Virus record (IMG/VR): IMGVR_UViG_3300017917_000095
Span: 20,898 to 84,897 of that record
Source: a virus
Reading direction: 5' to 3' (one strand)
Length of the DNA: 64,000 nucleotides
Numbering within the stretch: the first letter of the stretch is position 1; each line of letters starts with the position of its first letter. The notes beneath the pieces were generated by a model. That model made no database searches and had not been told where the DNA came from. It was given only the letters and a program-made list of their open reading frames with translations. The position numbers were made by a program, and so were the translations under genes. Below are positions 1 through 64,000 of the stretch, in pieces.

Positions 1-99
1 CTAATCGAAATGGAGATCGCCGTAGCTCCATTCAACCAAGCACAATTATTAAGTGTATTCTTCAGCCAGGCAGCAAATAGAGCAAGCATTCAAGGCTAA
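1..99 (+). CDS. C-terminal end of a baseplate gene (gp25-like?), partial
   Basis: An open frame enters from the left edge and ends at a TAA at 97-99, giving 32 residues with the pattern LIEMEIAVAPFNQ followed by LLSVFFSQ. Its position directly upstream of the gp6-type gene, and the alternating hydrophobic strands, fit the end of a gp25-like baseplate wedge protein, the usual neighbour of gp6 in T4-like phages of water. The piece is too short to identify firmly. It could equally be another small baseplate protein. The reading frame and stop are seen directly; the name is inference. Confidence 0.4.
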   Translation, partial: LIEMEIAVAPFNQAQLLSVFFSQAANRASIQG

Positions 100-125
100 C
101 CGAAAAAAACACGGTTTTTAGGTAT

Positions 126-133
126 GATAAATA
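126..133 (+). promoter_or_regulatory. T4-type late promoter before gp6
   Basis: GATAAATA, one mismatch from the T4 late consensus TATAAATA, lies 18 bases before the gp6 start and after the stop of the preceding gene. It continues into TAAATACT, a longer form shared with several other late-type sites in this window. Confidence 0.6.
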
Positions 134-151
134 CTATAAAGAGATATACCT

Positions 152-3100
152 ATGGCTACAAGTTCAAGACAATCAGCATTATTTGGCGTCAACGATTGGC
201 AAGCAATCTACCAAACCTTTCGTGAAGCCGATTTTAAAAGCTATGATTATGAGACTTTGCGTAAAAGTTTCATTGATTACTTGCGTGTGTATTACCCGGA
301 AACATTCAATGACTTCATTGAATCATCGGAATTTATCGCCCTACTTGACGTTATAGCCTTCATGGGTCAGGGTCTTGCTTTCCGCAATGACGTTAACACC
401 CGTGAAAACTTCATCGATACCGCTGAACGCCGCGACTCTGTTATCAAGCTAGCCAATTTAGTCAGCTACACTCCTAAGCGTAACCTAGCTGCCCAAGGAT
501 ATCTAAAAGTAGTCAATATCCAGACTACCCAAAACATTACAGACTTGAACGGTGTCAACTTAGGTAATCTTCCTATTCTTTGGAATGATCCTGCTAACCC
601 AAATTGGTTGGAACAGTTCAACACAATTATCAATGCTGCACTGGTCGATACTCAGCGTGTAGGTCGTCCTGCAAACGTAGCAGATTTGCTAGGTGTTACT
701 ACCAGCGAGTACACACTACGTATCCCAAATAACACATTGCCAATCGTTCCGTTCAACTCAACAGTTGACGGTATCAATATGAACTTTGAGCTATGCAGTG
801 TAACCAGCGTAGATGCTGATTACATGTACGAGATTCCTCCAGCTCCAAGCGGTAGATTCAACATGCTATATCGTAACGACAAATTAGGTTACGGCAGCCC
901 AAATACTGGTTTCTTCTTCTACTTCAAGCAAGGAACATTGCAGAATTATGATTTCAATTTGCAACAGCAAATCAGTAACCAAGTCATTAACATTGACATT
1001 CAAGGTGTCAACAACGAAGATACCTGGTTGTATCAACTAAACGCTAACAACGGCAATAGAACACTGTGGACAAAAGTAGATAACATCTATGCTGATGCGT
1101 ACCTACAAAACACTACTAGCAACAGAACTATTTTCTCGGTGAATTCACGATTCAACGATCAAGTAAGTTATGTGTTCGGTGACGGTGTGTTCAGTCAGAT
1201 TCCAGTAGGATCATACAGAGCTTATGTACGTGCAGGAAATGCACTAACTTACACAATCGATCCATCAGAGATGCAAGGTATCACTGTATCTTTCAGCTAT
1301 GTTAACCGTTTGGGCAAGACAGAGATTCTAACACTTGGATTAGAGCTTCAACTTCCTGTGTCAAATGCACAGGCACGTGAACCATTGGCACAAATCAAAC
1401 AGCGTGCTCCTACAAGATATTATACACAGAATCGTATGGTTAACGGTGAAGATTACAACAACTTCCCATACACCTTATATAGTTCTATTATCAAGTCAAA
1501 AGCTATCAACCGTTCAAGTATTGGTGTCAGTAAGAACCTAGATATTCTCGATCCTACAGGTAAGTATTCAAGCTTGAATTCTTTTGCGACTGACGGAGCA
1601 TTATGGCAAGATGATACTAATGGTTATGCCAACCTAACTATCAACACAGTTGGTAACATCATTACATTCTTGACAGATACGTTGGGTAGTGTGTTATCTA
1701 GTAACCGTGTCGTTCAATACTATACACAAAACTTTAACCAATACGCAATTAATAGTGCATCAGGCGATGGTACTGTTTATTGGAATGCAAGCACAGTAGA
1801 TGCCAACTCGTTGACTGGTTATTTCTTTAACATTACTGATGGTAGCAATACTTCAATTCCAATTGGCACCTATTCAACGAATAATGTCAAGTACATTACA
1901 CCGGGCGCATTGGTAAAATTCATTGCACCTAGTGGATTCTACTTTGATACTAACAATCGTTTAGTAGCTGGCATCGCAGGCCCAAGCAATCAAACATTTA
2001 TTTGGACAACAGTATTGTCAGTTATTGGTGACGGATATAACAACGGACAAGGTAACTTTGCTAACGGAACCGGTCCAGTAACCCTTAACGGTTATGTACC
2101 TGTCGGTGCAATCTTAACTACAGTTCTACCATCGTTTGATAACTCATTGTCTAACGAAATCGTACAAGAGTGTATCATTCGCATGGAGTTGCAACAGAAC
2201 TTCAGCTTAGTATTCAATAACTCATACACTGTTGCACAGGATCGCTGGTCAATCGAACAATATGATAACGCAAATTGGTTTGTTCGTTTCCAAAGTGATA
2301 GCGGCGGTCGCTATACTATTACCTATCGCTCATTGCGTTACTATTTTGGTAGTGTGTCTGATACCCGCTTTAGTTATGAGCGTGACAAGTTAGTGTACGA
2401 CCCATTCAGTGGTAAAATCTTGCAAGACTTTGTTAAAGTTCTTGCTACTAACACACAACCAAACAGCAACTATCCATTAGCTAAAGATGTTTCAGTAAAC
2501 ATCGTTGGACAGACAGTTGAGAGCGATGGATACATTAATGACTTTGAAGTTGAAGTTGCAAGTAATGACATTAACAATCGCGGTTTGATTGTAAATCCAG
2601 ACTTCTTCCAAACAGTGACTGGCTATACAACTGGCGGTGCTAACACAGGCATTTATGTATTCTTTGAATTGATTCAAGACGCTATCAGTTTGACAAGATA
2701 TCAGATTGTTCCTACTAGCGATGTGGTTCAGTATCAAACAAAGACACAGATTGAAGTTGCAAAGTATGACTACCCAGAAGGTCAGTTGTTCTATGCATAC
2801 GGAGAGAACACATTTTGGACTACAATCCAAGACGATACTGTTCAAACACCGTATTATATTTTGACAGAGCAACCACAGTATTCAATGAAGCCGGGGCGTC
2901 AAGGTCTACAATATCAATATCGTCACAATAGCAACAACACAACACGTATTGATCCTGCAACAACCAACATCATTGACTTGTACGTAGTGACACAGGCTTA
3001 CTATACACAATATCAAAACTATATTAAGGATACTACCAACACAGTACCTATGCCACCCAAGCCAACTATTAATGAGTTGTCAGAGGCATACGGTGGACTC

Positions 3101-3520
3101 AACAATTACAAAATGTTGAGTGATAGCGTGGTATTAAATAGTGTAGTGTTCAAGCCTTTGTTTGGTCCTAAAGCAGATTCTGCATTAAGAGCAACGATTA
3201 AAGTTATCAAGGCGTCCAACACGAATGCAAGTGATAGTGAAATTCGCAGTTCAGTACTAGCAGCAATGAATACATATTTTGATATTAACAATTGGAACTT
3301 TGGAGACACGTTCTACTTCTCCGAACTAAGCGCATACTTACACGATCAAGTAGGTGAGTATATTAGTTCGGCAGTACTTGTTCCAAATGATCCTACAATG
3401 AAGTTCGGAGACCTTTATGAAATAAAATGTGCACCATACGAAATTTTCGTTAATGCGGCAACTGCTAATGACGTATTAGTTATCGCATCGCTCACACCAG
3501 CAGAATTACAAATAGCATAA
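152..3520 (+). CDS. 6: Baseplate wedge subunit gp6-like, enlarged
   Basis: Structural protein of the tail baseplate wedge; in T4, gp6 forms the inner ring that holds the wedges together. The N-terminal part (about residues 20-120) shows the family pattern: a region around YDYETLRKSFIDYL, then FIALLDVIAFMGQGLAFRND, then TAERRDSVIKLANLVSYTP. The last ~150 residues (around ALRATIKVIKASN and NNWNFGDTFYFSELSAY) look like the baseplate_J-type C-terminal region. At 1122 residues it is much longer than T4 gp6 (about 660), with the extra length in beta-rich middle segments. The ATG start follows a GAGAT ribosome site and a late promoter. A giant structural gene follows after 10 bases, as a gp7-position neighbour would. 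Confidence 0.85.
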   Translation: MATSSRQSALFGVNDWQAIYQTFREADFKSYDYETLRKSFIDYLRVYYPETFNDFIESSEFIALLDVIAFMGQGLAFRNDVNTRENFIDTAERRDSVIKLANLVSYTPKRNLAAQGYLKVVNIQTTQNITDLNGVNLGNLPILWNDPANPNWLEQFNTIINAALVDTQRVGRPANVADLLGVTTSEYTLRIPNNTLPIVPFNSTVDGINMNFELCSVTSVDADYMYEIPPAPSGRFNMLYRNDKLGYGSPNTGFFFYFKQGTLQNYDFNLQQQISNQVINIDIQGVNNEDTWLYQLNANNGNRTLWTKVDNIYADAYLQNTTSNRTIFSVNSRFNDQVSYVFGDGVFSQIPVGSYRAYVRAGNALTYTIDPSEMQGITVSFSYVNRLGKTEILTLGLELQLPVSNAQAREPLAQIKQRAPTRYYTQNRMVNGEDYNNFPYTLYSSIIKSKAINRSSIGVSKNLDILDPTGKYSSLNSFATDGALWQDDTNGYANLTINTVGNIITFLTDTLGSVLSSNRVVQYYTQNFNQYAINSASGDGTVYWNASTVDANSLTGYFFNITDGSNTSIPIGTYSTNNVKYITPGALVKFIAPSGFYFDTNNRLVAGIAGPSNQTFIWTTVLSVIGDGYNNGQGNFANGTGPVTLNGYVPVGAILTTVLPSFDNSLSNEIVQECIIRMELQQNFSLVFNNSYTVAQDRWSIEQYDNANWFVRFQSDSGGRYTITYRSLRYYFGSVSDTRFSYERDKLVYDPFSGKILQDFVKVLATNTQPNSNYPLAKDVSVNIVGQTVESDGYINDFEVEVASNDINNRGLIVNPDFFQTVTGYTTGGANTGIYVFFELIQDAISLTRYQIVPTSDVVQYQTKTQIEVAKYDYPEGQLFYAYGENTFWTTIQDDTVQTPYYILTEQPQYSMKPGRQGLQYQYRHNSNNTTRIDPATTNIIDLYVVTQAYYTQYQNYIKDTTNTVPMPPKPTINELSEAYGGLNNYKMLSDSVVLNSVVFKPLFGPKADSALRATIKVIKASNTNASDSEIRSSVLAAMNTYFDINNWNFGDTFYFSELSAYLHDQVGEYISSAVLVPNDPTMKFGDLYEIKCAPYEIFVNAATANDVLVIASLTPAELQIA

Positions 3521-3530
3521 GTATTATATT

Positions 3531-6500
3531 ATGGCATCGAGAATTAGAACATTAAACTTCTTACCAGAAGTATTTCAAACTACAACTAACAGCCAGTTTT
3601 TGGGTGCAACATTAGATCAAATTGTTCAGCAGCCGGAAACTAAACGTATCGAAGGTTACGTTGGTAGTAGATTTGGTTATGGTGTAAACGCTAAGAATTA
3701 CTACGTCACTGAACCTAACAAAACAAGAACCGATTATCAATTAGATCCAGGTGTTGTCTTCACTAAGACAAACGAATCAGTCGCAAAAGACTTTATCAGC
3801 TATCCTGGTATGTTAGATGCATTGAATCTTGAAGGTGGGTTGACACAAGATAACAACCGTCTATATAACAGTCAGTTCTATTCTTGGGATTCGTTCACCG
3901 ACCTAGACAAGATTATCAACTTCAACCAATACTACTGGATCCCACAAGGTCCTGCTAGTGTTGTTGTTTCTAGTGAAACTGTGTTCTCGTCTAACGAATA
4001 TAACGTATACGATCTTCCTAGTGGTTACAATATTGTTCCTGTAACCTCTTCTGAAGGCCAAGGCACAACCAACCCAACATTAACATTGTTGCGCGGTGGT
4101 ACATATACATTTGCAGTAAACCAAGATACTCAATTCTGGATTCAAGGTCGTCCTGGCGTTACTGGTTATGATCCAACTCAACCAAACGTACAGACACGTG
4201 ATGTATTAGGTGTTGACAATAACGGAACAACGCAAGGTATTGTGACATTTACTGTTCCTCCTAAAGATGCACAAGACGACTACAACTTTCCGGGTAACAA
4301 CTTAGTGGATGTTGTTAGTACACTTCCTTTTGCACAAGTCAATGGTGCAAGATTAGCAGACTTAGGTGGCATCGATGGTGTAACATCATTAGATGGATTA
4401 ACCGTAATGTTCTACAATACAGGTATTCCAAATGAAGTTGGATATGTATCTAACTTCTTCGACTATACTCCCTTCGATTATAACGATGATCTAACTCCTC
4501 TACAGTCTATTACTGTTACTGCAACCACAGCATCAACAGATGCTATCACTTGCAGCAGTACCGCAAACTTAGCAGTAGGAAATGCTATTATTTTCAATGG
4601 TAACCCATTCGGTGGGTTAGCAGCTTATTCTACAACTCTACCAAACACAATTTATTACGTAGAGTCTATCATTAACTCTACTCAGTTCACTGTTTCTACA
4701 ACAGTCGGTGGCTCTGTATATCCATTGTCCAATGGTTCTGGTACAATGACAGCAATCTCTAACCAAGGTCTATATGAGCAAGGTTACTACACAAACGTAA
4801 ATGAAAATTTCTATACTATTCAGTACCTAGGTGATCCTTCTGATCCGGTTATACGTTTGAAGCAAGCTAACGAGATTCCTACTAACCAAAAGATTACTGC
4901 AACTTACGGTACACAGTGGGTAGCTAGGGCATTCTACAAGAATCCGTCTGGTGTTGTACTATTAATCCCTTATCTAAGCGCACAACTTGATACTTTATAC
5001 TACCAAGACGGTACATTTGCAGATAAGGTGGGTGTAATTAGACTAATCGAAAGTAACGTACTAAACACCCTAGATGTTGAGACAGACATTTTAGGTAAAG
5101 CGCAATATACTGCAACTAATGGAGTAGTATTCACTAATGGATTGAAAGTTACTTTCCAAGGTGATGTGTTCCCTGTAAAATATCTATCAGGTGAATATTA
5201 TGTTGAAGGTGTAGGTACTGCAATTGAGCTACTACCAGTAGAAGATTTTGTTGCTCCTGAAAGTTTCACAGCTAGCACTTATGTTCCATGGGATACAATT
5301 GGATGGGATGCTGCTAACTGGGAAGGTGATTCATATGTTCCAGTGAACCCTGAGTACATTACTATCGCTAGAAATTCTATGGATAAGAATGCATGGTCAC
5401 GTAGTAATCGCTGGTTCCACATTGACGTTATCAACGCAACTGCGACATACAATAACAATCCTGATTTATTGACGTTATACACCAACGAAAACTTTAAGGC
5501 TAAGCGTCCTATCATCGAATTCTATCCTAATTTGAAACTGTTCAACTCAGGTTCAGAAGGAAAGGCTCCTGTGGATTTTATTGACGTAAGAACAACTGAT
5601 GCATTCAGCTTGGTCGCAGGTAAACAAAACTACTATCCTGACGTTGAAGTATATACTGGGTATAGTGCAACAATCACATCAACTAACTACACACCTATTC
5701 GTGCCTTTACAAGCGCAAGTGCATCAACCGACATATTTACTACTACGACCGGTACTACTGGTTTCCAAGTAAATGACTTGATCGTATTTGACGGCATCAC
5801 ACTAGATCCTACCATTCAAGACGGCAAATCATATTATATTGCTGAGGTAGTTTCTGGTACTCAGTTTAAAATTTCTGCTACTAAAGGTGGAAGTGTGATC
5901 GGTCCTGATAGCAACCTAGGTGCAGGCGGCAACATCATTTGGTCTCCTTTGAGTACTACTGTAACCGTTGCAGCGGATGAAATCACTGGAACATTTACTG
6001 TAGGTCAGTATGTTAAAGATTCAACTAACGCACTTCCACGCAATGCACAGATTGCCTCAATAACCGGCACAACAAATTTAACGTTGACAGTTGAATGGGA
6101 CGAAGGTTCAAAATATTTCGCACAACAGACAAATGCATCTATCATTGGTACTGATACTACAAACGACAACTATGCTTTGTTCGATGGAGCCACTGTTATC
6201 TTTACTGCCGACACAGATGCTAACGTAAGAAACAAAGTGTATGTTTCACGTTTCTCCGCTATCACTGGATCATCAACACCGATCATTACATTGACAGAAG
6301 CTAAAGACGGTGAGGTTTATCCAAATCAACAAACAGTTGCATTGCGCGGATATTTCAATAATGGTAATGAGTTCTGGTTCGATGGAGCAGAATGGATTGA
6401 GGGTCAACAAAAGACAACATTGAATCAACCACCGTTGTTTGATATTTTTGACGAAAACCAAGTTAGCTTGGGAGACCCACTAGTCTATGTGGGAACATCG

Positions 6501-9500
6501 TTCACTGGATGTAAGTTATTCAGTTATGGAATCGGTACAGGATTAGATGATTCTGTTTTGGGATTCCCTATCAGATATAGTTCAGTAGACAACGTAGGCG
6601 ATATCAGCTTTGATGTTTCGTTGAACTCTGATACCTTTGACTATGTTAAGGGCACAGAACCAATTACACAAAATGTAAACACTGGGTACGTTTATCAGTA
6701 TCTAACTAGAGACACATACAAACGTCAAATCGGTTGGCAGACTGCTCTGTCTCCTAGTGTACAGTATCAATTGTTCTCGTTTGATTTTGATCCGTTGAAC
6801 CCTGCCACATCATATGTATGTGATATTGCTAAATCTTCTAGTACCAGTACTAACTGGCCTACAATCGATGTGTTTATTAACAACGTAGCGTTACAGCACA
6901 GCGAGTATACTGTTACCGTCGGACCAAATTCAACTACTGTTGTATTGAACGCAAATCCTGTAACAGAAACTGTAGTGCAGATTGCATTGTTGAGCAATCA
7001 AGTAAGCCCAACTGCGTACTATTCTATTCCTGTTAATTTGAATAACAACCCATTGAATGCTGACATTACAGTAGCTAACGTCGGTGACATTCGTGGTCAG
7101 TATCAGAGCGCATTCTACAACAATCCAAACACTGTTGGAAAAGCATTCGGTCCTAACAACTATCGTGACTTGGGTAACATGGTTCCATGGGGCGACAAGA
7201 TCATTCAGAATAGCGCAAGCTTGGTATTGCCTGGAGCATTCCTACGCAAACAAGAACACAACCTATTCAACGCATTGTTGTTCAATGACAGAGAATACAT
7301 AAAGTTCAAAAATTTGTTGGTCTACACTGTACAAAATAGTGACTATTCACAACGATTCAATCCATCGGTCATGCTTGACGATGCATTAGATCAGATCACT
7401 GCATCGAAAGATAACAGTCAGCCATTCTTCTGGTCTGATATGTTACCAAGCAAGTCAGCATACATTTCTAATACCTATTCATTTGCAAATAGTTTAGATG
7501 TTTCTATCTATCCATTGTCTAGAGTCTATGATTTTAAGACAGCAAACTACTACGGTGTTCTTGTTTACTTGACTAGAACAGTAAACGGTGTTACCTCAAC
7601 ACAACAGTTGATTAAGAATCAAGATTATAATGTAAGCGAAACATCACCTTCATTGACAGTTACAACTGACCTGTTACCAGGCGACGTTGTTACTATCAAA
7701 GAGTACAATCAGACATACGGATCATATGTTCCTAATACTCCTACTAAGTTAGGTCTATATCCTGCATATACTCCTGAAGTCGTATTAGATAGCGATTACA
7801 ATGAACCTACATACTTCATCAAAGGTCACGATGGTTCATACAACAAGTTATATGGTGATTATGATCCTACAACTGGTTTGCTAGTAGACTTCAGAGACCA
7901 AGTTCTGTTAGAATTTGAACTACGTGTTTATAACAACTTGAAGATTAGCTCAGAAATACCTATCAAAGAATATGAAGTATTACCTGGCTTCTTCAGAGAA
8001 ACTGACTATTCATATGCTGACTGGTTATACATCTACTCTCCTAACTTCTTAAGTTGGGTTGGTCAGAATAGACTAAACTATAAGACACAGTATTTCAATA
8101 GTGCAAACAAGTTCACTTACAACTATTCACAAAGTGGAAATGCTGTAGACAAAGCACCGATCAGTCAAGGTTATTGGAGAGGTATGTATCAGTATTTCTA
8201 CGATACCACAACTCCAAATACTACACCATGGGAAATGTTGGGCTTCACTCAAATGCCTACATGGTGGACAAATCGTTATGGTCCTGCTCCATACACTAGC
8301 GATAACTTAGTGTTGTGGAACGATCTTGCAGAAGGTATTAACTGGAATAACGGTGATCCGTTCGTTATACCTGAAGCAGTACGTGATGGATTATTAGACA
8401 TTATCCCGGTTGATACTGCGGGTAACTTGTTAGCTCCGATCGATTCAATCGTTGGCAGTTACAATCAGAAATTATTCCAACGTGATTGGAAAGTAGGTGA
8501 CGCTGGCCCGGTAGAATTTAGTTATCGCCGTAGTTCTAGTTACCCATTCGACTTGATGAAGATTATGGCTTTGATGAAGCCGGCTAAATTCTTTAACTTA
8601 GGTGTTGACGTAGACCACTACAAGTACAATGCTGAATTTAACCAATACTTGGTTAACAACAGAAGCCACTTGAAAATGAGTGACATTGATGTATATGGTT
8701 CTGGTACCGCAGTGACAAGCTATATTAACTGGGTCGTTGACTATGAAAAACAAGTAGGCATTGATGCTACAACAAACATCACTGAAATGCTAAACAACAT
8801 GGATGTACGTTTGGTATATCGTTTGGCTGGCTTCAGTGATAAGACCATGTTGAAGTTCTATGTAGAAAAGTCAACAGCAAATAGTAACAATAGCTCATTG
8901 TTGATTCCTGACGAAAGCTATCAGGTTCTTTTGTACGATAATCAACCATTCAACAGAATCAGCTATTCAGGTGTTGTCGTGCAGATAGCACCTAACGGTG
9001 GATACACTGTGTTTGGTAACTCACAAACTGTCGCATACTTCAAGACATTGAAACCTAAGTTTGGTGGAAACTATGCATCAATTGACGTAGAGAAGCTATC
9101 CGTTAAGATTACACCGGACCACTTCGATCAAATTCAACTAGTACCTTACAATACTACGTTCTATACTGTACAAGAAGTTGCACAGTTCTTGGCTGACTAC
9201 GGTGCCTATCTAGTTAGTTTGGGTATGCAGTTCCAAGACCTAGAGAACGAATTAGAAATCAACTGGAATCAGATGATTGCTGAGTTCATGTACTGGGCAC
9301 AAACTGGTTGGGCTGCCGGCAGCATCGTCACATTGAATCCTGCTGCAAAGAGCTTGGTCATTAACAAAGACAGTAATATTGTACAGCCACTAACCATTCA
9401 ACAATCTAACTTTGTGTTGAATCAAAACTTGTATCCTATTCAATTGAATGACATGTCTATTGTTCGTCAGGATACTGAGTTCAGAGTTACTGCATTGAAC

Positions 9501-12500
9501 CAAGGTGATGTAATGTCTTATGGTCAATTCAACCTAAGTAACTTTGAACATGGTATTGTTTTTGATAACGAAACATTGTTCGGTGATGTGCTTTACAACT
9601 TGACTACAGGTCTGCGTCAGAACAGAATCTCATTGAGAGGTACCAAATCCGCTAACTGGAATGGTACTGTCAATGCAGCAGGTTTCATCTACAACCAAGA
9701 CAACGTTAAGCCATGGTCTAGGACTGCAAAATATACCAAAGGTGAAATCGTAACATACAAGAACAAGTATTGGGTAGCTACTAAAATAATCCAAGCGAGT
9801 GAAACCTTTAATGAAGCAGACTGGAAGAGAACAAACTATGATGAAATTCAGAAAGGTTTGTTACCTAACGCAAGTACACGTAGCTACGAAAGCACATTGT
9901 ACTATGATTCAACACAAGCTAACCTAGAGAATGATGCTGATCTATTAAGCTATAGCTTGATTGGATACCGTCCACGTGATTATCTAGCACTTGCAGACTT
10001 GACAGACATTACACAAGTAAACGTTTACAAGAACATGATTAAGGAAAAGGGTACATTGAATGCAGCGAGTGCATTCAAAGGTGCAAACTTACCTCAAGGT
10101 GGTATTGATTATGATGTTTATGAAAACTGGGCAATTAAAGCAGGTGAGTTTGGTGGCGTATTAAACAACAACTTCATTGAATTCAAAGTCAATGAAAAAT
10201 ACATGACTGGTAATCCAGCAATTGTTGGATTGACCGATGGCATATACAACGTAGGTGTACAACAAGAAGTACCGTTGTATTCATTGTTCAATTACGGTCG
10301 TCCTATAACATCAGTGGATGCATTGCCTACTACAAGTACCAATGAACCTTCAACTGTATACCCTGATGCAGGTTATGTAAACTTCAACGATGTTAAGATG
10401 TCCGCATTCTACTATGCTCAGATGCCTTTTGCAATCAATAAGAGTGGTGTAGTAGTTCCTATCGAGAACTTCTATGTACGTGACTATGTTTGGTTGGCTA
10501 ATTACCTAGAAACATGGCAAGTATATACTACTGCGGCAATGGGTCAAGTAACTAATGCAAAGAACAACTTGAACGACACTGTTACTATTACGTTCAAGAC
10601 TCCGCACAATCTAACACAGTATCAACCATTTGCAATCGTAAACTTTGACGTTGCAATTGACGGGTACTATCTAGCAACTATTGTTATCGACCAATACAGA
10701 GTTTTAGTATCTAAGACTCTTGATTCCGGTATCAAGAACATAACAGGTGAAGGTATTGCGTTGAAATTTACCTCTCAACGTGTAGCGACACCTAATGAAA
10801 TTAACACATTACCATTGACAGATGCCGAGTTCAGAAAGAATACAGTATGGGTCGATACAGCATATGATGGCTCATGGGGTGTCTATAGAAAGTCTATAAG
10901 CTATCAACTTGAAAACCAGCTAACAAAACAATCCAGTGAATCATTTGGTAGCGCAGTAGCAATCAATGACCAAGTTGGATATTTGGTTGGTGACGCTGAT
11001 GCAGGTCAAGTATACCGTTATACTTACAATGACCTAGCACAAGAGTATCAAATAGCACAGACACTAATTGGCGGCACAAGCTTCGGCAGCACAATCACTT
11101 ATGCAGGTGATTTGTACGCTATCGCTGAAACAACAGGTTCTACTCGTAGTGTAAAATTATACCAACTACAACAGACTATTACATCCGATGATTTGATATT
11201 GATTCAAACATTGACCTATCCATCAGGTGCAACTACTTGGGGAACATCAATTGCTATATCAGGTGACCAAGATTGGATGTACATATCAGACATTGACCAA
11301 AATACTGTTCACGTATATGAAAGACTAAACGTACCGACTACTGCTGGTTACTTTGTCGTAGGACAAACTTACACAATTCAAACTGTGGGTACTACTGACT
11401 TCGTTGCAGTAGGCGCAACATCAAATGATGTTGGTGTCTCATTCATTGCTACTGGTGTGGGTTCCGGAACAGGTGTTGCTAACAAGACAACATATACAAA
11501 CGTCACATCTATAGACGGTGATGCACTAGGGTTGACAACTAGCGGTGATAACTTTGGTTACTCCGTTGCTACTGATTATGACGGTGACGAAATCATCATC
11601 GGTACTCCTAATCAAAACAACGGTGCTATTGATAACTGGGGTTACACTTATGTGTTCCAACGAATCTATCAAAATGTTGAGATTAACTACAACACAATAT
11701 CTCCTGCATTCCAAACTTTACAGTTAGCATGGACTCCTACTACTGTATCTAAGACAGTAACTTCTACAAATGCGACTGGTAACAAAGTAACATTGAACAG
11801 TGTTTCTGGAATTACAGTTAATGATCCTATCATCTTTACAGGCACATTAACTGGTACTGATATTGCATCTAACAAGGTATACTATGTTGCAAGTATCAAC
11901 GTACCTAGCACTTATATTACTCTAAAAACATCTAGAGAAAGTACATCAACAGTGACAGTTGCAACCAATGCATCTGTCAGTGCAACCGCTACGGCACAGA
12001 CAGAACCATTGATCGTTTCTAAGAACGGTACTGTGGTAACTGACAATAATTATGCAGTGATTGACGACTCAATGATTTATACTGGATCATTGAACGCCGG
12101 CGATATTGTCAATATAAGCGGACATGAGATTGTATTACTACAAACATTGACAACCGAAGAAGCACCACAGACTGGTTCTCAGTTTGGTATCTCAGTAGAC
12201 ACAAACAACAATGCAAGTGAAATTATTGTTGGTGCCCCATTCCAGTTAGATTCTCAGATGCAAGAAGGTACTGTGTATCGTTATACAGACTCTGGTGCTA
12301 AGTTTGGTATGTATATGGGAACAAGTGATTGTAACGTCACTACCACTCGCAAGATACTAATTAATGGTTTCTTGACATTCATCCCTGCAGGTGATGCAGA
12401 AGATGTTGCGAACTCTATCAAGAGTGCTAATATAACTAACGTAACTGCCGCAGCAGTTGACGGTAAGTTGGCTATCTATCTATTGAATACTGAAATTTCC

Positions 12501-15500
12501 CCTCATGACGAGAAGTTATTCTTGGGTATAGTAGACACTGCAACATTATCTGAATTAGGTCTAGAAGTGTTTGTTAAGACACAAGAAATTCTCTGCCCTC
12601 ACAAAGTAGGTCCTACTCAGTTTGGTTCGGTAGTCAAGTTCAATCAATACGGTAGCTTTGTAGCTAGCGCGCCTACTGGAACTCGCTACTCAGCAACTAC
12701 CTTCGACTTCTCAGATGATGAAAACCAAGATGATGATACTGTATTTGACAACAACGCAACACAGTGGGTAGACGAAACACCAAACTTTGGTGCTGTCTAC
12801 ATGTTTGACTACATCAGCGAATACAATGAAAGCTTGGCAGCTCCTGGCACATATGTGTATGCACAATCTGTCAACTCACCTAACTTGGTATACTCTGCAT
12901 TCAACTCATATGACCAAGCAACTGATGTAACATACAACAATCAACCTCGTTACGGTACTGCATTGGACTTCAATGACTTTAGCGTAGCTATCGGTACACC
13001 TAACGACACTGGCGCAACCAGTGGAAGTACGTATGCTGGTTCAGTTACTGCATATCGCAACGCCACTAGAGTTCAAGACTGGGCAATCTATCGTCATTCT
13101 GCACCGGTTGTAGATATCAACAAAATCTACAACATTCAGTTGTTCAGTGCTGAAACAAACAACACACTAATCAACATGGATTATATTGATCCATTACAAG
13201 GTAAGATCCTAGGTGCAGCCCGCGAGAACATTGACGTTGTTTCAAACGTTGACCCAGCAACCTACAACAATGCACCTACAGTAACAGGTGGCATTACATG
13301 GGGAGCAGCACAATTAGGCACCGTGTGGTTGAACACAAAAGGTATGCGTTATGTAAACTATCACCAGAATGATGATATTTCATACAACAGTCAATACTGG
13401 GGAACACTGTTCCCAGGTAGCGATGTTGCAGTATACAGCTGGATAGCAAGCAATGTATTGCCTGCTGAGTATAGAGGCCCCGGCACACCATTTGATGTCA
13501 ACTCTTATTCAGTACAGTATGTAATCAATGCAGCTGGTTCCTTGGTACCTACATATTATTTCTGGGCAAGAAATACTAACATGATTTTCTCTGACAATGG
13601 TAAGACATTAGCAGACTCAATCATTGCTTCTTATATTGAGAGTCCAAAAGCATCAGGTGTAAGCTACTTTACCCCATTGTTGCCTAGCGTATACGGTCTA
13701 TATAACAGCGGCGAGTACATCAACGCAAACGATAGTGTATTGCATATTGGCTTTGCTACTGGATCAAATGATGACCCTGCACACTCACAATTCAACTTGA
13801 TTCGTGATGGGTATGCTAGCGACTTCTTACCGGGCGTACCGTTAGTTTCCGGTGAATCACCTGATAGTTTGTACGACAGACTACTAGATAGTCTTTGCGG
13901 TGTTGACGAATTGGGCTCAGTTGTACCTAACCCATACTTACCAAAAGCAGTTCAAGTTGGTATTCTAGCAAGACCTCGTCAGAGCTTCTTTTTGAATAGA
14001 TTCTTGGCATTGAAGAACTATCTACAATATGCTAATACTGTGTTGGCACAATATCCTATTACAGAAATTAGATATTCTTCTTTCCTAACATCAAGCGGTG
14101 AGTTCTATGACACTGCTAATTACTGGCAGTTCATTAACTGGTGGGCTCCTGGTTACAACGACAACACTAAGGCTTCCCTACAAGTTCCTCTATACGCTGA
14201 TTTGTCTACCCTATCTGTAGTTACTGGTACAATTGTCACTGTAGCTACAAACGGTAACGGTAAGTCAGAAACTTATGTCTACGAAGCAGACGGTACATGG
14301 AAGCGTATTGGCTTAGAGAATGGTACAATCGAATTCAAATCATCACTATGGGATTACTCATCAGTGAGACTTGGTTACGGTGACAACTTCTTTGACACTG
14401 ACACATATGATGTGTATCCAAGTGAAGAAACTCGCAAGATTGTTCGTGCATTGAACGAGCAGATTTATACTGATGATCTAATGATCTATAGAAACAAGAG
14501 TTTGGTTCTATTGTTCGAATACATTCAAGCTGAAAGCACAGAGAATCAGAACTATCTACCATGGTTGAACAAGACATCCTTCATCGATGTGGCTCATACT
14601 ATTCGTGAACTACGTCCTATCGAGGTGTTCCAAAGTGACAACCAAGCATTCTTAGAAGGTTACTTGAATGAAGTAAAACCATATCACGTAGTCATCAAAG
14701 AATTCTTGTTCAAGTACACCGGCGAAGAAGTCTTTGCAGGTGACATAACTGACTTTGATTTGCCAGCAAAATACAATAGCTCAATTGGACAATTTGTAAC
14801 TCCTCAGTTAGTTTACTCTAACTCTAACGGAATCAATCAATTCACACCAGATGATCCCATCTGGCAAGAACCTGAATATTCACAATGGTTCAACAACCAC
14901 GGTGTATCACTGACTGGTCAAGATAATGTACAAATTACTACATTAGCATCTTACATTTCATTGAATGCAAACGCATTTGCAGTTGACAACGCACAGGGTT
15001 TACCAATCAACGGAGTTCTTCAAATCGGAACAGAACAGATTGGTTATGCATCAGTGGATCGTTCATTGAATGTAGTTTCGGGGTTAACTAGAGGTGTAAA
15101 TGGTACTACCGTTTCTACTCACATTCCGGGTGACTTGATTTATATTAACTTGCCGGCTGTCTTAGTACTAGACGGCGGCCGCGGATATACTGAGCCTCCT
15201 AAGGTAACAGCATATATCGATACTACGATTTATCCTGCACCAACTAGAGCAGCAGTGTTAACAGCAGTAATGAACTTGGATAGCGTATTACGTGTTGACG
15301 TAGTAGATCCGGGCCAAGGCTACGCTGTATTACCTAAGATCATTATTGATTCTGCCGTTGTAGTTCCTTTTGACGATACTAGTGTTAGCACATTGACAAA
15401 TACAGTTCAATTGTATGCACCATTGCTACAAACTGGTGACTTGATTCAATACAAAGTTGGAGCAGGTAGCACATCAGTCGGTGGTTTAGAAGATGGTCAG

Positions 15501-18500
15501 TGGTACTACATAAACGTATTAGAAACAGTACCTTCAGTGACTGTAGGTCTGTATGATAACTATGCAGATGCTATGAACAATCATGATAGATTGTCATTGT
15601 TTTCAACTGGATCAGGTTCGTTCACATTCAACGTAGGCGCAAGAGCAAGTGCTATTACAACAGCAGTTCCTGTTAGAGAAAACAACATCACTCTCCGATT
15701 CGATAGAACATCATATGGATCTGATTTGATCGAATGGGAAGCAGGACGTTACTACGGTGCATTCTATGCAGGTACATACCACAACAGCAGCCAAGTCTCT
15801 AGTTCTTCTATCACATTAGAAAGCACACAGCCACCAGTAGCTTCTATCTTAGCTAGTGCTCAAGGTGTAGCATTTGAAATCACGGATGTTCGTAATGAGC
15901 GTATCGTTGAATACAGTTCGTTCATTCGCCACGTAGGTAGCACAATTGCATCTAGTGATGCAGTTAGATTGACACTGCAAGACGATGGCTCAGGTAACCC
16001 TAACGCATCGGGTGGTACTATCGGTTTCTACATTGGCATGCCGATCAAGTTCGTCGGAGCAGTAGGTGGGTCTGGTATCGTAAATGAACAAGTTTACTAT
16101 GTAAACAGCATACTAAACCAAACTGATTTCACACTGTCGTCTGATCCTAGCGGTTCACCGATTGTTGCATTGTCAGATTGGACAATCAGCGTTGCTGGTT
16201 TAGATTGCTATGTGGGACAAGTTTCTGATGCAGCAGTTATCACAGTTGACTATCCTGGAATCCTGAATATCACTGCGACTGAGGCTGTAACAAACAATAT
16301 CACTGTGCCGTTGCACTTATCTGGTACAGGTGGCACAGCAGGTTTCTACATTAACTTGCCGATATTCTTCACTGGTACTGACTCGTCATTACCGCAGAAC
16401 GGCGTGTTTGGTGGGATCATTGAAAACCAAGTTTACTACGTAACTACTGTGGTCGATAATCAGACATTCACTATGTCTGAGAACAAAGATCCTGTATGGT
16501 TCAATGTATTGTCTACATCTGCGTCTACTGATGCAATCACAATCGACGGAGATACTCAGAAGTTATCAGTCAATGAACCTATCATCTTCAACACTATGGT
16601 GGTTGCAGGTACAGAGACAACAAGCTTTGGTGGCATAACATCTGGAACAACATACTATGTTTCAGCTATCTTGTCTACTACAGCATTCCAGATATCTGCA
16701 ACAGTTAATGGTGCAGTGCTAGCATTGTCCGATGTTGCTGCGGCATCAAATACTTCTGCACTATTGACAAGTCAGAAAGACACTGTAAAGTTGACTACAG
16801 CAACAGGTAACACTATGGTTGTGAACGTCAGCTTGCCAGTAAGTCCTGGTCAAGTCAACGGACAAAAGTTCACACTATACGAAACATCTGGTCAATACCC
16901 AGGATCAACTGGTACAGACACATCATTGATTACTAGAGGTGTCGCTGCGTTGATCGGTACAGTAAATGTAAGTGCAGGTAGCTTTGTAATAGGTGAGACT
17001 TATACTATTGCGTTTGTAGGTACAACAAACTTCACTGCAATTGGCGCATCTGCGAATACAATAGGTGTTACATTTACTGCTACAGGCGCAGGCACTGGCA
17101 CAGGTACAGCTAACTTAGAAGTCAATCAGGTTGTATTGACTAACTTCAATCCAGGTGACACTGTTGCACTATGGTTGACTAACATCTACAATAACTTACC
17201 ATTAGAAATTTCTACAACATACGGTTCTAGTTTCTTAACAGCAGGTACTCCTTATTATGTTATTGACAACGGTATTATTGAAGTAGAAGTGACATATACA
17301 TCTTCAAGCGACAATTCATTGAAGTGCGAATCTACTGCATCTCTATTCGAAGATATGCCAATCACATTCTCCGGTGCAGGTGTAGGTGGTGTGCAGATTG
17401 ATGTTGAGTACTGGGTTAAGTCTATTATTGACGACCAGCGCTTTACTATCACAAACACACCAGGTGGACTAGAAATAACAGTCACTACCGCTAGCGGATT
17501 GATGACAGGTACAGGCTTGCCGTATGTCAAGGTATCTACTTCTGTAGGTGGCTCAGTTACCAATCCAGGATCTACACAGCAGACAGCTACATTTACGATT
17601 CCATCGTCAACTATCACTGTATCTGCGGCACCTGACACTGGCACCAAAGTATTCTTTAGAACAACTGGTTCATTACCAGGTGGTGTGTCAGAGAACACAG
17701 AATATTTTGTAACCAAGACTGGTGCAACCACTTTCGAAATCTCATTGACTTCAGGTGGTTCAGCTATTACTACTTCAGGTACACAGTCTGGTACACATAC
17801 TATGATTATCGCAACAGAAGCTACAATGGATCAAACTCCATCTGCTACTGTTCCTGAATTTGATGTAAGCTATGTATTAGGTGGATACCGTGTTCTAATA
17901 ACTGAACCTAGTTCAGGTTATGCAGTTGACAACGTAATCACTATTCCAGGTACTGAAATGGGTGGAACTACACCCGAGAATGACCTAACGTTGACTGTCA
18001 ATGCAATCAGTAGCACCGGTGCAATTACTAGTGTTATCTGTGATGGTACTGTACCAGGTGCATCACAACAATACTACTTAAAGGTAATTTCTCCTACTGA
18101 GTTTGCATTGTATGAGAATCAATTGATGACTGTTCCTGCTAGTGGATTGGGTATCCCATTCGTTGGCACCACACAGAGCACCGTCACTGGTTTAACTTCA
18201 GGTACAAATGCATTAACCTTAGCAGATGCATCTGGTTTCGAGTTGAACGATTTGGTTGTATTTACGGGTGATATGACACCTACTATCGGTGCAATCACTG
18301 CGGGTCAAGGTTACTTTATCACTTCTATCACTGGTAATGATATCACTATATCAGAAGATCCAGATGGCACTGATGTAACTATTACAACTACCATTTCGGC
18401 AAACTTCACGATAGCCAAGTCAGGTTCATTTGCATTGCTACCTGAACCATTCATCTTTAATCAGAGTCTTGTTAAGTATAACAACCGTGTTTACGTCTGT

Positions 18501-21500
18501 ATCATCTCCAACAACGACAGAGAATTCGTATTTGGTAAGTGGGAACTATTGACAAGCGGTGATCGTAGACTAAACGCTATGGATCGTGTACTAGGTTACT
18601 ATCAACCTACAGATAACATGCCTGGTGTAGACTTGACACAGTTGTTTGAGGGCGTTACTTATCCAAATAGTACATACTTGGGTAATGCGTTCGAACCAGA
18701 CTTGCAATACCCAATCGACACTGTATTGCAAGATCAAGCATTCTATCCTACTGAGGTAGATATAAAAGCTATTGCTTGGGACGGTACAACTTATGTTGCG
18801 ACTGCCGATACTCCTACATATTCAGGAGTTCTTTCTAGTACTGCCGGCAGCACATGGGAAATCGACAAGCTAGCAAACACTCCGTTGAATACAACTGACA
18901 TTATCTATGCAGGTGGATACTATATCCTAACTTCTAACAACCAAGCAACTCCGTTGTTCAGAAGCGTTGATGGAATCACATGGACAACTAATGGATACTT
19001 CACACCATGGGGGTCTACCCCGTATGATGATACAAACTATGACATGACTGCATTGAGTGTAGCGTCATTGTATCTAAATTCTGTAGCATACAGAAATGGT
19101 GTTTGGGTAGCAGTTGGACAGAATATCGTTTCTAGTACAGACACATTTGTTTGGAATGAAAGATACACTTATGCTAACCCATTACTATCCAACACATTGT
19201 ATGGAGTTGACAGTATTGATATCACATCATTCACTGGCTTCATCGCTGTAGGTAAAGGTCAAGAATTCGACTACTCAGGTCCAGTGTCTGCGGTAGTAGA
19301 TATCAACTTGATTCTAACAAGCGTTGACGGTTTGACATGGACTCAATTACCTGCAGTAAGTTCTAAGGGCATGTATGCTATTGCAAACAATACAACAAAT
19401 GCTGTTGCAGTAGGCGAAGACGGCATCATCTACATCTCTAACAACGGTGCAAACTGGACAGGTGTTAATGAAGTATTTGTAATCAGTGCTAACCCTTCAA
19501 CTAATGTGTTGAGTGTTGCAAGTACTGCAGGATTTGCAGTTAATAGTGCGGTACGATTCTCTAGGGCGTTTAACGTATTTGCTGCAGGAACAACCTACTA
19601 TGTTAAGACCATTGTTAATGGTACGCAACTTCAATTGAGTGCGACACCAGGTGGTGCTGCGGTCACATTGACTGCCGCAGCTCCGACTGCAACTACATTC
19701 ATGTATGCATACCCAAGAACAGGATCATTGAGAGATGTAAGTTACGCTAACGGTACTTTCATCGCTGTAGGTGATACTGGCTTAGTAAGAACTTCTGCTA
19801 ATGGTATCACTTGGACAACAAGAACGTCCGGCACAACTCAGGATTTAAACGGCATCACATATAATGCTGATGACGCAACTTGGATTGCAGTTGGTGATAA
19901 CAATACAATCTTGATTAGCGTTAATGACGGTGTATCTTGGTCAGCTTCTTCTGTGTTTGCTCCGCAACCAACAGTATACGATGTTCAGGGTTCTACATTC
20001 GAATATGGTTATGGTCCAGAAGAATTAGTACCAGGCGTTGTTACTGACAACATTACAATGACTGTTGCTACTCGTCCTGGTACTGACTGGGATGCTACTG
20101 TATATGCTCACGTTGGTTACAATGTAGTATCCGTAGAATATCAACCAGTTTCAGCAAGTCAAACTGCGTATAGCTTTGATGTTAGAAACTTGTACAGCGT
20201 ACAAACTCCTGCTCAAATTGCAGTATTCAAGATTAACGGTACTACAGGACTAAGCACATCCTTGTATGAGACTTTGGACTACACAGTTGATTGGGTTAAC
20301 TTCGTTGTTTCGTTGAACACTCCGTTGACATTCTTACCAGTGTCAGACAAGCTACGTGTAGACGTATACGAAGTGGGTAACGGTAACCAATTAGTCAAAG
20401 CTAGTACAAATACTGACCCAATCAGAACAAATGACACAACAGGTTGGAACGAAATCTATGTTAACTGTAACTACACAGGACAAATTTATAACGGTTCCGG
20501 TGTAGTACGTCCTGACACATTCCCAGTGGATGTACTTGCTACTGAAACTGATTCAACATCTAACGCAATTACTTGTGAAAGCGTTAAGGAATTCACATTG
20601 AATGATCCAATTAGATTCCAAGGTAATGTATTCGGTGGTATACAGGAAGACACAACTTACTATATCAAGACCATTAGTTACATTACAAATAGAATCACAG
20701 TATCAGAGACAATCAACGCTGGTACCGGAACTGCTGGCCCTACATTCGCATTGACTGACGGTACTGGTTCTATGAACATAGTTATCAAGGTTGGTTATGG
20801 TGCACCTTGGACAGATCCGATCATCTATCACAATGGAACTAAGTTGTTGATGGGTACTACAAGTACAGTTACTAGAACAAAAGCAAGTAACAACGCAGTG
20901 ACAACTAACACAACTGATGGAATGGTCCCTGGTGAAGCTATTGTATTCAGTGATACTATGTTTGGTGGAATCTTGCTACCACAGACAACGTATTACATCA
21001 AGTCAATCTTTGACACTAATGAATTTACAGTTTCTGCAACACCAGGTGGTCCTGAGTTGACACTAACTGATGCAACCGGTGGCGCCGAGTTCATCACCAA
21101 TGACTATGCATTTGGTATTGCTGATAACGGCATCTCTGCATCTATCATCTTCTCAGCACAGTATGATGCAAACGTTGACTATATCACTTATACATTGTTT
21201 GGTGAAACAACACCTTCGCAGTATGGATATACTATCCCTGAAGTACAACGATTCACCGGTGATGGCACTGCAGGACCGTTTGAGTTGACTAACTTCATTG
21301 GTCAAGACAATCCTGAAAACGCTGTAGTTGAAGTTAACAGATTACGTCAGCCTAGCTCGACTTACACTATTGACTACAATACCAATGAGCTTACATTCAA
21401 TGCAGGTTATGAACCTTCAATTGGTGTACCGGTTGTCGTTACTTCGTTCAATCAAACAACTCGTCAATACTTGAATACCCAATCAGGTATTACATCTAAG

Positions 21501-23120
21501 ACAGTTTCTAAGATTACATCTATCAGTAACGCTATAACACCTTATGCTGCAATTACAAACTGTACTGCAACAGACGGAACTACCGAGTACATTACATGCT
21601 CTACAACTAGTGGATTTGTCGCAGGACAAACTGTACAGTTCAAGGGAACAACATCGTTCGGTGATATTGATATTTCTGGATTAGTGTATTATGTCAAGAC
21701 AGTAGTAGACGGAACCCACTTCACTATTTCTGCAACACCGGGTGGTTCAGCAGTTGACTTATCAACCGGGTCTGGTTTGATCGTAGCATATGTCGGTGGA
21801 CAGCCAGCAGTACGTGTAACAACATCTGCGGCGCACAACTTGACAACTAACGATGTAGTACGTATAGACGGTACATTGGGTTCATTACAATTGAACAACA
21901 ACACTTACTATGTACACGTAATAAGTCCTACTCAGGTTGACTTGTACACTGAAGCATATGATGCTGGTTTAACAGCATTGAATTATCCAGTGACTGACAT
22001 TTCTTCGTACATCTCAGGTGGTTATCTATGGGCAATAAATCAGTTCATTTTGGTTGCTGCAACAGTAACTAATACTACAACAAGTCCAACGCTAGGAAAC
22101 TATTTGACTGTTTCGGATACATCTATGTTAGTCGCAGGAACTCCTGTAATCTTTAGTGGAACAGTATTCGGTGGTGTAGTTGCAGGAACAACCTACTACA
22201 TCCGTGAAGTAATCAGTGCAACGACATTCTCTATCACCGACACACGTGATGGTAGTGAATTTACATTGTCAACTGCTAGCGGTTCAATGGGAGTTACTCA
22301 GTGGGAACAGGACAACGTAGATCGTCTATGGGTTACAGTTAACGGTTACCGAGTTCCATCAAGTAGCTTGAGATTGAATTCGGGTAACAGAGTCAGTATT
22401 TTGACCGAGATTACACCATCTGATGTAATTATTATGGAATCTATGATTCCAAGTGCTACTCCTAACGAAGAAGTATACTTGTTGAATGTTAACCAAGTTC
22501 AGGATGCTGTGGTTTACCGAGCAAATACACAAACTAGAACATGGTTAACTCAGCCGTTAAGCAGTACAGATGATACGATCCATGTATTTGACGCAACTCG
22601 CTTGACAGATACCGTAACACAAAACGTCACTACTCCTGCAGCAGTTGACGGTGTGTATAGCATCGGGTTGACTGCGGACAAGCGCATGATTTCTAACGTT
22701 GCTGTGTACAACAATACTACAGGACAAACTATCTCTAGTACAAACTATGAAATAGTTATCGAAGCATTAGCTCCGATATTGAAGATCACTTCTGGCGCAT
22801 ATATTTCTGCTGGAAATTCATTGACAATAACCATACTTGAGGGTAACTTGCTGTATGTCAACGGGGAACAAATCAAATTTACGCAGGTAGATTTGGCTAG
22901 TAATACGTTAACTGGCCTACAGCGCGGAGCGAACGGTACAGGCCAGCAGGAATACATTCCTCTATACACTGAATTGTTCGGATTATTGTCTAATAACCAG
23001 ATGACTTCTGTTCAGTATGGTGAAACTTGGAATTCTGACGTATACAATACGACTGACGGGGATCCTCTACAGATCAGTGAAACAGCGGCTGCAACATTCT
23101 TGCGAGGCGATATAAACTGA
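3531..23120 (+). CDS. Giant modular virion structural protein (gp7 position)
   Basis: An uninterrupted 6529-residue protein in the position that gp7 occupies after gp6 in T4. The N-terminus (RIRTLNFLPEVFQT, ATLDQIVQQP) resembles large structural proteins I recall from T4-like phages of marine water. At least 15 beta-rich modules share the pattern V-x-F-x-G, FGG, TTYYVK, FTIS, PGGS, for example near residues 337-408, 728-800, 4160-4410 and 5318-6255. Residues about 2465-3170 look like an FG-GAP (integrin-type) propeller with repeats such as FGYSVATDYDGDEIIIGTP and FGISVDTNN. Residues about 5078-5480 look like a BNR/sortilin-type propeller (RSVDGITWTT, FIAVGDTGLVRTSANGITWT). Two copies of a ~45-residue GQTYTI/GTTDF/GTGVAN module lie near 2606 and 4482. 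I infer a fibrous or plate-like baseplate part that meets the host surface. Exact role unknown; no catalytic motif seen. Confidence 0.8.
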   Translation: MASRIRTLNFLPEVFQTTTNSQFLGATLDQIVQQPETKRIEGYVGSRFGYGVNAKNYYVTEPNKTRTDYQLDPGVVFTKTNESVAKDFISYPGMLDALNLEGGLTQDNNRLYNSQFYSWDSFTDLDKIINFNQYYWIPQGPASVVVSSETVFSSNEYNVYDLPSGYNIVPVTSSEGQGTTNPTLTLLRGGTYTFAVNQDTQFWIQGRPGVTGYDPTQPNVQTRDVLGVDNNGTTQGIVTFTVPPKDAQDDYNFPGNNLVDVVSTLPFAQVNGARLADLGGIDGVTSLDGLTVMFYNTGIPNEVGYVSNFFDYTPFDYNDDLTPLQSITVTATTASTDAITCSSTANLAVGNAIIFNGNPFGGLAAYSTTLPNTIYYVESIINSTQFTVSTTVGGSVYPLSNGSGTMTAISNQGLYEQGYYTNVNENFYTIQYLGDPSDPVIRLKQANEIPTNQKITATYGTQWVARAFYKNPSGVVLLIPYLSAQLDTLYYQDGTFADKVGVIRLIESNVLNTLDVETDILGKAQYTATNGVVFTNGLKVTFQGDVFPVKYLSGEYYVEGVGTAIELLPVEDFVAPESFTASTYVPWDTIGWDAANWEGDSYVPVNPEYITIARNSMDKNAWSRSNRWFHIDVINATATYNNNPDLLTLYTNENFKAKRPIIEFYPNLKLFNSGSEGKAPVDFIDVRTTDAFSLVAGKQNYYPDVEVYTGYSATITSTNYTPIRAFTSASASTDIFTTTTGTTGFQVNDLIVFDGITLDPTIQDGKSYYIAEVVSGTQFKISATKGGSVIGPDSNLGAGGNIIWSPLSTTVTVAADEITGTFTVGQYVKDSTNALPRNAQIASITGTTNLTLTVEWDEGSKYFAQQTNASIIGTDTTNDNYALFDGATVIFTADTDANVRNKVYVSRFSAITGSSTPIITLTEAKDGEVYPNQQTVALRGYFNNGNEFWFDGAEWIEGQQKTTLNQPPLFDIFDENQVSLGDPLVYVGTSFTGCKLFSYGIGTGLDDSVLGFPIRYSSVDNVGDISFDVSLNSDTFDYVKGTEPITQNVNTGYVYQYLTRDTYKRQIGWQTALSPSVQYQLFSFDFDPLNPATSYVCDIAKSSSTSTNWPTIDVFINNVALQHSEYTVTVGPNSTTVVLNANPVTETVVQIALLSNQVSPTAYYSIPVNLNNNPLNADITVANVGDIRGQYQSAFYNNPNTVGKAFGPNNYRDLGNMVPWGDKIIQNSASLVLPGAFLRKQEHNLFNALLFNDREYIKFKNLLVYTVQNSDYSQRFNPSVMLDDALDQITASKDNSQPFFWSDMLPSKSAYISNTYSFANSLDVSIYPLSRVYDFKTANYYGVLVYLTRTVNGVTSTQQLIKNQDYNVSETSPSLTVTTDLLPGDVVTIKEYNQTYGSYVPNTPTKLGLYPAYTPEVVLDSDYNEPTYFIKGHDGSYNKLYGDYDPTTGLLVDFRDQVLLEFELRVYNNLKISSEIPIKEYEVLPGFFRETDYSYADWLYIYSPNFLSWVGQNRLNYKTQYFNSANKFTYNYSQSGNAVDKAPISQGYWRGMYQYFYDTTTPNTTPWEMLGFTQMPTWWTNRYGPAPYTSDNLVLWNDLAEGINWNNGDPFVIPEAVRDGLLDIIPVDTAGNLLAPIDSIVGSYNQKLFQRDWKVGDAGPVEFSYRRSSSYPFDLMKIMALMKPAKFFNLGVDVDHYKYNAEFNQYLVNNRSHLKMSDIDVYGSGTAVTSYINWVVDYEKQVGIDATTNITEMLNNMDVRLVYRLAGFSDKTMLKFYVEKSTANSNNSSLLIPDESYQVLLYDNQPFNRISYSGVVVQIAPNGGYTVFGNSQTVAYFKTLKPKFGGNYASIDVEKLSVKITPDHFDQIQLVPYNTTFYTVQEVAQFLADYGAYLVSLGMQFQDLENELEINWNQMIAEFMYWAQTGWAAGSIVTLNPAAKSLVINKDSNIVQPLTIQQSNFVLNQNLYPIQLNDMSIVRQDTEFRVTALNQGDVMSYGQFNLSNFEHGIVFDNETLFGDVLYNLTTGLRQNRISLRGTKSANWNGTVNAAGFIYNQDNVKPWSRTAKYTKGEIVTYKNKYWVATKIIQASETFNEADWKRTNYDEIQKGLLPNASTRSYESTLYYDSTQANLENDADLLSYSLIGYRPRDYLALADLTDITQVNVYKNMIKEKGTLNAASAFKGANLPQGGIDYDVYENWAIKAGEFGGVLNNNFIEFKVNEKYMTGNPAIVGLTDGIYNVGVQQEVPLYSLFNYGRPITSVDALPTTSTNEPSTVYPDAGYVNFNDVKMSAFYYAQMPFAINKSGVVVPIENFYVRDYVWLANYLETWQVYTTAAMGQVTNAKNNLNDTVTITFKTPHNLTQYQPFAIVNFDVAIDGYYLATIVIDQYRVLVSKTLDSGIKNITGEGIALKFTSQRVATPNEINTLPLTDAEFRKNTVWVDTAYDGSWGVYRKSISYQLENQLTKQSSESFGSAVAINDQVGYLVGDADAGQVYRYTYNDLAQEYQIAQTLIGGTSFGSTITYAGDLYAIAETTGSTRSVKLYQLQQTITSDDLILIQTLTYPSGATTWGTSIAISGDQDWMYISDIDQNTVHVYERLNVPTTAGYFVVGQTYTIQTVGTTDFVAVGATSNDVGVSFIATGVGSGTGVANKTTYTNVTSIDGDALGLTTSGDNFGYSVATDYDGDEIIIGTPNQNNGAIDNWGYTYVFQRIYQNVEINYNTISPAFQTLQLAWTPTTVSKTVTSTNATGNKVTLNSVSGITVNDPIIFTGTLTGTDIASNKVYYVASINVPSTYITLKTSRESTSTVTVATNASVSATATAQTEPLIVSKNGTVVTDNNYAVIDDSMIYTGSLNAGDIVNISGHEIVLLQTLTTEEAPQTGSQFGISVDTNNNASEIIVGAPFQLDSQMQEGTVYRYTDSGAKFGMYMGTSDCNVTTTRKILINGFLTFIPAGDAEDVANSIKSANITNVTAAAVDGKLAIYLLNTEISPHDEKLFLGIVDTATLSELGLEVFVKTQEILCPHKVGPTQFGSVVKFNQYGSFVASAPTGTRYSATTFDFSDDENQDDDTVFDNNATQWVDETPNFGAVYMFDYISEYNESLAAPGTYVYAQSVNSPNLVYSAFNSYDQATDVTYNNQPRYGTALDFNDFSVAIGTPNDTGATSGSTYAGSVTAYRNATRVQDWAIYRHSAPVVDINKIYNIQLFSAETNNTLINMDYIDPLQGKILGAARENIDVVSNVDPATYNNAPTVTGGITWGAAQLGTVWLNTKGMRYVNYHQNDDISYNSQYWGTLFPGSDVAVYSWIASNVLPAEYRGPGTPFDVNSYSVQYVINAAGSLVPTYYFWARNTNMIFSDNGKTLADSIIASYIESPKASGVSYFTPLLPSVYGLYNSGEYINANDSVLHIGFATGSNDDPAHSQFNLIRDGYASDFLPGVPLVSGESPDSLYDRLLDSLCGVDELGSVVPNPYLPKAVQVGILARPRQSFFLNRFLALKNYLQYANTVLAQYPITEIRYSSFLTSSGEFYDTANYWQFINWWAPGYNDNTKASLQVPLYADLSTLSVVTGTIVTVATNGNGKSETYVYEADGTWKRIGLENGTIEFKSSLWDYSSVRLGYGDNFFDTDTYDVYPSEETRKIVRALNEQIYTDDLMIYRNKSLVLLFEYIQAESTENQNYLPWLNKTSFIDVAHTIRELRPIEVFQSDNQAFLEGYLNEVKPYHVVIKEFLFKYTGEEVFAGDITDFDLPAKYNSSIGQFVTPQLVYSNSNGINQFTPDDPIWQEPEYSQWFNNHGVSLTGQDNVQITTLASYISLNANAFAVDNAQGLPINGVLQIGTEQIGYASVDRSLNVVSGLTRGVNGTTVSTHIPGDLIYINLPAVLVLDGGRGYTEPPKVTAYIDTTIYPAPTRAAVLTAVMNLDSVLRVDVVDPGQGYAVLPKIIIDSAVVVPFDDTSVSTLTNTVQLYAPLLQTGDLIQYKVGAGSTSVGGLEDGQWYYINVLETVPSVTVGLYDNYADAMNNHDRLSLFSTGSGSFTFNVGARASAITTAVPVRENNITLRFDRTSYGSDLIEWEAGRYYGAFYAGTYHNSSQVSSSSITLESTQPPVASILASAQGVAFEITDVRNERIVEYSSFIRHVGSTIASSDAVRLTLQDDGSGNPNASGGTIGFYIGMPIKFVGAVGGSGIVNEQVYYVNSILNQTDFTLSSDPSGSPIVALSDWTISVAGLDCYVGQVSDAAVITVDYPGILNITATEAVTNNITVPLHLSGTGGTAGFYINLPIFFTGTDSSLPQNGVFGGIIENQVYYVTTVVDNQTFTMSENKDPVWFNVLSTSASTDAITIDGDTQKLSVNEPIIFNTMVVAGTETTSFGGITSGTTYYVSAILSTTAFQISATVNGAVLALSDVAAASNTSALLTSQKDTVKLTTATGNTMVVNVSLPVSPGQVNGQKFTLYETSGQYPGSTGTDTSLITRGVAALIGTVNVSAGSFVIGETYTIAFVGTTNFTAIGASANTIGVTFTATGAGTGTGTANLEVNQVVLTNFNPGDTVALWLTNIYNNLPLEISTTYGSSFLTAGTPYYVIDNGIIEVEVTYTSSSDNSLKCESTASLFEDMPITFSGAGVGGVQIDVEYWVKSIIDDQRFTITNTPGGLEITVTTASGLMTGTGLPYVKVSTSVGGSVTNPGSTQQTATFTIPSSTITVSAAPDTGTKVFFRTTGSLPGGVSENTEYFVTKTGATTFEISLTSGGSAITTSGTQSGTHTMIIATEATMDQTPSATVPEFDVSYVLGGYRVLITEPSSGYAVDNVITIPGTEMGGTTPENDLTLTVNAISSTGAITSVICDGTVPGASQQYYLKVISPTEFALYENQLMTVPASGLGIPFVGTTQSTVTGLTSGTNALTLADASGFELNDLVVFTGDMTPTIGAITAGQGYFITSITGNDITISEDPDGTDVTITTTISANFTIAKSGSFALLPEPFIFNQSLVKYNNRVYVCIISNNDREFVFGKWELLTSGDRRLNAMDRVLGYYQPTDNMPGVDLTQLFEGVTYPNSTYLGNAFEPDLQYPIDTVLQDQAFYPTEVDIKAIAWDGTTYVATADTPTYSGVLSSTAGSTWEIDKLANTPLNTTDIIYAGGYYILTSNNQATPLFRSVDGITWTTNGYFTPWGSTPYDDTNYDMTALSVASLYLNSVAYRNGVWVAVGQNIVSSTDTFVWNERYTYANPLLSNTLYGVDSIDITSFTGFIAVGKGQEFDYSGPVSAVVDINLILTSVDGLTWTQLPAVSSKGMYAIANNTTNAVAVGEDGIIYISNNGANWTGVNEVFVISANPSTNVLSVASTAGFAVNSAVRFSRAFNVFAAGTTYYVKTIVNGTQLQLSATPGGAAVTLTAAAPTATTFMYAYPRTGSLRDVSYANGTFIAVGDTGLVRTSANGITWTTRTSGTTQDLNGITYNADDATWIAVGDNNTILISVNDGVSWSASSVFAPQPTVYDVQGSTFEYGYGPEELVPGVVTDNITMTVATRPGTDWDATVYAHVGYNVVSVEYQPVSASQTAYSFDVRNLYSVQTPAQIAVFKINGTTGLSTSLYETLDYTVDWVNFVVSLNTPLTFLPVSDKLRVDVYEVGNGNQLVKASTNTDPIRTNDTTGWNEIYVNCNYTGQIYNGSGVVRPDTFPVDVLATETDSTSNAITCESVKEFTLNDPIRFQGNVFGGIQEDTTYYIKTISYITNRITVSETINAGTGTAGPTFALTDGTGSMNIVIKVGYGAPWTDPIIYHNGTKLLMGTTSTVTRTKASNNAVTTNTTDGMVPGEAIVFSDTMFGGILLPQTTYYIKSIFDTNEFTVSATPGGPELTLTDATGGAEFITNDYAFGIADNGISASIIFSAQYDANVDYITYTLFGETTPSQYGYTIPEVQRFTGDGTAGPFELTNFIGQDNPENAVVEVNRLRQPSSTYTIDYNTNELTFNAGYEPSIGVPVVVTSFNQTTRQYLNTQSGITSKTVSKITSISNAITPYAAITNCTATDGTTEYITCSTTSGFVAGQTVQFKGTTSFGDIDISGLVYYVKTVVDGTHFTISATPGGSAVDLSTGSGLIVAYVGGQPAVRVTTSAAHNLTTNDVVRIDGTLGSLQLNNNTYYVHVISPTQVDLYTEAYDAGLTALNYPVTDISSYISGGYLWAINQFILVAATVTNTTTSPTLGNYLTVSDTSMLVAGTPVIFSGTVFGGVVAGTTYYIREVISATTFSITDTRDGSEFTLSTASGSMGVTQWEQDNVDRLWVTVNGYRVPSSSLRLNSGNRVSILTEITPSDVIIMESMIPSATPNEEVYLLNVNQVQDAVVYRANTQTRTWLTQPLSSTDDTIHVFDATRLTDTVTQNVTTPAAVDGVYSIGLTADKRMISNVAVYNNTTGQTISSTNYEIVIEALAPILKITSGAYISAGNSLTITILEGNLLYVNGEQIKFTQVDLASNTLTGLQRGANGTGQQEYIPLYTELFGLLSNNQMTSVQYGETWNSDVYNTTDGDPLQISETAAATFLRGDIN
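4531..22290 (+). repeat. Dispersed ~70-residue FGG/TTYYVK module repeats in giant gene
   Basis: About 15 diverged copies of one protein module are spread through the giant gene. Copies I can place start near 4531, 5716, 11749, 16013, 16330, 16505, 17290, 17590, 18180, 19483, 20550, 20870, 21560, 21810 and 22070. Each has a strand of the type NDPIxFxG, often FGG, then YYVxxI, a variable strand ending FTIS, and PGGS with a glycine/serine-rich end. The similarity is at protein level; DNA is diverged, so the duplications look old. Confidence 0.65.
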
Positions 23121-23122
23121 AT

Positions 23123-23130
23123 GATAAATA
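23123..23130 (+). promoter_or_regulatory. T4-type late promoter after giant gene
   Basis: GATAAATA, followed by a second AATAATA run, begins two bases after the TGA of the giant gene. It lies only six bases before the ATG of the 50-residue ORF, so a transcript started here would have almost no leader for that ORF. Confidence 0.5.
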
Positions 23131-23136
23131 AATAAT

Positions 23137-23289
23137 ATGAGTGAAAATTCTTCTAAAAGTCAGGAAACTACACAAGAAAAGCCCGAACCCGTGCCAAATG
23201 AGCACGGGGGCTTTTACTTTTCTTCTTTCGTGAAGATTTTTGACCCAAACACAAAACAAGTTCTAGTACAAAAAAGAGGCGATAACTAA
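23137..23289 (+). CDS. Small 50-aa ORF, duplicate of next gene's N-terminal motif
   Basis: A 50-residue frame starts at ATG 23137, and its TAA shares its last base with the ATG of the next gene (TAATG), a typical phage gene junction. Its C-terminal half, SSFVKIFDPNTKQVLVQKRG, matches the N-terminus of the next protein (GFLKVYDPNSGEVFVDKH), so it may be a partial duplicate of that gene. The middle codons coincide with a strong terminator-like hairpin, which is unusual for a coding region. It could be a real short structural or leader peptide, or a decayed copy kept for its hairpin. Function unknown. Confidence 0.55.
   Translation: MSENSSKSQETTQEKPEPVPNEHGGFYFSSFVKIFDPNTKQVLVQKRGDN
23177..23227 (+). 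terminator. Rho-independent terminator-like hairpin inside small ORF
   Basis: AAAAGCC (23177-23183) pairs with GGCTTTT (23209-23215), and CCCGTGC (23188-23194) pairs with GCACGGG (23202-23208). A four-base bulge lies on the 5' side and the loop has seven bases. A T-rich tail follows to about 23227. By shape it would end transcripts of the gp6/giant-gene unit, but it lies within a translated 50-codon frame and downstream of a late promoter. Confidence 0.7.
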
Positions 23290-23909
23290 TGTCAGCAATT
23301 ACAATTTCATATAAAGTTGAGGGCTTTTTGAAAGTCTACGACCCCAACAGTGGTGAGGTCTTTGTAGACAAGCACAATGCTATCAACTACGAAAATATGT
23401 CGGAAGCTATTGCTGACACTCTAAGCAGTCGCGGTTACGGGGAAATCTATCAAATGGCCTTTGGTAACGGTGGTGCGTCAGTAGACGAAACCGGCGTTAT
23501 TACGTATTTGCCCCCAAATACAACAGGTCAAAACGCTGCCCTATACAATCAAACGTATGAAAAAATCGTTGATGATACCAGCGTTTTCAACTTAGATCCT
23601 ACACGTAACAAGATGACAGTTTCACACACCACGGGTAAGGTTTATACTGACATTTTAGTCCAATGTTTGCTAGATTACGGTGAACCTGCAGGACAGAACG
23701 CATTCGACAACAGTACTCAAACTGACGGAGAATATGTGTTTGACGAACTAGGACTACTAGCAAATTATGGTACGGACAATGACGGTAATGTTATCACAAG
23801 ACTACTAACCCATGTCATTTTCCACCCCGTTCAAAAGAGTTTGAACAGACAGATTCAGATAGATTACACGGTTAGAATTCAAGCACTAACTAACTTGGTA
23901 ACTATATAA
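23289..23909 (+). CDS. Conserved virion structural protein, 206 aa
   Basis: A 206-residue protein that begins with the motif GFLKVYDPNSGEVFVDKHNA and continues NYENMSEAIADTL. A similar N-terminus is familiar to me from structural genes of T4-like phages of marine water, but I cannot give a T4 gene number. No signal peptide, membrane segment or enzyme motif is visible. Its place between the giant baseplate protein and the fibre-like genes suggests a tail or baseplate part. The start codon overlaps the stop of the 50-residue ORF, whose end repeats the same DPN motif. Confidence 0.65.
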   Translation: MSAITISYKVEGFLKVYDPNSGEVFVDKHNAINYENMSEAIADTLSSRGYGEIYQMAFGNGGASVDETGVITYLPPNTTGQNAALYNQTYEKIVDDTSVFNLDPTRNKMTVSHTTGKVYTDILVQCLLDYGEPAGQNAFDNSTQTDGEYVFDELGLLANYGTDNDGNVITRLLTHVIFHPVQKSLNRQIQIDYTVRIQALTNLVTI

Positions 23910-23917
23910 GATAAATA
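23910..23917 (+). promoter_or_regulatory. T4-type late promoter before fibre-like gene
   Basis: GATAAATA begins at the base after the stop of the preceding gene and lies 23 bases before the next ATG, which also has a GGAG ribosome site. The spacing fits a late promoter for the fibre-like gene. Confidence 0.6.
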
Positions 23918-23940
23918 AGAGAATATCGGAGTGATTTGAA

Positions 23941-25161
23941 ATGGCATATACAATTGTTAAAAGTGATGGAACAGTTTTAACAACCGTACCTGATGGTACG
24001 ATTAACACTACTAGCACATCTATTGGACTTCCCGGACGTAATTACGCCGGTTACGGTCAAACCCTAGACACGAACTTTGTTCATCAACTAGAAAATTTTG
24101 CTGATTCAACCCCTCCTGCAAATCCATTGCGCGGTCAGTTGTGGTATGATATTAACTCAAGCACCGTTAAAGTTTGTCCTACAGACGGAGAAACTAACGC
24201 ACTTGCTTGGTTATCATTGACTTCTACTAGCTCAGGTGGTACAACTACTTTCGGTCAAGTTACTGTTACAGGTACTATGCAAGCTAACAACCTAGCAGCA
24301 ACTAATAACGTAACAGGTAACGCAGCATCATTTAACTATCTAACAGTTTCTGCTAATGCAAACATTGCAAACGCAAACTTGTCTGGCACTACAACAGTTG
24401 CTAGCTTGGTCACTACATCAATCACAACCGGCGCCAATACTACTGCAGGTGGCATCACTGGTACATGGACAGTCAACGGCGGCTTGAGTGGTAACGCAAT
24501 CATATTAACAAATGGTAACTTGTTCATTGGTAACAGTTCAGGTGCCAACTTGTACGGTGTTCGTACAGACAAGTACATGTACGCTAACGGCGATCCTATC
24601 TCGTTTGCAGGTACATATTCTAACTCTAACGTAGCTGGTTATTTACCAGTGTACAACGGACAAGTTCTAGCAACTACTGTCCAAATGACAACAATCACGA
24701 CCGGCGCAAATACAACTGCTGGCACAATGACAGGTAACTGGACATTGAGTACTGGTTCTAGACTAAATGCTACATACGCTGACTTGGCCGAACGTTTCGC
24801 TGCTGATGATGTTTATAGCCCAGGCACAGTCGTTGAACTAGGTGGAGAGAAAGAAATCACTGCGGTTCAATACGAACTATCCGAAGATGTATTTGGTGTT
24901 ATTTCTGATACTGCGGGTTACTTAATGAACGCCGGCGCTGGTAATGACCAAACTCACCCACCTGTAGCTATGAGTGGTCGAGTTAAAGTTAAAGTCGTTG
25001 GACAAGTCAAAAAGCATGAGCGTTTAGTGAGTGCAGGTAACGGTATCGCACGTGCTGCAAAGCCGGGTGAAGCAACTGCATTTAATACTATCGGTAGAGC
25101 ACTTGAAAACAAGACGACCACAGAAGTAGGCACTGTAGAAGCCATTGTAATTATAAAATAA
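23941..25161 (+). CDS. Tail fibre-like structural protein with YADLAERF domain
   Basis: A 406-residue protein with a fibre-like layout. Residues 1-95 form an N-terminal region with GRNYAGYGQTLDTNFVHQLE and PLRGQLWYD, a pattern I know from fibre-type proteins of T4-like water phages. The middle is Thr/Asn/Gly-rich, with the repeated motif ITTGANTTAG. The C-terminal region from about residue 275 starts YADLAERF and continues with PGTVVELGG and MSGRVKVKV, a domain commonly found at the end of phage fibre proteins. Such domains can act in folding or self-cleavage, but I cannot show that here. The start has a GGAG site and a late promoter. Likely role: adsorption fibre or a fibre-associated surface protein. 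Confidence 0.7.
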   Translation: MAYTIVKSDGTVLTTVPDGTINTTSTSIGLPGRNYAGYGQTLDTNFVHQLENFADSTPPANPLRGQLWYDINSSTVKVCPTDGETNALAWLSLTSTSSGGTTTFGQVTVTGTMQANNLAATNNVTGNAASFNYLTVSANANIANANLSGTTTVASLVTTSITTGANTTAGGITGTWTVNGGLSGNAIILTNGNLFIGNSSGANLYGVRTDKYMYANGDPISFAGTYSNSNVAGYLPVYNGQVLATTVQMTTITTGANTTAGTMTGNWTLSTGSRLNATYADLAERFAADDVYSPGTVVELGGEKEITAVQYELSEDVFGVISDTAGYLMNAGAGNDQTHPPVAMSGRVKVKVVGQVKKHERLVSAGNGIARAAKPGEATAFNTIGRALENKTTTEVGTVEAIVIIK

Positions 25162-25170
25162 GGATAAGAA

Positions 25171-26121
25171 ATGAGTTACGCACAATATGGATTAATACAG
25201 GCTACTGATTTTAATGCATTGGCTGGTGGTAACCCTACGACTTCTAGTGGTACGATTAACGCAGTTTGGGCAACTGGTGGTACAACGGCAGGTTATGGGC
25301 AAACGGCAGTAGCCAACGTTGCAGTTGGAGGCACTGTAGCTGCCACTGACTGGGCCAACTTAGTAAACAGAACAGCAAACTCTGCCTCACATCAGGGTAC
25401 AAGTATCACTTCTGTAACAGCACCTAGCGCAGGTGGCACCGTTACATACTTGTCTGCTATTCCTACAAACTTAACAACAATTTACACTAGCAGATTAAAC
25501 GCTGCTACTCAGGGTTCTACTACTTCAAACACTGCTACATATGCAAGTACATGGAGTTCTGCACTAACATTCACTCACACAGCGACATTCGCTAACGGTG
25601 ATGCAGCACGGTATTTCTTCAATTCAGGCGGACAGCTAGCAATTACTTGTACACACCCAAGTGGTACAGGTATCAACTTACTATTGAACAACTTAGCAAG
25701 TAACATCGGTACAGTCGTATTGTCAGCACCTACATCAGGTACAGTTGCAATCGCAGGAACTAACTATAACGGTATTACTAAAGTCGGTGGTGGTGGTAAT
25801 GCACCAACAACTAGCCCTAACACTGGTTACTATGCATTGACTACTGGTAATGCTACAGTCTTTACACAGACTGCAAGTACAGGTCCATCCGGATACTTAT
25901 CTACGTTCATTCGTGTAATCGTTAAGTCTAACGGTACACAAGGTTCTAACGGTGATGCAGGCTCTGTCATCACTATCTATACTATTTGGGACGAAGTTCC
26001 GGATGGTTTAACAGCAGCCGCAAACTCGGCAACGACATTAACTGTTCGTCCGCCCGAAACAACATATCTAGCAAATACCTGGGGCGCAATCAGCCTTTCT
26101 GGTACAGTCACCGGCGCATAA
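25171..26121 (+). CDS. Virion structural protein, 316 aa, Thr/Ser/Gly-rich
   Basis: The protein is rich in Thr, Ser, Gly and Ala, with a conserved-looking N-terminal pattern (GLIQATDFNAL, INAVWATGG, AGYGQ, TVAATDWANLVNR) that I associate with structural proteins of marine T4-like phages. The rest alternates short strands such as FTHTATFANGDAARYFF and GNATVFTQTAS, consistent with a beta-rich fibre or decoration protein. It starts nine bases after the fibre-like gene behind AAGGATAAG and is probably co-transcribed with it. No enzyme motif is seen. The exact role is unknown. Confidence 0.6.
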   Translation: MSYAQYGLIQATDFNALAGGNPTTSSGTINAVWATGGTTAGYGQTAVANVAVGGTVAATDWANLVNRTANSASHQGTSITSVTAPSAGGTVTYLSAIPTNLTTIYTSRLNAATQGSTTSNTATYASTWSSALTFTHTATFANGDAARYFFNSGGQLAITCTHPSGTGINLLLNNLASNIGTVVLSAPTSGTVAIAGTNYNGITKVGGGGNAPTTSPNTGYYALTTGNATVFTQTASTGPSGYLSTFIRVIVKSNGTQGSNGDAGSVITIYTIWDEVPDGLTAAANSATTLTVRPPETTYLANTWGAISLSGTVTGA

Positions 26122-26145
26122 TTTTTAAAGTACAACTTGTATCCA

Positions 26146-26153
26146 TCTAAATA
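26146..26153 (+). promoter_or_regulatory. Possible T4-type late promoter before sugar cluster
   Basis: TCTAAATA, continuing as TAAATACTCTT, lies 16 bases before the ATG at 26170, which has a GGAG site. It is a weaker match to the octamer, but it stands in the only gap between the structural genes and the sugar-chemistry cluster and could serve as its main start. Confidence 0.5.
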
Positions 26154-26169
26154 CTCTTAGGAGTGATCG

Positions 26170-26475
26170 ATGGATACAAAAACTTTAATAAGCGACGCCA
26201 AAGCCCGTTTTAGCCACAATGCTGCAAAAGCATACTTGAAAGAAAAGTATGAAGCACGATTAATTGTGGCTGAGCAAGGTGGTCTTTGGAGAGCTAATAC
26301 TAACACAATCAGTTTCTTAAACAGCATTCAAACCGATACAGTCGTGCTGATCGATACGTTTGAAAATCCGGTTGAAGTTAACCGTAGTGACTTGCTAGCC
26401 AAATTAACAGAAACGTATGACACTGTTATGCGTGAATGGCTCAACGATTGGGCAGAACTAGAGAAGAAGCGATGA
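26170..26475 (+). CDS. Unrecognised small phage protein, 101 aa
   Basis: A 101-residue soluble, helix-rich protein with a KAYLKEKYEARL segment, a central AEQGGLWRANTNTISFL motif, and a charged C-terminal helix ending WAELEKKR. I do not recognise a named family. Its location after the last structural gene and its strong GGAG ribosome site suggest a late protein, possibly a chaperone or small virion part, but the sequence does not show this. Its stop overlaps the next start as ATGA, so the two are likely translationally coupled. Confidence 0.6.
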   Translation: MDTKTLISDAKARFSHNAAKAYLKEKYEARLIVAEQGGLWRANTNTISFLNSIQTDTVVLIDTFENPVEVNRSDLLAKLTETYDTVMREWLNDWAELEKKR

Positions 26476-27278
26476 GCCGAGGTGCATTACTCTTTGCATT
26501 CAACTCCCCGAAGTACAATTACTATGAAATGGCAGAGTTTGCTGCCAAGCGTATTAATCACTTCTTGGGATTGCCTGTAACGATTGTTACAGATGAAAAG
26601 AGCTTACCTGAAAATCCAACATACAAGTTCGACAATACCATTGTCGTAGAGCCTGATAAGAACAACATCAGAGACCATGTAGTTTGGATCAATAAGGGCC
26701 GCTATCAAGCTTATGCTCTAAGTCCGTATGACGAAACACTAGTGTTGGATACTGACTATGTTGTTAACAGTGATAAACTGTTAGCAACCTTCGACATGGC
26801 TGAGGATTTCTGCTGCCATGATAATACTAACTTCTTGATGTACCCTAAAGCACCTCAGGAAGTATTGAGTGCGTATAGCTTTAAGACATTGTGGGCTACC
26901 GTAATCATGTTTAAAAAGACAAACAGAGCAAGGCAAATCTTTGAATGTCTAGAAATGGTACAGAAGAATTATGACCACTATGCTAATATCCATAGTTTTA
27001 TTGCTGGTGTATATCGCAATGACTACGCCCTGACGCTAGCACTTAGAATTGCTAACGGCCACATCAACTACAAAGACGATATCATCCCGTGGAATCTAGT
27101 ACACGTGGGTAAGAATACCTCTGTATACAAGAACAACACTGACGAATTCGATACTGAATACACAGTGATGTATGATAATTGGCAACGTGGCAAGATTCGT
27201 AAAGAGTTTATGACAATCAAAGACATGGACTTTCACGTAATGAACAAAGACAATTTCATGGAGTTGATGAATGGATAA
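26472..27278 (+). CDS. GT-A-like glycosyltransferase with DTD motif
   Basis: Probable glycosyltransferase. Taking the ATG at 26472 (ATGA overlap with the previous stop), it is 268 residues long. The layout fits a GT-A fold (GT8/glycogenin-like): an N-terminal strand GALLFAFNSPKYNYYEMAEF, a VTIVTDEKSLPE segment, and a D93-T-D95 motif in VLDTDYVV that would bind the metal and nucleotide sugar. It overlaps the next gene, which has a similar design. It is the first of a long series of sugar-modifying genes. The donor and acceptor cannot be told from the sequence. Confidence 0.6.
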   Translation: MSRGALLFAFNSPKYNYYEMAEFAAKRINHFLGLPVTIVTDEKSLPENPTYKFDNTIVVEPDKNNIRDHVVWINKGRYQAYALSPYDETLVLDTDYVVNSDKLLATFDMAEDFCCHDNTNFLMYPKAPQEVLSAYSFKTLWATVIMFKKTNRARQIFECLEMVQKNYDHYANIHSFIAGVYRNDYALTLALRIANGHINYKDDIIPWNLVHVGKNTSVYKNNTDEFDTEYTVMYDNWQRGKIRKEFMTIKDMDFHVMNKDNFMELMNG

Positions 27279-28074
27279 GGGTTTTGTAATCATTTCCCAA
27301 GATGGGGGACATGCTGATACATATCAGAAATGTTCACATGCATTGGCTAAGAGCATCAAACGCTTTATGCCAGATGCCAAAGTGTCTATCATCACAGATA
27401 ACAAGGTCACTAACCCTGAGTTGTATGACAAGATCATTCCGTTACCCTACGGCGATCAAAGCCCTAAGAGTTTCTGGAAATTGAACAATGATTGGCAAGT
27501 CTATGAAGCTAGCCCCTACGAATATACTATCAAGCTAGAAGCTGACATTTATCTTCCACGTTCTATTGAACACTGGTGGGACGCATTGAAGCATCGTGAC
27601 TTGGTAATCGCTACAACTATACGTGACTTCAAGCAAGAAATTAGCCCTTCACGTGTGTATCGTAGACTCATTGACGAGAACTATCTACCTGATACATACA
27701 ATGCTATCACATACTTTAAGAAGTCTGAGACAGCGGAAGAGTTCTATAAGCTTGTGCGTCACATCTTTGAGAACTGGGCTGAGTTCAGAGCTATATTGAA
27801 GTGTAGCCCATATGAAGAAGCAACGACTGATTGGGTATATGCGTTAGCTACACACATTATGGGTGTAGAGAAATGCACATTGCCAGAGTTCACTGAAATG
27901 AGCATGATTCACATGAAACGATTGATTAACAATCTACCTACTGAGGATTGGACAGATGCATTAGTGTATGAGGTACTCCCTCACACATTAAGAATCAACT
28001 CTTGCCCACAGCTTTATCCGTTTCACTATCATATCAAGTCGTTTTCAAATAAAATACTAGAAGCCTATGTCTGA
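27271..28074 (+). CDS. GT-A-like glycosyltransferase-related protein
   Basis: A 267-residue protein with the same general design as its upstream neighbour: N-terminal GFVIISQDGGHADTYQKC, then a VSIITDNKV strand, then KLEADIYLPR, where E90-A-D92 stands in place of the usual DxD metal motif. The change of the first Asp to Glu may still allow metal binding. The C-terminal part is helical and charged. The start overlaps the previous stop by 8 bases and the end overlaps the next gene by 8 bases, so it is in the operon. Likely a glycosyltransferase of unknown specificity, or a relative that has lost activity. Confidence 0.5.
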   Translation: MDKGFVIISQDGGHADTYQKCSHALAKSIKRFMPDAKVSIITDNKVTNPELYDKIIPLPYGDQSPKSFWKLNNDWQVYEASPYEYTIKLEADIYLPRSIEHWWDALKHRDLVIATTIRDFKQEISPSRVYRRLIDENYLPDTYNAITYFKKSETAEEFYKLVRHIFENWAEFRAILKCSPYEEATTDWVYALATHIMGVEKCTLPEFTEMSMIHMKRLINNLPTEDWTDALVYEVLPHTLRINSCPQLYPFHYHIKSFSNKILEAYV

Positions 28075-28423
28075 TACAATACAACAAGAAGATGAAGTAA
28101 TCATATATTGGGAAGCACCGAAGATCGTGCCTCCCGAGTTCCGTTTGTACTATGAAGAAGAAACCGGTAAGGTTATCTGCTATACATGCGAGAAGCCCGA
28201 AGGCAAATATCTAGTCATCGATGCAGTAACCTTTGCTCAGGCTCGTCCTGATCTTAGAGTTATTGACGGAAAGATTTCTACAGCAAGCAATCATGCGATT
28301 GTTTCTAAGCTGATGCCAAACGCTACACGTGGGCAACTATGTGAAGCTGAGGACATTAGTGTTGTTGCAACAGACGGCCCAGACACAATAAGATGGAAAC
28401 TAAACACATATGAGCTTAAATGA
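28067..28423 (+). CDS. Unrecognised protein, 118 aa
   Basis: A 118-residue acidic protein with a central strand region PEFRLYYEEETGKVICYTCE and a segment VIDAVTFAQARPDLRVIDGK. I recognise no domain and see no membrane segment. The pair of cysteines in CYTC and a third later are too few to call a zinc site. It overlaps both neighbours (8 and 14 bases) inside the glycosyltransferase run, so it is likely made together with them. Confidence 0.55.
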   Translation: MSDTIQQEDEVIIYWEAPKIVPPEFRLYYEEETGKVICYTCEKPEGKYLVIDAVTFAQARPDLRVIDGKISTASNHAIVSKLMPNATRGQLCEAEDISVVATDGPDTIRWKLNTYELK

Positions 28424-29363
28424 AATTGTCGATGTTGCAGACCTTGATTGCATCTATCTCAGTTACGATGAACCCCAGAAAGAAGAATTCTGGTTAAAGA
28501 TCAAGAACATGGTGCCTTGGGCAAAGCGTGTTGATGGGGTCAAGGGTAGTGATGCTGCACACAAAGCAGCAGGGGAAGCATCAGACACAGAACGTTTCAT
28601 TCTTATTGACGGGGACAACATGCCCGATGAATCGTTCTTCAACATGCAACTAGACTTTACTGGTAAGCCCGCTAACTATCAATTAGCGCAGTTTCGTTGG
28701 AAAGCAGTCAATGCTATCAACGGTCTACGATATGGTAACGGTGGCATGAGTTCTTGGACAAAGACTTATGTTGCTAATATGAAAACCCATGAAGCACAAA
28801 CAGACGGCGACAGTTCACGTATTGCTGACTTCTGCTTAGACAGTAAAGATAATCTATACTGGGCTATGTACGATTGCTATTCAACTACATATCCAAACAT
28901 GACTCCTTTCCAAGCATGGCGTGCAGGATTCCGTGAAGGTGTCAAGATGGTTCTAGACAAGGGTGAGAAGCCCGATGCTAACGAGTTCAAAGAACGTGTA
29001 GCAAGTCGCAATCTAAACAACTTGACTATCTGGCAGAACGTAGGAGCTGACGTTGAGAACGGCATCTGGGCTATCTACGGTGCTCGTCTTGGTACATATA
29101 TGACTATGCTTACTGAGTGGGACTGTCACAATGTTCAATGGTTCGATAACTATCCGGTACTTTGGGAAGAACACGAACTCAAAGATCCAGTTAAGCAATC
29201 AGAATTAATCGGTGAGGCTCTAAGCGATAAATTAGGTCTACCCATGTGTACACTGAGCCCAGAACAAAGTAAGTTCTTTAAGCGTCACTATCAATCTGAC
29301 TATCATAACAAGGGCCCATTGGTCACTGAGATGGAAGTTATCCGACAAATCGAAGGATGGTAA
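28410..29363 (+). CDS. GT-A-like glycosyltransferase with DGD motif
   Basis: A 317-residue protein with a D67-G-D69 motif in RFILIDGDNM, preceded by VDGVKGSDAAHKAAGEASD. The same order, VDGINGRVEAYHAAAEAS, occurs in the C-terminal region of the 2313-residue repeat protein at about its residue 2120, so the two share a domain. After the motif come NGLRYGNGGMSSWTKTYV and a helical tail. I infer a GT-A-type transferase; the sugar is unknown. Its TAA overlaps the ATG of the first twitch radical SAM gene (TAATG), linking glycosyltransferase and radical SAM genes in one unit. Confidence 0.55.
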   Translation: MSLNEIVDVADLDCIYLSYDEPQKEEFWLKIKNMVPWAKRVDGVKGSDAAHKAAGEASDTERFILIDGDNMPDESFFNMQLDFTGKPANYQLAQFRWKAVNAINGLRYGNGGMSSWTKTYVANMKTHEAQTDGDSSRIADFCLDSKDNLYWAMYDCYSTTYPNMTPFQAWRAGFREGVKMVLDKGEKPDANEFKERVASRNLNNLTIWQNVGADVENGIWAIYGARLGTYMTMLTEWDCHNVQWFDNYPVLWEEHELKDPVKQSELIGEALSDKLGLPMCTLSPEQSKFFKRHYQSDYHNKGPLVTEMEVIRQIEGW

Positions 29364-30769
29364 TGTCAGAAAGCCACGAACAAAAACGAATCAAAGATAT
29401 CAAGATCAGAGTCGAAAACGAAGCTGGTCCAACGTTCTGCCTTGCTAAATGGCATCACGTTACTATGTACTTGCAAAGCGGTGAGACACACAGTTGTTAT
29501 CACCCACAGCCACATAAGATTCCATTAGAAGAACTCTATGACAATCCTAGCGCATTGCACAATACACAGCAGAAGAAAGAAGAACGCAAGCTAATGCTAG
29601 ACGGTGGCAAGCCCACAGGCTGTCAGTATTGCTGGAACATTGAAGCTATGGGTCCTGACTATATCAGTGACCGTCACATTCGTAACGCTAGTATCTTCAC
29701 AGAAGAACGTTATGAACAGACAGCTAAAGGCCCGTGGAATCAGAACATTAACCCTGAGTATATTGAAATCAACTTCGGTAACGAATGCAATTTCAAGTGC
29801 GGTTATTGTCATCCAAAGTACAGCACAAGCTTCTACAAAGAGATTGAGCAGAACGGTCCTGTCACAACTGTAAAGAATCATCGTTGCGACATTGACTGGA
29901 TGCGTTTATATCAGCGTGAAGATGATAACCCATACGTAGATGCATTCTGGGAATGGTGGCCAGAGATGCGTAAGACATTGAACATCTTACGTGTTACAGG
30001 TGGCGAACCCACGTTGCATAGAAGTACATGGACATTGCTAGAGAAGATCGACCAAGATCCAATGCCCTGGTTAGAACTAAACATCAATAGCAATCTAGGA
30101 ACAAAGCCTATTCTTATTGAACGTTTAGCTGAGAAAGTCAAAAAGCTTACTGACGAGGGTAAGATCAAGAGTTTCAAGCTATTTACTAGCTTAGACACAT
30201 GGGGCCCACGTGCTGAGTATATTCGTACAGGCCTAGACTTAGAACTATGGGAACAGAACTTCCATACATACCTAAAGGGTACAGATAGCCCAATCACGTT
30301 TATGATTACGTTCAATATCTTCTCCGTAACTACGTTCAAAAGCTTCCTAGAGAAGTTCATTGAATGGCGTAAGATTTACGGATGGTATGACGATCCTGTA
30401 AACCCACAGCATCGTGTGCGTTTTGACACACCTTATCTACGTGACCCTATTCAGTACGATATGAACATTCTTCCCAAAGAAGAATTCATGCCCTATATGT
30501 ATGAAGCACTAGCATACATGAAGGAAAACACTGACGACAAGCGCAGTGATGCCTTCAGCAGTATTGAATATGAGAAGTTCAAGCGTGTAGTTGATTACAT
30601 GGCTGAAACAAACTACCCGGAAGAGAAACTAATCGAAGGTCGCAGAGACTTCTACAATTGGTTCAATGAATTAGACGAGCGCCGCGACACAGACATGCTA
30701 AGTGTGTTCCCTGAGTACCTAAGCTTCTACCGTTTGTGTCAAGAAGCTAATCAACTCAACCCACTATGA
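29363..30769 (+). CDS. Twitch-domain radical SAM protein 1
   Basis: Radical SAM enzyme with the CX3CX2C cluster motif CNFKCGYC at C142, C146 and C149 (start taken at ATG 29363, giving 468 residues). Before it lies a cysteine pair region (FCLAKWHHVTM, HSCYHP, GCQYCWN) that resembles an N-terminal twitch/SPASM-type auxiliary cluster site. RVTGGEPTLH matches the GGE motif for SAM binding. Such enzymes often modify peptides or sugars by a 5'-deoxyadenosyl radical. It is the longest of five neighbouring radical SAM genes. The ATG overlaps the previous stop as TAATG, and its end overlaps the next start as ATGA. Confidence 0.8.
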   Translation: MSESHEQKRIKDIKIRVENEAGPTFCLAKWHHVTMYLQSGETHSCYHPQPHKIPLEELYDNPSALHNTQQKKEERKLMLDGGKPTGCQYCWNIEAMGPDYISDRHIRNASIFTEERYEQTAKGPWNQNINPEYIEINFGNECNFKCGYCHPKYSTSFYKEIEQNGPVTTVKNHRCDIDWMRLYQREDDNPYVDAFWEWWPEMRKTLNILRVTGGEPTLHRSTWTLLEKIDQDPMPWLELNINSNLGTKPILIERLAEKVKKLTDEGKIKSFKLFTSLDTWGPRAEYIRTGLDLELWEQNFHTYLKGTDSPITFMITFNIFSVTTFKSFLEKFIEWRKIYGWYDDPVNPQHRVRFDTPYLRDPIQYDMNILPKEEFMPYMYEALAYMKENTDDKRSDAFSSIEYEKFKRVVDYMAETNYPEEKLIEGRRDFYNWFNELDERRDTDMLSVFPEYLSFYRLCQEANQLNPL

Positions 30770-31998
30770 ACTCAGACAAGGAGCATAACTTAACAAAAAA
30801 CAAATCGTTCTGTATGCTTCCATGGGTTCATTTGCATATCACCCCTACGGGGCTAACTGCTCCGTGCTGTATAGCAACAACAGAGTCCGATCCTGAAATT
30901 GATAATATCAATGGAAAGACTATTCAATCGGCAGTAAACTCTGATAAGATGAATACTATTCGAAAGAATATGTTAAAAGGTGTATTGAGTAAAGAATGCA
31001 CAACTTGTCACGTGCATGAACAACAGAATGTTCATAGTACAAGGCAAGTTATGAATAAAGACCTATCAGCTTATTATGATTCAACCGTACCAAATACTAA
31101 TAGTGACGGCTCATTAGACGACTTTAAAATGCATTATTTCGATATCCGATTCAGTAATATTTGCAATTTCAAATGTCGCACATGCGGTCCGGACTACAGT
31201 AGTCAATGGGGAATAGAAAAGAATAAGCCAAAAGTCATACATATTGACAATGGTAAGGGTAAAATACTAGAAGAAGTAATTGCACAAGTACCCAATATTA
31301 AAATAGCGTACTTTGCGGGAGGGGAACCCTTGATTACCGAAGAGCATTATGTTATACTAGAAGAAATGATACGTACAGGTGCCGCCAAAGACATTCAATT
31401 AAAGTATAACACAAACGCCAGCAATCTCAAGTATAAAGACAAGGATTTACTGTCACTCTGGAAACATTTTGATAAGGGTGTGATTGTCGATGCTAGTATA
31501 GATCATTATGGTACTAGAGCCGAATATATTCGTCACGGGACTAACTGGGCTACAGTTGAAGAAAACATTAAACTCTTACGTACATTGCCTCATGTCTCAC
31601 TGAGAATGAACACAGTATTGAGTGTTTTCAATGTATTGACTATCGGTGACTTCTATGAGTATCTAATATCTAACGACCTGTACAATAACAAGGATATGGG
31701 ATATCTAGTGTATAACATGATAAGCCCTGCTTACTTAGCATGTCATATACTTCCCCCTGAGTATAAGACTATTAGTAGAGATAGCATTATGCGAGCCATA
31801 TCATTGTTGGTAACGAACAAGTTTAATATGTCAAGAATAGTGCAACTGAGACATGCCTATACATGGTCAAAGACTTATGACACGTGGGATACGCATAAGG
31901 ATGAATTTAAGAGTGAAATCAACAGACTTGATGCACTACGTAATGAAGATTTTAGAAAAACGTTTCCTGAATTAGCAGGATTATTGGATTTAGAATGA
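30766..31998 (+). CDS. Twitch-domain radical SAM protein 2
   Basis: A 410-residue radical SAM protein. The N-terminal auxiliary-cluster region shows FCMLPWVHLHITP, PCCIATTE and CTTCHVHEQ. The radical SAM motif CNFKCRTC has cysteines at 133, 137 and 140, preceded by FDIRFSN. AGGEPLI is the SAM-binding GGE motif. It is closely related to the next two genes, with the same order of motifs and a shared C-terminal FPEL motif. Genes overlap as ATGA, which points to coupled translation. Substrate unknown. Confidence 0.8.
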   Translation: MNSDKEHNLTKNKSFCMLPWVHLHITPTGLTAPCCIATTESDPEIDNINGKTIQSAVNSDKMNTIRKNMLKGVLSKECTTCHVHEQQNVHSTRQVMNKDLSAYYDSTVPNTNSDGSLDDFKMHYFDIRFSNICNFKCRTCGPDYSSQWGIEKNKPKVIHIDNGKGKILEEVIAQVPNIKIAYFAGGEPLITEEHYVILEEMIRTGAAKDIQLKYNTNASNLKYKDKDLLSLWKHFDKGVIVDASIDHYGTRAEYIRHGTNWATVEENIKLLRTLPHVSLRMNTVLSVFNVLTIGDFYEYLISNDLYNNKDMGYLVYNMISPAYLACHILPPEYKTISRDSIMRAISLLVTNKFNMSRIVQLRHAYTWSKTYDTWDTHKDEFKSEINRLDALRNEDFRKTFPELAGLLDLE

Positions 31999-33224
31999 AC
32001 AAAGATTATCTATTAAACGAAAGCAAGACGTTCTGCATGTTCCCGTGGGTTCACTTGAATGTAACGCCCAAAGGGGATATCTATCCTTGCTGTAGTAATG
32101 ACTACACAAAGCCCTATGGAAACACTAAGGAAATCTCACTTAAGGACGCATTCAACGGCCCTAAGATGAAAGAACTTAGATTGGACATGCTAAACGAGCG
32201 CAAGAATGAACTATGCAAGTTCTGTTATCAGCATGAAGAAGCAGGGCCACATAGCTTCCGTAACTATAGCAAAGAGCATTTCGGCAAGTACTTTGATGAA
32301 GTCGTACCCACTACACAAGAAGACGGAACCGTAGAAGAATTTAAGATGCGTTATTTCGATATTCGCTTTAGCAATATCTGTAACTTTAAATGCCGTACAT
32401 GTGGGTCAGAATTCTCTAGTCAGTGGGGACTAGAAATGAACAAGAATTACGACAAGAATCACCCAATTGTTATTCACGTAGATGACGGACAGGGCAAAGT
32501 ATTAGAAGAAGTACTTGAGCAAGTAGAACACATTGACCTAGCTTATTTCGCTGGTGGCGAGCCATTAATCACGGAAGAACATTACGTGATGCTAGAAGAA
32601 ATGATTCGCAAAGGCCGCACAGACATTACGTTGCGCTATAATACTAACGCTAGTAATATCAAGTACAAGAACCACGATGTACTAGACTTGTGGAAGCATT
32701 TCAAGAAGGTCGAACTATCTTGCAGCATAGATCATTACGGTGAACGTGCTGAACTATTACGTGCCGGAACTGATTGGGGCAAAGTCGAATCTAACTTACT
32801 GACATTCCGTGACTTAGATTATGTAAGCTTCCAAATGAACACTGTGTTCAGTATATTCAACTATTTGACTATCGGAGAGTTCTATCAGTACTTGAAAGAC
32901 AAGAATATTGTTAGAAAAGAAGACTGGTATCATAGCTTATATCTAGCGGTGCATCCATTATATTACAGTGCTAAATCATTGCCCAAAGAATTAAAGATTG
33001 AGGCAGCAGAAAAAGCACTTAAATGGGCTGAAGCAAATAATAATGACCACACTTGCATCCCGCGTTTAGTAGTAGATGCAGTGAATTTTGCTAAAGACGG
33101 AGACAGTTGGAGCGAAGTTCGCACACAGTTCTTGGGTCATACCAAATCATTAGATCGTATCAGAGATGAAAGTTTCTGGAAAACGTTCCCTGAATTAAAT
33201 AAATTATCTGAATTGTTGGAGTAA
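31995..33224 (+). CDS. Twitch-domain radical SAM protein 3
   Basis: A 409-residue paralogue of the upstream gene: TFCMFPWVHLNVTP, PCCSND and LCKFCYQHEE form the N-terminal cysteine region, then YFDIRFSNICNFKCRTCG with cluster cysteines at 129, 133 and 136, then YFAGGEPLITEEHYV. Long stretches are shared with radical SAM protein 2 (for example LITEEHYV, and RYNTNASN against KYNTNASN), so the pair comes from a gene duplication. It starts at an ATGA overlap. Its partner may give a heteromeric enzyme, or two steps on similar substrates. Confidence 0.8.
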   Translation: MNKDYLLNESKTFCMFPWVHLNVTPKGDIYPCCSNDYTKPYGNTKEISLKDAFNGPKMKELRLDMLNERKNELCKFCYQHEEAGPHSFRNYSKEHFGKYFDEVVPTTQEDGTVEEFKMRYFDIRFSNICNFKCRTCGSEFSSQWGLEMNKNYDKNHPIVIHVDDGQGKVLEEVLEQVEHIDLAYFAGGEPLITEEHYVMLEEMIRKGRTDITLRYNTNASNIKYKNHDVLDLWKHFKKVELSCSIDHYGERAELLRAGTDWGKVESNLLTFRDLDYVSFQMNTVFSIFNYLTIGEFYQYLKDKNIVRKEDWYHSLYLAVHPLYYSAKSLPKELKIEAAEKALKWAEANNNDHTCIPRLVVDAVNFAKDGDSWSEVRTQFLGHTKSLDRIRDESFWKTFPELNKLSELLE

Positions 33225-33226
33225 TC

Positions 33227-34498
33227 ATGGATAAAGTTACAGTAGAGAGCCTGGTAAAGCACGGCAAGCATTTTTGCGTGTTGCCCTGGGTTCATTTTCA
33301 CAGTTGGCCAGATGGCCGTGTTATGCCTTGTTGTATTGCAGACAGCAATATGCCCGTAGCCGATTTAAAGAACGGCGAGTCTATCATCAATATGATGAAC
33401 AGTGAGGACTATAAAAAGCTACGTAAGGCAATGATGAATGACGAGCCCGTTGAAGCTTGTAAGCGTTGCTATGACCTAGAACTAATGGGTACATGGACAA
33501 TGCGTCAAAGTCACAACAAGCGCAAAGGTCTAGAATATGTAGACTATATTGCAGATAGTACATTAGATGATGGAAGCTTAATTGACTTTGAAATGAAGTA
33601 CATGGACTTGCGTTTTAGCAATATATGTAACATGAAATGTCGCAGTTGCGGTCCAGGCTGCTCAAGCTTATGGGCACAAGAATTTGTTGACCGTGTAGGT
33701 GTAGACACATACAAGAAGTATTTCCACACGACCAAAGTAGTTGTCAACGAAGCAGAAGAAATGGACTTTATGAACAAATTAAAGCCATATCTCAAAGACG
33801 TTACAGAAGTATATTTCGCTGGTGGCGAGATTGTTATTACTCCTGAGCACTATGAATGCTTAGACTACTGGATCGAAAATGGAATCAACGAAACAATTGA
33901 GTTGACTTATACAACAAACTTCAGCACATTGAAGGGCTATAAGGACAATGACTTGATTGAATATTGGAAGAAATTCCCTAATCTGAAGATTTGGGCGTCA
34001 CTCGATGCACACGGTGACGTTGCTGAATGTATCAGAAAGGGTACAGATTGGGATCGTATTGTTAAAAATATCAAGTTAGTTAAAGAGCAAGTTCCTCATG
34101 CTGAATTTCAGATTACTCCAACCATCAGCATTTGGAACGTGTTCACATTCCCTGACTTCTTTGACTATATGGTTAACGAAGGGTTTATTGATACTAAGAG
34201 TAGCCCACGCTTCAACTTAGCAACTAATCCATGGTATGCTAACATTATGATCCTACCCGTTAGTGTCAAGCGCAGACTAGCAGAATTGTACCGTGTCTAT
34301 CAGAATAGATACAAAGACAACATCGATATCTATAACGGATTTAAGATGATTATCTACAATTTAACAGTAGGCGACGAGAACAAAGAGGGTATTTTAGAGT
34401 TCATTAAATTCAACGAAGAATTAGATGTACATCGTAAAGAGAAATTAGAGGAAGTAATTCCAGAACTTAAAGAGGTGTTTGATTGGGCAAGAAACTAA
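33227..34498 (+). CDS. Twitch-domain radical SAM protein 4
   Basis: A 423-residue radical SAM protein with FCVLPWVHFHSWPDG, PCCIADS and CKRCYDLE in the N-terminal cysteine region and CNMKCRSC at C134, C138 and C141. Here the SAM-binding motif is AGGEIVITPEHYE. It is more diverged than proteins 2 and 3 but shares their YMDLRFSN lead-in. It starts at an ATG behind a GGAG site two bases after the previous stop. The tail overlaps the start of the fifth radical SAM gene by 16 bases. Confidence 0.8.
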   Translation: MDKVTVESLVKHGKHFCVLPWVHFHSWPDGRVMPCCIADSNMPVADLKNGESIINMMNSEDYKKLRKAMMNDEPVEACKRCYDLELMGTWTMRQSHNKRKGLEYVDYIADSTLDDGSLIDFEMKYMDLRFSNICNMKCRSCGPGCSSLWAQEFVDRVGVDTYKKYFHTTKVVVNEAEEMDFMNKLKPYLKDVTEVYFAGGEIVITPEHYECLDYWIENGINETIELTYTTNFSTLKGYKDNDLIEYWKKFPNLKIWASLDAHGDVAECIRKGTDWDRIVKNIKLVKEQVPHAEFQITPTISIWNVFTFPDFFDYMVNEGFIDTKSSPRFNLATNPWYANIMILPVSVKRRLAELYRVYQNRYKDNIDIYNGFKMIIYNLTVGDENKEGILEFIKFNEELDVHRKEKLEEVIPELKEVFDWARN

Positions 34499-35475
34499 TA
34501 GCTATCGAAGCACCCGAGAAGTATGTTGCTATCACATGGCAAGTAAACAACTTCTGTAACTTTAAGTGCAGCTACTGCAACCCGGGTAACTGGGGCGGCA
34601 GTAACCGTAACGAGGGTAATCTAGACAAGTACTTAGAGAACTTGGGAGTTATCGTCAATCGTTATCGTGCAGCTGGGTACAAGAATTTCAAATTCTTTTT
34701 CTCTGGTGGCGAACCTACAGCTTGGGAGAACTTTATCCCTATCTGTGAATGGATTCACAAGACATTACCCAAGAGTACGCTAGCAGTCAATACTAATCTA
34801 AGTCGTCCTACAGCCTGGTGGGAAAAGCACTATCATCTATTTGACGATATCGTAGCAAGCTTCCATGTAGAGTTTGCAGACAAGAAACGCTATGAAGCTA
34901 ACTCAATCTTTTTATGTGACAAGGTCAATTACTTGTCTACAAAGATGCTAATGCACGAAGAAAGATTCTGGGAAGTTGTTGAATTTGCAGAGCATTTAAA
35001 GACAGTCATGCCCAATTATTTTATTGAGTGGACTCCTCTGTATGATGAATTAAATCACGTAACAGGACCATGGCAATACCAAGACGAAGCTAAGACAGAA
35101 TTCTTTAAGACACACAATATTGAGATGCAATTTACACTGCCCAAGCCGGGTAAGCGTACGGAAAACACAGTGAGTATGAATCGCTATGACGATGATTCTA
35201 CACAAGTATGCAATGCCAATGACTTGATCGTTACAGGACAGAACTTCTACGATGGGTGGAATTGTAATGTGGGTGACTGCGTATTCATAAATACCATTGG
35301 GGATGTTAGTCTTGCAAGTTGCGGGCTAGGTGGTTACGTTGGCAATATACTAGAAGATATCAGCCGTGTAGGCCCTAAGCAAATCGTGTGCAGAAAAGAA
35401 ATGTGCATGTGCGGGACAGACATTATTATTCCTAAGTTTGATGGGGATTGGATGGAATTAAATGGAAATAAATGA
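34483..35475 (+). CDS. Radical SAM protein 5, TTG start
   Basis: A 330-residue radical SAM protein with the cluster motif CNFKCSYC very near the N-terminus (C25, C29, C32), so it lacks the N-terminal cysteine region of its four neighbours. SGGEPTAW is the GGE motif. A C-terminal cysteine region (VCNAND, NCNVGDC, ASCGLGG, CRKEMCMCG) probably holds one or more auxiliary clusters, SPASM-like. The start appears to be TTG at 34483, with an AGAGG site seven bases before it; no ATG lies before the conserved WQVNNFCNF region. It overlaps both neighbours. Confidence 0.75.
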   Translation: MGKKLIAIEAPEKYVAITWQVNNFCNFKCSYCNPGNWGGSNRNEGNLDKYLENLGVIVNRYRAAGYKNFKFFFSGGEPTAWENFIPICEWIHKTLPKSTLAVNTNLSRPTAWWEKHYHLFDDIVASFHVEFADKKRYEANSIFLCDKVNYLSTKMLMHEERFWEVVEFAEHLKTVMPNYFIEWTPLYDELNHVTGPWQYQDEAKTEFFKTHNIEMQFTLPKPGKRTENTVSMNRYDDDSTQVCNANDLIVTGQNFYDGWNCNVGDCVFINTIGDVSLASCGLGGYVGNILEDISRVGPKQIVCRKEMCMCGTDIIIPKFDGDWMELNGNK

Positions 35476-36784
35476 CGATACACCTATTAAGATAGTGTAC
35501 AACTGGATTGGGCCTAGAGGCCCTATCATTAATACGGAGTTACCAAACATATTGAGCTTTGCTAACGTAAGCGAAGCCGCGTCAGTCAACAGTACAAGAT
35601 TCTGGGCTGATGATATCTATTGGCGTGTATTCATGCACAACGGTAACTATCCTATCAGTCCTGCATACACTGTCAGTGATAAGGATGCGTTTGTTTATCC
35701 CTATACACTAGCTTGGAGAACACAGTTTCATAATTACTTCTTAAATGATGGGGGAATTATGGAATTTAGCCACACCCCTAATCATATTATACATCAAGTC
35801 AGACACCACAATGGTTTCTTTTTAATTGACTATAGTCCTGAGGCATGGGTGCAAGACAATCAATTGCAAGTCATGCACAGTTATTTCAGTCATTTCAACG
35901 ATATTCCAATTGGTAAAGTGATATACATCACAGGCTGTATGAATGCACAAGAGATATATGACAACTGGTGTGATCGTAACGGTATTCCAGATGATCCTAT
36001 GCATCGTATGATAATGGTTCCGTTCCCTATCAGTCAACATGCTATCTCATGTCAGTTAGATCAAGTAGAAGAACCTGTATACGATGAGAATCACTTGCCA
36101 GAAAAGCTTTTCCTATGCTGGAATAGACGTTTCCGTCCACATCGCACACAGTTAGCACTTGCACTAGATAAAGCAGGGTTAGTAGATCGTAGCTATTATA
36201 GCATGAACCTAGTAGACCCAGAGATGAACAGTCTACATTTTAAGAATACAGTAGACATATATCACAACCCAATGCTAGGATTGACAAGTCAAGACGCAGA
36301 ACAGTTTATCAATAAGCTTCCTCTAGTGATTGACGGGGAAAGCGATATTATGCGTATGTGTGGAGACTTTGACCGTGCAGCAAAAGACTTCTATGCCAAT
36401 AGCTTAGTGTCAATTATTACTGAGACTAATTTTGAATTGTCTGAGTTAACTGCTACAGAAAAGACATGGAAGCCTGCTAAAGAAAAGCACCCGTTTATCA
36501 TGGTTGGAACAGCAGGTGCATTGCGTACATTACAAGAGTTTGGCTTTCAAACCTTTGATGAATTCTGGGACGAATCATATGATGATATAGAAGATCCTAG
36601 ACAACGTATGCACAAGATTATTCAAGTGTGTAAAGATATCGGATCTTGGACTCCTGAACAAGTACTTGACTTCAAGCGTAGAGTAAAGCCTATACTAGAG
36701 CATAACTACAAGATGTTGCACACCAATACTGCTAAACGTGTAGCAGATAAAATTAGAAAAGAAATGGCAAAGAGGACAAGATGA
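35462..36784 (+). CDS. TEKT-type glycosyltransferase-like protein 1
   Basis: A 440-residue protein whose C-terminal half has a domain seen in six proteins of this window: SIITETNF, then T332-E-K-T335, then HPFIMVG, then ELGF-like EFGFQTFDEFWDESYDDIED and a charged helical tail. The acidic-residue plus EK pattern resembles the donor-binding part of GT10 fucosyltransferase-like enzymes, so I infer a glycosyltransferase. LFLCWNRRFRPHR in the middle is a second conserved segment. It overlaps the radical SAM gene before it and the epimerase gene after it. Confidence 0.55.
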   Translation: MEINDDTPIKIVYNWIGPRGPIINTELPNILSFANVSEAASVNSTRFWADDIYWRVFMHNGNYPISPAYTVSDKDAFVYPYTLAWRTQFHNYFLNDGGIMEFSHTPNHIIHQVRHHNGFFLIDYSPEAWVQDNQLQVMHSYFSHFNDIPIGKVIYITGCMNAQEIYDNWCDRNGIPDDPMHRMIMVPFPISQHAISCQLDQVEEPVYDENHLPEKLFLCWNRRFRPHRTQLALALDKAGLVDRSYYSMNLVDPEMNSLHFKNTVDIYHNPMLGLTSQDAEQFINKLPLVIDGESDIMRMCGDFDRAAKDFYANSLVSIITETNFELSELTATEKTWKPAKEKHPFIMVGTAGALRTLQEFGFQTFDEFWDESYDDIEDPRQRMHKIIQVCKDIGSWTPEQVLDFKRRVKPILEHNYKMLHTNTAKRVADKIRKEMAKRTR

Positions 36785-37758
36785 AAAAGATATTAGTCTG
36801 TGGAGCAGGTGGATTCATTGGATCCCACTTAGTCAAGAAATTAAAACAAGATGGTCACTATGTAATTGGGGTAGATTTAAAAGCCCCGTTGTACGAGAAT
36901 TCTGTAGCTGATGAATTCCATTTAATGGACTTACGTGACCAACGTAGAGTCAGTAAGTTAATTAACGGAACAATTGACGAGATTTATCAATTGGCCGCTG
37001 ACATGGGTGGCGCAGGGTATATTTTTACGGGTGAACACGATGCTGATATCATGCATAATTCAGCAATGATTAACTTAAACATCCTGGATGAAATGCGTAC
37101 TAAAGGCGTGAAGAAGATTTTCTACAGTAGTTCAGCATGTATGTACCCAAGTCATAATCAAGAGGATCCTGACAATCCGTTACTTACAGAAGATAGCGCA
37201 TACCCTGCAAACCCAGACAGTGAGTATGGATGGGAGAAACTATTCAGTGAACGTCTATACATGAGTTATGCTAGAAACTACGGCTTTGATGTACGTATAG
37301 CACGTTTCCACAATGTATTCGGACCCTATGGTTCATGGAATAATGGCAAAGAGAAAGCACCCGCGGCTCTTTGCAGAAAAGTAGCAACTGTCGAGCCCGG
37401 CGGAACAATAGATATATGGGGTCCGGGCACACAAACTCGCAGCTTCTTATACATTGATGAATGTATAGAGGGTATGCAACGTTTGATGGATAGCGACTTC
37501 ACGGGCCCGGTAAATCTGGGCAGTGAACGCATGATTTCAATAAACAATCTAGTATTCTTGATCGGTCGTCTAGTAGACAAGAATGTGTGCATACGTAACG
37601 TAGACGGTCCAATGGGTGTCATGGGTCGTAACAGTGACAACAATCTTATCAGAGAAAAGCTAGGCTGGGCTCCGCAAGAGAACTTAGAAGATGGCTTGAT
37701 TAAGACATACAATTGGATTGTTGAACAAATAGAACAAGGTAAATCGGATGAGAAATGA
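36781..37758 (+). CDS. GDP-mannose 3',5'-epimerase-like
   Basis: NAD-dependent short-chain epimerase, best read as GDP-D-mannose 3',5'-epimerase, which makes GDP-L-galactose (and GDP-L-gulose). It has GAGGFIG at residues 8-14 for NAD, a SSSACMYP segment with the candidate catalytic Cys120, and the Y149-xxx-K153 pair. ARFHNVFGPYGSW and EKAPAALCRK are patterns I know from plant GME. At 325 residues it is a little shorter than the plant enzyme. It is joined by ATGA overlaps to glycosyltransferase-like genes on both sides, so its product is probably used by them. A different NDP-sugar epimerase is possible but fits less well. Confidence 0.8.
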   Translation: MKKILVCGAGGFIGSHLVKKLKQDGHYVIGVDLKAPLYENSVADEFHLMDLRDQRRVSKLINGTIDEIYQLAADMGGAGYIFTGEHDADIMHNSAMINLNILDEMRTKGVKKIFYSSSACMYPSHNQEDPDNPLLTEDSAYPANPDSEYGWEKLFSERLYMSYARNYGFDVRIARFHNVFGPYGSWNNGKEKAPAALCRKVATVEPGGTIDIWGPGTQTRSFLYIDECIEGMQRLMDSDFTGPVNLGSERMISINNLVFLIGRLVDKNVCIRNVDGPMGVMGRNSDNNLIREKLGWAPQENLEDGLIKTYNWIVEQIEQGKSDEK

Positions 37759-38837
37759 CAAGAGCCTACATCCTTCAGATTTACCCCAAGCACACTCCTG
37801 AATATTACATACCAATAATCCAAGATATCAAAGACAAGAACCCTGACAAAATTCTAATATTTTCGTTGGGGGAAATCACAGTAGAATATATCTATGAATT
37901 TCTGTTCAGAGATATACAGAGTTGGCTAATTGAGAATAACAAGTATCTCCATGTTTTATGGGCCGGCCCCGACATGGAGATAAGCCCGCATATACTAGGT
38001 GTCAACACAATAGGATCAGCGTTTGGAAATGTGTCAAACGTATATGCATTGAAAGAGCAGTACGGGGAACCCGATCTGTCTACATGTACCAAGTTGTTCA
38101 CATCATACAATAACAATGCCAAGTTCGAACGCAAATACTTTGTAGACTTGTGTGCAGAGTTTGATCTAATTAAAGATGGTGTTGTCACGTACAGATATCC
38201 TAATTTAAAAGTAGTCCCTAATTATGAATGGAAATATCATGATGGCTCTGTATTATTTGACGAGCCTAATTTTGATTTAGGAGCAAGTACATCCACTCCG
38301 GGCAGCTTACCCACTCGCTATTTCGAGGGGTTTATTGACATAGTATGTGAAACAGATAGCAGAAACGGCTTTTACATACCTACTGAAAAGACAGCTAAAC
38401 CATTGGGTGCAATGAAGCCGTTCTTAGTTATCAGTAGTATGCACTATCACAAGTTCCTATATGAAGAATACGGCATAGAAATGTACGAGGAATTGTTTGA
38501 CTATACTTTTGACAACGAACCTGATCTTAGAAAGCGCATACAAGGTGTAGTTCGAAACTTAGTTAGACTACGCAATAAGTTCAATAAGAACCCAGAACTA
38601 AGACAAGAGATATATGAGTCAATAAAGCCCAAATTGTTACGCAACAGAGAAATGGCTTTAAATACACTTCATACATTGCGTAGTAAAAACAAATTGATAC
38701 CAGACTGCTTGAAATTCATAACAGAAGAAGCTGATTACGAATTATTGGGTGAGACAGTAAATGACGGTGGTGGAAAGCATTTTTACACAGATAAAGCATG
38801 GCACCTAGACTCTAGGTTTTATTGGGAAAAGAAATGA
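37755..38837 (+). CDS. TEKT-type glycosyltransferase-like protein 2
   Basis: A 360-residue protein of the same domain type as the gene two before it. It has FIDIVCETDSRNG, then T210-E-K-T213, then MKPFLVISSMHYHKFL and ELFDYTFDNEPDLRKR. The N-terminal half, with IQDIKDKNPDKILIFSLGE, looks like a Rossmann-type strand-helix part. I infer a glycosyltransferase of GT10-like design; the acceptor is unknown. It follows the epimerase by an ATGA overlap and precedes an SGNH-like gene in the same manner. Confidence 0.55.
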   Translation: MTRAYILQIYPKHTPEYYIPIIQDIKDKNPDKILIFSLGEITVEYIYEFLFRDIQSWLIENNKYLHVLWAGPDMEISPHILGVNTIGSAFGNVSNVYALKEQYGEPDLSTCTKLFTSYNNNAKFERKYFVDLCAEFDLIKDGVVTYRYPNLKVVPNYEWKYHDGSVLFDEPNFDLGASTSTPGSLPTRYFEGFIDIVCETDSRNGFYIPTEKTAKPLGAMKPFLVISSMHYHKFLYEEYGIEMYEELFDYTFDNEPDLRKRIQGVVRNLVRLRNKFNKNPELRQEIYESIKPKLLRNREMALNTLHTLRSKNKLIPDCLKFITEEADYELLGETVNDGGGKHFYTDKAWHLDSRFYWEKK

Positions 38838-39721
38838 CGAAAAAGAAATACATTGTAGGATTAGGCTGTAGTTGGACACAAGGCGAAGGTGGATATCCTG
38901 AACACATCTGGAATCAACACAACGGCCGTGTACAATTGCGCGGAGTCCCTGACGAACATCTGCGTGTATACGAGCATGAAAACAGTTGGGTCAATGTACT
39001 ATGTAAAGAACACTTCCCAGACTATACTCCCATGAACTTAGGAGCACGTGGCATAGGAAATAATGCTGCGGTGCATCAATTGCATTTCTGTGATAGAATC
39101 GATTGGGATAACAGTGAGGGTTATATTGTATTACTGTTGAGTGGCTTTGAGCGTTATGACTTCTTCCATCAGACTCCTCGCTATAAGAACAATCACGATG
39201 ACGGTTACAGCAACGGGGAATATACACACTATAAGTGGCGCACAGCATGGCCTATTGCAGGGGAAGGTGGCGAAGAAGAACCCCTGTGGGCGACATACGG
39301 GAAAATGCTATGGAGCGAACAGTTTCAAGCAAGTAGTCAACTCATGGCCCTGTTAGACTTACAAACATTTGCAAAGGCACATGGGTTTAAAGTCATAGTA
39401 GCAAACGCATTTAACCAATATCCCAAGAATAATGGCGTAGACGGTGTAATTAGCTATATCGCACAAAACACGGGCAAGATGGCTACGAAATTCGATTGGT
39501 CTACGTACTTACATTCACGTGTAGACTATACAGCAATGGTGCAAAGACTTGTTGAACTAGATGGACTCATGAACCCAAAAGACTGGGGAGGACATTACGA
39601 GTTCTATCAGAAGAGGGCATGGCCAGCTAAATATCTTACTAACTGTATCCATCCGACGGTTGAGGGATACAAGTTCATTGCTAAAGAACTAGCACAGTTT
39701 ATAAAGACATACCATGCATAA
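38834..39721 (+). CDS. SGNH-like hydrolase or acyltransferase 1
   Basis: A 295-residue protein (start ATG 38834 in an ATGA overlap; a TTG 12 bases upstream is less likely). Near the N-terminus IVGLGCSWTQGEG has Ser13 in the place of the SGNH nucleophile. A conserved GARGIGNNAAVHQ follows, and NCIHPTVEGYKFI at the C-terminal end supplies the His of a HxxxxGY pattern. Such proteins act as esterases or O-acyltransferases on glycans. A second SGNH-like gene lies at 43686. No signal peptide is seen, so it acts in the cytoplasm or on virion glycans. Catalysis is inferred. Confidence 0.55.
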   Translation: MTKKKYIVGLGCSWTQGEGGYPEHIWNQHNGRVQLRGVPDEHLRVYEHENSWVNVLCKEHFPDYTPMNLGARGIGNNAAVHQLHFCDRIDWDNSEGYIVLLLSGFERYDFFHQTPRYKNNHDDGYSNGEYTHYKWRTAWPIAGEGGEEEPLWATYGKMLWSEQFQASSQLMALLDLQTFAKAHGFKVIVANAFNQYPKNNGVDGVISYIAQNTGKMATKFDWSTYLHSRVDYTAMVQRLVELDGLMNPKDWGGHYEFYQKRAWPAKYLTNCIHPTVEGYKFIAKELAQFIKTYHA

Positions 39722-41645
39722 GAAGAAAAAGATCAGTTTCGTTAGTCCTAATTTTCAGCAAGGCCCGAAAGAATTAAACGCCTTCTATTTACCATATAGC
39801 ACGGGCGTATTATGGGCATACGTCAATCAATTTCCTATTGTACAAGACAACTATGAATTAGGGGAATTTATTTGGCGCAGAGAAGAAATCAGTGACGTTG
39901 TAGAACAATTAAAAGACAGCGATGTTGTCTGTTTCAGTTGTTATGTATGGAATCGTAGCTATACCAAAGAGCTTGGAAAAGCATTGAAATTAGCTAATCC
40001 AAACGTATTCATGATCGGTGGCGGCCCCGAATTTCCTATTGAAAAAGAAGATATCTTTGAACGTTATAGTTTCCTAGATATCTGTGTTAAGCTTGAGGGT
40101 GAAAAGACTTTCCGTCGCATACTAGAAGAACATGTACAAGAAACACCTGACTATAAATCAATCGCAGGCATGCTATTGAACGAGAACGGCAAGCCTTTTA
40201 ATACAGGTGACACTGTTCGTATTGACGACTTAGACACGATCCCAAGTCCTTATTTGACAGGCGTGTTTGACAAGCTTATGGCTAAGTTCCCCGAGATACG
40301 TTGGAACGGTACACTAGAAACTAACCGTGGTTGCCCTTATGCATGTACATTCTGTGACTGGGGTTCACTAACATATAACAAAGTAAAGATATTCGACCTA
40401 GAACGTGTGTTCGATGAACTAGAATGGATGGGTTCACATAACTTTGACTTTATCAGTATCACAGACGCAAACTTTGGTATCTTTGCCGAACGTGATAGCA
40501 TGATTGCTGATAAGCTTATTGAAGTACAAAAGAAGTATGGTAACCCACGTGCATACACAATCGCATGGGCAAAGAATCAAAAGAAAGAAGTTGTCGATAT
40601 TGTTAAGAAATTGATTTATGAGGGTGGCAGTAAGCTTGGCCTCAACCTATCAGTACAGACAATGGACGAGAACACACTAGAGATTATCAAGCGTAAGAAC
40701 CTAGATACAAACAAAATTGAAGATGTGTTTGCACTATGCGAAGAAAACAATATCCCATTGTACACTGAATTAATTCTAGGGTTGCCGGGTGAGACATTAA
40801 ACAGTTGGAAAGAAAACTTCTCCAGACTCTATAAAGCAGGCAATCACACAGGTATTACTGTATATCAGGCACAATTGCTTGAGAACGCTGAAATGAGTTT
40901 GACACAGCGTAAGATGTATAAGCTAGAAGGTAGTATGGTATATGACTATCTAGCCGGCTCATATAACGAATATAATCTACAAGAGGGTGTTGAGATTGTT
41001 GTTTCAACACGTGACTTGCCACCTGAGAAGATGTTGCAAGCACAATTATACAGTTGGTTTCAGAATACATTCCACATTAATGGAATTACTAATTACATTA
41101 GCCGATTACTATACAAGAAATACGGTGTTGAATACAGAGATTTCTACGATAAGCTTTACACATATGTTGAAAAAGACCCATGGTATAAGTCTGAGATTGA
41201 CAGAATTACCGAACACTATAAACACTGGGGAACACGTGGAAAGATTCATCATGATCTAGTTGAGGGTATGGAGATTCACGGTTGGAACTTGATTCACAGT
41301 ACAATCATTATCCTACAGAGTCAGGCTAAGCATAGTCATACCTTTGAATTGATTGAAGATTTCATGCGTAAAGAATACCCATTGGAAGAGTCATTGCATC
41401 AAGACTTAATGAAGTTACAGCGTAACTATCTAATTGACTATACACAAGCACAAAGCTATCCTAAGACCTTAGAGTTCAAGCATGATATCTTTGGGTATTT
41501 GCAGGACCAGAATGAATTAGAAGTTCCTTCTGTCTATGAATATGAGTTCCCGGAAGATAAAGATATGTCATTGCAAAAGTTCTGTGAACAAATCTTCTTT
41601 GCAAGACGTAGAAACTTCGGTAAAGCCTGGGTCGCTAGAAAATGA
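39714..41645 (+). CDS. B12-type radical SAM protein 1
   Basis: A 643-residue protein with an N-terminal B12-binding-like domain (strands around DVVCFSCYVWN and VFMIGGGPEFP) and a central radical SAM domain with CPYACTFC at C207, C211 and C214. LNLSVQTMDENTLEIIKRKN and ELILGLPGET are typical of the B12-binding radical SAM class (MiaB/BchE-like fold). A DxHxxG B12 ligand motif is not evident, so base-on or no-cobalamin variants are possible. Such enzymes often methylate unreactive carbons. The C-terminal 230 residues show no known domain. Substrate unknown; neighbours suggest a sugar. Confidence 0.75.
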   Translation: MHKKKKISFVSPNFQQGPKELNAFYLPYSTGVLWAYVNQFPIVQDNYELGEFIWRREEISDVVEQLKDSDVVCFSCYVWNRSYTKELGKALKLANPNVFMIGGGPEFPIEKEDIFERYSFLDICVKLEGEKTFRRILEEHVQETPDYKSIAGMLLNENGKPFNTGDTVRIDDLDTIPSPYLTGVFDKLMAKFPEIRWNGTLETNRGCPYACTFCDWGSLTYNKVKIFDLERVFDELEWMGSHNFDFISITDANFGIFAERDSMIADKLIEVQKKYGNPRAYTIAWAKNQKKEVVDIVKKLIYEGGSKLGLNLSVQTMDENTLEIIKRKNLDTNKIEDVFALCEENNIPLYTELILGLPGETLNSWKENFSRLYKAGNHTGITVYQAQLLENAEMSLTQRKMYKLEGSMVYDYLAGSYNEYNLQEGVEIVVSTRDLPPEKMLQAQLYSWFQNTFHINGITNYISRLLYKKYGVEYRDFYDKLYTYVEKDPWYKSEIDRITEHYKHWGTRGKIHHDLVEGMEIHGWNLIHSTIIILQSQAKHSHTFELIEDFMRKEYPLEESLHQDLMKLQRNYLIDYTQAQSYPKTLEFKHDIFGYLQDQNELEVPSVYEYEFPEDKDMSLQKFCEQIFFARRRNFGKAWVARK

Positions 41646-43702
41646 AAATATGGCACAGTATAGTAGAGAGTGAATTTAATAGCGACGGGTTATTAGCTAT
41701 ACTTGATGATGCTGTTAGTAAAAACGCATCTGAAGTTGTATTACTTGCTGAGACAGAATGGCAAACGCCCGGTGTTTATGATGCTATCGTTAATAGATAC
41801 AACGAAAAGAATATTAAACTAACCATTGTCTATTGTTCTGTTCATAGTCCGTACTATGAGAAATTCGCTAGTGATTCTAAATTACCTAGCGAGAATATTC
41901 ACTACTGGCCTACATACTGGTTGTCCTGGAGTCTTGAGAACCTAACAAGCACATATACATATCAGAATAATACAGTCGATCCTAGCAAATTCAAATACCC
42001 TTTTATCTCATTGAATAACCGTAGCCATTTGCATCGTTGTGTATTCATTGACGAGATGGCTAAACAGGATTTGATTGATCGTGGAGTTGTCACGTGGGTA
42101 AAGCATTTGAGCGAGAATCCAGACTACCCATACAAACACTTTGATAACCGTCAGTTGACATTGAATGATGACTTCGAGAACAAATTGGATTCGTTTATGT
42201 TGCCCAATGAGTTCAATGAATCACTGTTTCACATGGTTACCGAAGCTACGCATCTTACTGGGTTTATATCTGAAAAGACAGCTATCCCATTGTTCATGAA
42301 GAAGCCGTTTATTGTACTGTCTGCACCCCACTATCAAAAGCATTTAGACGATCTAGGATTCTTGCGCTATGACGAAATTATCGACTATAGCTATGATGAT
42401 ATAGAGGATTTAGAGTTACGCACCGAGAAATTTGTAGCCAATATTCATAGATTCAAAGATATGAATTTAGCAGAGGTCTATGAATTATTGCGTGAAAAGA
42501 TAGAATACAATCACAATCGTGCAATAGAACTGACAAAGGATCTTAGCTATATCCCTGAGCCTATACGTGAACGCTATCAACATGTACAGACAAATGGTGT
42601 CGAATTCTTAACTGACCGTAGATATATCAAGTTCGTGAATCAAGCATCTAACCCTATAGTCTATCATATATGGGATGATCGCTTGCCTAGAGTCATTGAG
42701 AAGTTAGATACTACGTTACATGGCATAGAACACATAATTCTCAATGCTGCTATCGAATACAATTACGGTGTTATCGGTGGCAGAAAAGAATTAATGGATA
42801 AGCTTATCCAGTTGACAGATTCTGCTGGAATAAAACTTGATGTCATAACGGGAACATGCGATACCTATAATTTAATTGACACTAATATACATAAGCATGT
42901 CAGTGTATATTACTGGCCCACGTTCTGGTTAACAATGCTATTGATGCGTTTGTCAGTTAGTCCCAACTATCAGATGAATATGGCAGTTGGGCTAGATGTA
43001 TTCAAGATACGTGTAAATGAAAACACTCCGTTAAAGTATCCATATATCTCTATGAACAAGGCCCCAAAGCTTCACAGGGCAATGCTGATGGACATGCTTG
43101 CTAAGTATGAATTGATTGACAAGGGTGTAGTAATTTGGCGTGAACCCGTACAGGGCTATCAGTTTGAATACTGGACTGAAGAGATTATGCTACGTGACCA
43201 GAAAGATAAGTTTGTCAGTCAAGAGCGTGTTCCGTTAGAATATCCGTTATCATTCATTCAAGTTGTCCCTGAGTCTGACGAGGACATGTTTATACTGAGC
43301 GAAAAGACAGGCATGGCTATCTTCTTCAACAAGCCCTTTATTGTCATGGCTTGTGTCAACTATCATAAGATACTAAGTGAGCTTGGGTTTAAATTGTATG
43401 ACGAATTGTTTGACTACAGTTTTGACTGTGAACCCGATACCATGAAGCGTTGTGAAATGATCGCCCAGAATGTGCAGAAGTATGCAGAAAAGACACCGGA
43501 CGAACTAAACCAACTATACAAGTCAGTGTATGAGAAGTGTGTCTACAATAAGGAATTAGCTATTAAACTAGCTACTAGCAGTGAATTGATTCCCCCGGTT
43601 TGGCAAGACATAGTGGATAGCCAGATGAAAAATAATATAGCCGACTACCCTGTCGCTATAAATAATTTCATAAAATCCACTGAGCATGAATTTAGACTTT
43701 AA
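41642..43702 (+). CDS. Tandem-duplicated SEKT glycosyltransferase-like protein
   Basis: A 686-residue protein made of two copies of the [T/S]EKT domain. Copy 1 has S210-E-K-T, MKKPFIVLSAPHY and EIIDYSYDDIED. Copy 2 has S553-E-K-T, NKPFIVMACVNYHKIL and ELFDYSFDCEPD. Each half also has a preceding HYWPTYWLS or VYYWPTFWLT segment and a PYIS/PFIS-N-x-x-x-x-LHR strip, so the whole unit of about 340 residues was duplicated. The same layout occurs as a single unit at 61831-62853. I infer a bidomain glycosyltransferase; either half could have become structural. Confidence 0.6.
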   Translation: MKIWHSIVESEFNSDGLLAILDDAVSKNASEVVLLAETEWQTPGVYDAIVNRYNEKNIKLTIVYCSVHSPYYEKFASDSKLPSENIHYWPTYWLSWSLENLTSTYTYQNNTVDPSKFKYPFISLNNRSHLHRCVFIDEMAKQDLIDRGVVTWVKHLSENPDYPYKHFDNRQLTLNDDFENKLDSFMLPNEFNESLFHMVTEATHLTGFISEKTAIPLFMKKPFIVLSAPHYQKHLDDLGFLRYDEIIDYSYDDIEDLELRTEKFVANIHRFKDMNLAEVYELLREKIEYNHNRAIELTKDLSYIPEPIRERYQHVQTNGVEFLTDRRYIKFVNQASNPIVYHIWDDRLPRVIEKLDTTLHGIEHIILNAAIEYNYGVIGGRKELMDKLIQLTDSAGIKLDVITGTCDTYNLIDTNIHKHVSVYYWPTFWLTMLLMRLSVSPNYQMNMAVGLDVFKIRVNENTPLKYPYISMNKAPKLHRAMLMDMLAKYELIDKGVVIWREPVQGYQFEYWTEEIMLRDQKDKFVSQERVPLEYPLSFIQVVPESDEDMFILSEKTGMAIFFNKPFIVMACVNYHKILSELGFKLYDELFDYSFDCEPDTMKRCEMIAQNVQKYAEKTPDELNQLYKSVYEKCVYNKELAIKLATSSELIPPVWQDIVDSQMKNNIADYPVAINNFIKSTEHEFRL

Positions 43703-44504
43703 GAAATACAAACGCATATTTGCATTTGGGTGTAGTTTCACCCAATATAGATGGCCTACATGGGCAGACTTAATTTCAATGGAGTCACCTGATGCAATCT
43801 ACCGTAATTACGGAATCTCTGGATTAGGCAATCTCGCTATATCCACACGTATTATTGAAGGAAGCAAGCGTTACCAATTCAACAGTGATGACTTGATACT
43901 AGTAATGTGGTCTACATTCTGTAGAGAAGATCGTTGGTTGCGTGGTGGATGGTTTGCTCAAGGTAGTGTTTATAACTCAACATACCCCGACGATTGGGTC
44001 AGAGAATATACTGACCCTACTGGATATCTAATTCGTGACCATGCACTCATCTACTCAACAACAAAGTATTTAAAGAGTCTAAATTGCGATTCGGTTATAT
44101 TAAGAAGCAGTCCCTTTGACTACACGGAAGAAAAACCTGACAATGAAACAAAGCAATTGCATGAGCAATTGTCATTGATATACAAGAATGATTACAATAA
44201 TTTGCCATTGGACTTGTATACTTTTAATGGTAGAAATTGGGGCAATGACAGACAAGAATTTTTAGATGACTATGGTTACCTGGATTCTAATAAAGAACCC
44301 TACATGCGTAAAGATAGTCATCCTTTTTCAGGAACATACGCAAGATACCTAGAGTTTTTAGGTATTAAGCTTAGTGACAATACAAAACAATTCGCAAATG
44401 AATTTGACGAATACATGAAGACAAAACCCAGAACAACTGAGATGATTAAGAAGATAGCATTCTTGCGTCAAAACGTTGATTTAGGAATAAACAGAATTTT
44501 TTGA
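43686..44504 (+). CDS. SGNH-like hydrolase or acyltransferase 2
   Basis: A 272-residue protein with IFAFGCSFTQYRWPTW at the N-terminus, where Ser17 lies in the expected nucleophile block, a YRNYGISGLGNLA block, and SHPFSGTYARYLEFLG near the C-terminus with a candidate catalytic His. It shares the G-C-S-x-T-Q pattern with the gene at 38834 but is otherwise diverged. Its start overlaps the end of the tandem glycosyltransferase gene by 17 bases. Likely an esterase or O-acyltransferase acting on a glycan; not shown directly. Confidence 0.5.
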   Translation: MNLDFKKYKRIFAFGCSFTQYRWPTWADLISMESPDAIYRNYGISGLGNLAISTRIIEGSKRYQFNSDDLILVMWSTFCREDRWLRGGWFAQGSVYNSTYPDDWVREYTDPTGYLIRDHALIYSTTKYLKSLNCDSVILRSSPFDYTEEKPDNETKQLHEQLSLIYKNDYNNLPLDLYTFNGRNWGNDRQEFLDDYGYLDSNKEPYMRKDSHPFSGTYARYLEFLGIKLSDNTKQFANEFDEYMKTKPRTTEMIKKIAFLRQNVDLGINRIF

Positions 44505-44511
44505 GGAACAT

Positions 44512-47500
44512 ATGAAAAAAGTAGCAATGATTGGTGTAGGTAAGTTAGGACAAGACTGTGCAGAAGTAATGTCAGACGCAGGGTATGATGTAGTGGGCTA
44601 TGATGTAGCACCCCGTAGTCCTGCTTTCCCAATGCGTAACTCAATTGAGGAAGCAGTCAAAGATAGAGACATGATCTTTATCGCAGCTCCAACACCCCAT
44701 GATCCTATCTATGGTGGAGAGACACCAACAAGTCACTTGCCTAACAAGGACTTTGATTATACCATTGTTACTGAAATTCTAAAAGAAGTTAACAAATACG
44801 TTACTAAGAGTCAATTAGTTGTTCTCATCAGCACAGTGCTACCCGGAACAGTTCGCAATATCCTAGAGCCTTGTATCACTAACGCAAGATTCATTTACAA
44901 CCCTTACCTCATAGCTATGGGTACTGTAAAATGGGACATGGTAAATCCAGAAATGGTAATTATCGGTACAGAGGATGGTAGCCTCACTGGTGATGCTAGT
45001 GAACTAATTGACTTCTACAAGACCTTCATGCAGAATAATCCTCGCTATGAAGTTGGTACATGGGACGAAGCAGAATCAATTAAGATTTTCTATAATACGT
45101 TCATCAGTACAAAGCTTGCACTTGTTAACATGATTCAGGACGTTGCTGAGACTAATGGTAATATCAACGTTGATGTAGTTACAAATGCATTGAAGAAATC
45201 AACATATCGCATCATGGGTCCTGCATATATGACAGCAGCTTTCGGCGATGCAGGAGCATGTCACCCACGTGATAACATTGCACTACGATATCTAACAGAT
45301 AGACTAGACTTGGGCTATGACTTGTTTGATGCTATCATGACTGCACGTGAAGTACAAGCAGAGCGTATGGCATTGCGTTGCTTAAAGAACGGACGTAATG
45401 TTACTATCGTTGGTAAAGCATACAAGCCATGCGTTCCATACACAATCGGATCTGCATCTATGTTAGTGGGCTACTATATTGAGAAGCACGGTGGCAACTT
45501 AAACTACTATGATCCTAACACAGGTGATCTAGACTTGCGTGAAGATTGGACTCAAGTCTATCTGATCGGCTATTGGGAAGAGTGGGTCGAGAAGCTAGAG
45601 TTTAAGGATCCGGGCTGTGTAGTTATTGACCCATGGCGCAAGCTTACAAGCAAGCAACATACAGGGGAAATCATTCACTACGGTGATACACGTCCTAAGA
45701 AAACATACAGTGTTCCTGAGTCTACTATACAAACAATGCGTACTCAAGTCTATGAGATGTTCCCTGAACTAAGACAATATGATAGCGACATTCATCTAGT
45801 TGATGCAACTATCAATATGGATACAACATTTGTTATGCGCCCGACTGAGGCAGTCGTCAAAGAATTACTAGAAGCTAAGGCTAATGGGCGTAGTAAGTTT
45901 ATGTTCTTTGCACCCACAGAAGCATTCATGCCACATGTTGTTTCTAAGGTTCAACGTATTGCTAGCATCCTTGATGGAAAGATCGATGAATCTGATATCA
46001 TCGTTGTTACCGGCGTGATTGACGCCGACGAAATCTACGAGCGTCTTTTAAAAAAAAACGGTTGGAACAAGCGTCTTAACCTCTTAAACTGTCATTTCTT
46101 TAACTACATAACCACTACATATGCCCGTGGATACGAGTATATTGGTGGTTATGATGTACGCTTCCGTGGCAAAATATTCACGTGCTTTAATAAACTGAAC
46201 CGCGAACATCGTCTAGTGATGCTAGAGCGTATGCTACAAACGGGTATGATTAAGAATGGCTACTATTCATTTGAGGGTGAGGGTAATTTCAAAGATACTA
46301 TTCCATCATTGAGTGATGAAAAATTCCCTGCAATCAAGCACAATCAGGACATGTTCCCGTTGCGTTTGAACATCACACCTGATAGACACAACCCAGTTGA
46401 CATTCAACCCGATGACTTGCATTATTACAAGGACAGCTATTTCTCAATCGTAAGTGAGACATTGTTCTATGATAGCAACAGAGTAGGTCAGGCTCATCGT
46501 CCATTCGTTGAGGACTCATTGTTCTTGACAGAGAAAACATATCGTTGCTTTGCAACACTGCACCCATTCATACTGTTAGCAAGACCCCATTCATTAAAAG
46601 AATTGCGTAAGCAGGGCTTCAAGACCTTTGCACCATTCATCAATGAAGCATACGATGATATCGAGAACGATGACCAACGCTTTGAGGCTATCTTCAAAGA
46701 AATCACTAGACTGAATAACTTTACTGGCGATGATTGGACATTGTTCCAAGAAAAGATTAAGCCTATTGTAGAGTACAACAAAGACTTTTTCCATAGTAAC
46801 AAAGACTTTGCTATCACTAAAGACTATCTAAAGTTCTTTGGTCAATTGCAACCAAGAGCATACGTTGAGCCTGTTAGAATCGAATCAGTCATAGAGGCAG
46901 TTAATGAAGCACCTGTGATTCCTACATATATGCAAACTGAGTCTACTATGGGTGACGAATTGCCTACAATGGAAGATATCAGTGAGAAGCTTGACTGGAG
47001 AAACAGACAGTTAGAATATCCTAATGGTATAACACTTAACTTCCCTTGCCACATTGACGGCGGAGGTGATGATTACAAAGATGAATTGATTGCATTGATC
47101 GAACGTACCGGACAGAAAACTAATTATGAATCAGCACTTGATTGGTGTGCAGGTCACGGTCCGTTTGGCTTTGAATTGCTAGCCAACAACATAGCAGATC
47201 ATGTCACATTCCAAGATTGCTATGTTACCGCAGTCGATTCATGCATCAAAAATGGACAAGAGAATAACATAGGTGATAAGGTTACGGGTTATACTTGTGA
47301 CAAGATATCATTGATTCCCGAATCTGAAAAGTTTGATTTGGTAGTAGCAAACCCTCCCCATAGCAATACACTAGAGAATATCGAACGCAATCAATTCTTT
47401 GCCAATACTGCTAGAATGATTGTAGATGACAATTTTGTTATGCACAAAGAGTTCTTTGCAAATATCCATAAATATCTAACTGATGATGCAGATGTGTATA

Positions 47501-47631
47501 TCACAGCAGGAAACAACCTAGCACCTTTTGCTAACTGGGCTTATGCTGGCGGACTAAAGTTTATGGGCTATAGCCCATGCTCGGCAGCACAAGGTGGCAT
47601 CTATCACTTCCGAAAAATTAATCCAAACTGA
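44512..47631 (+). CDS. Fusion: nucleotide-sugar dehydrogenase, TEKT domain, methyltransferase
   Basis: A 1039-residue three-part protein. Residues 1 to about 390 are a UDP-glucose/GDP-mannose 6-dehydrogenase-type enzyme: GVGKLG at 8-13, ESIKIFYNTF around K191, Cys250 in GACHPRDN as the catalytic thiol, and GKAYKPCVPYTIGSAS. Residues about 430-830 hold a TEKT-type glycosyltransferase-like domain (VSETLFYDSN near 648, T673-E-K-T676, GFKTFAPFINEAYDDIEN). Residues about 870-1039 are a class I methyltransferase: ALDWCAGHGPFGFELL, then VVANPPHSN near 946, the NPP motif of N- or O-methyltransferases. I infer oxidation of a sugar nucleotide, glycosyl transfer and methylation held in one chain. The spacing to neighbours is 7 and 49 bases. 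Confidence 0.75.
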   Translation: MKKVAMIGVGKLGQDCAEVMSDAGYDVVGYDVAPRSPAFPMRNSIEEAVKDRDMIFIAAPTPHDPIYGGETPTSHLPNKDFDYTIVTEILKEVNKYVTKSQLVVLISTVLPGTVRNILEPCITNARFIYNPYLIAMGTVKWDMVNPEMVIIGTEDGSLTGDASELIDFYKTFMQNNPRYEVGTWDEAESIKIFYNTFISTKLALVNMIQDVAETNGNINVDVVTNALKKSTYRIMGPAYMTAAFGDAGACHPRDNIALRYLTDRLDLGYDLFDAIMTAREVQAERMALRCLKNGRNVTIVGKAYKPCVPYTIGSASMLVGYYIEKHGGNLNYYDPNTGDLDLREDWTQVYLIGYWEEWVEKLEFKDPGCVVIDPWRKLTSKQHTGEIIHYGDTRPKKTYSVPESTIQTMRTQVYEMFPELRQYDSDIHLVDATINMDTTFVMRPTEAVVKELLEAKANGRSKFMFFAPTEAFMPHVVSKVQRIASILDGKIDESDIIVVTGVIDADEIYERLLKKNGWNKRLNLLNCHFFNYITTTYARGYEYIGGYDVRFRGKIFTCFNKLNREHRLVMLERMLQTGMIKNGYYSFEGEGNFKDTIPSLSDEKFPAIKHNQDMFPLRLNITPDRHNPVDIQPDDLHYYKDSYFSIVSETLFYDSNRVGQAHRPFVEDSLFLTEKTYRCFATLHPFILLARPHSLKELRKQGFKTFAPFINEAYDDIENDDQRFEAIFKEITRLNNFTGDDWTLFQEKIKPIVEYNKDFFHSNKDFAITKDYLKFFGQLQPRAYVEPVRIESVIEAVNEAPVIPTYMQTESTMGDELPTMEDISEKLDWRNRQLEYPNGITLNFPCHIDGGGDDYKDELIALIERTGQKTNYESALDWCAGHGPFGFELLANNIADHVTFQDCYVTAVDSCIKNGQENNIGDKVTGYTCDKISLIPESEKFDLVVANPPHSNTLENIERNQFFANTARMIVDDNFVMHKEFFANIHKYLTDDADVYITAGNNLAPFANWAYAGGLKFMGYSPCSAAQGGIYHFRKINPN

Positions 47632-47660
47632 TTGATAAGTCAGTAAGATAATAGTACAAT
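47632..47660 (+). promoter_or_regulatory. Sigma70-like promoter inside the cluster
   Basis: TTGATA (47632-47637) and TACAAT (47655-47660) are separated by 17 bases, in one of the few gaps in the cluster, 20 bases before the TTG start of the next gene. The match suggests that the host polymerase could start here early, giving a second transcription unit within the cluster. Confidence 0.45.
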
Positions 47661-47680
47661 AAACAACACAGGAGTAAATT

Positions 47681-49945
47681 TTGGATTTCACGTTAAGATC
47701 ATTGGCTGTTGATGAACTCAAGCCCAAGGAACGCCCTACAGAGGATATCGCAGATGCACGCCATCGTAGTATGATGGAAGCTATTGCGCCTTATGCTAAA
47801 ACAACAGTACAAAAGAACTTGACCCCTGTGTACGTTGACTACAAGACACGCAACACTAAGCTAGTATTGGTACTCTGCCCAGAGTGGAGTCCATATATGC
47901 CCCCATTCAGTTTAGCAAGACTCTCGGGTGTTGCTAAGAGTGCAGGATATGAGACAAACATCATGGACTTGAATGTGAAAGCATACAACAAGTTCAAGAA
48001 TGACTGGTGGCCCAAGCAACGCATACCATTCAGACTATGGGATCCTAGTAGCTCATGGCATTGGTTGGGTGATACGTACTTGAACGACATTCACCCGTTG
48101 TTAGGCCCTGAGATTCTAGGTCCAGCAGTAGATGAAATCATTGCTATGAACCCTGACGTTGTAGGCTTCAGTGTTTACTATATCAGTGAAGAACCTACTA
48201 AGTGGATGTGTCAAGAGATTAAGCGCCGTGCACCTCACATCAAGATTGCAGTCGGTGGCCCTAACGTACACAAGAGTTGGTTCGCAACACACCCATACTA
48301 TGACTATGTTGTTGTAGGTGAAGGTGAACAGAACTTGCTAGTTATGCTAGACGAGATTGAGGAGAAGAAAGAAGTAGAGTATCCTCGCTATCTTACTCAA
48401 CCCGAAGATCAGCGTATCAACATTAACGGCTTACCCATGCCTGACTATGAATCAATCGATTTCAGTCAGTATGAATTGCCCAATGGTGTGAACAGCGAGA
48501 TTAGTCGAGGCTGCACAGCTAAGTGTACATTCTGTGAAGAAACACACTTTTGGAAGTATCGTCAACGTCAAAGTGTTGACTTGATTACAGAGATTGAATG
48601 GTTGTACTACAACAAAGGTACAGACATTATTTGGTTCATTGATAGTCTTATCAATGGCAACCCCAAAGAACTACGTGCGTTTGCATTAGCTCTTAAAGAG
48701 AAAGACTTGAAGGTTAAGTGGACTGGTTATGCTCGTTGTGACGGTCGTATGGACTATGAGTATCTCAAAGACTTAGCAGACGGTGGCTGTATCATGTTCA
48801 ACTTTGGTGTTGAGTCCGGTAGTCAAAAAGTCCTAGACGATATGGCTAAGGGTGTTACTATCAAAGAGATGGAACAGAACTTTATCGACTGTAAGAAAGT
48901 TGGTATATGGGCTGCTACTAACTGGATTGTCGGCTTCCCCACAGAAGAATGGCAAGACTATGCAGACACGATGACGTTCTTGTGGCGTATGCGTAATAAC
49001 AACATCAACAACGCAGGTCTAGGTGTTGGTTATGGTATGGGCCCTGAGACTATTGTAGGTCAGAACCCGCACAAGTTTAATATCAGTTGGCACAAGTATC
49101 AAGGTCACTGGATACGTAATGACTTTACATTCGGTGGCACACACTTAATGATTCGTGTAAAGACATGGCACATGTTTGCTGACTTCTTGCGTGGCGTTAC
49201 AGAAGTACCGATCAGCTATCCTATTCGTACTGCATTAGAGAAAGATCACTATAGGATCAAACTCAATCACGATACTGTGGCAAAGGACGTTGAGTATGAG
49301 AAGTTTGATTATAATATCATTAAGCCCAATCTTAATCCTTTTGCTGATTCACTTGTTAACGAGATGTGGCCTTTTCTGAGGATGCTATGGAAGTGTCGCG
49401 GTGGTTACGAAGCTGAGATACATTTCAATCCTGAGATTGATTTGAAAGAGTTTGGTACACAGTTTGGTCCCGGTATGTTCAATGCTGTATACAAGTTTAA
49501 GATCAGCGATAGCGGTAAGTGGGAAGCAGACTTTGATATGAAGTTTGAGCAGATCGATAACCCATACGATGATCGTGAGCCTCCCCCGGCAGGACGCAAA
49601 GGTCCGTTCTATGCACAAGATTATTCACGCATGATGAGTAACACTGCATTACGTGCCCGTAAGTTAGCAAAGCCTACATGGGATACAACTGAAGGTCGTG
49701 ATGGTCAAGACTTTACTGACCTATTGAATGAAGAAGCAGAACTAAACAAGACAATTGATTTTAGTTTTGATTATCGTTACATTGGCTATGGTAACTGGGG
49801 TGACTATCAAGACTATGAAGTTGCAGTGTCTGATACTTCACGTGAAGTTATCCCTGAGAAGGAAGCAATGAGTGCGTTAGACTTTGCAAAGCAAGTACAG
49901 ACAATCAGTATTGATTCTATCAAACGTAAGAAAGATGTTGAATGA
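47681..49945 (+). CDS. B12-type radical SAM protein 2, TTG start
   Basis: A 754-residue protein that opens with a stretch containing KPKERPTEDIADARHR, then a B12-binding-like domain (VVGFSVYYISEEPTK, IAVGGPNVHKSW, YDYVVVGEGEQNL), then a radical SAM domain with CTAKCTFC at C278, C282 and C285, and GVESGSQKVLDDMAKGV and WIVGFPTEEW. The last ~250 residues are a long unknown domain. The best start is TTG at 47681 behind AGGAG; no suitable ATG precedes the conserved part. Its N-terminal PKERP-ADAR motif recurs in the 2313-residue protein. Probably a methylating or rearranging enzyme acting on a sugar or lipid; inference. Confidence 0.75.
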   Translation: MDFTLRSLAVDELKPKERPTEDIADARHRSMMEAIAPYAKTTVQKNLTPVYVDYKTRNTKLVLVLCPEWSPYMPPFSLARLSGVAKSAGYETNIMDLNVKAYNKFKNDWWPKQRIPFRLWDPSSSWHWLGDTYLNDIHPLLGPEILGPAVDEIIAMNPDVVGFSVYYISEEPTKWMCQEIKRRAPHIKIAVGGPNVHKSWFATHPYYDYVVVGEGEQNLLVMLDEIEEKKEVEYPRYLTQPEDQRININGLPMPDYESIDFSQYELPNGVNSEISRGCTAKCTFCEETHFWKYRQRQSVDLITEIEWLYYNKGTDIIWFIDSLINGNPKELRAFALALKEKDLKVKWTGYARCDGRMDYEYLKDLADGGCIMFNFGVESGSQKVLDDMAKGVTIKEMEQNFIDCKKVGIWAATNWIVGFPTEEWQDYADTMTFLWRMRNNNINNAGLGVGYGMGPETIVGQNPHKFNISWHKYQGHWIRNDFTFGGTHLMIRVKTWHMFADFLRGVTEVPISYPIRTALEKDHYRIKLNHDTVAKDVEYEKFDYNIIKPNLNPFADSLVNEMWPFLRMLWKCRGGYEAEIHFNPEIDLKEFGTQFGPGMFNAVYKFKISDSGKWEADFDMKFEQIDNPYDDREPPPAGRKGPFYAQDYSRMMSNTALRARKLAKPTWDTTEGRDGQDFTDLLNEEAELNKTIDFSFDYRYIGYGNWGDYQDYEVAVSDTSREVIPEKEAMSALDFAKQVQTISIDSIKRKKDVE

Positions 49946-50544
49946 AAGAAGTCCGTGAATTTGAAGAACTGATTGCTGACTTCTATGGTGCTCCGTATGC
50001 TATCGCTACTGATTGTTGTACTCATGCACTTGAACTATGCCTACGCTTGAATCCTCCAGTCACTACTACAGCCCCGCACCATACATATCTCAGCGTGCCT
50101 ATGACATTAGAGAAGCTAGGACTAGATTGGAAATTCTACAATGCTCAGTGGAAAGACTATTACTATCTAGGCAACACAAACATCATTGACGCCGCAGTAT
50201 ACTGGAAGAAGAATGGTTACATACCCAACACGTTTATGTGTCTAAGCTTTCAGTATCGCAAGCATTTGAACGTGGGTCGCGGCGGCATGATTCTAACTGA
50301 TAACAAAGAGGCTGCACTCAAGCTAAAGAAAATGAGTTATGATGGTCGTGTGCCTGATGTACTCTGGGCTGAACAAGATGTAGATATGTTGGGTTACCAT
50401 TACTACATGACCCCAGAGGCAGCGCAACTAGGCATACAACGGTTCCATGAAATAAAAGACGCACAGCCTAAACGCTGGACATTTAATGATTATCCAGATA
50501 TCAGTAATATGAAAGTTTTTAATGAACAAGATTCAAGTAAGTAA
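49942..50544 (+). CDS. Short DegT/StrS-type sugar aminotransferase
   Basis: PLP-dependent aminotransferase of the DegT/DnrJ/EryC1/StrS type, which puts an amino group on keto-sugars. Visible parts are the FYGAPYAIATDCCTHALEL start, D83 in NIIDAA, K107 in SFQYRKHLNVGRGG as the PLP lysine, and GGMILTDNKEAALKLKK. At 200 residues it is about half the usual ~370, missing most of the C-terminal domain and with a shortened core. Family members need a dimer, so this short form may pair with another subunit or be inactive. It overlaps both neighbours, so it is expressed with them. Confidence 0.65.
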   Translation: MKEVREFEELIADFYGAPYAIATDCCTHALELCLRLNPPVTTTAPHHTYLSVPMTLEKLGLDWKFYNAQWKDYYYLGNTNIIDAAVYWKKNGYIPNTFMCLSFQYRKHLNVGRGGMILTDNKEAALKLKKMSYDGRVPDVLWAEQDVDMLGYHYYMTPEAAQLGIQRFHEIKDAQPKRWTFNDYPDISNMKVFNEQDSSK

Positions 50545-51496
50545 GAACGAGTGGGATCCACTAAAGAAAGTAATTGTGGGTCTAGCAGACTTTGCACGTA
50601 TTCCTGATATGGACAAGAGTTTGCGTACTGTAAACTACAGCCATGTCAAAGATGATAGCGAACTACCCAAAGGTACATTGTACCCTGTACAAGTTATACA
50701 AGAAGCTAATGAAGACCTAGATAGACTATCAAGCGAACTAACTAAATTGGGCATTGAAGTCGTGCGCCCAATGAATCGCCCCACTGATTACTACAACTAT
50801 TGTCCACGTGACTTGGCAACAATTATTGACACGAAGGCAATTGTTGCTCCTATGAGTTTGCAATCTCGTAAGGATGATTACAAAAACATAGAGTCAGAAT
50901 TAAAGAACATCTATTATGTACCCAACGATCAGGGTGATAACAACTATAACTTAGGTAGCATTGGTAACAAAGACGTTCTAGCATTGAATGAGTTCTATCC
51001 AAAGTTTGATGCTGCTAACTTGATTCGTGCTAACGATGATATCTTATATCTTGTGAGCAATTCGGGTAATAAGAAAGGTGCATATTATTTGCAAGAGTTG
51101 CTAGGTAGTAAATACAAAGTACATATGCTTGAAGGTGTTTACAGCTACATGCATATTGATAGTACCGTAGCATTTTTGCGTGAGGGTTTGATGTTGTTGA
51201 ATCCTTCGAGGATTCCAGATAAGAGCATATTACCTGCACCCTTTAATACATGGGATGCAATCTATGCTCCTGAACCAGTTGACATTGGGTACATGGGTTA
51301 CAACAACGCAAGTCCTTGGGTAAGCATTAATCTACTGTCTATCAATCCTAACTTAGTTGTTATGGAAGAGCGTCAAGAAAACTTGGCAAGAGAATTAGAG
51401 AAGTATGGTATTGAGTCATTGATGTTGCCAATGCGCCATGCTAGAACATTGGGAGGTTGCTTCCATTGTGTTACGTTAGATTTGATAAGAGGTTGA
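50522..51496 (+). CDS. Amidinotransferase (StrB/AGAT family)
   Basis: A 324-residue amidinotransferase, which moves an amidino group from arginine to an amine; StrB does this to aminocyclitols in streptomycin synthesis. The family landmarks are EWDPLKKVIVG at the N-terminus, CPRDLATII, DAANLIRANDDILYL (Asp), YMHIDSTVAFL (His) and GGCFHCVTLDL at the end, whose Cys is the catalytic nucleophile. It starts at ATG 50522, inside the end of the aminotransferase gene, so amino-group formation and guanidino-group addition sit side by side. The acceptor may be the amino sugar made next door. Sure of family, not of acceptor. Confidence 0.8.
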   Translation: MNKIQVSKNEWDPLKKVIVGLADFARIPDMDKSLRTVNYSHVKDDSELPKGTLYPVQVIQEANEDLDRLSSELTKLGIEVVRPMNRPTDYYNYCPRDLATIIDTKAIVAPMSLQSRKDDYKNIESELKNIYYVPNDQGDNNYNLGSIGNKDVLALNEFYPKFDAANLIRANDDILYLVSNSGNKKGAYYLQELLGSKYKVHMLEGVYSYMHIDSTVAFLREGLMLLNPSRIPDKSILPAPFNTWDAIYAPEPVDIGYMGYNNASPWVSINLLSINPNLVVMEERQENLARELEKYGIESLMLPMRHARTLGGCFHCVTLDLIRG

Positions 51497-51498
51497 GA

Positions 51499-53277
51499 AT
51501 GGCAGAAAAATGGATGCGTGGTCATGTTAGTAGATTCTGGGATCATGAAGATTACAAGAAGTTTGATTATGTAAAACAACCATTGATGGATTCAGAGATT
51601 GCTACATGGAAATCTCAAGGATACGATTACGTAAAAAGCTTTAGTGGTTCTATGTATGACAATAGAAACCCTATGCCAGAGTGGGTAAAGCGTTTTGATA
51701 AAATCTTCAACCTAAAGAACATGACCTATAATTTCTACAAGATGCAACAGTTAGAAATTATGCCAGAGCACGTAGATCACTTCCAGACATACATGAAGAT
51801 GTTTGATGCGAAGTATCAAAACGTCACTAGGATTCTAGTGATGTTGGAAGACTGGAAGCCCGGTCACTACTTAGAAATTGATGGAGTCGGTGTAGTTAAT
51901 TGGGTAGCAGGTGATTACTTCATGTGGGAAAGTGATGTTCCCCATGCTGCTGCCAACATCGGTACGGAAGATCGCTACACTTTGCAGATCACCGGTACTG
52001 TATTCAAGACAGAAGATGTATACAAGTACATACACTGGTACAACATTCCAGGGCTAGAGACAAAGAAAGAATCGTTGTTCTCACCTGAAATGGATTTCAT
52101 GTATAAGCACATGAGAAAAGAAACTCCATACTACATCTACATGTACAACAGAGAGATTGCAGAGTTAGAAACGATGAAGCATGATCCTGAAGTAGTGGAT
52201 CACTTGAACAAAACAGGTGTGGATATCTATCTGAACGAACCACTATGTTCATATCGTTTGGGTGATAAGCATGGCCCTGATGGTGGTGTTCACTCGTTGA
52301 TTTTTTACAGTGAATTCACCGATGACCAAGTTCAAGATACTCGTTTACTGAGGTCGGTCGAACTGGATAGCATAGAAAAATATGTAACAAATAACAATCT
52401 TACTAATGTCACGGTAAGAACGTGTGACTACAACATTGAGCGTTTCTATACACACTATCTTCCAAAGATGAAATTAGTAACCGACGACCTTTTCTTGAAG
52501 TATTTTGACCTCAATGAATTCGAGCCTCTCACAGAAGAGGAAGAAGACCTCAGTCATTTTACACGCAGATTTGTGTGCATGAATTGGAGATATGCACCGC
52601 ACCGTTTGATAACTGCTGCATATCTAGCCAATAAGATAGACACAGTTAACCTCACATGGTATTTCAAGTCTGATATGGGAACAGTTAGCAAAGAGCCATG
52701 GTACAGCTTCCATGAATGGATTAAGAAAAATCCATCAGCATTCTCTAAGATGATAACAGGTATCAACAAATTGAACAGTGGTTCTCCTTGGAACTTAGAC
52801 CTAGCAGTCAAAGAAGCAACATTAATAGATCAATCTTATTATAAGCGTATGTTCCCTGCAGGGGTTATATTTGACCAAAAAACTACTAAGTTTGGTGACA
52901 ATAAAGATAGACTGAAATATCTCTATCATGATTCCTTCTGTGATGTTGTTACTGAATCGCGTTTTGCACAACCAACTGCAAACTACAGCGAGAAAGTGTA
53001 TCGTCCGATGTATTACAAGAAGCCATTCATTATGGTTGGGCCCCCTCATACACTTGAACACATGAGAGAGCAAGGATTTATGACCTTCAATGACTTCTGG
53101 GATGAATCATATGATTATATCGAAGACCATGAAGAAAGAATGTTTGCAATCTTTAAAGTCATTGATAAGATCAACTCTATGCCTATTCCAGAGTTACAGA
53201 AGATGTACGCTCAGATGAAACACATCGTGGATCATAACAGAAGAACATTGTTAAAAAAATGCCCTAGCAGGTACTAA
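51499..53277 (+). CDS. Fusion: 2OG-Fe(II) oxygenase and SEK-type glycosyltransferase-like domain
   Basis: A 592-residue two-domain protein (ATG 51499 behind an AAGAGG site). The N-terminal ~200 residues look like an Fe(II)/2-oxoglutarate oxygenase: H91-x-D93 in EHVDHF, H149 in DVPHAAANIG, and an Arg near 159 in DRYTLQITG, with GHYLEIDGVGVVNWVAGD between. From about residue 340 comes the recurrent glycosyltransferase-like domain: FVCMNWRYAPHRL, VVTESRF, S497-E-K499, YKKPFIMVGPPHTLEHM, GFMTFNDFWDESYDYIED. I infer hydroxylation and transfer on the same glycan. A variant of the usual EKT motif (EKV) is present. Confidence 0.65.
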   Translation: MAEKWMRGHVSRFWDHEDYKKFDYVKQPLMDSEIATWKSQGYDYVKSFSGSMYDNRNPMPEWVKRFDKIFNLKNMTYNFYKMQQLEIMPEHVDHFQTYMKMFDAKYQNVTRILVMLEDWKPGHYLEIDGVGVVNWVAGDYFMWESDVPHAAANIGTEDRYTLQITGTVFKTEDVYKYIHWYNIPGLETKKESLFSPEMDFMYKHMRKETPYYIYMYNREIAELETMKHDPEVVDHLNKTGVDIYLNEPLCSYRLGDKHGPDGGVHSLIFYSEFTDDQVQDTRLLRSVELDSIEKYVTNNNLTNVTVRTCDYNIERFYTHYLPKMKLVTDDLFLKYFDLNEFEPLTEEEEDLSHFTRRFVCMNWRYAPHRLITAAYLANKIDTVNLTWYFKSDMGTVSKEPWYSFHEWIKKNPSAFSKMITGINKLNSGSPWNLDLAVKEATLIDQSYYKRMFPAGVIFDQKTTKFGDNKDRLKYLYHDSFCDVVTESRFAQPTANYSEKVYRPMYYKKPFIMVGPPHTLEHMREQGFMTFNDFWDESYDYIEDHEERMFAIFKVIDKINSMPIPELQKMYAQMKHIVDHNRRTLLKKCPSRY

Positions 53278-53279
53278 GT

Positions 53280-53287
53280 TATAAATA
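53280..53287 (+). promoter_or_regulatory. Perfect T4-type late promoter TATAAATA
   Basis: The only exact TATAAATA that I recognise as a promoter candidate in a gap of this window lies 22 bases before the ATG of the 32-residue ORF, right after the oxygenase gene stop. It continues as TAAATACTT, like other late-type sites here. Confidence 0.7.
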
Positions 53288-53309
53288 CTTAGGACTTAAA
53301 GGGCAAAAC

Positions 53310-53408
53310 ATGTTCATCATCAAATTTTTCAAGAACTTAATCAAAGAGTACAAGTACCGCAAACGCATCAAAGAACTACGTAAACGTGATCCATTCATCT
53401 ATAAGTGA
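53310..53408 (+). CDS. Small basic 32-aa peptide
   Basis: A 32-residue frame between the oxygenase fusion gene and the carbamoyltransferase gene, under the perfect late promoter. Twelve of 32 residues are Lys or Arg against three acidic, with hydrophobic Ile/Phe/Leu spaced between; ends are MFIIKFFKNL and KRDPFIYK. The pattern could form an amphipathic basic helix, suited to binding nucleic acid, a membrane or an acidic partner. It could also be a substrate for the radical SAM enzymes. No Shine-Dalgarno site is obvious (GGGCAAAAC before ATG). It is too short for a family call, but the promoter and codon use support it as a real gene. Confidence 0.55.
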   Translation: MFIIKFFKNLIKEYKYRKRIKELRKRDPFIYK

Positions 53409-53413
53409 GTCGA

Positions 53414-54892
53414 ATGAACTACGTAGGAATCAGCAACGGTTTCCACGACGCCGGCATCTCAGTCGTGGACTCAAACGGTGACATTCTATTTGCTGGGCAC
53501 AGCGAAAGATACAGCAAACACAAACATGATAAGGACTTGTGCTTAGGTATAGCACAAGATGCCGCATCGTACATTAAGGGTGAATCAGAGATTCACTACT
53601 ACGAACGCCCATGGATGACTGGTCTAAGACAACTCAGAGCAGGCCAGCCTATCAATTTTGCTACAGCTAAAATGCGTATCGGTAAGAATGTTCTAAAAGT
53701 ATTCGGCAATCCAAACGTTACTACACATGAGCATCACCTAAGCCATGTAGCCGCCGGATTTCAAACAAGCCCATACAACGATGCAACTGTGGTAATCATT
53801 GACGCTATCGGTGAGTTTGATTGCATCTCAGTTTGGGATGCATGGTACGATGACAAGGGTTATGCACAATACAAGAAGCTGTGGAGTAAGAAGTATCCGC
53901 ACAGTATTGGTTTGTACTACAGTGCAATGACACAACGAGTGGGACTAAAGCCATTAGATGAAGAATACATTTTAATGGGCATGGCTGCTTATGGCAAGCC
54001 TATACACTTCAATCAGATTGAAGGTCAATTGTTAGAGAATAGCACAACACTAGACTTCAAAGAGAATCTACACATCGGTGTACCTGAAGGCTTTTTAGAA
54101 GGCGCCGATGAAATGGATATTGCCGCTAGCGCACAGGCACTAGTAGAATATCTAATCAAAGCTGTAATGAGCAAAGCACGTATGTTGGGCAAGAGTCGCA
54201 ACCTTGTATATGGTGGTGGTGTTGCTTTGAACTGTCTTGCTAATCGTGAGTTGGGCAAGTACTTTAATGATATGTGGATTGTGCCTAATCCAGGTGATTG
54301 TGGTTCTAGCTTAGGTGCAGCCGCATTAGGATACGGTAAAAGATTGAACTGGAAGGATGCCTTCTTAGGGCATAACATCCCCGGTGATTATCCCAGTAAT
54401 CGTATCATTGACGAGCTAGTTAAGAATAAAATAGTAGGTGTGGCCTCAGGTCGTGCAGAGTTCGGTCCACGTGCGTTGGGCAATAGATCATTGCTTGCAG
54501 ACCCCAGAGGTGATACAATCAAGGATAAAGTAAATGAAATCAAACGCAGACAAAAATTCAGACCCTTTGCGCCCGTTATTTTGGAGGAGCTGGCTCATCA
54601 CTACTTTGATATGCCTAGCAATTGGGATAACAGTCGGTATATGCAAGTCATCGCTCGTTGCAGGTATCCTGAGTTATTTCCTGCTATCGTCCACGCTGAT
54701 GGCACTAGTCGTGTACAGACTGTTCCGAAAGATGGTAGTGGAATTAGAGAACTCCTCGAAAAGTGGTACGTCTTAACTGAATGCCCGATACTGTTAAACA
54801 CCTCTCTCAATATCAGAGGGGAGCCAATGGTCAATGATAGATTCGATGCTGATAGATTCGAAAACCTATACAATGTAAAAGTGATATCGTAA
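53414..54892 (+). CDS. Carbamoyltransferase (NodU/CmcH/TobZ family)
   Basis: O-carbamoyltransferase of the NodU/CmcH/TobZ type, which transfers a carbamoyl group from carbamoyl phosphate via carbamoyl-AMP onto a hydroxyl of a sugar or antibiotic. It starts YVGISNGFHDAGISVVD (ATG 53414; a GTG nine bases earlier overlaps the peptide's stop and is an alternative). The metal-binding block HEHHLSHVAAGF is at residues 105-116, GMAAYGKP follows, and the C-terminal YrdC-like end has FGPRALGNRSLLADPR near 350 and FRPFAPVI. At about 492 residues it is a little shorter than NodU. It stands one base before the repeat-protein gene, whose product may be its partner or target. Confidence 0.85.
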   Translation: MNYVGISNGFHDAGISVVDSNGDILFAGHSERYSKHKHDKDLCLGIAQDAASYIKGESEIHYYERPWMTGLRQLRAGQPINFATAKMRIGKNVLKVFGNPNVTTHEHHLSHVAAGFQTSPYNDATVVIIDAIGEFDCISVWDAWYDDKGYAQYKKLWSKKYPHSIGLYYSAMTQRVGLKPLDEEYILMGMAAYGKPIHFNQIEGQLLENSTTLDFKENLHIGVPEGFLEGADEMDIAASAQALVEYLIKAVMSKARMLGKSRNLVYGGGVALNCLANRELGKYFNDMWIVPNPGDCGSSLGAAALGYGKRLNWKDAFLGHNIPGDYPSNRIIDELVKNKIVGVASGRAEFGPRALGNRSLLADPRGDTIKDKVNEIKRRQKFRPFAPVILEELAHHYFDMPSNWDNSRYMQVIARCRYPELFPAIVHADGTSRVQTVPKDGSGIRELLEKWYVLTECPILLNTSLNIRGEPMVNDRFDADRFENLYNVKVIS

Positions 54893-57800
54893 ATGTTAAG
54901 AGATGTTTTTTATTACGGAAAGAAACCGAATGTTCACCCTAAGGAGAGACCTGCAAAGAATCTAGCTGATGCTAGAAAGCAAGCTACAACTGAACATTTT
55001 TGGATCATCAACGAATTCTGTGATTATACCAATTTCGACTGGGACTTTGATTTCGAGTTCCTGCCTGACCAAGATGTATGGGCAGAAGATCATAACAACG
55101 TTTGGCCTAGCGTACATCAAAAAGACAGTGGTACTTGGTTGTGCCCTAAAACAAAGAGCGAAGTTATCGTATACCGTGCCGATGTTGATTCGTTGAAGCG
55201 TAAGAACATCATCACTGACAATTGGAAGATGCTAGATCACATTGATACTAGTAAATGGGATTTCAGTTGGCACCCTGATCCAACTGACCCTCCCTTCATT
55301 TACAAGTGGGGTTCGAAGTATGCACCTGTTGAACTAAAGACATGTTTAGAATATCATGTTGAAGGTGCCACTCTTGTCAAATACATGAACACCACTGTGG
55401 ACTTGTTACCCAATTGGGATTGCATTGTTGAGGTACAAAAAGTAGATCACAATCATTGGGATATGAGTTGGAGACCAGATCCTCTCGACCCTCCCTTCAT
55501 CTATGTATGGGGCAACAAGTACATCGATGGTCGTTTACGTGCAACATTAGAGTATCATGTTCCGGAAGCAACAGAAAAGAAATATATGCCTGAGTTAGTG
55601 CCTGTTCAACCTGAATGGGATCGTTGGGTATTCTTGCATGAGATAGATAAAACATCATTTGACTTTACTTGGAGACCGGATCCACGTGAGCCTGATTTCA
55701 TATATGTGTTTGGCAACGATCAATACGATGGCACGGTGATGCCTACGATTGAATATCGTATGCCTGGCGCCACTGTGACGAAGTACAACCTTGACAAGAA
55801 AGCCAAACTAGCCCCTCATCCTGAGAAGTTTCAGCACTTAGAAAAGGCTGATGGAATTGATTACAGTTGGGTGCCTGATCCTACATCACCACCTTACATT
55901 TATGCTTGGGGTAATCAATGGAACAAACCAGAAGATAAGGTTTCTATTCAGTATGTAGTAGAAGGCGCAACTGAATACAAGTACATGGAACAACGTGCTA
56001 AACGTAAACCATGCATGGATAACTGGGAAGTACCAGACAATATCGACACAACAGGATTTGATTTCTCATGGGAACCTAGTCCTGCTGATCCTGCATACAT
56101 CTATGAGTTCGGCACACAGTGGCAAAAGACAGGGGGACCTCGTTACGTAGTACCCGGCGCAACTGAAGTCAAGTATGTAGAATTTCAAAAAGCAAAAGCA
56201 TTAGTCAATCCTGTTGCTAAACAAAAGAACTGGTCTGTTCCTAACAATTTAGATATCACTGGATTCGATTTTAGTTGGCATCCGGATGCAACTAGCCCTC
56301 CCTACATCTATCACTTTGCTACACAATGGGCACTAACCGGCGGCCCCATCTATACATGTGATGGCGCAACAGAAGTCAAGTACTTAGAAGAGCCAAGTGC
56401 AATTGCATTACCCGATAAGACAAATTGGAAGTATGACCCTAAGCTGATTGACGAGAATTCATTTGACTTCTCATGGCACCCATACGTAGAAGATCAACCC
56501 TATGTGTATGTCTTTGGTACACAACATCAAAAAACAGGCGGCCCTGTTTATTACACTCCTGGTGCACTATCAACTAGCCCGGTGAAGTATATCGACACCC
56601 GTATCTTACGTGCAACACGATTGCCCAATCGCAAGAACTTTGCGGTGTTGAACAATTATCAAATTGATAACTTTGATTGGTCATGGCATCCAGACGAGAC
56701 AGAAGAATCGTATGTCTATGTGTTTGGTAACAATCAATACTCGGCTGAAATTATGCCTACGATTGAGTATGCAATGCCCGGCGCAAAGCAAATCAAATAC
56801 ATCAACACAGTAAAAGCCACTCTAGGTGCCGATAGAACTAACTGGGTTATCAACCAGCCTATCAATGAATCTACTTTTGATTTTAGCTGGAAGCCTAATC
56901 CCAAAGACCCTCCATACATCTATCGTTGGGGTAACAAATACATCAGCAACAAATATAAGTCTACTATAGATTACGTAGTTCCTGAAGCTACTGAAATCAA
57001 GTACATGGATGATAATGTTGAAGTGCTACCTCAAATGGATCGTTGGGAGATACCATCAGACGTAAGCACAGATGGGTTCGATTTTAGTTGGAGACCTGAC
57101 CCATTAGAGCCCGACTTGATTTGGCAGTTCGGTACTCAATGGCAGAAGACAGGTGGTCCTCGCTATGTAGTACCTGGCGCAACTGAAATCAAATACGTAG
57201 ATATCAAAGTAACTGCACTACCTCAAAAAGAAAAGTTCACTACGTTACACCCAATTGAAAACTTTGACTGGTCATGGCATCCAGATGACACAGAAGAACC
57301 TTTCATCTATGTGTTTGGCAATAATCAGTACCCAGCAGAGATCATGCCTACTGTTGAATACAGAATGCCCGGAGCAACTCAAGTAAAGTATATCAATGAT
57401 GTTAGTGCCAAGTTAGCAGTTGACATGACTAACTGGTCGATCCCTGATGACCTTGATACCTCTGGCTTTGACTTTAGTTGGAAACCTAACCCTAAAGACC
57501 CTGCTTACAATTATGAGTTCGGCACTCAATGGCAGAAGACAGGCGGCCCTCGATATGTAGTAGAAGGATCAACTGAAACAAAGTATGTTGACATGATGAA
57601 AGCAAAGAAACTCCCTAATAAGAGAAACTTTGCAGTCCTTAATAACTACCAGATCAAAGACTTTGATTGGTCATGGCATCCAGATTCAACAGATGAGCCC
57701 TTCATTTACCAATTCGGTAACAATCAGTATCCTGCTGAGATTATGCCTACTATTGAGTACATGGTTGAGGGTGCAATACAGGTCAAATACGTTCATGAAG

Positions 57801-60800
57801 CTATCGCTACGCTCGATGTAGACATGACAAATTGGGAAGTACCTGAGTCAGTCGATACCACTGGCTTTGATTTCTCATGGAAGCCTAATCCCAAAGATCC
57901 GGCTTACAATTATGAGTTCGGCACTCAATGGCAGAAGACAGGTGGGCCTCGTTACCTTGTAACAGATGCAACAGAAACAAAGTATGTTTCTACACAGAAA
58001 GTAAAAGCATTGCCAGTTAAAACTAACTGGACTATCCCTCCTCACATTGATGTTGCTGGATTCGATTTTAGTTGGCATCCAGATGCAACTAGCCCTCCAT
58101 ACGTCTATCACTTTGCTACGCAGTGGGCATTGAGCGGTGGACCTATCTATCGTGTAGATGGTGCAACAGAGGTCAAGTACATGGATGAACTATGTGCCAC
58201 TGCGTTACCTAATAAAGAAAACTGGGAAGTACCGTCAGATGTCAATGTGTCTGCGTTTGACTTCTCATGGCATCCATACGTTGAAGATCAGCCATATATC
58301 TATCAGTTCGGTACACAACATCAAAAGACAGGTGGACCACGGTACATCACGCCGGGTTCAGTCGCTAGCAGTCCGGTCAAGTATATTGACACACGTATTC
58401 TTAAGGCAGAGAAGTTGCCTAATCGCAAGAACTTCAACATTCTTAATAACTACAAGATCAAAGATTTTGATTGGTCATGGCACCCTGATACAACAGATGA
58501 ACCTTTCATCTATGTGTTCGGTAATAATCAGTATCCTGCTGAGATTATGCCTACCCTAGAGTATGCAATGCCGAATGCCAAAGAGATTAAATATGTTCAC
58601 TCAGTTGTTGCAACATTGTCAAGTGACCGCAACAACTGGGAGATTCCAGACAACATTGATGTAACTGAATTTGATTTCAGTTGGAAGCCTAATCCAAAAG
58701 ACCCACCGTACATCTATCAGTTTGGCACACAGCATCAAAAGACAGGTGGCCCTCGTTATGTTGTGCCTGATGCTACTGAGGTTAAGTACGTTGAAGGTAG
58801 CAAAGCTAAAGCATTGCCTACTACTGCGAACTGGATATTACCCAAAGACTTAGACATTGTAGATTTTGACTACTCATGGCATCCTGATAGTACAGAAGCT
58901 GCGTATGAGTACATCTTCCCCACACAATGGCAGTTGACAGGAGGCCCGCGCTACATGGTGCCAGGCTCACAAGAACTCAAGTTCATGGATGGCCCTGTTG
59001 CTACTGTTGGACCAACAACAAAGAATTGGGAAGTCCCTGCTGATATTGTTCTAAAAGATTTTGACTTTAGCTGGCATCCACACCCAGATGATCCTACGTT
59101 TATCTATGAGTTTGCAACGCAGTGGCATGATCGTGGTGGTCCACGCTATATTGCCCCGGGTGCAAACAAAGATACGCCTGTCAAATATATCGACGGTCGT
59201 ATCATTAAAGCGACACTAGGCCCTAACAAGAACAATTGGGTCGCGGCGCAGAAGATTGACGAAGATAAATTTGACTACAGCTGGGTACCTCACCCTAATG
59301 ACCCGCCTTACATATATCGTTGGGGTAACAAGTTTATTAGCGGAGTGTTCAAGCCTACAATAGAGTACCAAGCACCCGGTGCAACTGAATACAAGTACAT
59401 GGATGACAACGTTGAGGTGCTACCTCAATGGGATCGATGGGAGATTCCTGAAGGTATTGATTCAACTGGATTCGATTTTAGTTGGAGACCTGATCCATTA
59501 GAGCCTGACTTGATTTGGCAGTTCGGTACTCAATGGCAGAAGACAGGTGGCCCTCGCTATGTAGTACCTGGTGCAACTGACATTAAGTATATCGATACGA
59601 TGAAGGTCAGAAGGCTCCCTTCTAAGAAGAATTGGTTCAACCCTCAGCAATCAGATGTAACGTTGTTTGATTATAGCTGGCATCCAGACGATACTAATCC
59701 ACCGTACATTTATCAGTTCGGTACATTAGTAGATATGAACGACGGTCCTAGATACATTACTCCTGACTCTACCGGCAACGTAGTATTTTTACAACGGGTA
59801 GAAGTTGATGAAGCTGTTGAGGTTGATGAAGCTCCTTCAGAGGAAATCATTGAAAAGTATTTCATCGAAACAACGTTAGATGATTTAGTTAAGCAACATC
59901 CTAATCAGGTGTTCTGGGCAATGAATAAGAACATTGACTACAGCAAGTTTGATTTCGAATGGAGACCAGAATCATTGAGAGATATGGAATACGTACAAGT
60001 ATTCGGTTCTCCTGACTCAGCATTGACTCATACTTACTTTGTTAACTCTAAGTCTTATGCCGCAGGCAACAAGGACTTCAAGTTCATTGAGAACGCAAAC
60101 CTAGATGAATCATACTTGTCCAGTTTGTTCATTAAGTCTGACATGTTCTTTGTCGATAAAGGTAACAAAGAATCACAAGCACGTTTCGATGAACTAAAGA
60201 ATTTATTCGGTAACAGAATTCAAAAGACTCGTTACTTGAACAGCTGGGTTGATACAATCAATCGCTGTATCAACCGTAGTACTACTGACCTGTGCTGGAT
60301 ACTAAACAGTGAGTTGGATTATAGTAACTTTAACTTTGAATACTATCCTAACCCTTGGCAGATGAAGATGGTTCACGTGTTTGGTACACAGTGGAGTCAT
60401 TGGGGCACAACATTCATGGTCAATCGTGAAACGTTTGCAGCCGATACCAAGTACATCAAGATCATTGAGCACTTGAGTAACTTGAACTTTGTTAAGGATC
60501 GTATTGCAAATGCAACTAACAGAATCTACGATGTAATCTACATCGATCACGGTAACTTGGCTACAGTACCTGGAACTAGTGTCAAGTATGAAGAAAGCTA
60601 TCTAAAGACTTTCAAGAACATGCTAGCTATCTTGCCCGAGAAGAAAGAACATTACGTATGGGTATGCAGCACAGTATGTGATTACACTGGATTTGACTTC
60701 ACATACATTTGCGATCCGTTTGCACGTGACCAGTTGCATGTATTCCCTAGTGATAAGCAAAAGTTCGGAGACACCTTCTTAGTCAATGTCAATAAACTAC

Positions 60801-61834
60801 GTGAATTGATTGATAAGATGACCGTGTTACAAGAGTATGAAAAGATCAACTACAACCAGACTCAACGTGTTAAGCGTTTGCAACCTCCTACAATTGTCAC
60901 TGAGTTTGATACACATGTGGCAAGCGTGATGCAAGACTTTGACTTCCCGTATGCTGTATTTGTTACTGAAGATAACAAGGATATCGTTGCAGTTGAAGAA
61001 GAACCAATGAACTTGTGGGATAAAGAATCTAAGAACATTCTTATTACAAGTACAGGTGGCACACGCATCATTGTTCCCAAAGAAGCAAAGCAGTATGTTG
61101 AGACACAGTTATATGATTACCCGTACATCAAGACTGCATCACGCCTAGCTAAGTCTAAACCACTAGACATTGTTTACTTGAGTAACGGTGAGTCATGTGC
61201 AGAAGAAAACTATGAACACTTGTTGAAGGTGACAAAGGGCTTGCCTAATAGAATCGTTCGTGTCGATGGAATCAACGGTCGTGTTGAAGCATATCATGCT
61301 GCCGCAGAAGCAAGTGAAACACCTTGGATGTTCACTGTGTTTGCTAAGTTGAAATTGAATGCCAAGTTTGACTTTAACTGGCAACCAGATAGACTACAAA
61401 TTCCTAAACACTATATGTTCTTAGCCAAGAACCCCGTTAACGGTTTGATCTATGGCCACCAAGGTATGATTGCATACAATAAGCAAATGACATTAGACAA
61501 TCCCGGATATGGTCTAGACTTCACATTAGATAGTCCACATGAAACGATTGAATTGCTATCAGGTATCACAACGTATAACACTGACGAATGGGCTACATGG
61601 CGCACAGCGTTCCGTGAAGTCATCAAGCTAAAGAAAGAGAACTCAGAGATTAGCTTGAAGCGTTTGGATGCTTGGTTAAACAAAGCAGAAGGTAACTTTG
61701 CTGAGTATTCACTAGATGGTGCCCGTCATGGTGTCGAGTATTTTGAAGAAGTAGAAGGCAAGACAGACAAGTTGCGTTTGAGTTACGAATGGTCTTGGCT
61801 GCGTCAACGATTCGATGAAAAGTATAAGAAATGA
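54893..61834 (+). CDS. 2313-aa tandem-repeat protein with GT-A-like C-terminus
   Basis: A very long protein with three zones. Residues 1-120 start with HPKERPAKNLADARKQ, the motif also opening the B12 radical SAM protein at 47681. Residues about 122-1633 are about 23 tandem repeats of ~66 residues: FDFSWHPDP, then PPYIYQFGTQWQKTGGPRY, then VPGATEVKYVD, then a linker ending in LPxxxNW. Residues about 1640-2070 hold diverged repeats (FDFEWRPES, FNFEYYPNP, FDFTYICDP). The C-terminal ~200 residues resemble the glycosyltransferase at 28410 (VDGINGRVEAYHAAAEAS), but the metal-binding DxD is replaced by FAKLKL. The repeats look derived from a glycosyltransferase-like fold. I infer a scaffold or glycan-binding protein; enzyme activity is doubtful. 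Confidence 0.7.
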   Translation: MLRDVFYYGKKPNVHPKERPAKNLADARKQATTEHFWIINEFCDYTNFDWDFDFEFLPDQDVWAEDHNNVWPSVHQKDSGTWLCPKTKSEVIVYRADVDSLKRKNIITDNWKMLDHIDTSKWDFSWHPDPTDPPFIYKWGSKYAPVELKTCLEYHVEGATLVKYMNTTVDLLPNWDCIVEVQKVDHNHWDMSWRPDPLDPPFIYVWGNKYIDGRLRATLEYHVPEATEKKYMPELVPVQPEWDRWVFLHEIDKTSFDFTWRPDPREPDFIYVFGNDQYDGTVMPTIEYRMPGATVTKYNLDKKAKLAPHPEKFQHLEKADGIDYSWVPDPTSPPYIYAWGNQWNKPEDKVSIQYVVEGATEYKYMEQRAKRKPCMDNWEVPDNIDTTGFDFSWEPSPADPAYIYEFGTQWQKTGGPRYVVPGATEVKYVEFQKAKALVNPVAKQKNWSVPNNLDITGFDFSWHPDATSPPYIYHFATQWALTGGPIYTCDGATEVKYLEEPSAIALPDKTNWKYDPKLIDENSFDFSWHPYVEDQPYVYVFGTQHQKTGGPVYYTPGALSTSPVKYIDTRILRATRLPNRKNFAVLNNYQIDNFDWSWHPDETEESYVYVFGNNQYSAEIMPTIEYAMPGAKQIKYINTVKATLGADRTNWVINQPINESTFDFSWKPNPKDPPYIYRWGNKYISNKYKSTIDYVVPEATEIKYMDDNVEVLPQMDRWEIPSDVSTDGFDFSWRPDPLEPDLIWQFGTQWQKTGGPRYVVPGATEIKYVDIKVTALPQKEKFTTLHPIENFDWSWHPDDTEEPFIYVFGNNQYPAEIMPTVEYRMPGATQVKYINDVSAKLAVDMTNWSIPDDLDTSGFDFSWKPNPKDPAYNYEFGTQWQKTGGPRYVVEGSTETKYVDMMKAKKLPNKRNFAVLNNYQIKDFDWSWHPDSTDEPFIYQFGNNQYPAEIMPTIEYMVEGAIQVKYVHEAIATLDVDMTNWEVPESVDTTGFDFSWKPNPKDPAYNYEFGTQWQKTGGPRYLVTDATETKYVSTQKVKALPVKTNWTIPPHIDVAGFDFSWHPDATSPPYVYHFATQWALSGGPIYRVDGATEVKYMDELCATALPNKENWEVPSDVNVSAFDFSWHPYVEDQPYIYQFGTQHQKTGGPRYITPGSVASSPVKYIDTRILKAEKLPNRKNFNILNNYKIKDFDWSWHPDTTDEPFIYVFGNNQYPAEIMPTLEYAMPNAKEIKYVHSVVATLSSDRNNWEIPDNIDVTEFDFSWKPNPKDPPYIYQFGTQHQKTGGPRYVVPDATEVKYVEGSKAKALPTTANWILPKDLDIVDFDYSWHPDSTEAAYEYIFPTQWQLTGGPRYMVPGSQELKFMDGPVATVGPTTKNWEVPADIVLKDFDFSWHPHPDDPTFIYEFATQWHDRGGPRYIAPGANKDTPVKYIDGRIIKATLGPNKNNWVAAQKIDEDKFDYSWVPHPNDPPYIYRWGNKFISGVFKPTIEYQAPGATEYKYMDDNVEVLPQWDRWEIPEGIDSTGFDFSWRPDPLEPDLIWQFGTQWQKTGGPRYVVPGATDIKYIDTMKVRRLPSKKNWFNPQQSDVTLFDYSWHPDDTNPPYIYQFGTLVDMNDGPRYITPDSTGNVVFLQRVEVDEAVEVDEAPSEEIIEKYFIETTLDDLVKQHPNQVFWAMNKNIDYSKFDFEWRPESLRDMEYVQVFGSPDSALTHTYFVNSKSYAAGNKDFKFIENANLDESYLSSLFIKSDMFFVDKGNKESQARFDELKNLFGNRIQKTRYLNSWVDTINRCINRSTTDLCWILNSELDYSNFNFEYYPNPWQMKMVHVFGTQWSHWGTTFMVNRETFAADTKYIKIIEHLSNLNFVKDRIANATNRIYDVIYIDHGNLATVPGTSVKYEESYLKTFKNMLAILPEKKEHYVWVCSTVCDYTGFDFTYICDPFARDQLHVFPSDKQKFGDTFLVNVNKLRELIDKMTVLQEYEKINYNQTQRVKRLQPPTIVTEFDTHVASVMQDFDFPYAVFVTEDNKDIVAVEEEPMNLWDKESKNILITSTGGTRIIVPKEAKQYVETQLYDYPYIKTASRLAKSKPLDIVYLSNGESCAEENYEHLLKVTKGLPNRIVRVDGINGRVEAYHAAAEASETPWMFTVFAKLKLNAKFDFNWQPDRLQIPKHYMFLAKNPVNGLIYGHQGMIAYNKQMTLDNPGYGLDFTLDSPHETIELLSGITTYNTDEWATWRTAFREVIKLKKENSEISLKRLDAWLNKAEGNFAEYSLDGARHGVEYFEEVEGKTDKLRLSYEWSWLRQRFDEKYKK
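55256..59790 (+). repeat. About 23 tandem ~200-bp repeats in the 2313-aa gene
   Basis: The repeat unit is about 66 codons with the core FDFSW-P-D, PPYIYQFGTQ and GGPRY, GATEVKY. Two repeat classes alternate: a FGTQWQKTGGPRY type and a FGNNQYPAEIMPT type. Block duplication is visible: the stretch near 57073-57190 and that near 59468-59585 are nearly identical in DNA, with only scattered synonymous changes. Copies near 57511 and 57907 also share exact runs. This speaks for recent unequal crossing-over or slippage in addition to older duplication. Confidence 0.85.
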
Positions 61835-62853
61835 AATACGCCTGCACTAATCAATGGGACGGGCTACAGATGCCCGCCTTCAGGGATAAAGTATTGAATG
61901 GTAACTATGATAAGGTGGTTTTGTTCGGTCAGAACGAGTGGGCTTGGTATCATCAGAACCCTGAATTCTATGAGATACTTGAATACTGTAAACAACGAAA
62001 CATACCGGTTGAAATAATAACCGGTGCATGTGAAGAATTGTACCCAGCGAAGATGGACTATGTAAAGATTCATTGGTGGGACACCTATTGGATAGGAAAG
62101 ACATATCAAGATTTGATCGGTAGTATGGCACACACCGGTAAACCCCCTAGAGCAATTGATCCATACGAAACTACAAACTTTCAGCACCATTATATTTGCA
62201 TGAACAATAGACCTCACAAGCATCGATGTTTGCTCATTGACTTATTAGCAAAGAATGACTTAATGCAATACGGGGCATTGTCTATACGAGGTGAAGATCC
62301 TATACTTTACAAGTGGAGATACTTTAATTACACTCCGATGTATTTGTCAGAAGGTGTGGAGTACGATCAATACAAAATGCCAGATCAATACTATAATTCA
62401 TTCGCACAGTTGATTAGCGAAAGTTCTAGTGATGTGTTGATGATATCTGAAAAAACGGCAACACCGTTGATACTAGGCAAACCATTCTTAGTAGCAAGTC
62501 AAGTAAATTTTCATAAAACATTGAGTAGGATGGGTTTTGAGTTGTACGATGAAATCTTTGACTACGGGTTTGATAGTGAACCTGACGAAGAAAAGCGATA
62601 TGAAATGCTACTAAAAAACTTTGTTAGATTGTCTAAGATTCCACTGAAAAACTTAAATCGTTTACAGAAACAGTTGGCTCCCAAGATCATGCGTAACAGG
62701 GAACGTGCTAGGGAAATTTCGTATGATTTGAATTTGTATCCAAAGATTGCATTGGAAGCGATAGATCACTATCACAAAACGGGTGAGGAGTTGGATCACC
62801 GAATGATCCAAGTGCATTTGAATCTGGAAAGATACAGGAAAGTCAAGTTTTGA
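61831..62853 (+). CDS. SEKT-type glycosyltransferase-like protein 3
   Basis: A 340-residue protein of the same type as each half of the tandem protein at 41642. It has ICMNNRPHKHRCLL, LISESSSDVLM, S206-E-K-T209, LGKPFLVASQVNFHKTL and ELYDEIFDYGFDSEPDEEKR. The N-terminal half holds a VVLFGQNEWAWYHQNP strand-helix and IHWWDTYWIG. ATGA overlap with the repeat-protein stop makes it the last gene of the cluster. I infer a glycosyltransferase. The close match in layout points to one ancestral gene copied several times. Confidence 0.55.
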   Translation: MKYACTNQWDGLQMPAFRDKVLNGNYDKVVLFGQNEWAWYHQNPEFYEILEYCKQRNIPVEIITGACEELYPAKMDYVKIHWWDTYWIGKTYQDLIGSMAHTGKPPRAIDPYETTNFQHHYICMNNRPHKHRCLLIDLLAKNDLMQYGALSIRGEDPILYKWRYFNYTPMYLSEGVEYDQYKMPDQYYNSFAQLISESSSDVLMISEKTATPLILGKPFLVASQVNFHKTLSRMGFELYDEIFDYGFDSEPDEEKRYEMLLKNFVRLSKIPLKNLNRLQKQLAPKIMRNRERAREISYDLNLYPKIALEAIDHYHKTGEELDHRMIQVHLNLERYRKVKF

Positions 62854-62859
62854 CAAGGC

Positions 62860-62888
62860 TTGACATAAATACAAGAAGGTGTTATACT
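62860..62888 (+). promoter_or_regulatory. Sigma70-like promoter TTGACA-17-TATACT
   Basis: TTGACA (62860-62865) is an exact -35 hexamer and TATACT (62883-62888) a near-perfect -10, 17 bases apart, just after the cluster ends. Transcription would start near the first ATG codons of the 37-residue ORF and run into the lipoprotein gene. Confidence 0.7.
62864..62871 (+). promoter_or_regulatory. Late promoter octamer overlapping the sigma70 site
   Basis: CATAAATA, extended as TAAATACA, uses the last two bases of the -35 hexamer. It lies 17 bases before the ATG at 62889. Together with the sigma70 site it could give early and late expression of the small genes that follow. Confidence 0.5.
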
Positions 62889-63002
62889 ATGATTATGAAT
62901 AAGGTAATGGCATTAAAGGGCACGTTAGCATTGTTGGGCTTGTACCTAGCCTACAAGCTAGGTCTTGAACTTTGGTGCATTGCTTATGGTTTACTCATGT
63001 AA
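62889..63002 (+). CDS. Small membrane peptide, 37 aa
   Basis: A 37-residue frame with one likely membrane segment, ALLGLYLAYKLGLELW, after a short charged N-terminus (MIMNKVMALKG). ATG codons at 62889, 62895 and 62907 are all possible starts; if the sigma70 promoter is used, the later ones fit better because transcription would begin near 62895. The stop is at 63000-63002, where AAGGAG begins as the ribosome site of the next gene. No family recognised. Its size and place suggest a lysis-related or superinfection-related peptide, but this is a guess. Confidence 0.5.
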   Translation: MIMNKVMALKGTLALLGLYLAYKLGLELWCIAYGLLM

Positions 63003-63011
63003 GGAGCGTTT

Positions 63012-63239
63012 ATGAAACGTCTGATTGGTATTGTTGTAATTGCTGGTAGTCTTGTTGGGTGTGCTACACCTGCACAAAACGCCGCGCTAGGTGGTGCTGT
63101 TATAGGTGCTGTCATCGCAACCAGTGTCGCACAACCTCAACCACACTATCATCCTCCTGTGCGAGTGATTCACTGTCACCAGGTTGTTGCAGGGTATGAC
63201 TATTATGGTCGTCCTCTGATTCGTCAGGTGTGCAGGTAA
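63012..63239 (+). CDS. Small lipoprotein, 75 aa
   Basis: A 75-residue protein with a lipoprotein signal: positive start KRLIGIVVIAG and lipobox LVGC with Cys17, which would be lipid-modified and anchored in a Gram-negative envelope. It follows with a small glycine-zipper-like GGAVIGAVIATSV and a His/Pro-rich middle (QPQPHYHPPVRVIHCHQ), then YDYYGRPLIRQVC. A strong AAGGAG lies upstream. It may affect the envelope late in infection or block superinfection. It also resembles host-like envelope lipoproteins, so acquisition from a host is possible. Confidence 0.7.
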   Translation: MKRLIGIVVIAGSLVGCATPAQNAALGGAVIGAVIATSVAQPQPHYHPPVRVIHCHQVVAGYDYYGRPLIRQVCR

Positions 63240-63295
63240 AAGTTATTGCTGTATGAAGCAAAGAGAAAAGTGTTCTGGACGCAAGGGTAGGACAC

Positions 63296-63303
63296 CGTAA
63301 ATA
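63296..63303 (+). promoter_or_regulatory. Possible late promoter before 87-aa gene
   Basis: CGTAAATA, continuing as TAAATACC, ends 12 bases before the ATG at 63316. It is one of the weaker matches to the octamer but sits in the right place. The preceding gap (63240-63295) also holds a 7-bp hairpin, GTGTTCT with AGGACAC, of unknown meaning. Confidence 0.35.
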
Positions 63304-63315
63304 CCAATTTGAATT

Positions 63316-63579
63316 ATGATTACCTTTTATGCCAGAGATATTGGAATTTGGAGGCAAGATTTTTGCTTCACAAATGATATCACTCTAACACCAAAAGAAA
63401 AGTATCATTACAAAACATTCTATGACCGTAAAGAGTTAATAGAATTTATGAAATCTCGTGGTGTTAGGTTGGACGATCCAAAGTATCCGCTTGAATTTAT
63501 AGGACCGAAAGAACATCACGAATTTGGGTATGTATATGATGTTATTCAATGGTCTTTGCTTGGTTGGGTTAAAGAGTAA
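63316..63579 (+). CDS. Unrecognised small protein, 87 aa
   Basis: An 87-residue soluble protein with MITFYARDIGIWRQDFCF at the start, a KYHYKTFYDRKELIEFM helix and PLEFIGPKEHHEFGYVYD in the second half. I do not recognise a family; no signal or membrane segment is visible. There is no good ribosome site (AATTTGAATT before ATG), so expression may rely on the nearby late-type promoter. It is separated by 76 bases from the lipoprotein gene. Confidence 0.5.
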   Translation: MITFYARDIGIWRQDFCFTNDITLTPKEKYHYKTFYDRKELIEFMKSRGVRLDDPKYPLEFIGPKEHHEFGYVYDVIQWSLLGWVKE

Positions 63580-63609
63580 CTGACTAATCCTGGACTTTGG
63601 TTCGACAGG

Positions 63610-63617
63610 CATAAATA
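63610..63617 (+). promoter_or_regulatory. Late promoter octamer before endonuclease gene
   Basis: CATAAATA, continuing as TAAATACTTG, ends only five bases before the ATG at 63623. If it is used, the endonuclease message would have almost no leader, as also seen for the 50-residue ORF at 23137. Confidence 0.5.
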
Positions 63618-63622
63618 CTTGT

Positions 63623-64000
63623 ATGAGCCACAAACATCATATTATTCCTAAACACGCAGGCGGAACAGACGATCCAAGCAATCTTGTAGAATTGTCTGTT
63701 GATGACCACGCAGAAGCACATCGCAAGTTATATGAAGAATATGGCCGTTGGCAAGATTATGTTGCGTGGCAGGGTTTAGCGAAGTTAAGTCCAAAAGAAG
63801 AATTAGTAAGAATAAGACAACGAGAAGCGGGAAAGTTGCGTCATCAACTACACCCAAACCCATTCACAGGTATTCGCACTGAACACAATTTTGCCGTGAA
63901 TGAAGAACATCAAAAGAAGGTATGTGCTTTGGCCAATAGTGAATCCGCAATGGAAAAGCGTAAGAAGACCTTTGCTGAAAGACAGCACCAACAGAAAGAA
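63623..64000 (+). CDS. HNH homing-type endonuclease, partial (right edge)
   Basis: A frame from ATG 63623 stays open to the window edge (126 codons). The N-terminus KHHIIPKHAGGTDDPSNLVE followed by LSVDDHAEAH is an HNH nuclease pattern: HH-x14-N-x8-H. Downstream are charged, repeated-helix segments (KLRHQLHPNPFTG, KRKKTFAERQHQQ) typical of DNA-binding tails of phage homing endonucleases. A free-standing HNH gene next to small late genes is common in T4-like phages. Its own late-type octamer lies just upstream. The end of the gene is outside the window. Confidence 0.75.
   Translation, partial: MSHKHHIIPKHAGGTDDPSNLVELSVDDHAEAHRKLYEEYGRWQDYVAWQGLAKLSPKEELVRIRQREAGKLRHQLHPNPFTGIRTEHNFAVNEEHQKKVCALANSESAMEKRKKTFAERQHQQKE

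Follow-up and report, generated by a model that had tools for sequence, protein, structure and literature searches.

Dehydrogenase, glycosyltransferase-like and methyltransferase domains share one protein chain in a tailed phage

What would a phage make with a protein in which a dehydrogenase, a glycosyltransferase-like domain and a methyltransferase are joined, and do the three domains act on the same sugar? The question is raised by an ORF in the window, by which we mean the whole stretch of 64,000 nucleotides analysed here (bases 20898-84897 of an 84,897-base IMG/VR virus record). This ORF, at 44512-47631 on the plus strand, encodes one uninterrupted chain of 1039 amino acids beginning at an ATG. 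A sequence-only reading had described the chain as a three-part fusion and had proposed that a sugar nucleotide is oxidised to a uronic acid, then transferred, then methylated. The fusion itself is borne out: a single ORF holds all three domains, four more contigs encode such a chain, and every domain is under purifying selection.

We regard the architecture, a dehydrogenase (DH) followed by a glycosyltransferase-like (GT) and a methyltransferase (MT) domain, as secure to the point of near certainty. Homology places DH at residues 3-394, GT at 396-800 and MT at 825-1034, and the full-length AlphaFold2 model (pLDDT 85, pTM 0.72) agrees, giving three folded units with the same borders. The chain is thus laid out as an NDP-sugar 6-dehydrogenase domain (44512..45693, residues 1-394), a TEKT-type GT-B glycosyltransferase-like domain (45697..46863, residues 396-784), a poorly conserved linker that is predicted to be disordered (46864..46989, residues 785-826) and a class-I N-methyltransferase domain (46984..47613, residues 825-1034), all on the plus strand. 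In the model, DH meets GT without a disordered linker, and the stretch 785-826 ahead of MT is disordered (pLDDT <50); its identity between fusions is 13-27%, as against 39-91% for the domains. The order of oxidase, transferase and methyltransferase is supported by domain matches and by the model. Searches with hidden Markov models matched DH and MT but found no Pfam, PHROG or NCBIfam match for the middle part (residues ~396-784).

That middle part had been called a glycosyltransferase-like TEKT domain; its TEKT lies at residues 673-676, and the predicted fold now points to a GT-B enzyme that belongs to no catalogued family. The domain is modelled with pLDDT 90, and the leading structural matches are GT-B enzymes. 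The best in VIA-align is the GT10 alpha1,3-fucosyltransferase 2nzx (Z 11.1, 253 residues, 4.2 A, ~10% identity in the structural alignment), in the company of GtfC/Gtf3, the T4 enzymes BGT and AGT, and exostosins; many GT-B families score within 1-2 Z units of one another, and Foldseek puts starch synthase and trehalose-phosphate synthase on top. The residues R567, E649, E674, K675, R723 and N756 are conserved. When the family profile was compared with one built from ten GT10 proteins (P 6e-5, 67 columns, probability 65%), S-I-V-S-E-T ... L-T-E-K-T aligned with F-S-x-x-x-E-N ... x-T-E-K-[IL]; this match sets E649 and the invariant E674-K675 against GT10 residues, E674-K675 falling on the donor-site pair, which in the H. 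pylori FucT is Glu249 and Lys250 (PMC11468063). From the shared fold and the S-x-x-x-E-[TN] and [ST]-E-K motifs at matching positions, we take the domain to be a GT10-like GT-B enzyme outside PF00852. The name GT10 itself was dropped, PF00852 matching none of the 87 family members and nothing in G000 at E 10. No Pfam model recognises these 87 proteins in a consistent way, and against the PDB their profile gave just weak, partial matches to unrelated proteins.

Six ORFs of the window, the fusion counted, carry seven TEKT domains. The others, all on the plus strand, are paralogues at 35462..36784, 37755..38837 and 61831..62853, a protein with two such domains at 41642..43702, and an ORF at 51457..53277 in which an Asp/Arg beta-hydroxylase-like N-terminus (weak, E 0.007) is joined to a TEKT-type domain. 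Close relatives by fold in BFVD are unnamed phage proteins, a mimivirus protein and one DH-GT fusion, A0A6J5TB28. The latter, 788 residues long and from an uncultured Caudovirales phage, is 39% identical to our chain over 837 columns but has no MT domain; it is annotated by its DH N-terminus only, leaving the GT part unannotated. As to a possible cellular origin, a pattern search of 84,980 genomes found only 12 loci of the family, several of them on short metagenome-bin contigs that may be viral, and in one class 3 of 190 genomes have it.

The methyltransferase assignment of the C-terminal domain stands, and its chemistry can be narrowed. Besides a Pfam match (MTS, 3e-7), MT has the motifs HxDGGG (847-852), WCxG (878-881) and, as previously noted, NPPH (947-950). 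Motifs of the form (N/D)PP(Y/F/H) mark N-methyltransferases. The only sequence relative in the PDB is 9l4q (1e-29 by profile, 6e-19 in another search), titled carbamoyl N-methyltransferase Asc-Orf2 with SAH, a stand-alone protein of 214 residues that shares all three motifs and matches MT over the whole domain (Z 21.4, 195 residues, 3.9 A, ~25% identity). There is also weak similarity to PrmC-type amide N-methyltransferases. A PrmC/HemK N5-glutamine (protein) methyltransferase was considered and rejected, TIGR03534 scoring 38 bits against an NCBIfam equivalog cut-off of 199 and the PDB profile search returning 9l4q only. With 9l4q as the sole solved relative and a carbamoyltransferase in the same cluster, N-methylation, with a carbamoyl group as the likeliest acceptor, describes the last step better than methylation in general.

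That carbamoyltransferase, of the NodU/Nol O-carbamoyltransferase type, is encoded at 53405..54892 (plus strand; Carbam_trans_C 4.7e-47). Of 11 contigs in which MT is fused, 9 have a carbamoyltransferase gene further downstream on that strand, its C-terminal domain lying 4.2-9.6 kb from the MT end. The remaining two (L006 and L086) stop 1.4-1.9 kb past MT, so that the count among contigs of sufficient length is 9/9. A one-to-one coupling of the two enzymes was nevertheless not upheld: the carbamoyltransferase goes with the DH neighbourhood whether MT is present or not, occurring in ~18 of 32 DH records that have no fused MT and in none of seven records with free-standing MT relatives. Since their co-occurrence is not strict, the case for a carbamate rests on the 9l4q structure match together with the neighbourhood. 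In one genome, cellular MT relatives adjoin a radical SAM-like protein.

The N-terminal domain is a dehydrogenase by family and by fold. Pfam detects UDPG_MGDP_dh_N (PF03721; 6e-16, 58.9 bits, cut-off 27) and the central domain (PF00984; 1e-13, 51.6 bits, cut-off 25.4), and phrog_9148, UDP-glucose dehydrogenase, matches residues 3-347 at 3e-94. The UDP-binding C-terminal domain PF03720 stays below its cut-off (14 bits vs 30), but the model contains its fold, aligning with entire UGDH chains and superposing on the UDP-glucose dehydrogenase 3gg2 with Z 33.6 (361 residues, 2.7 A, 21% identity). The catalytic cysteine is at position 250, where it had been placed. With UDP-glucose 6-dehydrogenase (EC 1.1.1.22; 3gg2, human UGDH) the domain shares the fold, the catalytic Cys, Lys, Asn and Asp (Cys250, Lys191, Asn195 and Asp254, invariant in 81 aligned DH rows) and the Rossmann glycines, likewise invariant among its relatives; Thr108 is kept as well. 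It differs in being fused to GT and MT and in its motif NPYLIAMG (130-137), which replaces the NPEFLREG (NPEFLxEG) of canonical cellular enzymes. By alignment to the human enzyme (3khu numbering), Glu161 and Glu165 have become Tyr132 and Met136. All 81 rows have NPYLIAMG, an invariance that partly reflects sampling because the rows were collected by similarity to the window protein; a huge-phage homologue reads NPFFIAMG, and among 200 sampled genomes of one bacterial phylum the nearest homologue reads NPEFIALG. With both of these active-site glutamates gone, the oxidation to a uronic acid that had been proposed is possible but not assured.

At its left end the window carries genes for the baseplate wedge and for virion structure, which show a tailed phage with a T4-type baseplate; at 3531-23120 a giant ORF encodes 6529 amino acids, the first 1000 of which match the virion structural protein phrog_10938. 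The fusion lies inside a same-strand run of genes, from ~26 kb to 63 kb, resembling sugar-making and sugar-modifying enzymes. Along with the TEKT-domain ORFs and the carbamoyltransferase (found in 29 of 80 DH loci within the fetched flanks), the run holds radical SAM and B12-radical SAM proteins, an epimerase, a weakly amidinotransferase/deiminase-like protein and a short DegT-type aminotransferase. Directly upstream of the fusion is an SGNH-like ORF (43686..44504, plus strand; GCSFT motif, by eye), homologues of which occur in 22 of the 80 loci and, in 11, end <400 bp ahead of DH; directly downstream is a B12-binding radical SAM protein (47681..49945, plus strand), with a homologue in 32/80. 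A second B12-binding radical SAM protein, at 39714-41645, resembles KedN5 C-methyltransferases (4e-76), and the two suggest C-methylated sugars. The 200-residue DegT-type aminotransferase and the amidinotransferase-like ORF that follows it (49942-51496) recur as a pair in 13 DH loci and suggest amino or guanidino groups. Four tandem twitch-domain radical SAM proteins occupy 29357-34498 (NF033640, 313-373 bits, cut-off 170; homologues in 41/80 loci). The ORF at 54893-61834 encodes a 2313-residue protein with some thirty copies of the unit FDFSWHPDPxDPPYIYxFGTQxxKTGGPxYxxPGATExKY; its C-terminal part resembles, by eye, the 317-residue ORF at 28410-29363, and 14 of the 80 loci have a homologue.

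Comparable sugar and LPS-type clusters occur in cyanophages and pelagiphages (P-SSM2, S-SSM7, Bellamy and HTVC008M). The cultivated phages Bellamy and HTVC008M have a DH of the same subfamily, 53-63% identical, beside carbamoyltransferase, methyltransferase and NadE-like genes. Unlike in the window, these genes are separate, and tblastn against 50,697 phage records did not find the TEKT-type GT. The NadE-like genes of Pelagibacter phage HTVC008M (L195, 7243-8001) and Synechococcus phage Bellamy (L196, 6467-7207) adjoin or lie near the DH gene; their products may serve to amidate a sugar acid instead of making NAD.

Taken with its neighbours, the chain seems to us, by a modest balance of probability, a natural fusion of three enzymes that oxidises and transfers a sugar and N-methylates a carbamate on a phage-made glycan. 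The surrounding genes would form a glycan-synthesis cluster of a T4-type phage. DH would oxidise C6 of a nucleotide sugar through Cys250 with NAD+, and the GT-B domain would transfer a sugar, probably the DH product, to an acceptor. The NodU-type carbamoyltransferase of the cluster would place a carbamoyl group on the sugar, and MT, using SAM, would methylate a nitrogen, most likely of that group, to give an N-methylcarbamate. The probable target is a phage-made glycan, either of the tail fibre or of the host surface. We infer the substrates, the order of the steps, the carbamate as methyl acceptor and the destination of the glycan, and likewise that DH, GT and MT act in sequence on one sugar.

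An active site in which both glutamates are lost and the Cys/Lys/Asn/Asp set is invariant also suits an outcome that we consider unlikely, though not negligible. The DH thioester may not be hydrolysed, so that the reaction stops at the aldehyde, or the acyl group is passed to an amine and MT methylates the nitrogen of the resulting uronamide. Human UGDH mutated to E161Q was crystallised with a trapped thiohemiacetal intermediate (3KHU; PMC3184952), NadE-like genes adjoin DH in Bellamy and HTVC008M, and the weak similarity of MT to amide N-methyltransferases points the same way. However, neither a NadE-like nor an AsnB-like gene was recognised in this cluster of the window, the closest MT structure takes its name from a carbamoyl acceptor and not from an amide, and the proposed active water, which in the human enzyme sits on Asp280 (here Asp254), may suffice for hydrolysis (PMC3184952).

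Slightly less probable is the classical route, in which a UDP-glucose 6-dehydrogenase makes a uronic acid, GT transfers it and MT adds an O-methyl group as ether or ester. The family and fold of DH, its retained Cys, Lys, Asn and Asp and the order of the domains agree with this, but the replacement of the glutamate motif in all 81 aligned relatives does not, nor do the NPPH that MT has in common with the carbamoyl N-methyltransferase and its weak PrmC-type resemblance. We give similarly low credence to a bolder proposal: DH, lacking the two usual glutamates, would make an aldehyde, activated or amidated C6 group and not plain uronate, the new GT-B family would take it, and MT would methylate a carbamoyl or amide nitrogen of the product, so that a single chain makes a viral sugar that is not known to occur in cells.

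Whichever product it makes, the fused chain recurs. Searching for it elsewhere revealed the identical DH-GT-MT architecture in four further IMG/VR contigs (L006, L086, L088 and L089), as well as the partial joins DH-GT, GT-MT and DH-MT. None of the five fusions contains a stop, and all five keep the listed catalytic residues and motifs. Identity among them is 88-91% for DH, the slowest-evolving domain, 44-85% for GT and 39-81% for MT. Between the window and L086, Nei-Gojobori dN/dS is ~0.07 for DH, ~0.09 for GT and ~0.07 for MT; in MT synonymous change is close to saturated, which makes these ratios rough. Each of the three domains is under strong purifying selection. By architecture, the 81 DH rows divide into 5 DH-GT-MT, 12 DH-GT, 3 DH followed by GT-MT, 3 DH-MT and 58 DH alone, of which many adjoin a gene for a TEKT-type GT. 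On the DH tree, well-supported branches require at least three changes of the DH-GT label; therefore, DH-GT joins were gained or lost more than once. In other viruses neighbouring genes, separate or joined in part, encode these domains, so the join in our chain is real. Beside one DH-GT fusion (L009), an MT-like ORF at 8288-8944 has lost NPPH and the glycine motif and is, from these losses, probably a decayed copy.

These comparisons also bear on whether DH works at all. That it is degenerate or a scaffold, with GT and MT alone active, might be suspected from the two missing glutamates, but is very improbable given the invariance of Cys250, Lys191, Asn195, Asp254 and the Rossmann glycines and given that DH changes least among the fusions. 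An assembly or sequencing artefact, conceivable for a metagenomic contig, is ruled out for practical purposes by the recurrence of the fusion in four more contigs, whose MT is 39-81% identical, by the absence of stops and by strong purifying selection.

A near-constant DH with variable GT and MT would fit a scheme in which a single donor-making step supplies a variety of transfer and tailoring steps. Joined in one chain, DH, GT and MT probably carry out a single sequence of reactions leading to an unusual surface sugar. A 2010 account of the large LPS-type clusters of T4-like phages noted that it was not known whether they are functional or simply 'stuffer DNA' (PMC3037559). Strong purifying selection on three fused domains speaks for function here, as does the fact that these partners were joined repeatedly. 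The fusion suggests which enzymes of a phage sugar cluster work together, indicates an uncatalogued family of phage glycosyltransferases with seven copies in one window, and points to a methylcarbamate as a testable decoration of phage sugars.

Follow-up and report, generated by a model that had tools for sequence, protein, structure and literature searches.

Glycan decoration by phages is usually described in terms of glycosyltransferases and common sugars. The nearest solved relative of the amidinotransferase considered here is StrB1, the L-arginine:inosamine-phosphate amidinotransferase of the streptomycin pathway, which shares its catalytic triad and short acceptor loop. However, the aminocyclitol pathway surrounding StrB1 was not found in the phage, and the partner aminotransferase is a half-size DegT protein. 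Among phages, the Campylobacter phages CP220 and CPt10 carry radical SAM clusters with a putative glycine amidinotransferase (PMC2853527). Like the present locus, these are exchangeable modules combining several radical SAM genes with an amidinotransferase, but that amidinotransferase is only ~25% identical to ours, and no mini-DegT, UDP-glucose dehydrogenase (UGDH) or carbamoyltransferase was seen in the region viewed. Pelagimyophages and cyanomyophages have a host recognition cluster for which a role in changing the O-chain of the host has been proposed (PMC7029224); it matches our region in being hypervariable and tail-adjacent and in housing glycosyltransferases, UDP-glucose 6-dehydrogenase and radical SAM genes, although its description makes no mention of an amidinotransferase or a carbamoyltransferase. 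Finally, the 5hmC carbamoyltransferases (PMC8670742) are phage-encoded and belong to the same family as ours; they are linked to Asp177 dCMP-type enzymes, whereas such enzymes were not found in the relatives read from the lineage analyzed here. A search of the open-access literature found no earlier description linking a phage amidinotransferase and aminotransferase to glycans.

Organization of the locus

The window, a 64,000-nucleotide stretch of IMG/VR record IMGVR_UViG_3300017917_000095, was examined by open reading frame analysis. Genes for a DegT-type protein, a StrB-type amidinotransferase, an oxygenase fusion and a carbamoyltransferase are all open and co-directional, lying head to tail on the plus strand from 49942 to 54892. 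The first-pass annotation had read DegT-type, StrB/AGAT and NodU/CmcH genes here as a trio, and profile, PDB and fold comparisons bear out all three assignments. The oxygenase that it placed between them is also real, but proved to be only one domain of a 592-residue fusion with a glycosyltransferase-like domain. Adjacent genes either abut or share 4 or 23 bases, an arrangement that looks like one operon; a gap of ~130 bases separates the fused oxygenase gene from the carbamoyltransferase gene.

The setting, next to the tail genes of a large T4-like phage, is rich in glycosyltransferases, and the neighboring genes described here are likewise on the plus strand. Directly upstream, with a 4-base overlap of the DegT gene, is a B12-binding radical SAM protein (47681..49945; Pfam Radical_SAM, E 4e-19; B12-binding, E 3e-11) that is 93% identical to its counterpart in the syntenic relative L005. 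Many radical SAM enzymes lie near the cassette, SPASM/twitch proteins among them. Further upstream, a fusion of UGDH-like, glycosyltransferase-like and methyltransferase domains (44512..47631; Pfam UDPG_MGDP_dh; phrog_9148, E 3e-94) has its catalytic Cys250, backed by a motif count, within GACHPRD. An NAD-dependent sugar epimerase/dehydratase (36781..37758; Pfam Epimerase, E 1e-45) gave NCBIfam matches of the GDP-fucose synthase and GalE-like types below cut-offs. Directly after the carbamoyltransferase gene begins a 2313-residue tryptophan-rich repeat protein (54893..61834), syntenic in L005 and with no match in Pfam or PHROG.

Catalytic features of the encoded enzymes

The 200-residue mini-DegT (49942..50544) matched Pfam DegT_DnrJ_EryC1 (PF01041, E 1e-17) but is roughly half as long as ordinary family members, the full two-domain DegT/DnrJ/EryC1/StrS architecture of ~360–400 residues being absent. 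Its AF2 model (pLDDT 95.5) had GDP-perosamine synthase 3dr4 as the top Foldseek match (E 3.6e-10, TMq 0.71), and sugar aminotransferases were matched with a probability of 1.00 at a query TM of 0.71 and a target TM of 0.40. On the basis of this model, the predicted fold is the PLP domain of sugar aminotransferases. As in GDP-perosamine synthase, WbpE and ArnB, this domain carries a catalytic lysine and aspartate, predicted to be the Schiff-base K107 (codon at 50260) and the PLP-N1 ligand D83 (codon at 50188). Both residues, along with D24, T27 and H153, are 100% kept in an alignment of 111 sequences. Unlike DegT/DnrJ/EryC1/StrS aminotransferases, the mini-DegT family (~195 residues) is without the C-terminal half and a central segment, and GYHYY stands in place of the GyNyR motif common in those enzymes. 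Because of the missing half and the replaced motif, the reaction may differ.

The short length had raised the suspicion of a degenerate or pseudogene DegT. This was rejected, as there are more than 500 viral relatives, and in those examined the size is equal and the catalytic residues do not vary. Relatives span 194–234 residues, with two full-length paralogues as the exceptions, and the mini-DegT is a distinct half-size DegT relative and a non-canonical member of the family. It is mainly viral, with 16 matches in 84,980 species genomes and none found in plasmids. The bacterial homologues lie in polysaccharide loci, adjoining GDP-mannose-dehydratase-type enzymes.

For the 324-residue L-arginine:amine amidinotransferase (50522..51496), Pfam and NCBIfam profiles gave no call, and its identity was settled by a PDB sequence search. 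Using phmmer, StrB1 (1bwd) was matched at E 1.2e-64, followed by HsvA at 1e-37 and AGAT and SxtG at ~1e-30, with residues 8–323 aligning to StrB1 7–339. The alignment equates the triad D163/H211/C316 with StrB1 D179/H227/C332 and AGAT D254/H303/C407 (AGAT numbering from PMC3684758), and the triad motifs are present in 100 of 106 relatives. Judged by full-length sequence similarity and the triad, the protein is a predicted member of the StrB/AGAT family.

The oxygenase fusion (51499..53277) comprises an N-terminal 2OG-Fe(II) oxygenase domain, approximately residues 1–175, and a C-terminal glycosyltransferase-like domain also found in other proteins of the window. Translation likely starts at ATG 51499; an alternative TTG at 51457 would place the start inside the amidinotransferase gene. 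The Pfam match was weak (Asp_Arg_Hydrox, E 0.007). However, the facial triad H91, D93 and H149 and the 2OG-binding R159 are invariant in 56 sequences, and the AF2 model (pLDDT 87) had P4H-type proteins as its best PDB matches in Foldseek, prolyl-4-hydroxylase at the top, with a TM of ~0.5. The HxD...H triad, the arginine and the modeled double-stranded beta-helix point to a 2OG-Fe(II) oxygenase.

The carbamoyltransferase (53414..54892 from ATG, or from GTG 53405) matched Carbam_trans_N (E 1e-35), Carbam_trans_C (E 5e-47) and phrog_1601 (E 3e-90), and its PDB matches were the novobiocin carbamoyltransferase, GdmN and TobZ. The metal ligands H110, H114, D133 and D298, numbered from the GTG, are invariant in 16 phage sequences and have the same spacing as H133/H137/D156 of GdmN (PMC9633730). 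Kae1-like and YrdC-like domains with an HxxxH...D...D metal site indicate a class III O-carbamoyltransferase of the NodU/CmcH/TobZ type. Both domains, the ligands and an FGPRALGNRS motif are shared with TobZ, NovN, GdmN, NodU and phage Nol-like carbamoyltransferases; unlike these, the enzyme of the window is located in a putative guanidino cassette. Loss of active-site residues in close homologues, which the first-pass annotation had named as evidence against its reading, was looked for and not found; catalytic residues are intact in relatives.

Recurrence of the cassette in other phages

Dozens of other aquatic phages share the core cassette genes as a group, on many diverged viral contigs. 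As these contigs share ancestry, locus counts are not independent events; co-occurrence of the cassette genes exceeds chance. Among 87 non-redundant loci with both mini-DegT and amidinotransferase, the oxygenase was present in 80, a GT25-like glycosyltransferase in 48, UGDH in 40 and the carbamoyltransferase in 23. In contrast, 32 mini-DegT loci without the amidinotransferase held one oxygenase, eight UGDH genes and neither the GT25-like glycosyltransferase nor the carbamoyltransferase, with GDP-mannose 4,6-dehydratase in 23 and a WbuC-like cupin in 24. The conserved unit is therefore not the proposed trio but mini-DegT, oxygenase and amidinotransferase, often with a UGDH-like enzyme, the oxygenase being the near-constant partner and the carbamoyltransferase optional. 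In the cultured cyanophage S-SCSM2R, mini-DegT, radical SAM, oxygenase, amidinotransferase and glycosyltransferase genes occur together.

Of 47 UGDH-seeded loci, about 15 contained the amidinotransferase but lacked mini-DegT, and most of these also had the oxygenase, so the source of the amine varies and need not be mini-DegT. The amidinotransferase was missing from 72 of 78 carbamoyltransferase-seeded loci. In approximately ten loci, the carbamoyltransferase holds a fixed position one gene downstream, and cassette loci also hold carbamoyltransferases only ~29–31% identical to that of the window.

Proposed function and alternatives

Drawing on the modeled folds, active-site conservation and genomic linkage, we somewhat favor a sugar-nucleotide tailoring cassette, set among glycosyltransferase genes next to the tail genes of a T4-like phage, whose product would be a guanidino sugar that is carbamoylated in some cases. 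We infer the substrate, the order of steps, the placing of all groups on one molecule and the glycan target, either host surface or virion. A sugar nucleotide would be oxidized or opened for amination by the UGDH-like and epimerase-type enzymes, and its keto position transaminated by mini-DegT using PLP. With arginine as donor, the StrB-type enzyme would then amidinate the new amine, passing through a Cys316-amidino intermediate, to yield a guanidino sugar, and the 2OG oxygenase may hydroxylate the sugar or its precursor. Glycosyltransferases would attach the modified sugar to a glycan, and in the lineage of the window the carbamoyltransferase would cap a hydroxyl through carbamoyl-adenylate. 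The product could be a cationic sugar. A Wzx flippase for lipid-linked polysaccharide export (Polysacc_synt, PF01943) was absent from 10 records, and the host could supply one.

The inclusion of the carbamoyltransferase may be incidental, since most carbamoyltransferase loci are without the other cassette genes. It is possible, if somewhat doubtful, that it is an independent decoration gene beside a self-contained mini-DegT/oxygenase/amidinotransferase cassette, with no single product bearing amine, guanidine and carbamoyl groups. The 72 seeded loci without an amidinotransferase and the ~130-base gap favor this account, but two divergent subtypes appear in the cassette set only with the amidinotransferase (23/87 versus 0/32), and the fixed downstream place also speaks against it. 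That the amidinotransferase and oxygenase make a non-sugar guanidino compound from an amino acid or polyamine (compare HsvA, AmtA and CyrA), perhaps on a peptide or fiber protein, while mini-DegT and the carbamoyltransferase serve other sugars of the island, seems unlikely. UGDH-oxygenase-amidinotransferase runs do exist without mini-DegT, HsvA is the second-best PDB match, and many nearby SPASM/twitch radical SAM proteins belong to a class often acting on peptides. However, the nearest solved relative by a wide margin is StrB1, whose substrate is an aminocyclitol phosphate, and most amidinotransferase loci also hold mini-DegT, UGDH and glycosyltransferases.

DNA hypermodification, in which the carbamoyltransferase and perhaps an amino or guanidino sugar decorate hydroxymethylated cytosine, is very improbable, although T4-like phages glycosylate DNA and the enzyme shares its family with proven phage 5hmC carbamoyltransferases (PMC8670742). 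That paper links the latter to Asp177 thymidylate-synthase homologues and finds the carbamoyltransferases of unmodified contigs adjoining glycosyltransferases; the one in the window has the same kind of neighbors. No thymidylate synthase was found in the 85 kb record, itself a fragment. Cytosine carbamoylation is disfavored because five close relatives carry only an Asn177 (PFN) dUMP-type thymidylate synthase, which adjoins DHFR in those whose flanking sequence was read. The aminoglycoside decoration logic of the first-pass annotation survives in its enzymes and in the sugar setting, given the UGDH-like, NAD-epimerase and glycosyltransferase-like proteins and the bacterial polysaccharide loci, but not as a pathway. 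Release of a true aminoglycoside-like small molecule by streptidine logic is exceedingly improbable: StrB1 is the best relative and a DegT beside a StrB enzyme mimics StsC-StrB1, yet inositol-phosphate synthase (Ino1, PF07994), MocA-type inositol dehydrogenase (PF01408) and DOI/DHQ synthase (PF01761) were absent from 11 phage records with positive controls, the setting is rich in glycosyltransferases, and mini-DegT is not StsC-sized.

Returning to the guanidino-sugar reading, we tentatively regard the locus as an undescribed cassette shared by aquatic phages, whose guanidinylated, sometimes carbamoylated sugar could give virions or infected cells a cationic glycan and affect adsorption or superinfection, with mini-DegT as a possible new minimal sugar aminotransferase. 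To judge from the mini-DegT family, sugar aminotransferases may be able to work with no C-terminal domain. If antibiotic-tailoring chemistry is intact in so widespread a module, the capacity for guanidino-sugar synthesis would be common among aquatic phages, and the three small genes in a cultured Synechococcus phage would offer a clean genetic handle on the targets of the glycosyltransferase-rich host recognition clusters of T4-like phages.

Genomic setting of the four-protein cluster

Upstream of the sugar region, the window (bases 20898-84897 of an 84,897-base IMG/VR source record) carries T4-type genes, with recombination-nuclease, sigma-factor and baseplate-like ORFs recognized from their translations, and the best relatives of its baseplate wedge protein (34%) belong to jumbo myophages. 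A giant tail-region protein of 6529 aa (ORF 3531-23120) repeats one domain type many times. Past the tail genes, sugar and radical SAM genes occupy one strand from ~26.4 to 62.9 kb. Within this run sits the cluster of a half-size DegT-family PLP protein (mini-DegT, 49942-50544), a StrB-type amidinotransferase (50522-51496), a 2OG-Fe(II) oxygenase fusion (51499-53277; alternative TTG start 51457) and a class III carbamoyltransferase (53414-54892). The genes of 47681-61834 abut or overlap by 4 and 23 bases, the sole gap (~130 bases) lying just 5' of the carbamoyltransferase.

The seven radical SAM proteins (29357-35475, 39714-41645, 47681-49945) comprise four of SPASM/twitch type (NF033640-like) or related, one short and two B12-binding, one of them KedN5-like. 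A single 1039-aa protein (44512-47631) fuses UDP-glucose-dehydrogenase (UGDH), glycosyltransferase-like and methyltransferase domains. Two proteins (38822-39721 and 43686-44504) start with GCSWTQGE/GCSFTQ motifs reminiscent of SGNH hydrolases or acetyltransferases, and profile searches, where run, gave no match. The 2313-aa protein at 54893-61834 is built from numerous degenerate repeats rich in tryptophan (FDFSWHPDP..PPYIYxFGTQ..KTGGPRYVVPGATEVKYV), had no match in Pfam or PHROG searches and shares a PKERPxxxxADAR-like motif at its start with the B12-binding radical SAM protein at 47681.

Folds and active sites

Mini-DegT, at 200 aa, is half the length of a normal DegT member and lacks the C-terminal half of the family as well as a central segment. 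Its relatives span 194-234 aa, two full-length paralogues excepted, and K107, D83, D24, T27, H153 and other residues are 100% kept among 111 sequences. A Foldseek search with the AlphaFold model (pLDDT 95.5) retrieved sugar aminotransferases, led by GDP-perosamine synthase (E 3.6e-10, query TM 0.71).

The 324-aa amidinotransferase had no match in a Pfam search. Its best PDB match by a wide margin was StrB1, aligned along the whole length (E 1.2e-64, against 1e-37 for HsvA and about 1e-30 for AGAT/SxtG). Counted along the alignment, D163, H211 and C316 correspond to StrB1 D179, H227 and C332 and to AGAT D254, H303 and C407, the catalytic triad of AGAT being given in PMC3684758. In the oxygenase fusion, H91, D93, H149 and R159 of the N-terminal part, which has a P4H-like fold in the predicted structure, are invariant in 56 relatives. 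Its C-terminal glycosyltransferase-like domain is also found in five other window proteins (all six: 35462, 37755, 41642 (twice), 44512, 51457, 61831) and, where tested, matched nothing in Pfam or PHROG. Both class III domains were detected in the carbamoyltransferase, with metal-site residues spaced as reported for GdmN (PMC9633730).

Recurrence of the cassette and partners of mini-DegT

Scans of viral contigs identified at least 590 relatives of mini-DegT and at least 528 of the amidinotransferase. Fetched flanks of the best 80 of the at least 528 amidinotransferase loci contained mini-DegT in 67, oxygenase in 68, UGDH in 25 and carbamoyltransferase in 18; among the best 80 of the at least 590 mini-DegT loci, amidinotransferase was present in 48 and oxygenase in 47. 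Gene order is not fixed: the window has UGDH, radical SAM, mini-DegT, amidinotransferase, oxygenase and carbamoyltransferase, and L007 and L010 have oxygenase, sulfotransferase, mini-DegT, five glycosyltransferase-like genes, amidinotransferase and UGDH. The cultured Synechococcus phage S-SCSM2R encodes mini-DegT, radical SAM, glycosyltransferase, oxygenase and amidinotransferase consecutively. We found no prior description of the cassette or the mini-DegT family in the open literature, most subscription papers being outside the scope of this search. Amidinotransferase alongside radical SAM genes was already known from Campylobacter phages (PMC2853527).

After removal of duplicates, 119 mini-DegT loci were divided into 87 with and 32 without an amidinotransferase. 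The former contained oxygenase (80/87), GT25-like glycosyltransferases (48/87), UGDH (40/87), carbamoyltransferase (23/87) and GDP-mannose dehydratase (1/87). The latter contained a WbuC-like cupin (24/32), GDP-mannose dehydratase (23/32), UGDH (8/32) and oxygenase (1/32), with GT25-like glycosyltransferases and carbamoyltransferase each in 0/32. UGDH and GDP-mannose dehydratase occurred together in none of the 119 loci. Because the loci share kinship, Fisher values overstate the significance of these partner sets, and it is the pattern that carries weight.

Bacterial mini-DegT is rare (16 matches), and several of the matches come from phage-like or single-cell contigs. In two Neomarinimicrobiota contigs, among others, a polysaccharide locus combines mini-DegT with cupin and methyltransferase genes and a gene resembling GDP-mannose dehydratase. 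This setting suggests sugar-nucleotide chemistry. Five bacterial loci of polysaccharide type (L171, L173, L174, L180, L181) place mini-DegT beside a GDP-mannose 4,6-dehydratase-like gene and a WbuC-like cupin, with a third neighbor that encodes a methyltransferase or is another small gene.

Alternative readings

The first-pass annotation had grouped the DegT protein, amidinotransferase and carbamoyltransferase as the decoration logic of aminoglycoside antibiotics. The grouping holds in part: two carbamoyltransferase forms occur inside the cassette, the window-type FGPRALGNRS and an AGQRALGNRS form about 29-31% identical to it, which in ~10 loci follows the amidinotransferase one gene downstream. 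However, only 6 of 78 carbamoyltransferase-seeded loci contained an amidinotransferase, and the carbamoyltransferase is therefore a common, mostly independent gene. Among 47 UGDH-seeded loci, amidinotransferase was found in 20, oxygenase in 19 and mini-DegT in only 5; those with amidinotransferase or oxygenase but no mini-DegT are mostly tight UGDH-oxygenase-amidinotransferase runs, so these three can work with a different amine source. In another phage-like lineage (L204-L228, e.g. L206:8001-12683), such a run without mini-DegT is followed by 245-aa and 420-aa proteins. The aminoglycoside logic itself was not supported: no cyclitol-forming family (inositol-phosphate synthase, MocA-type dehydrogenase, DHQ/DOI synthase) was found in 11 phage records, with positive controls, which makes an aminocyclitol antibiotic pathway very unlikely.

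A role of the carbamoyltransferase on 5hmC is unlikely; it would predict a dCMP-type (Asp177) thymidylate-synthase homolog (PMC8670742). The window record, a fragment, has no thymidylate synthase; five close relatives with longer records each encode a full-length enzyme, in every case of the dUMP type (PFN), and a DHFR gene precedes it wherever the flank was read.

Proposed sugar modification

Fold, active sites and linkage are shown for the cassette; its substrate, product and target and the order of its steps are inferred. A search of 10 records detected no Wzx flippase, and export, if any, would therefore proceed by host machinery, or the target would be cytoplasmic, e.g. fiber proteins; modification of the host O-chain has been proposed for related islands (PMC7029224). 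Most likely, the cassette turns a keto sugar into an amino sugar and then a guanidino sugar: mini-DegT would form the amine, the amidinotransferase would use arginine to convert it to a guanidine, the oxygenase would add a hydroxyl, glycosyltransferases would put the sugar in place and, in the window lineage, a carbamoyl group would be added.
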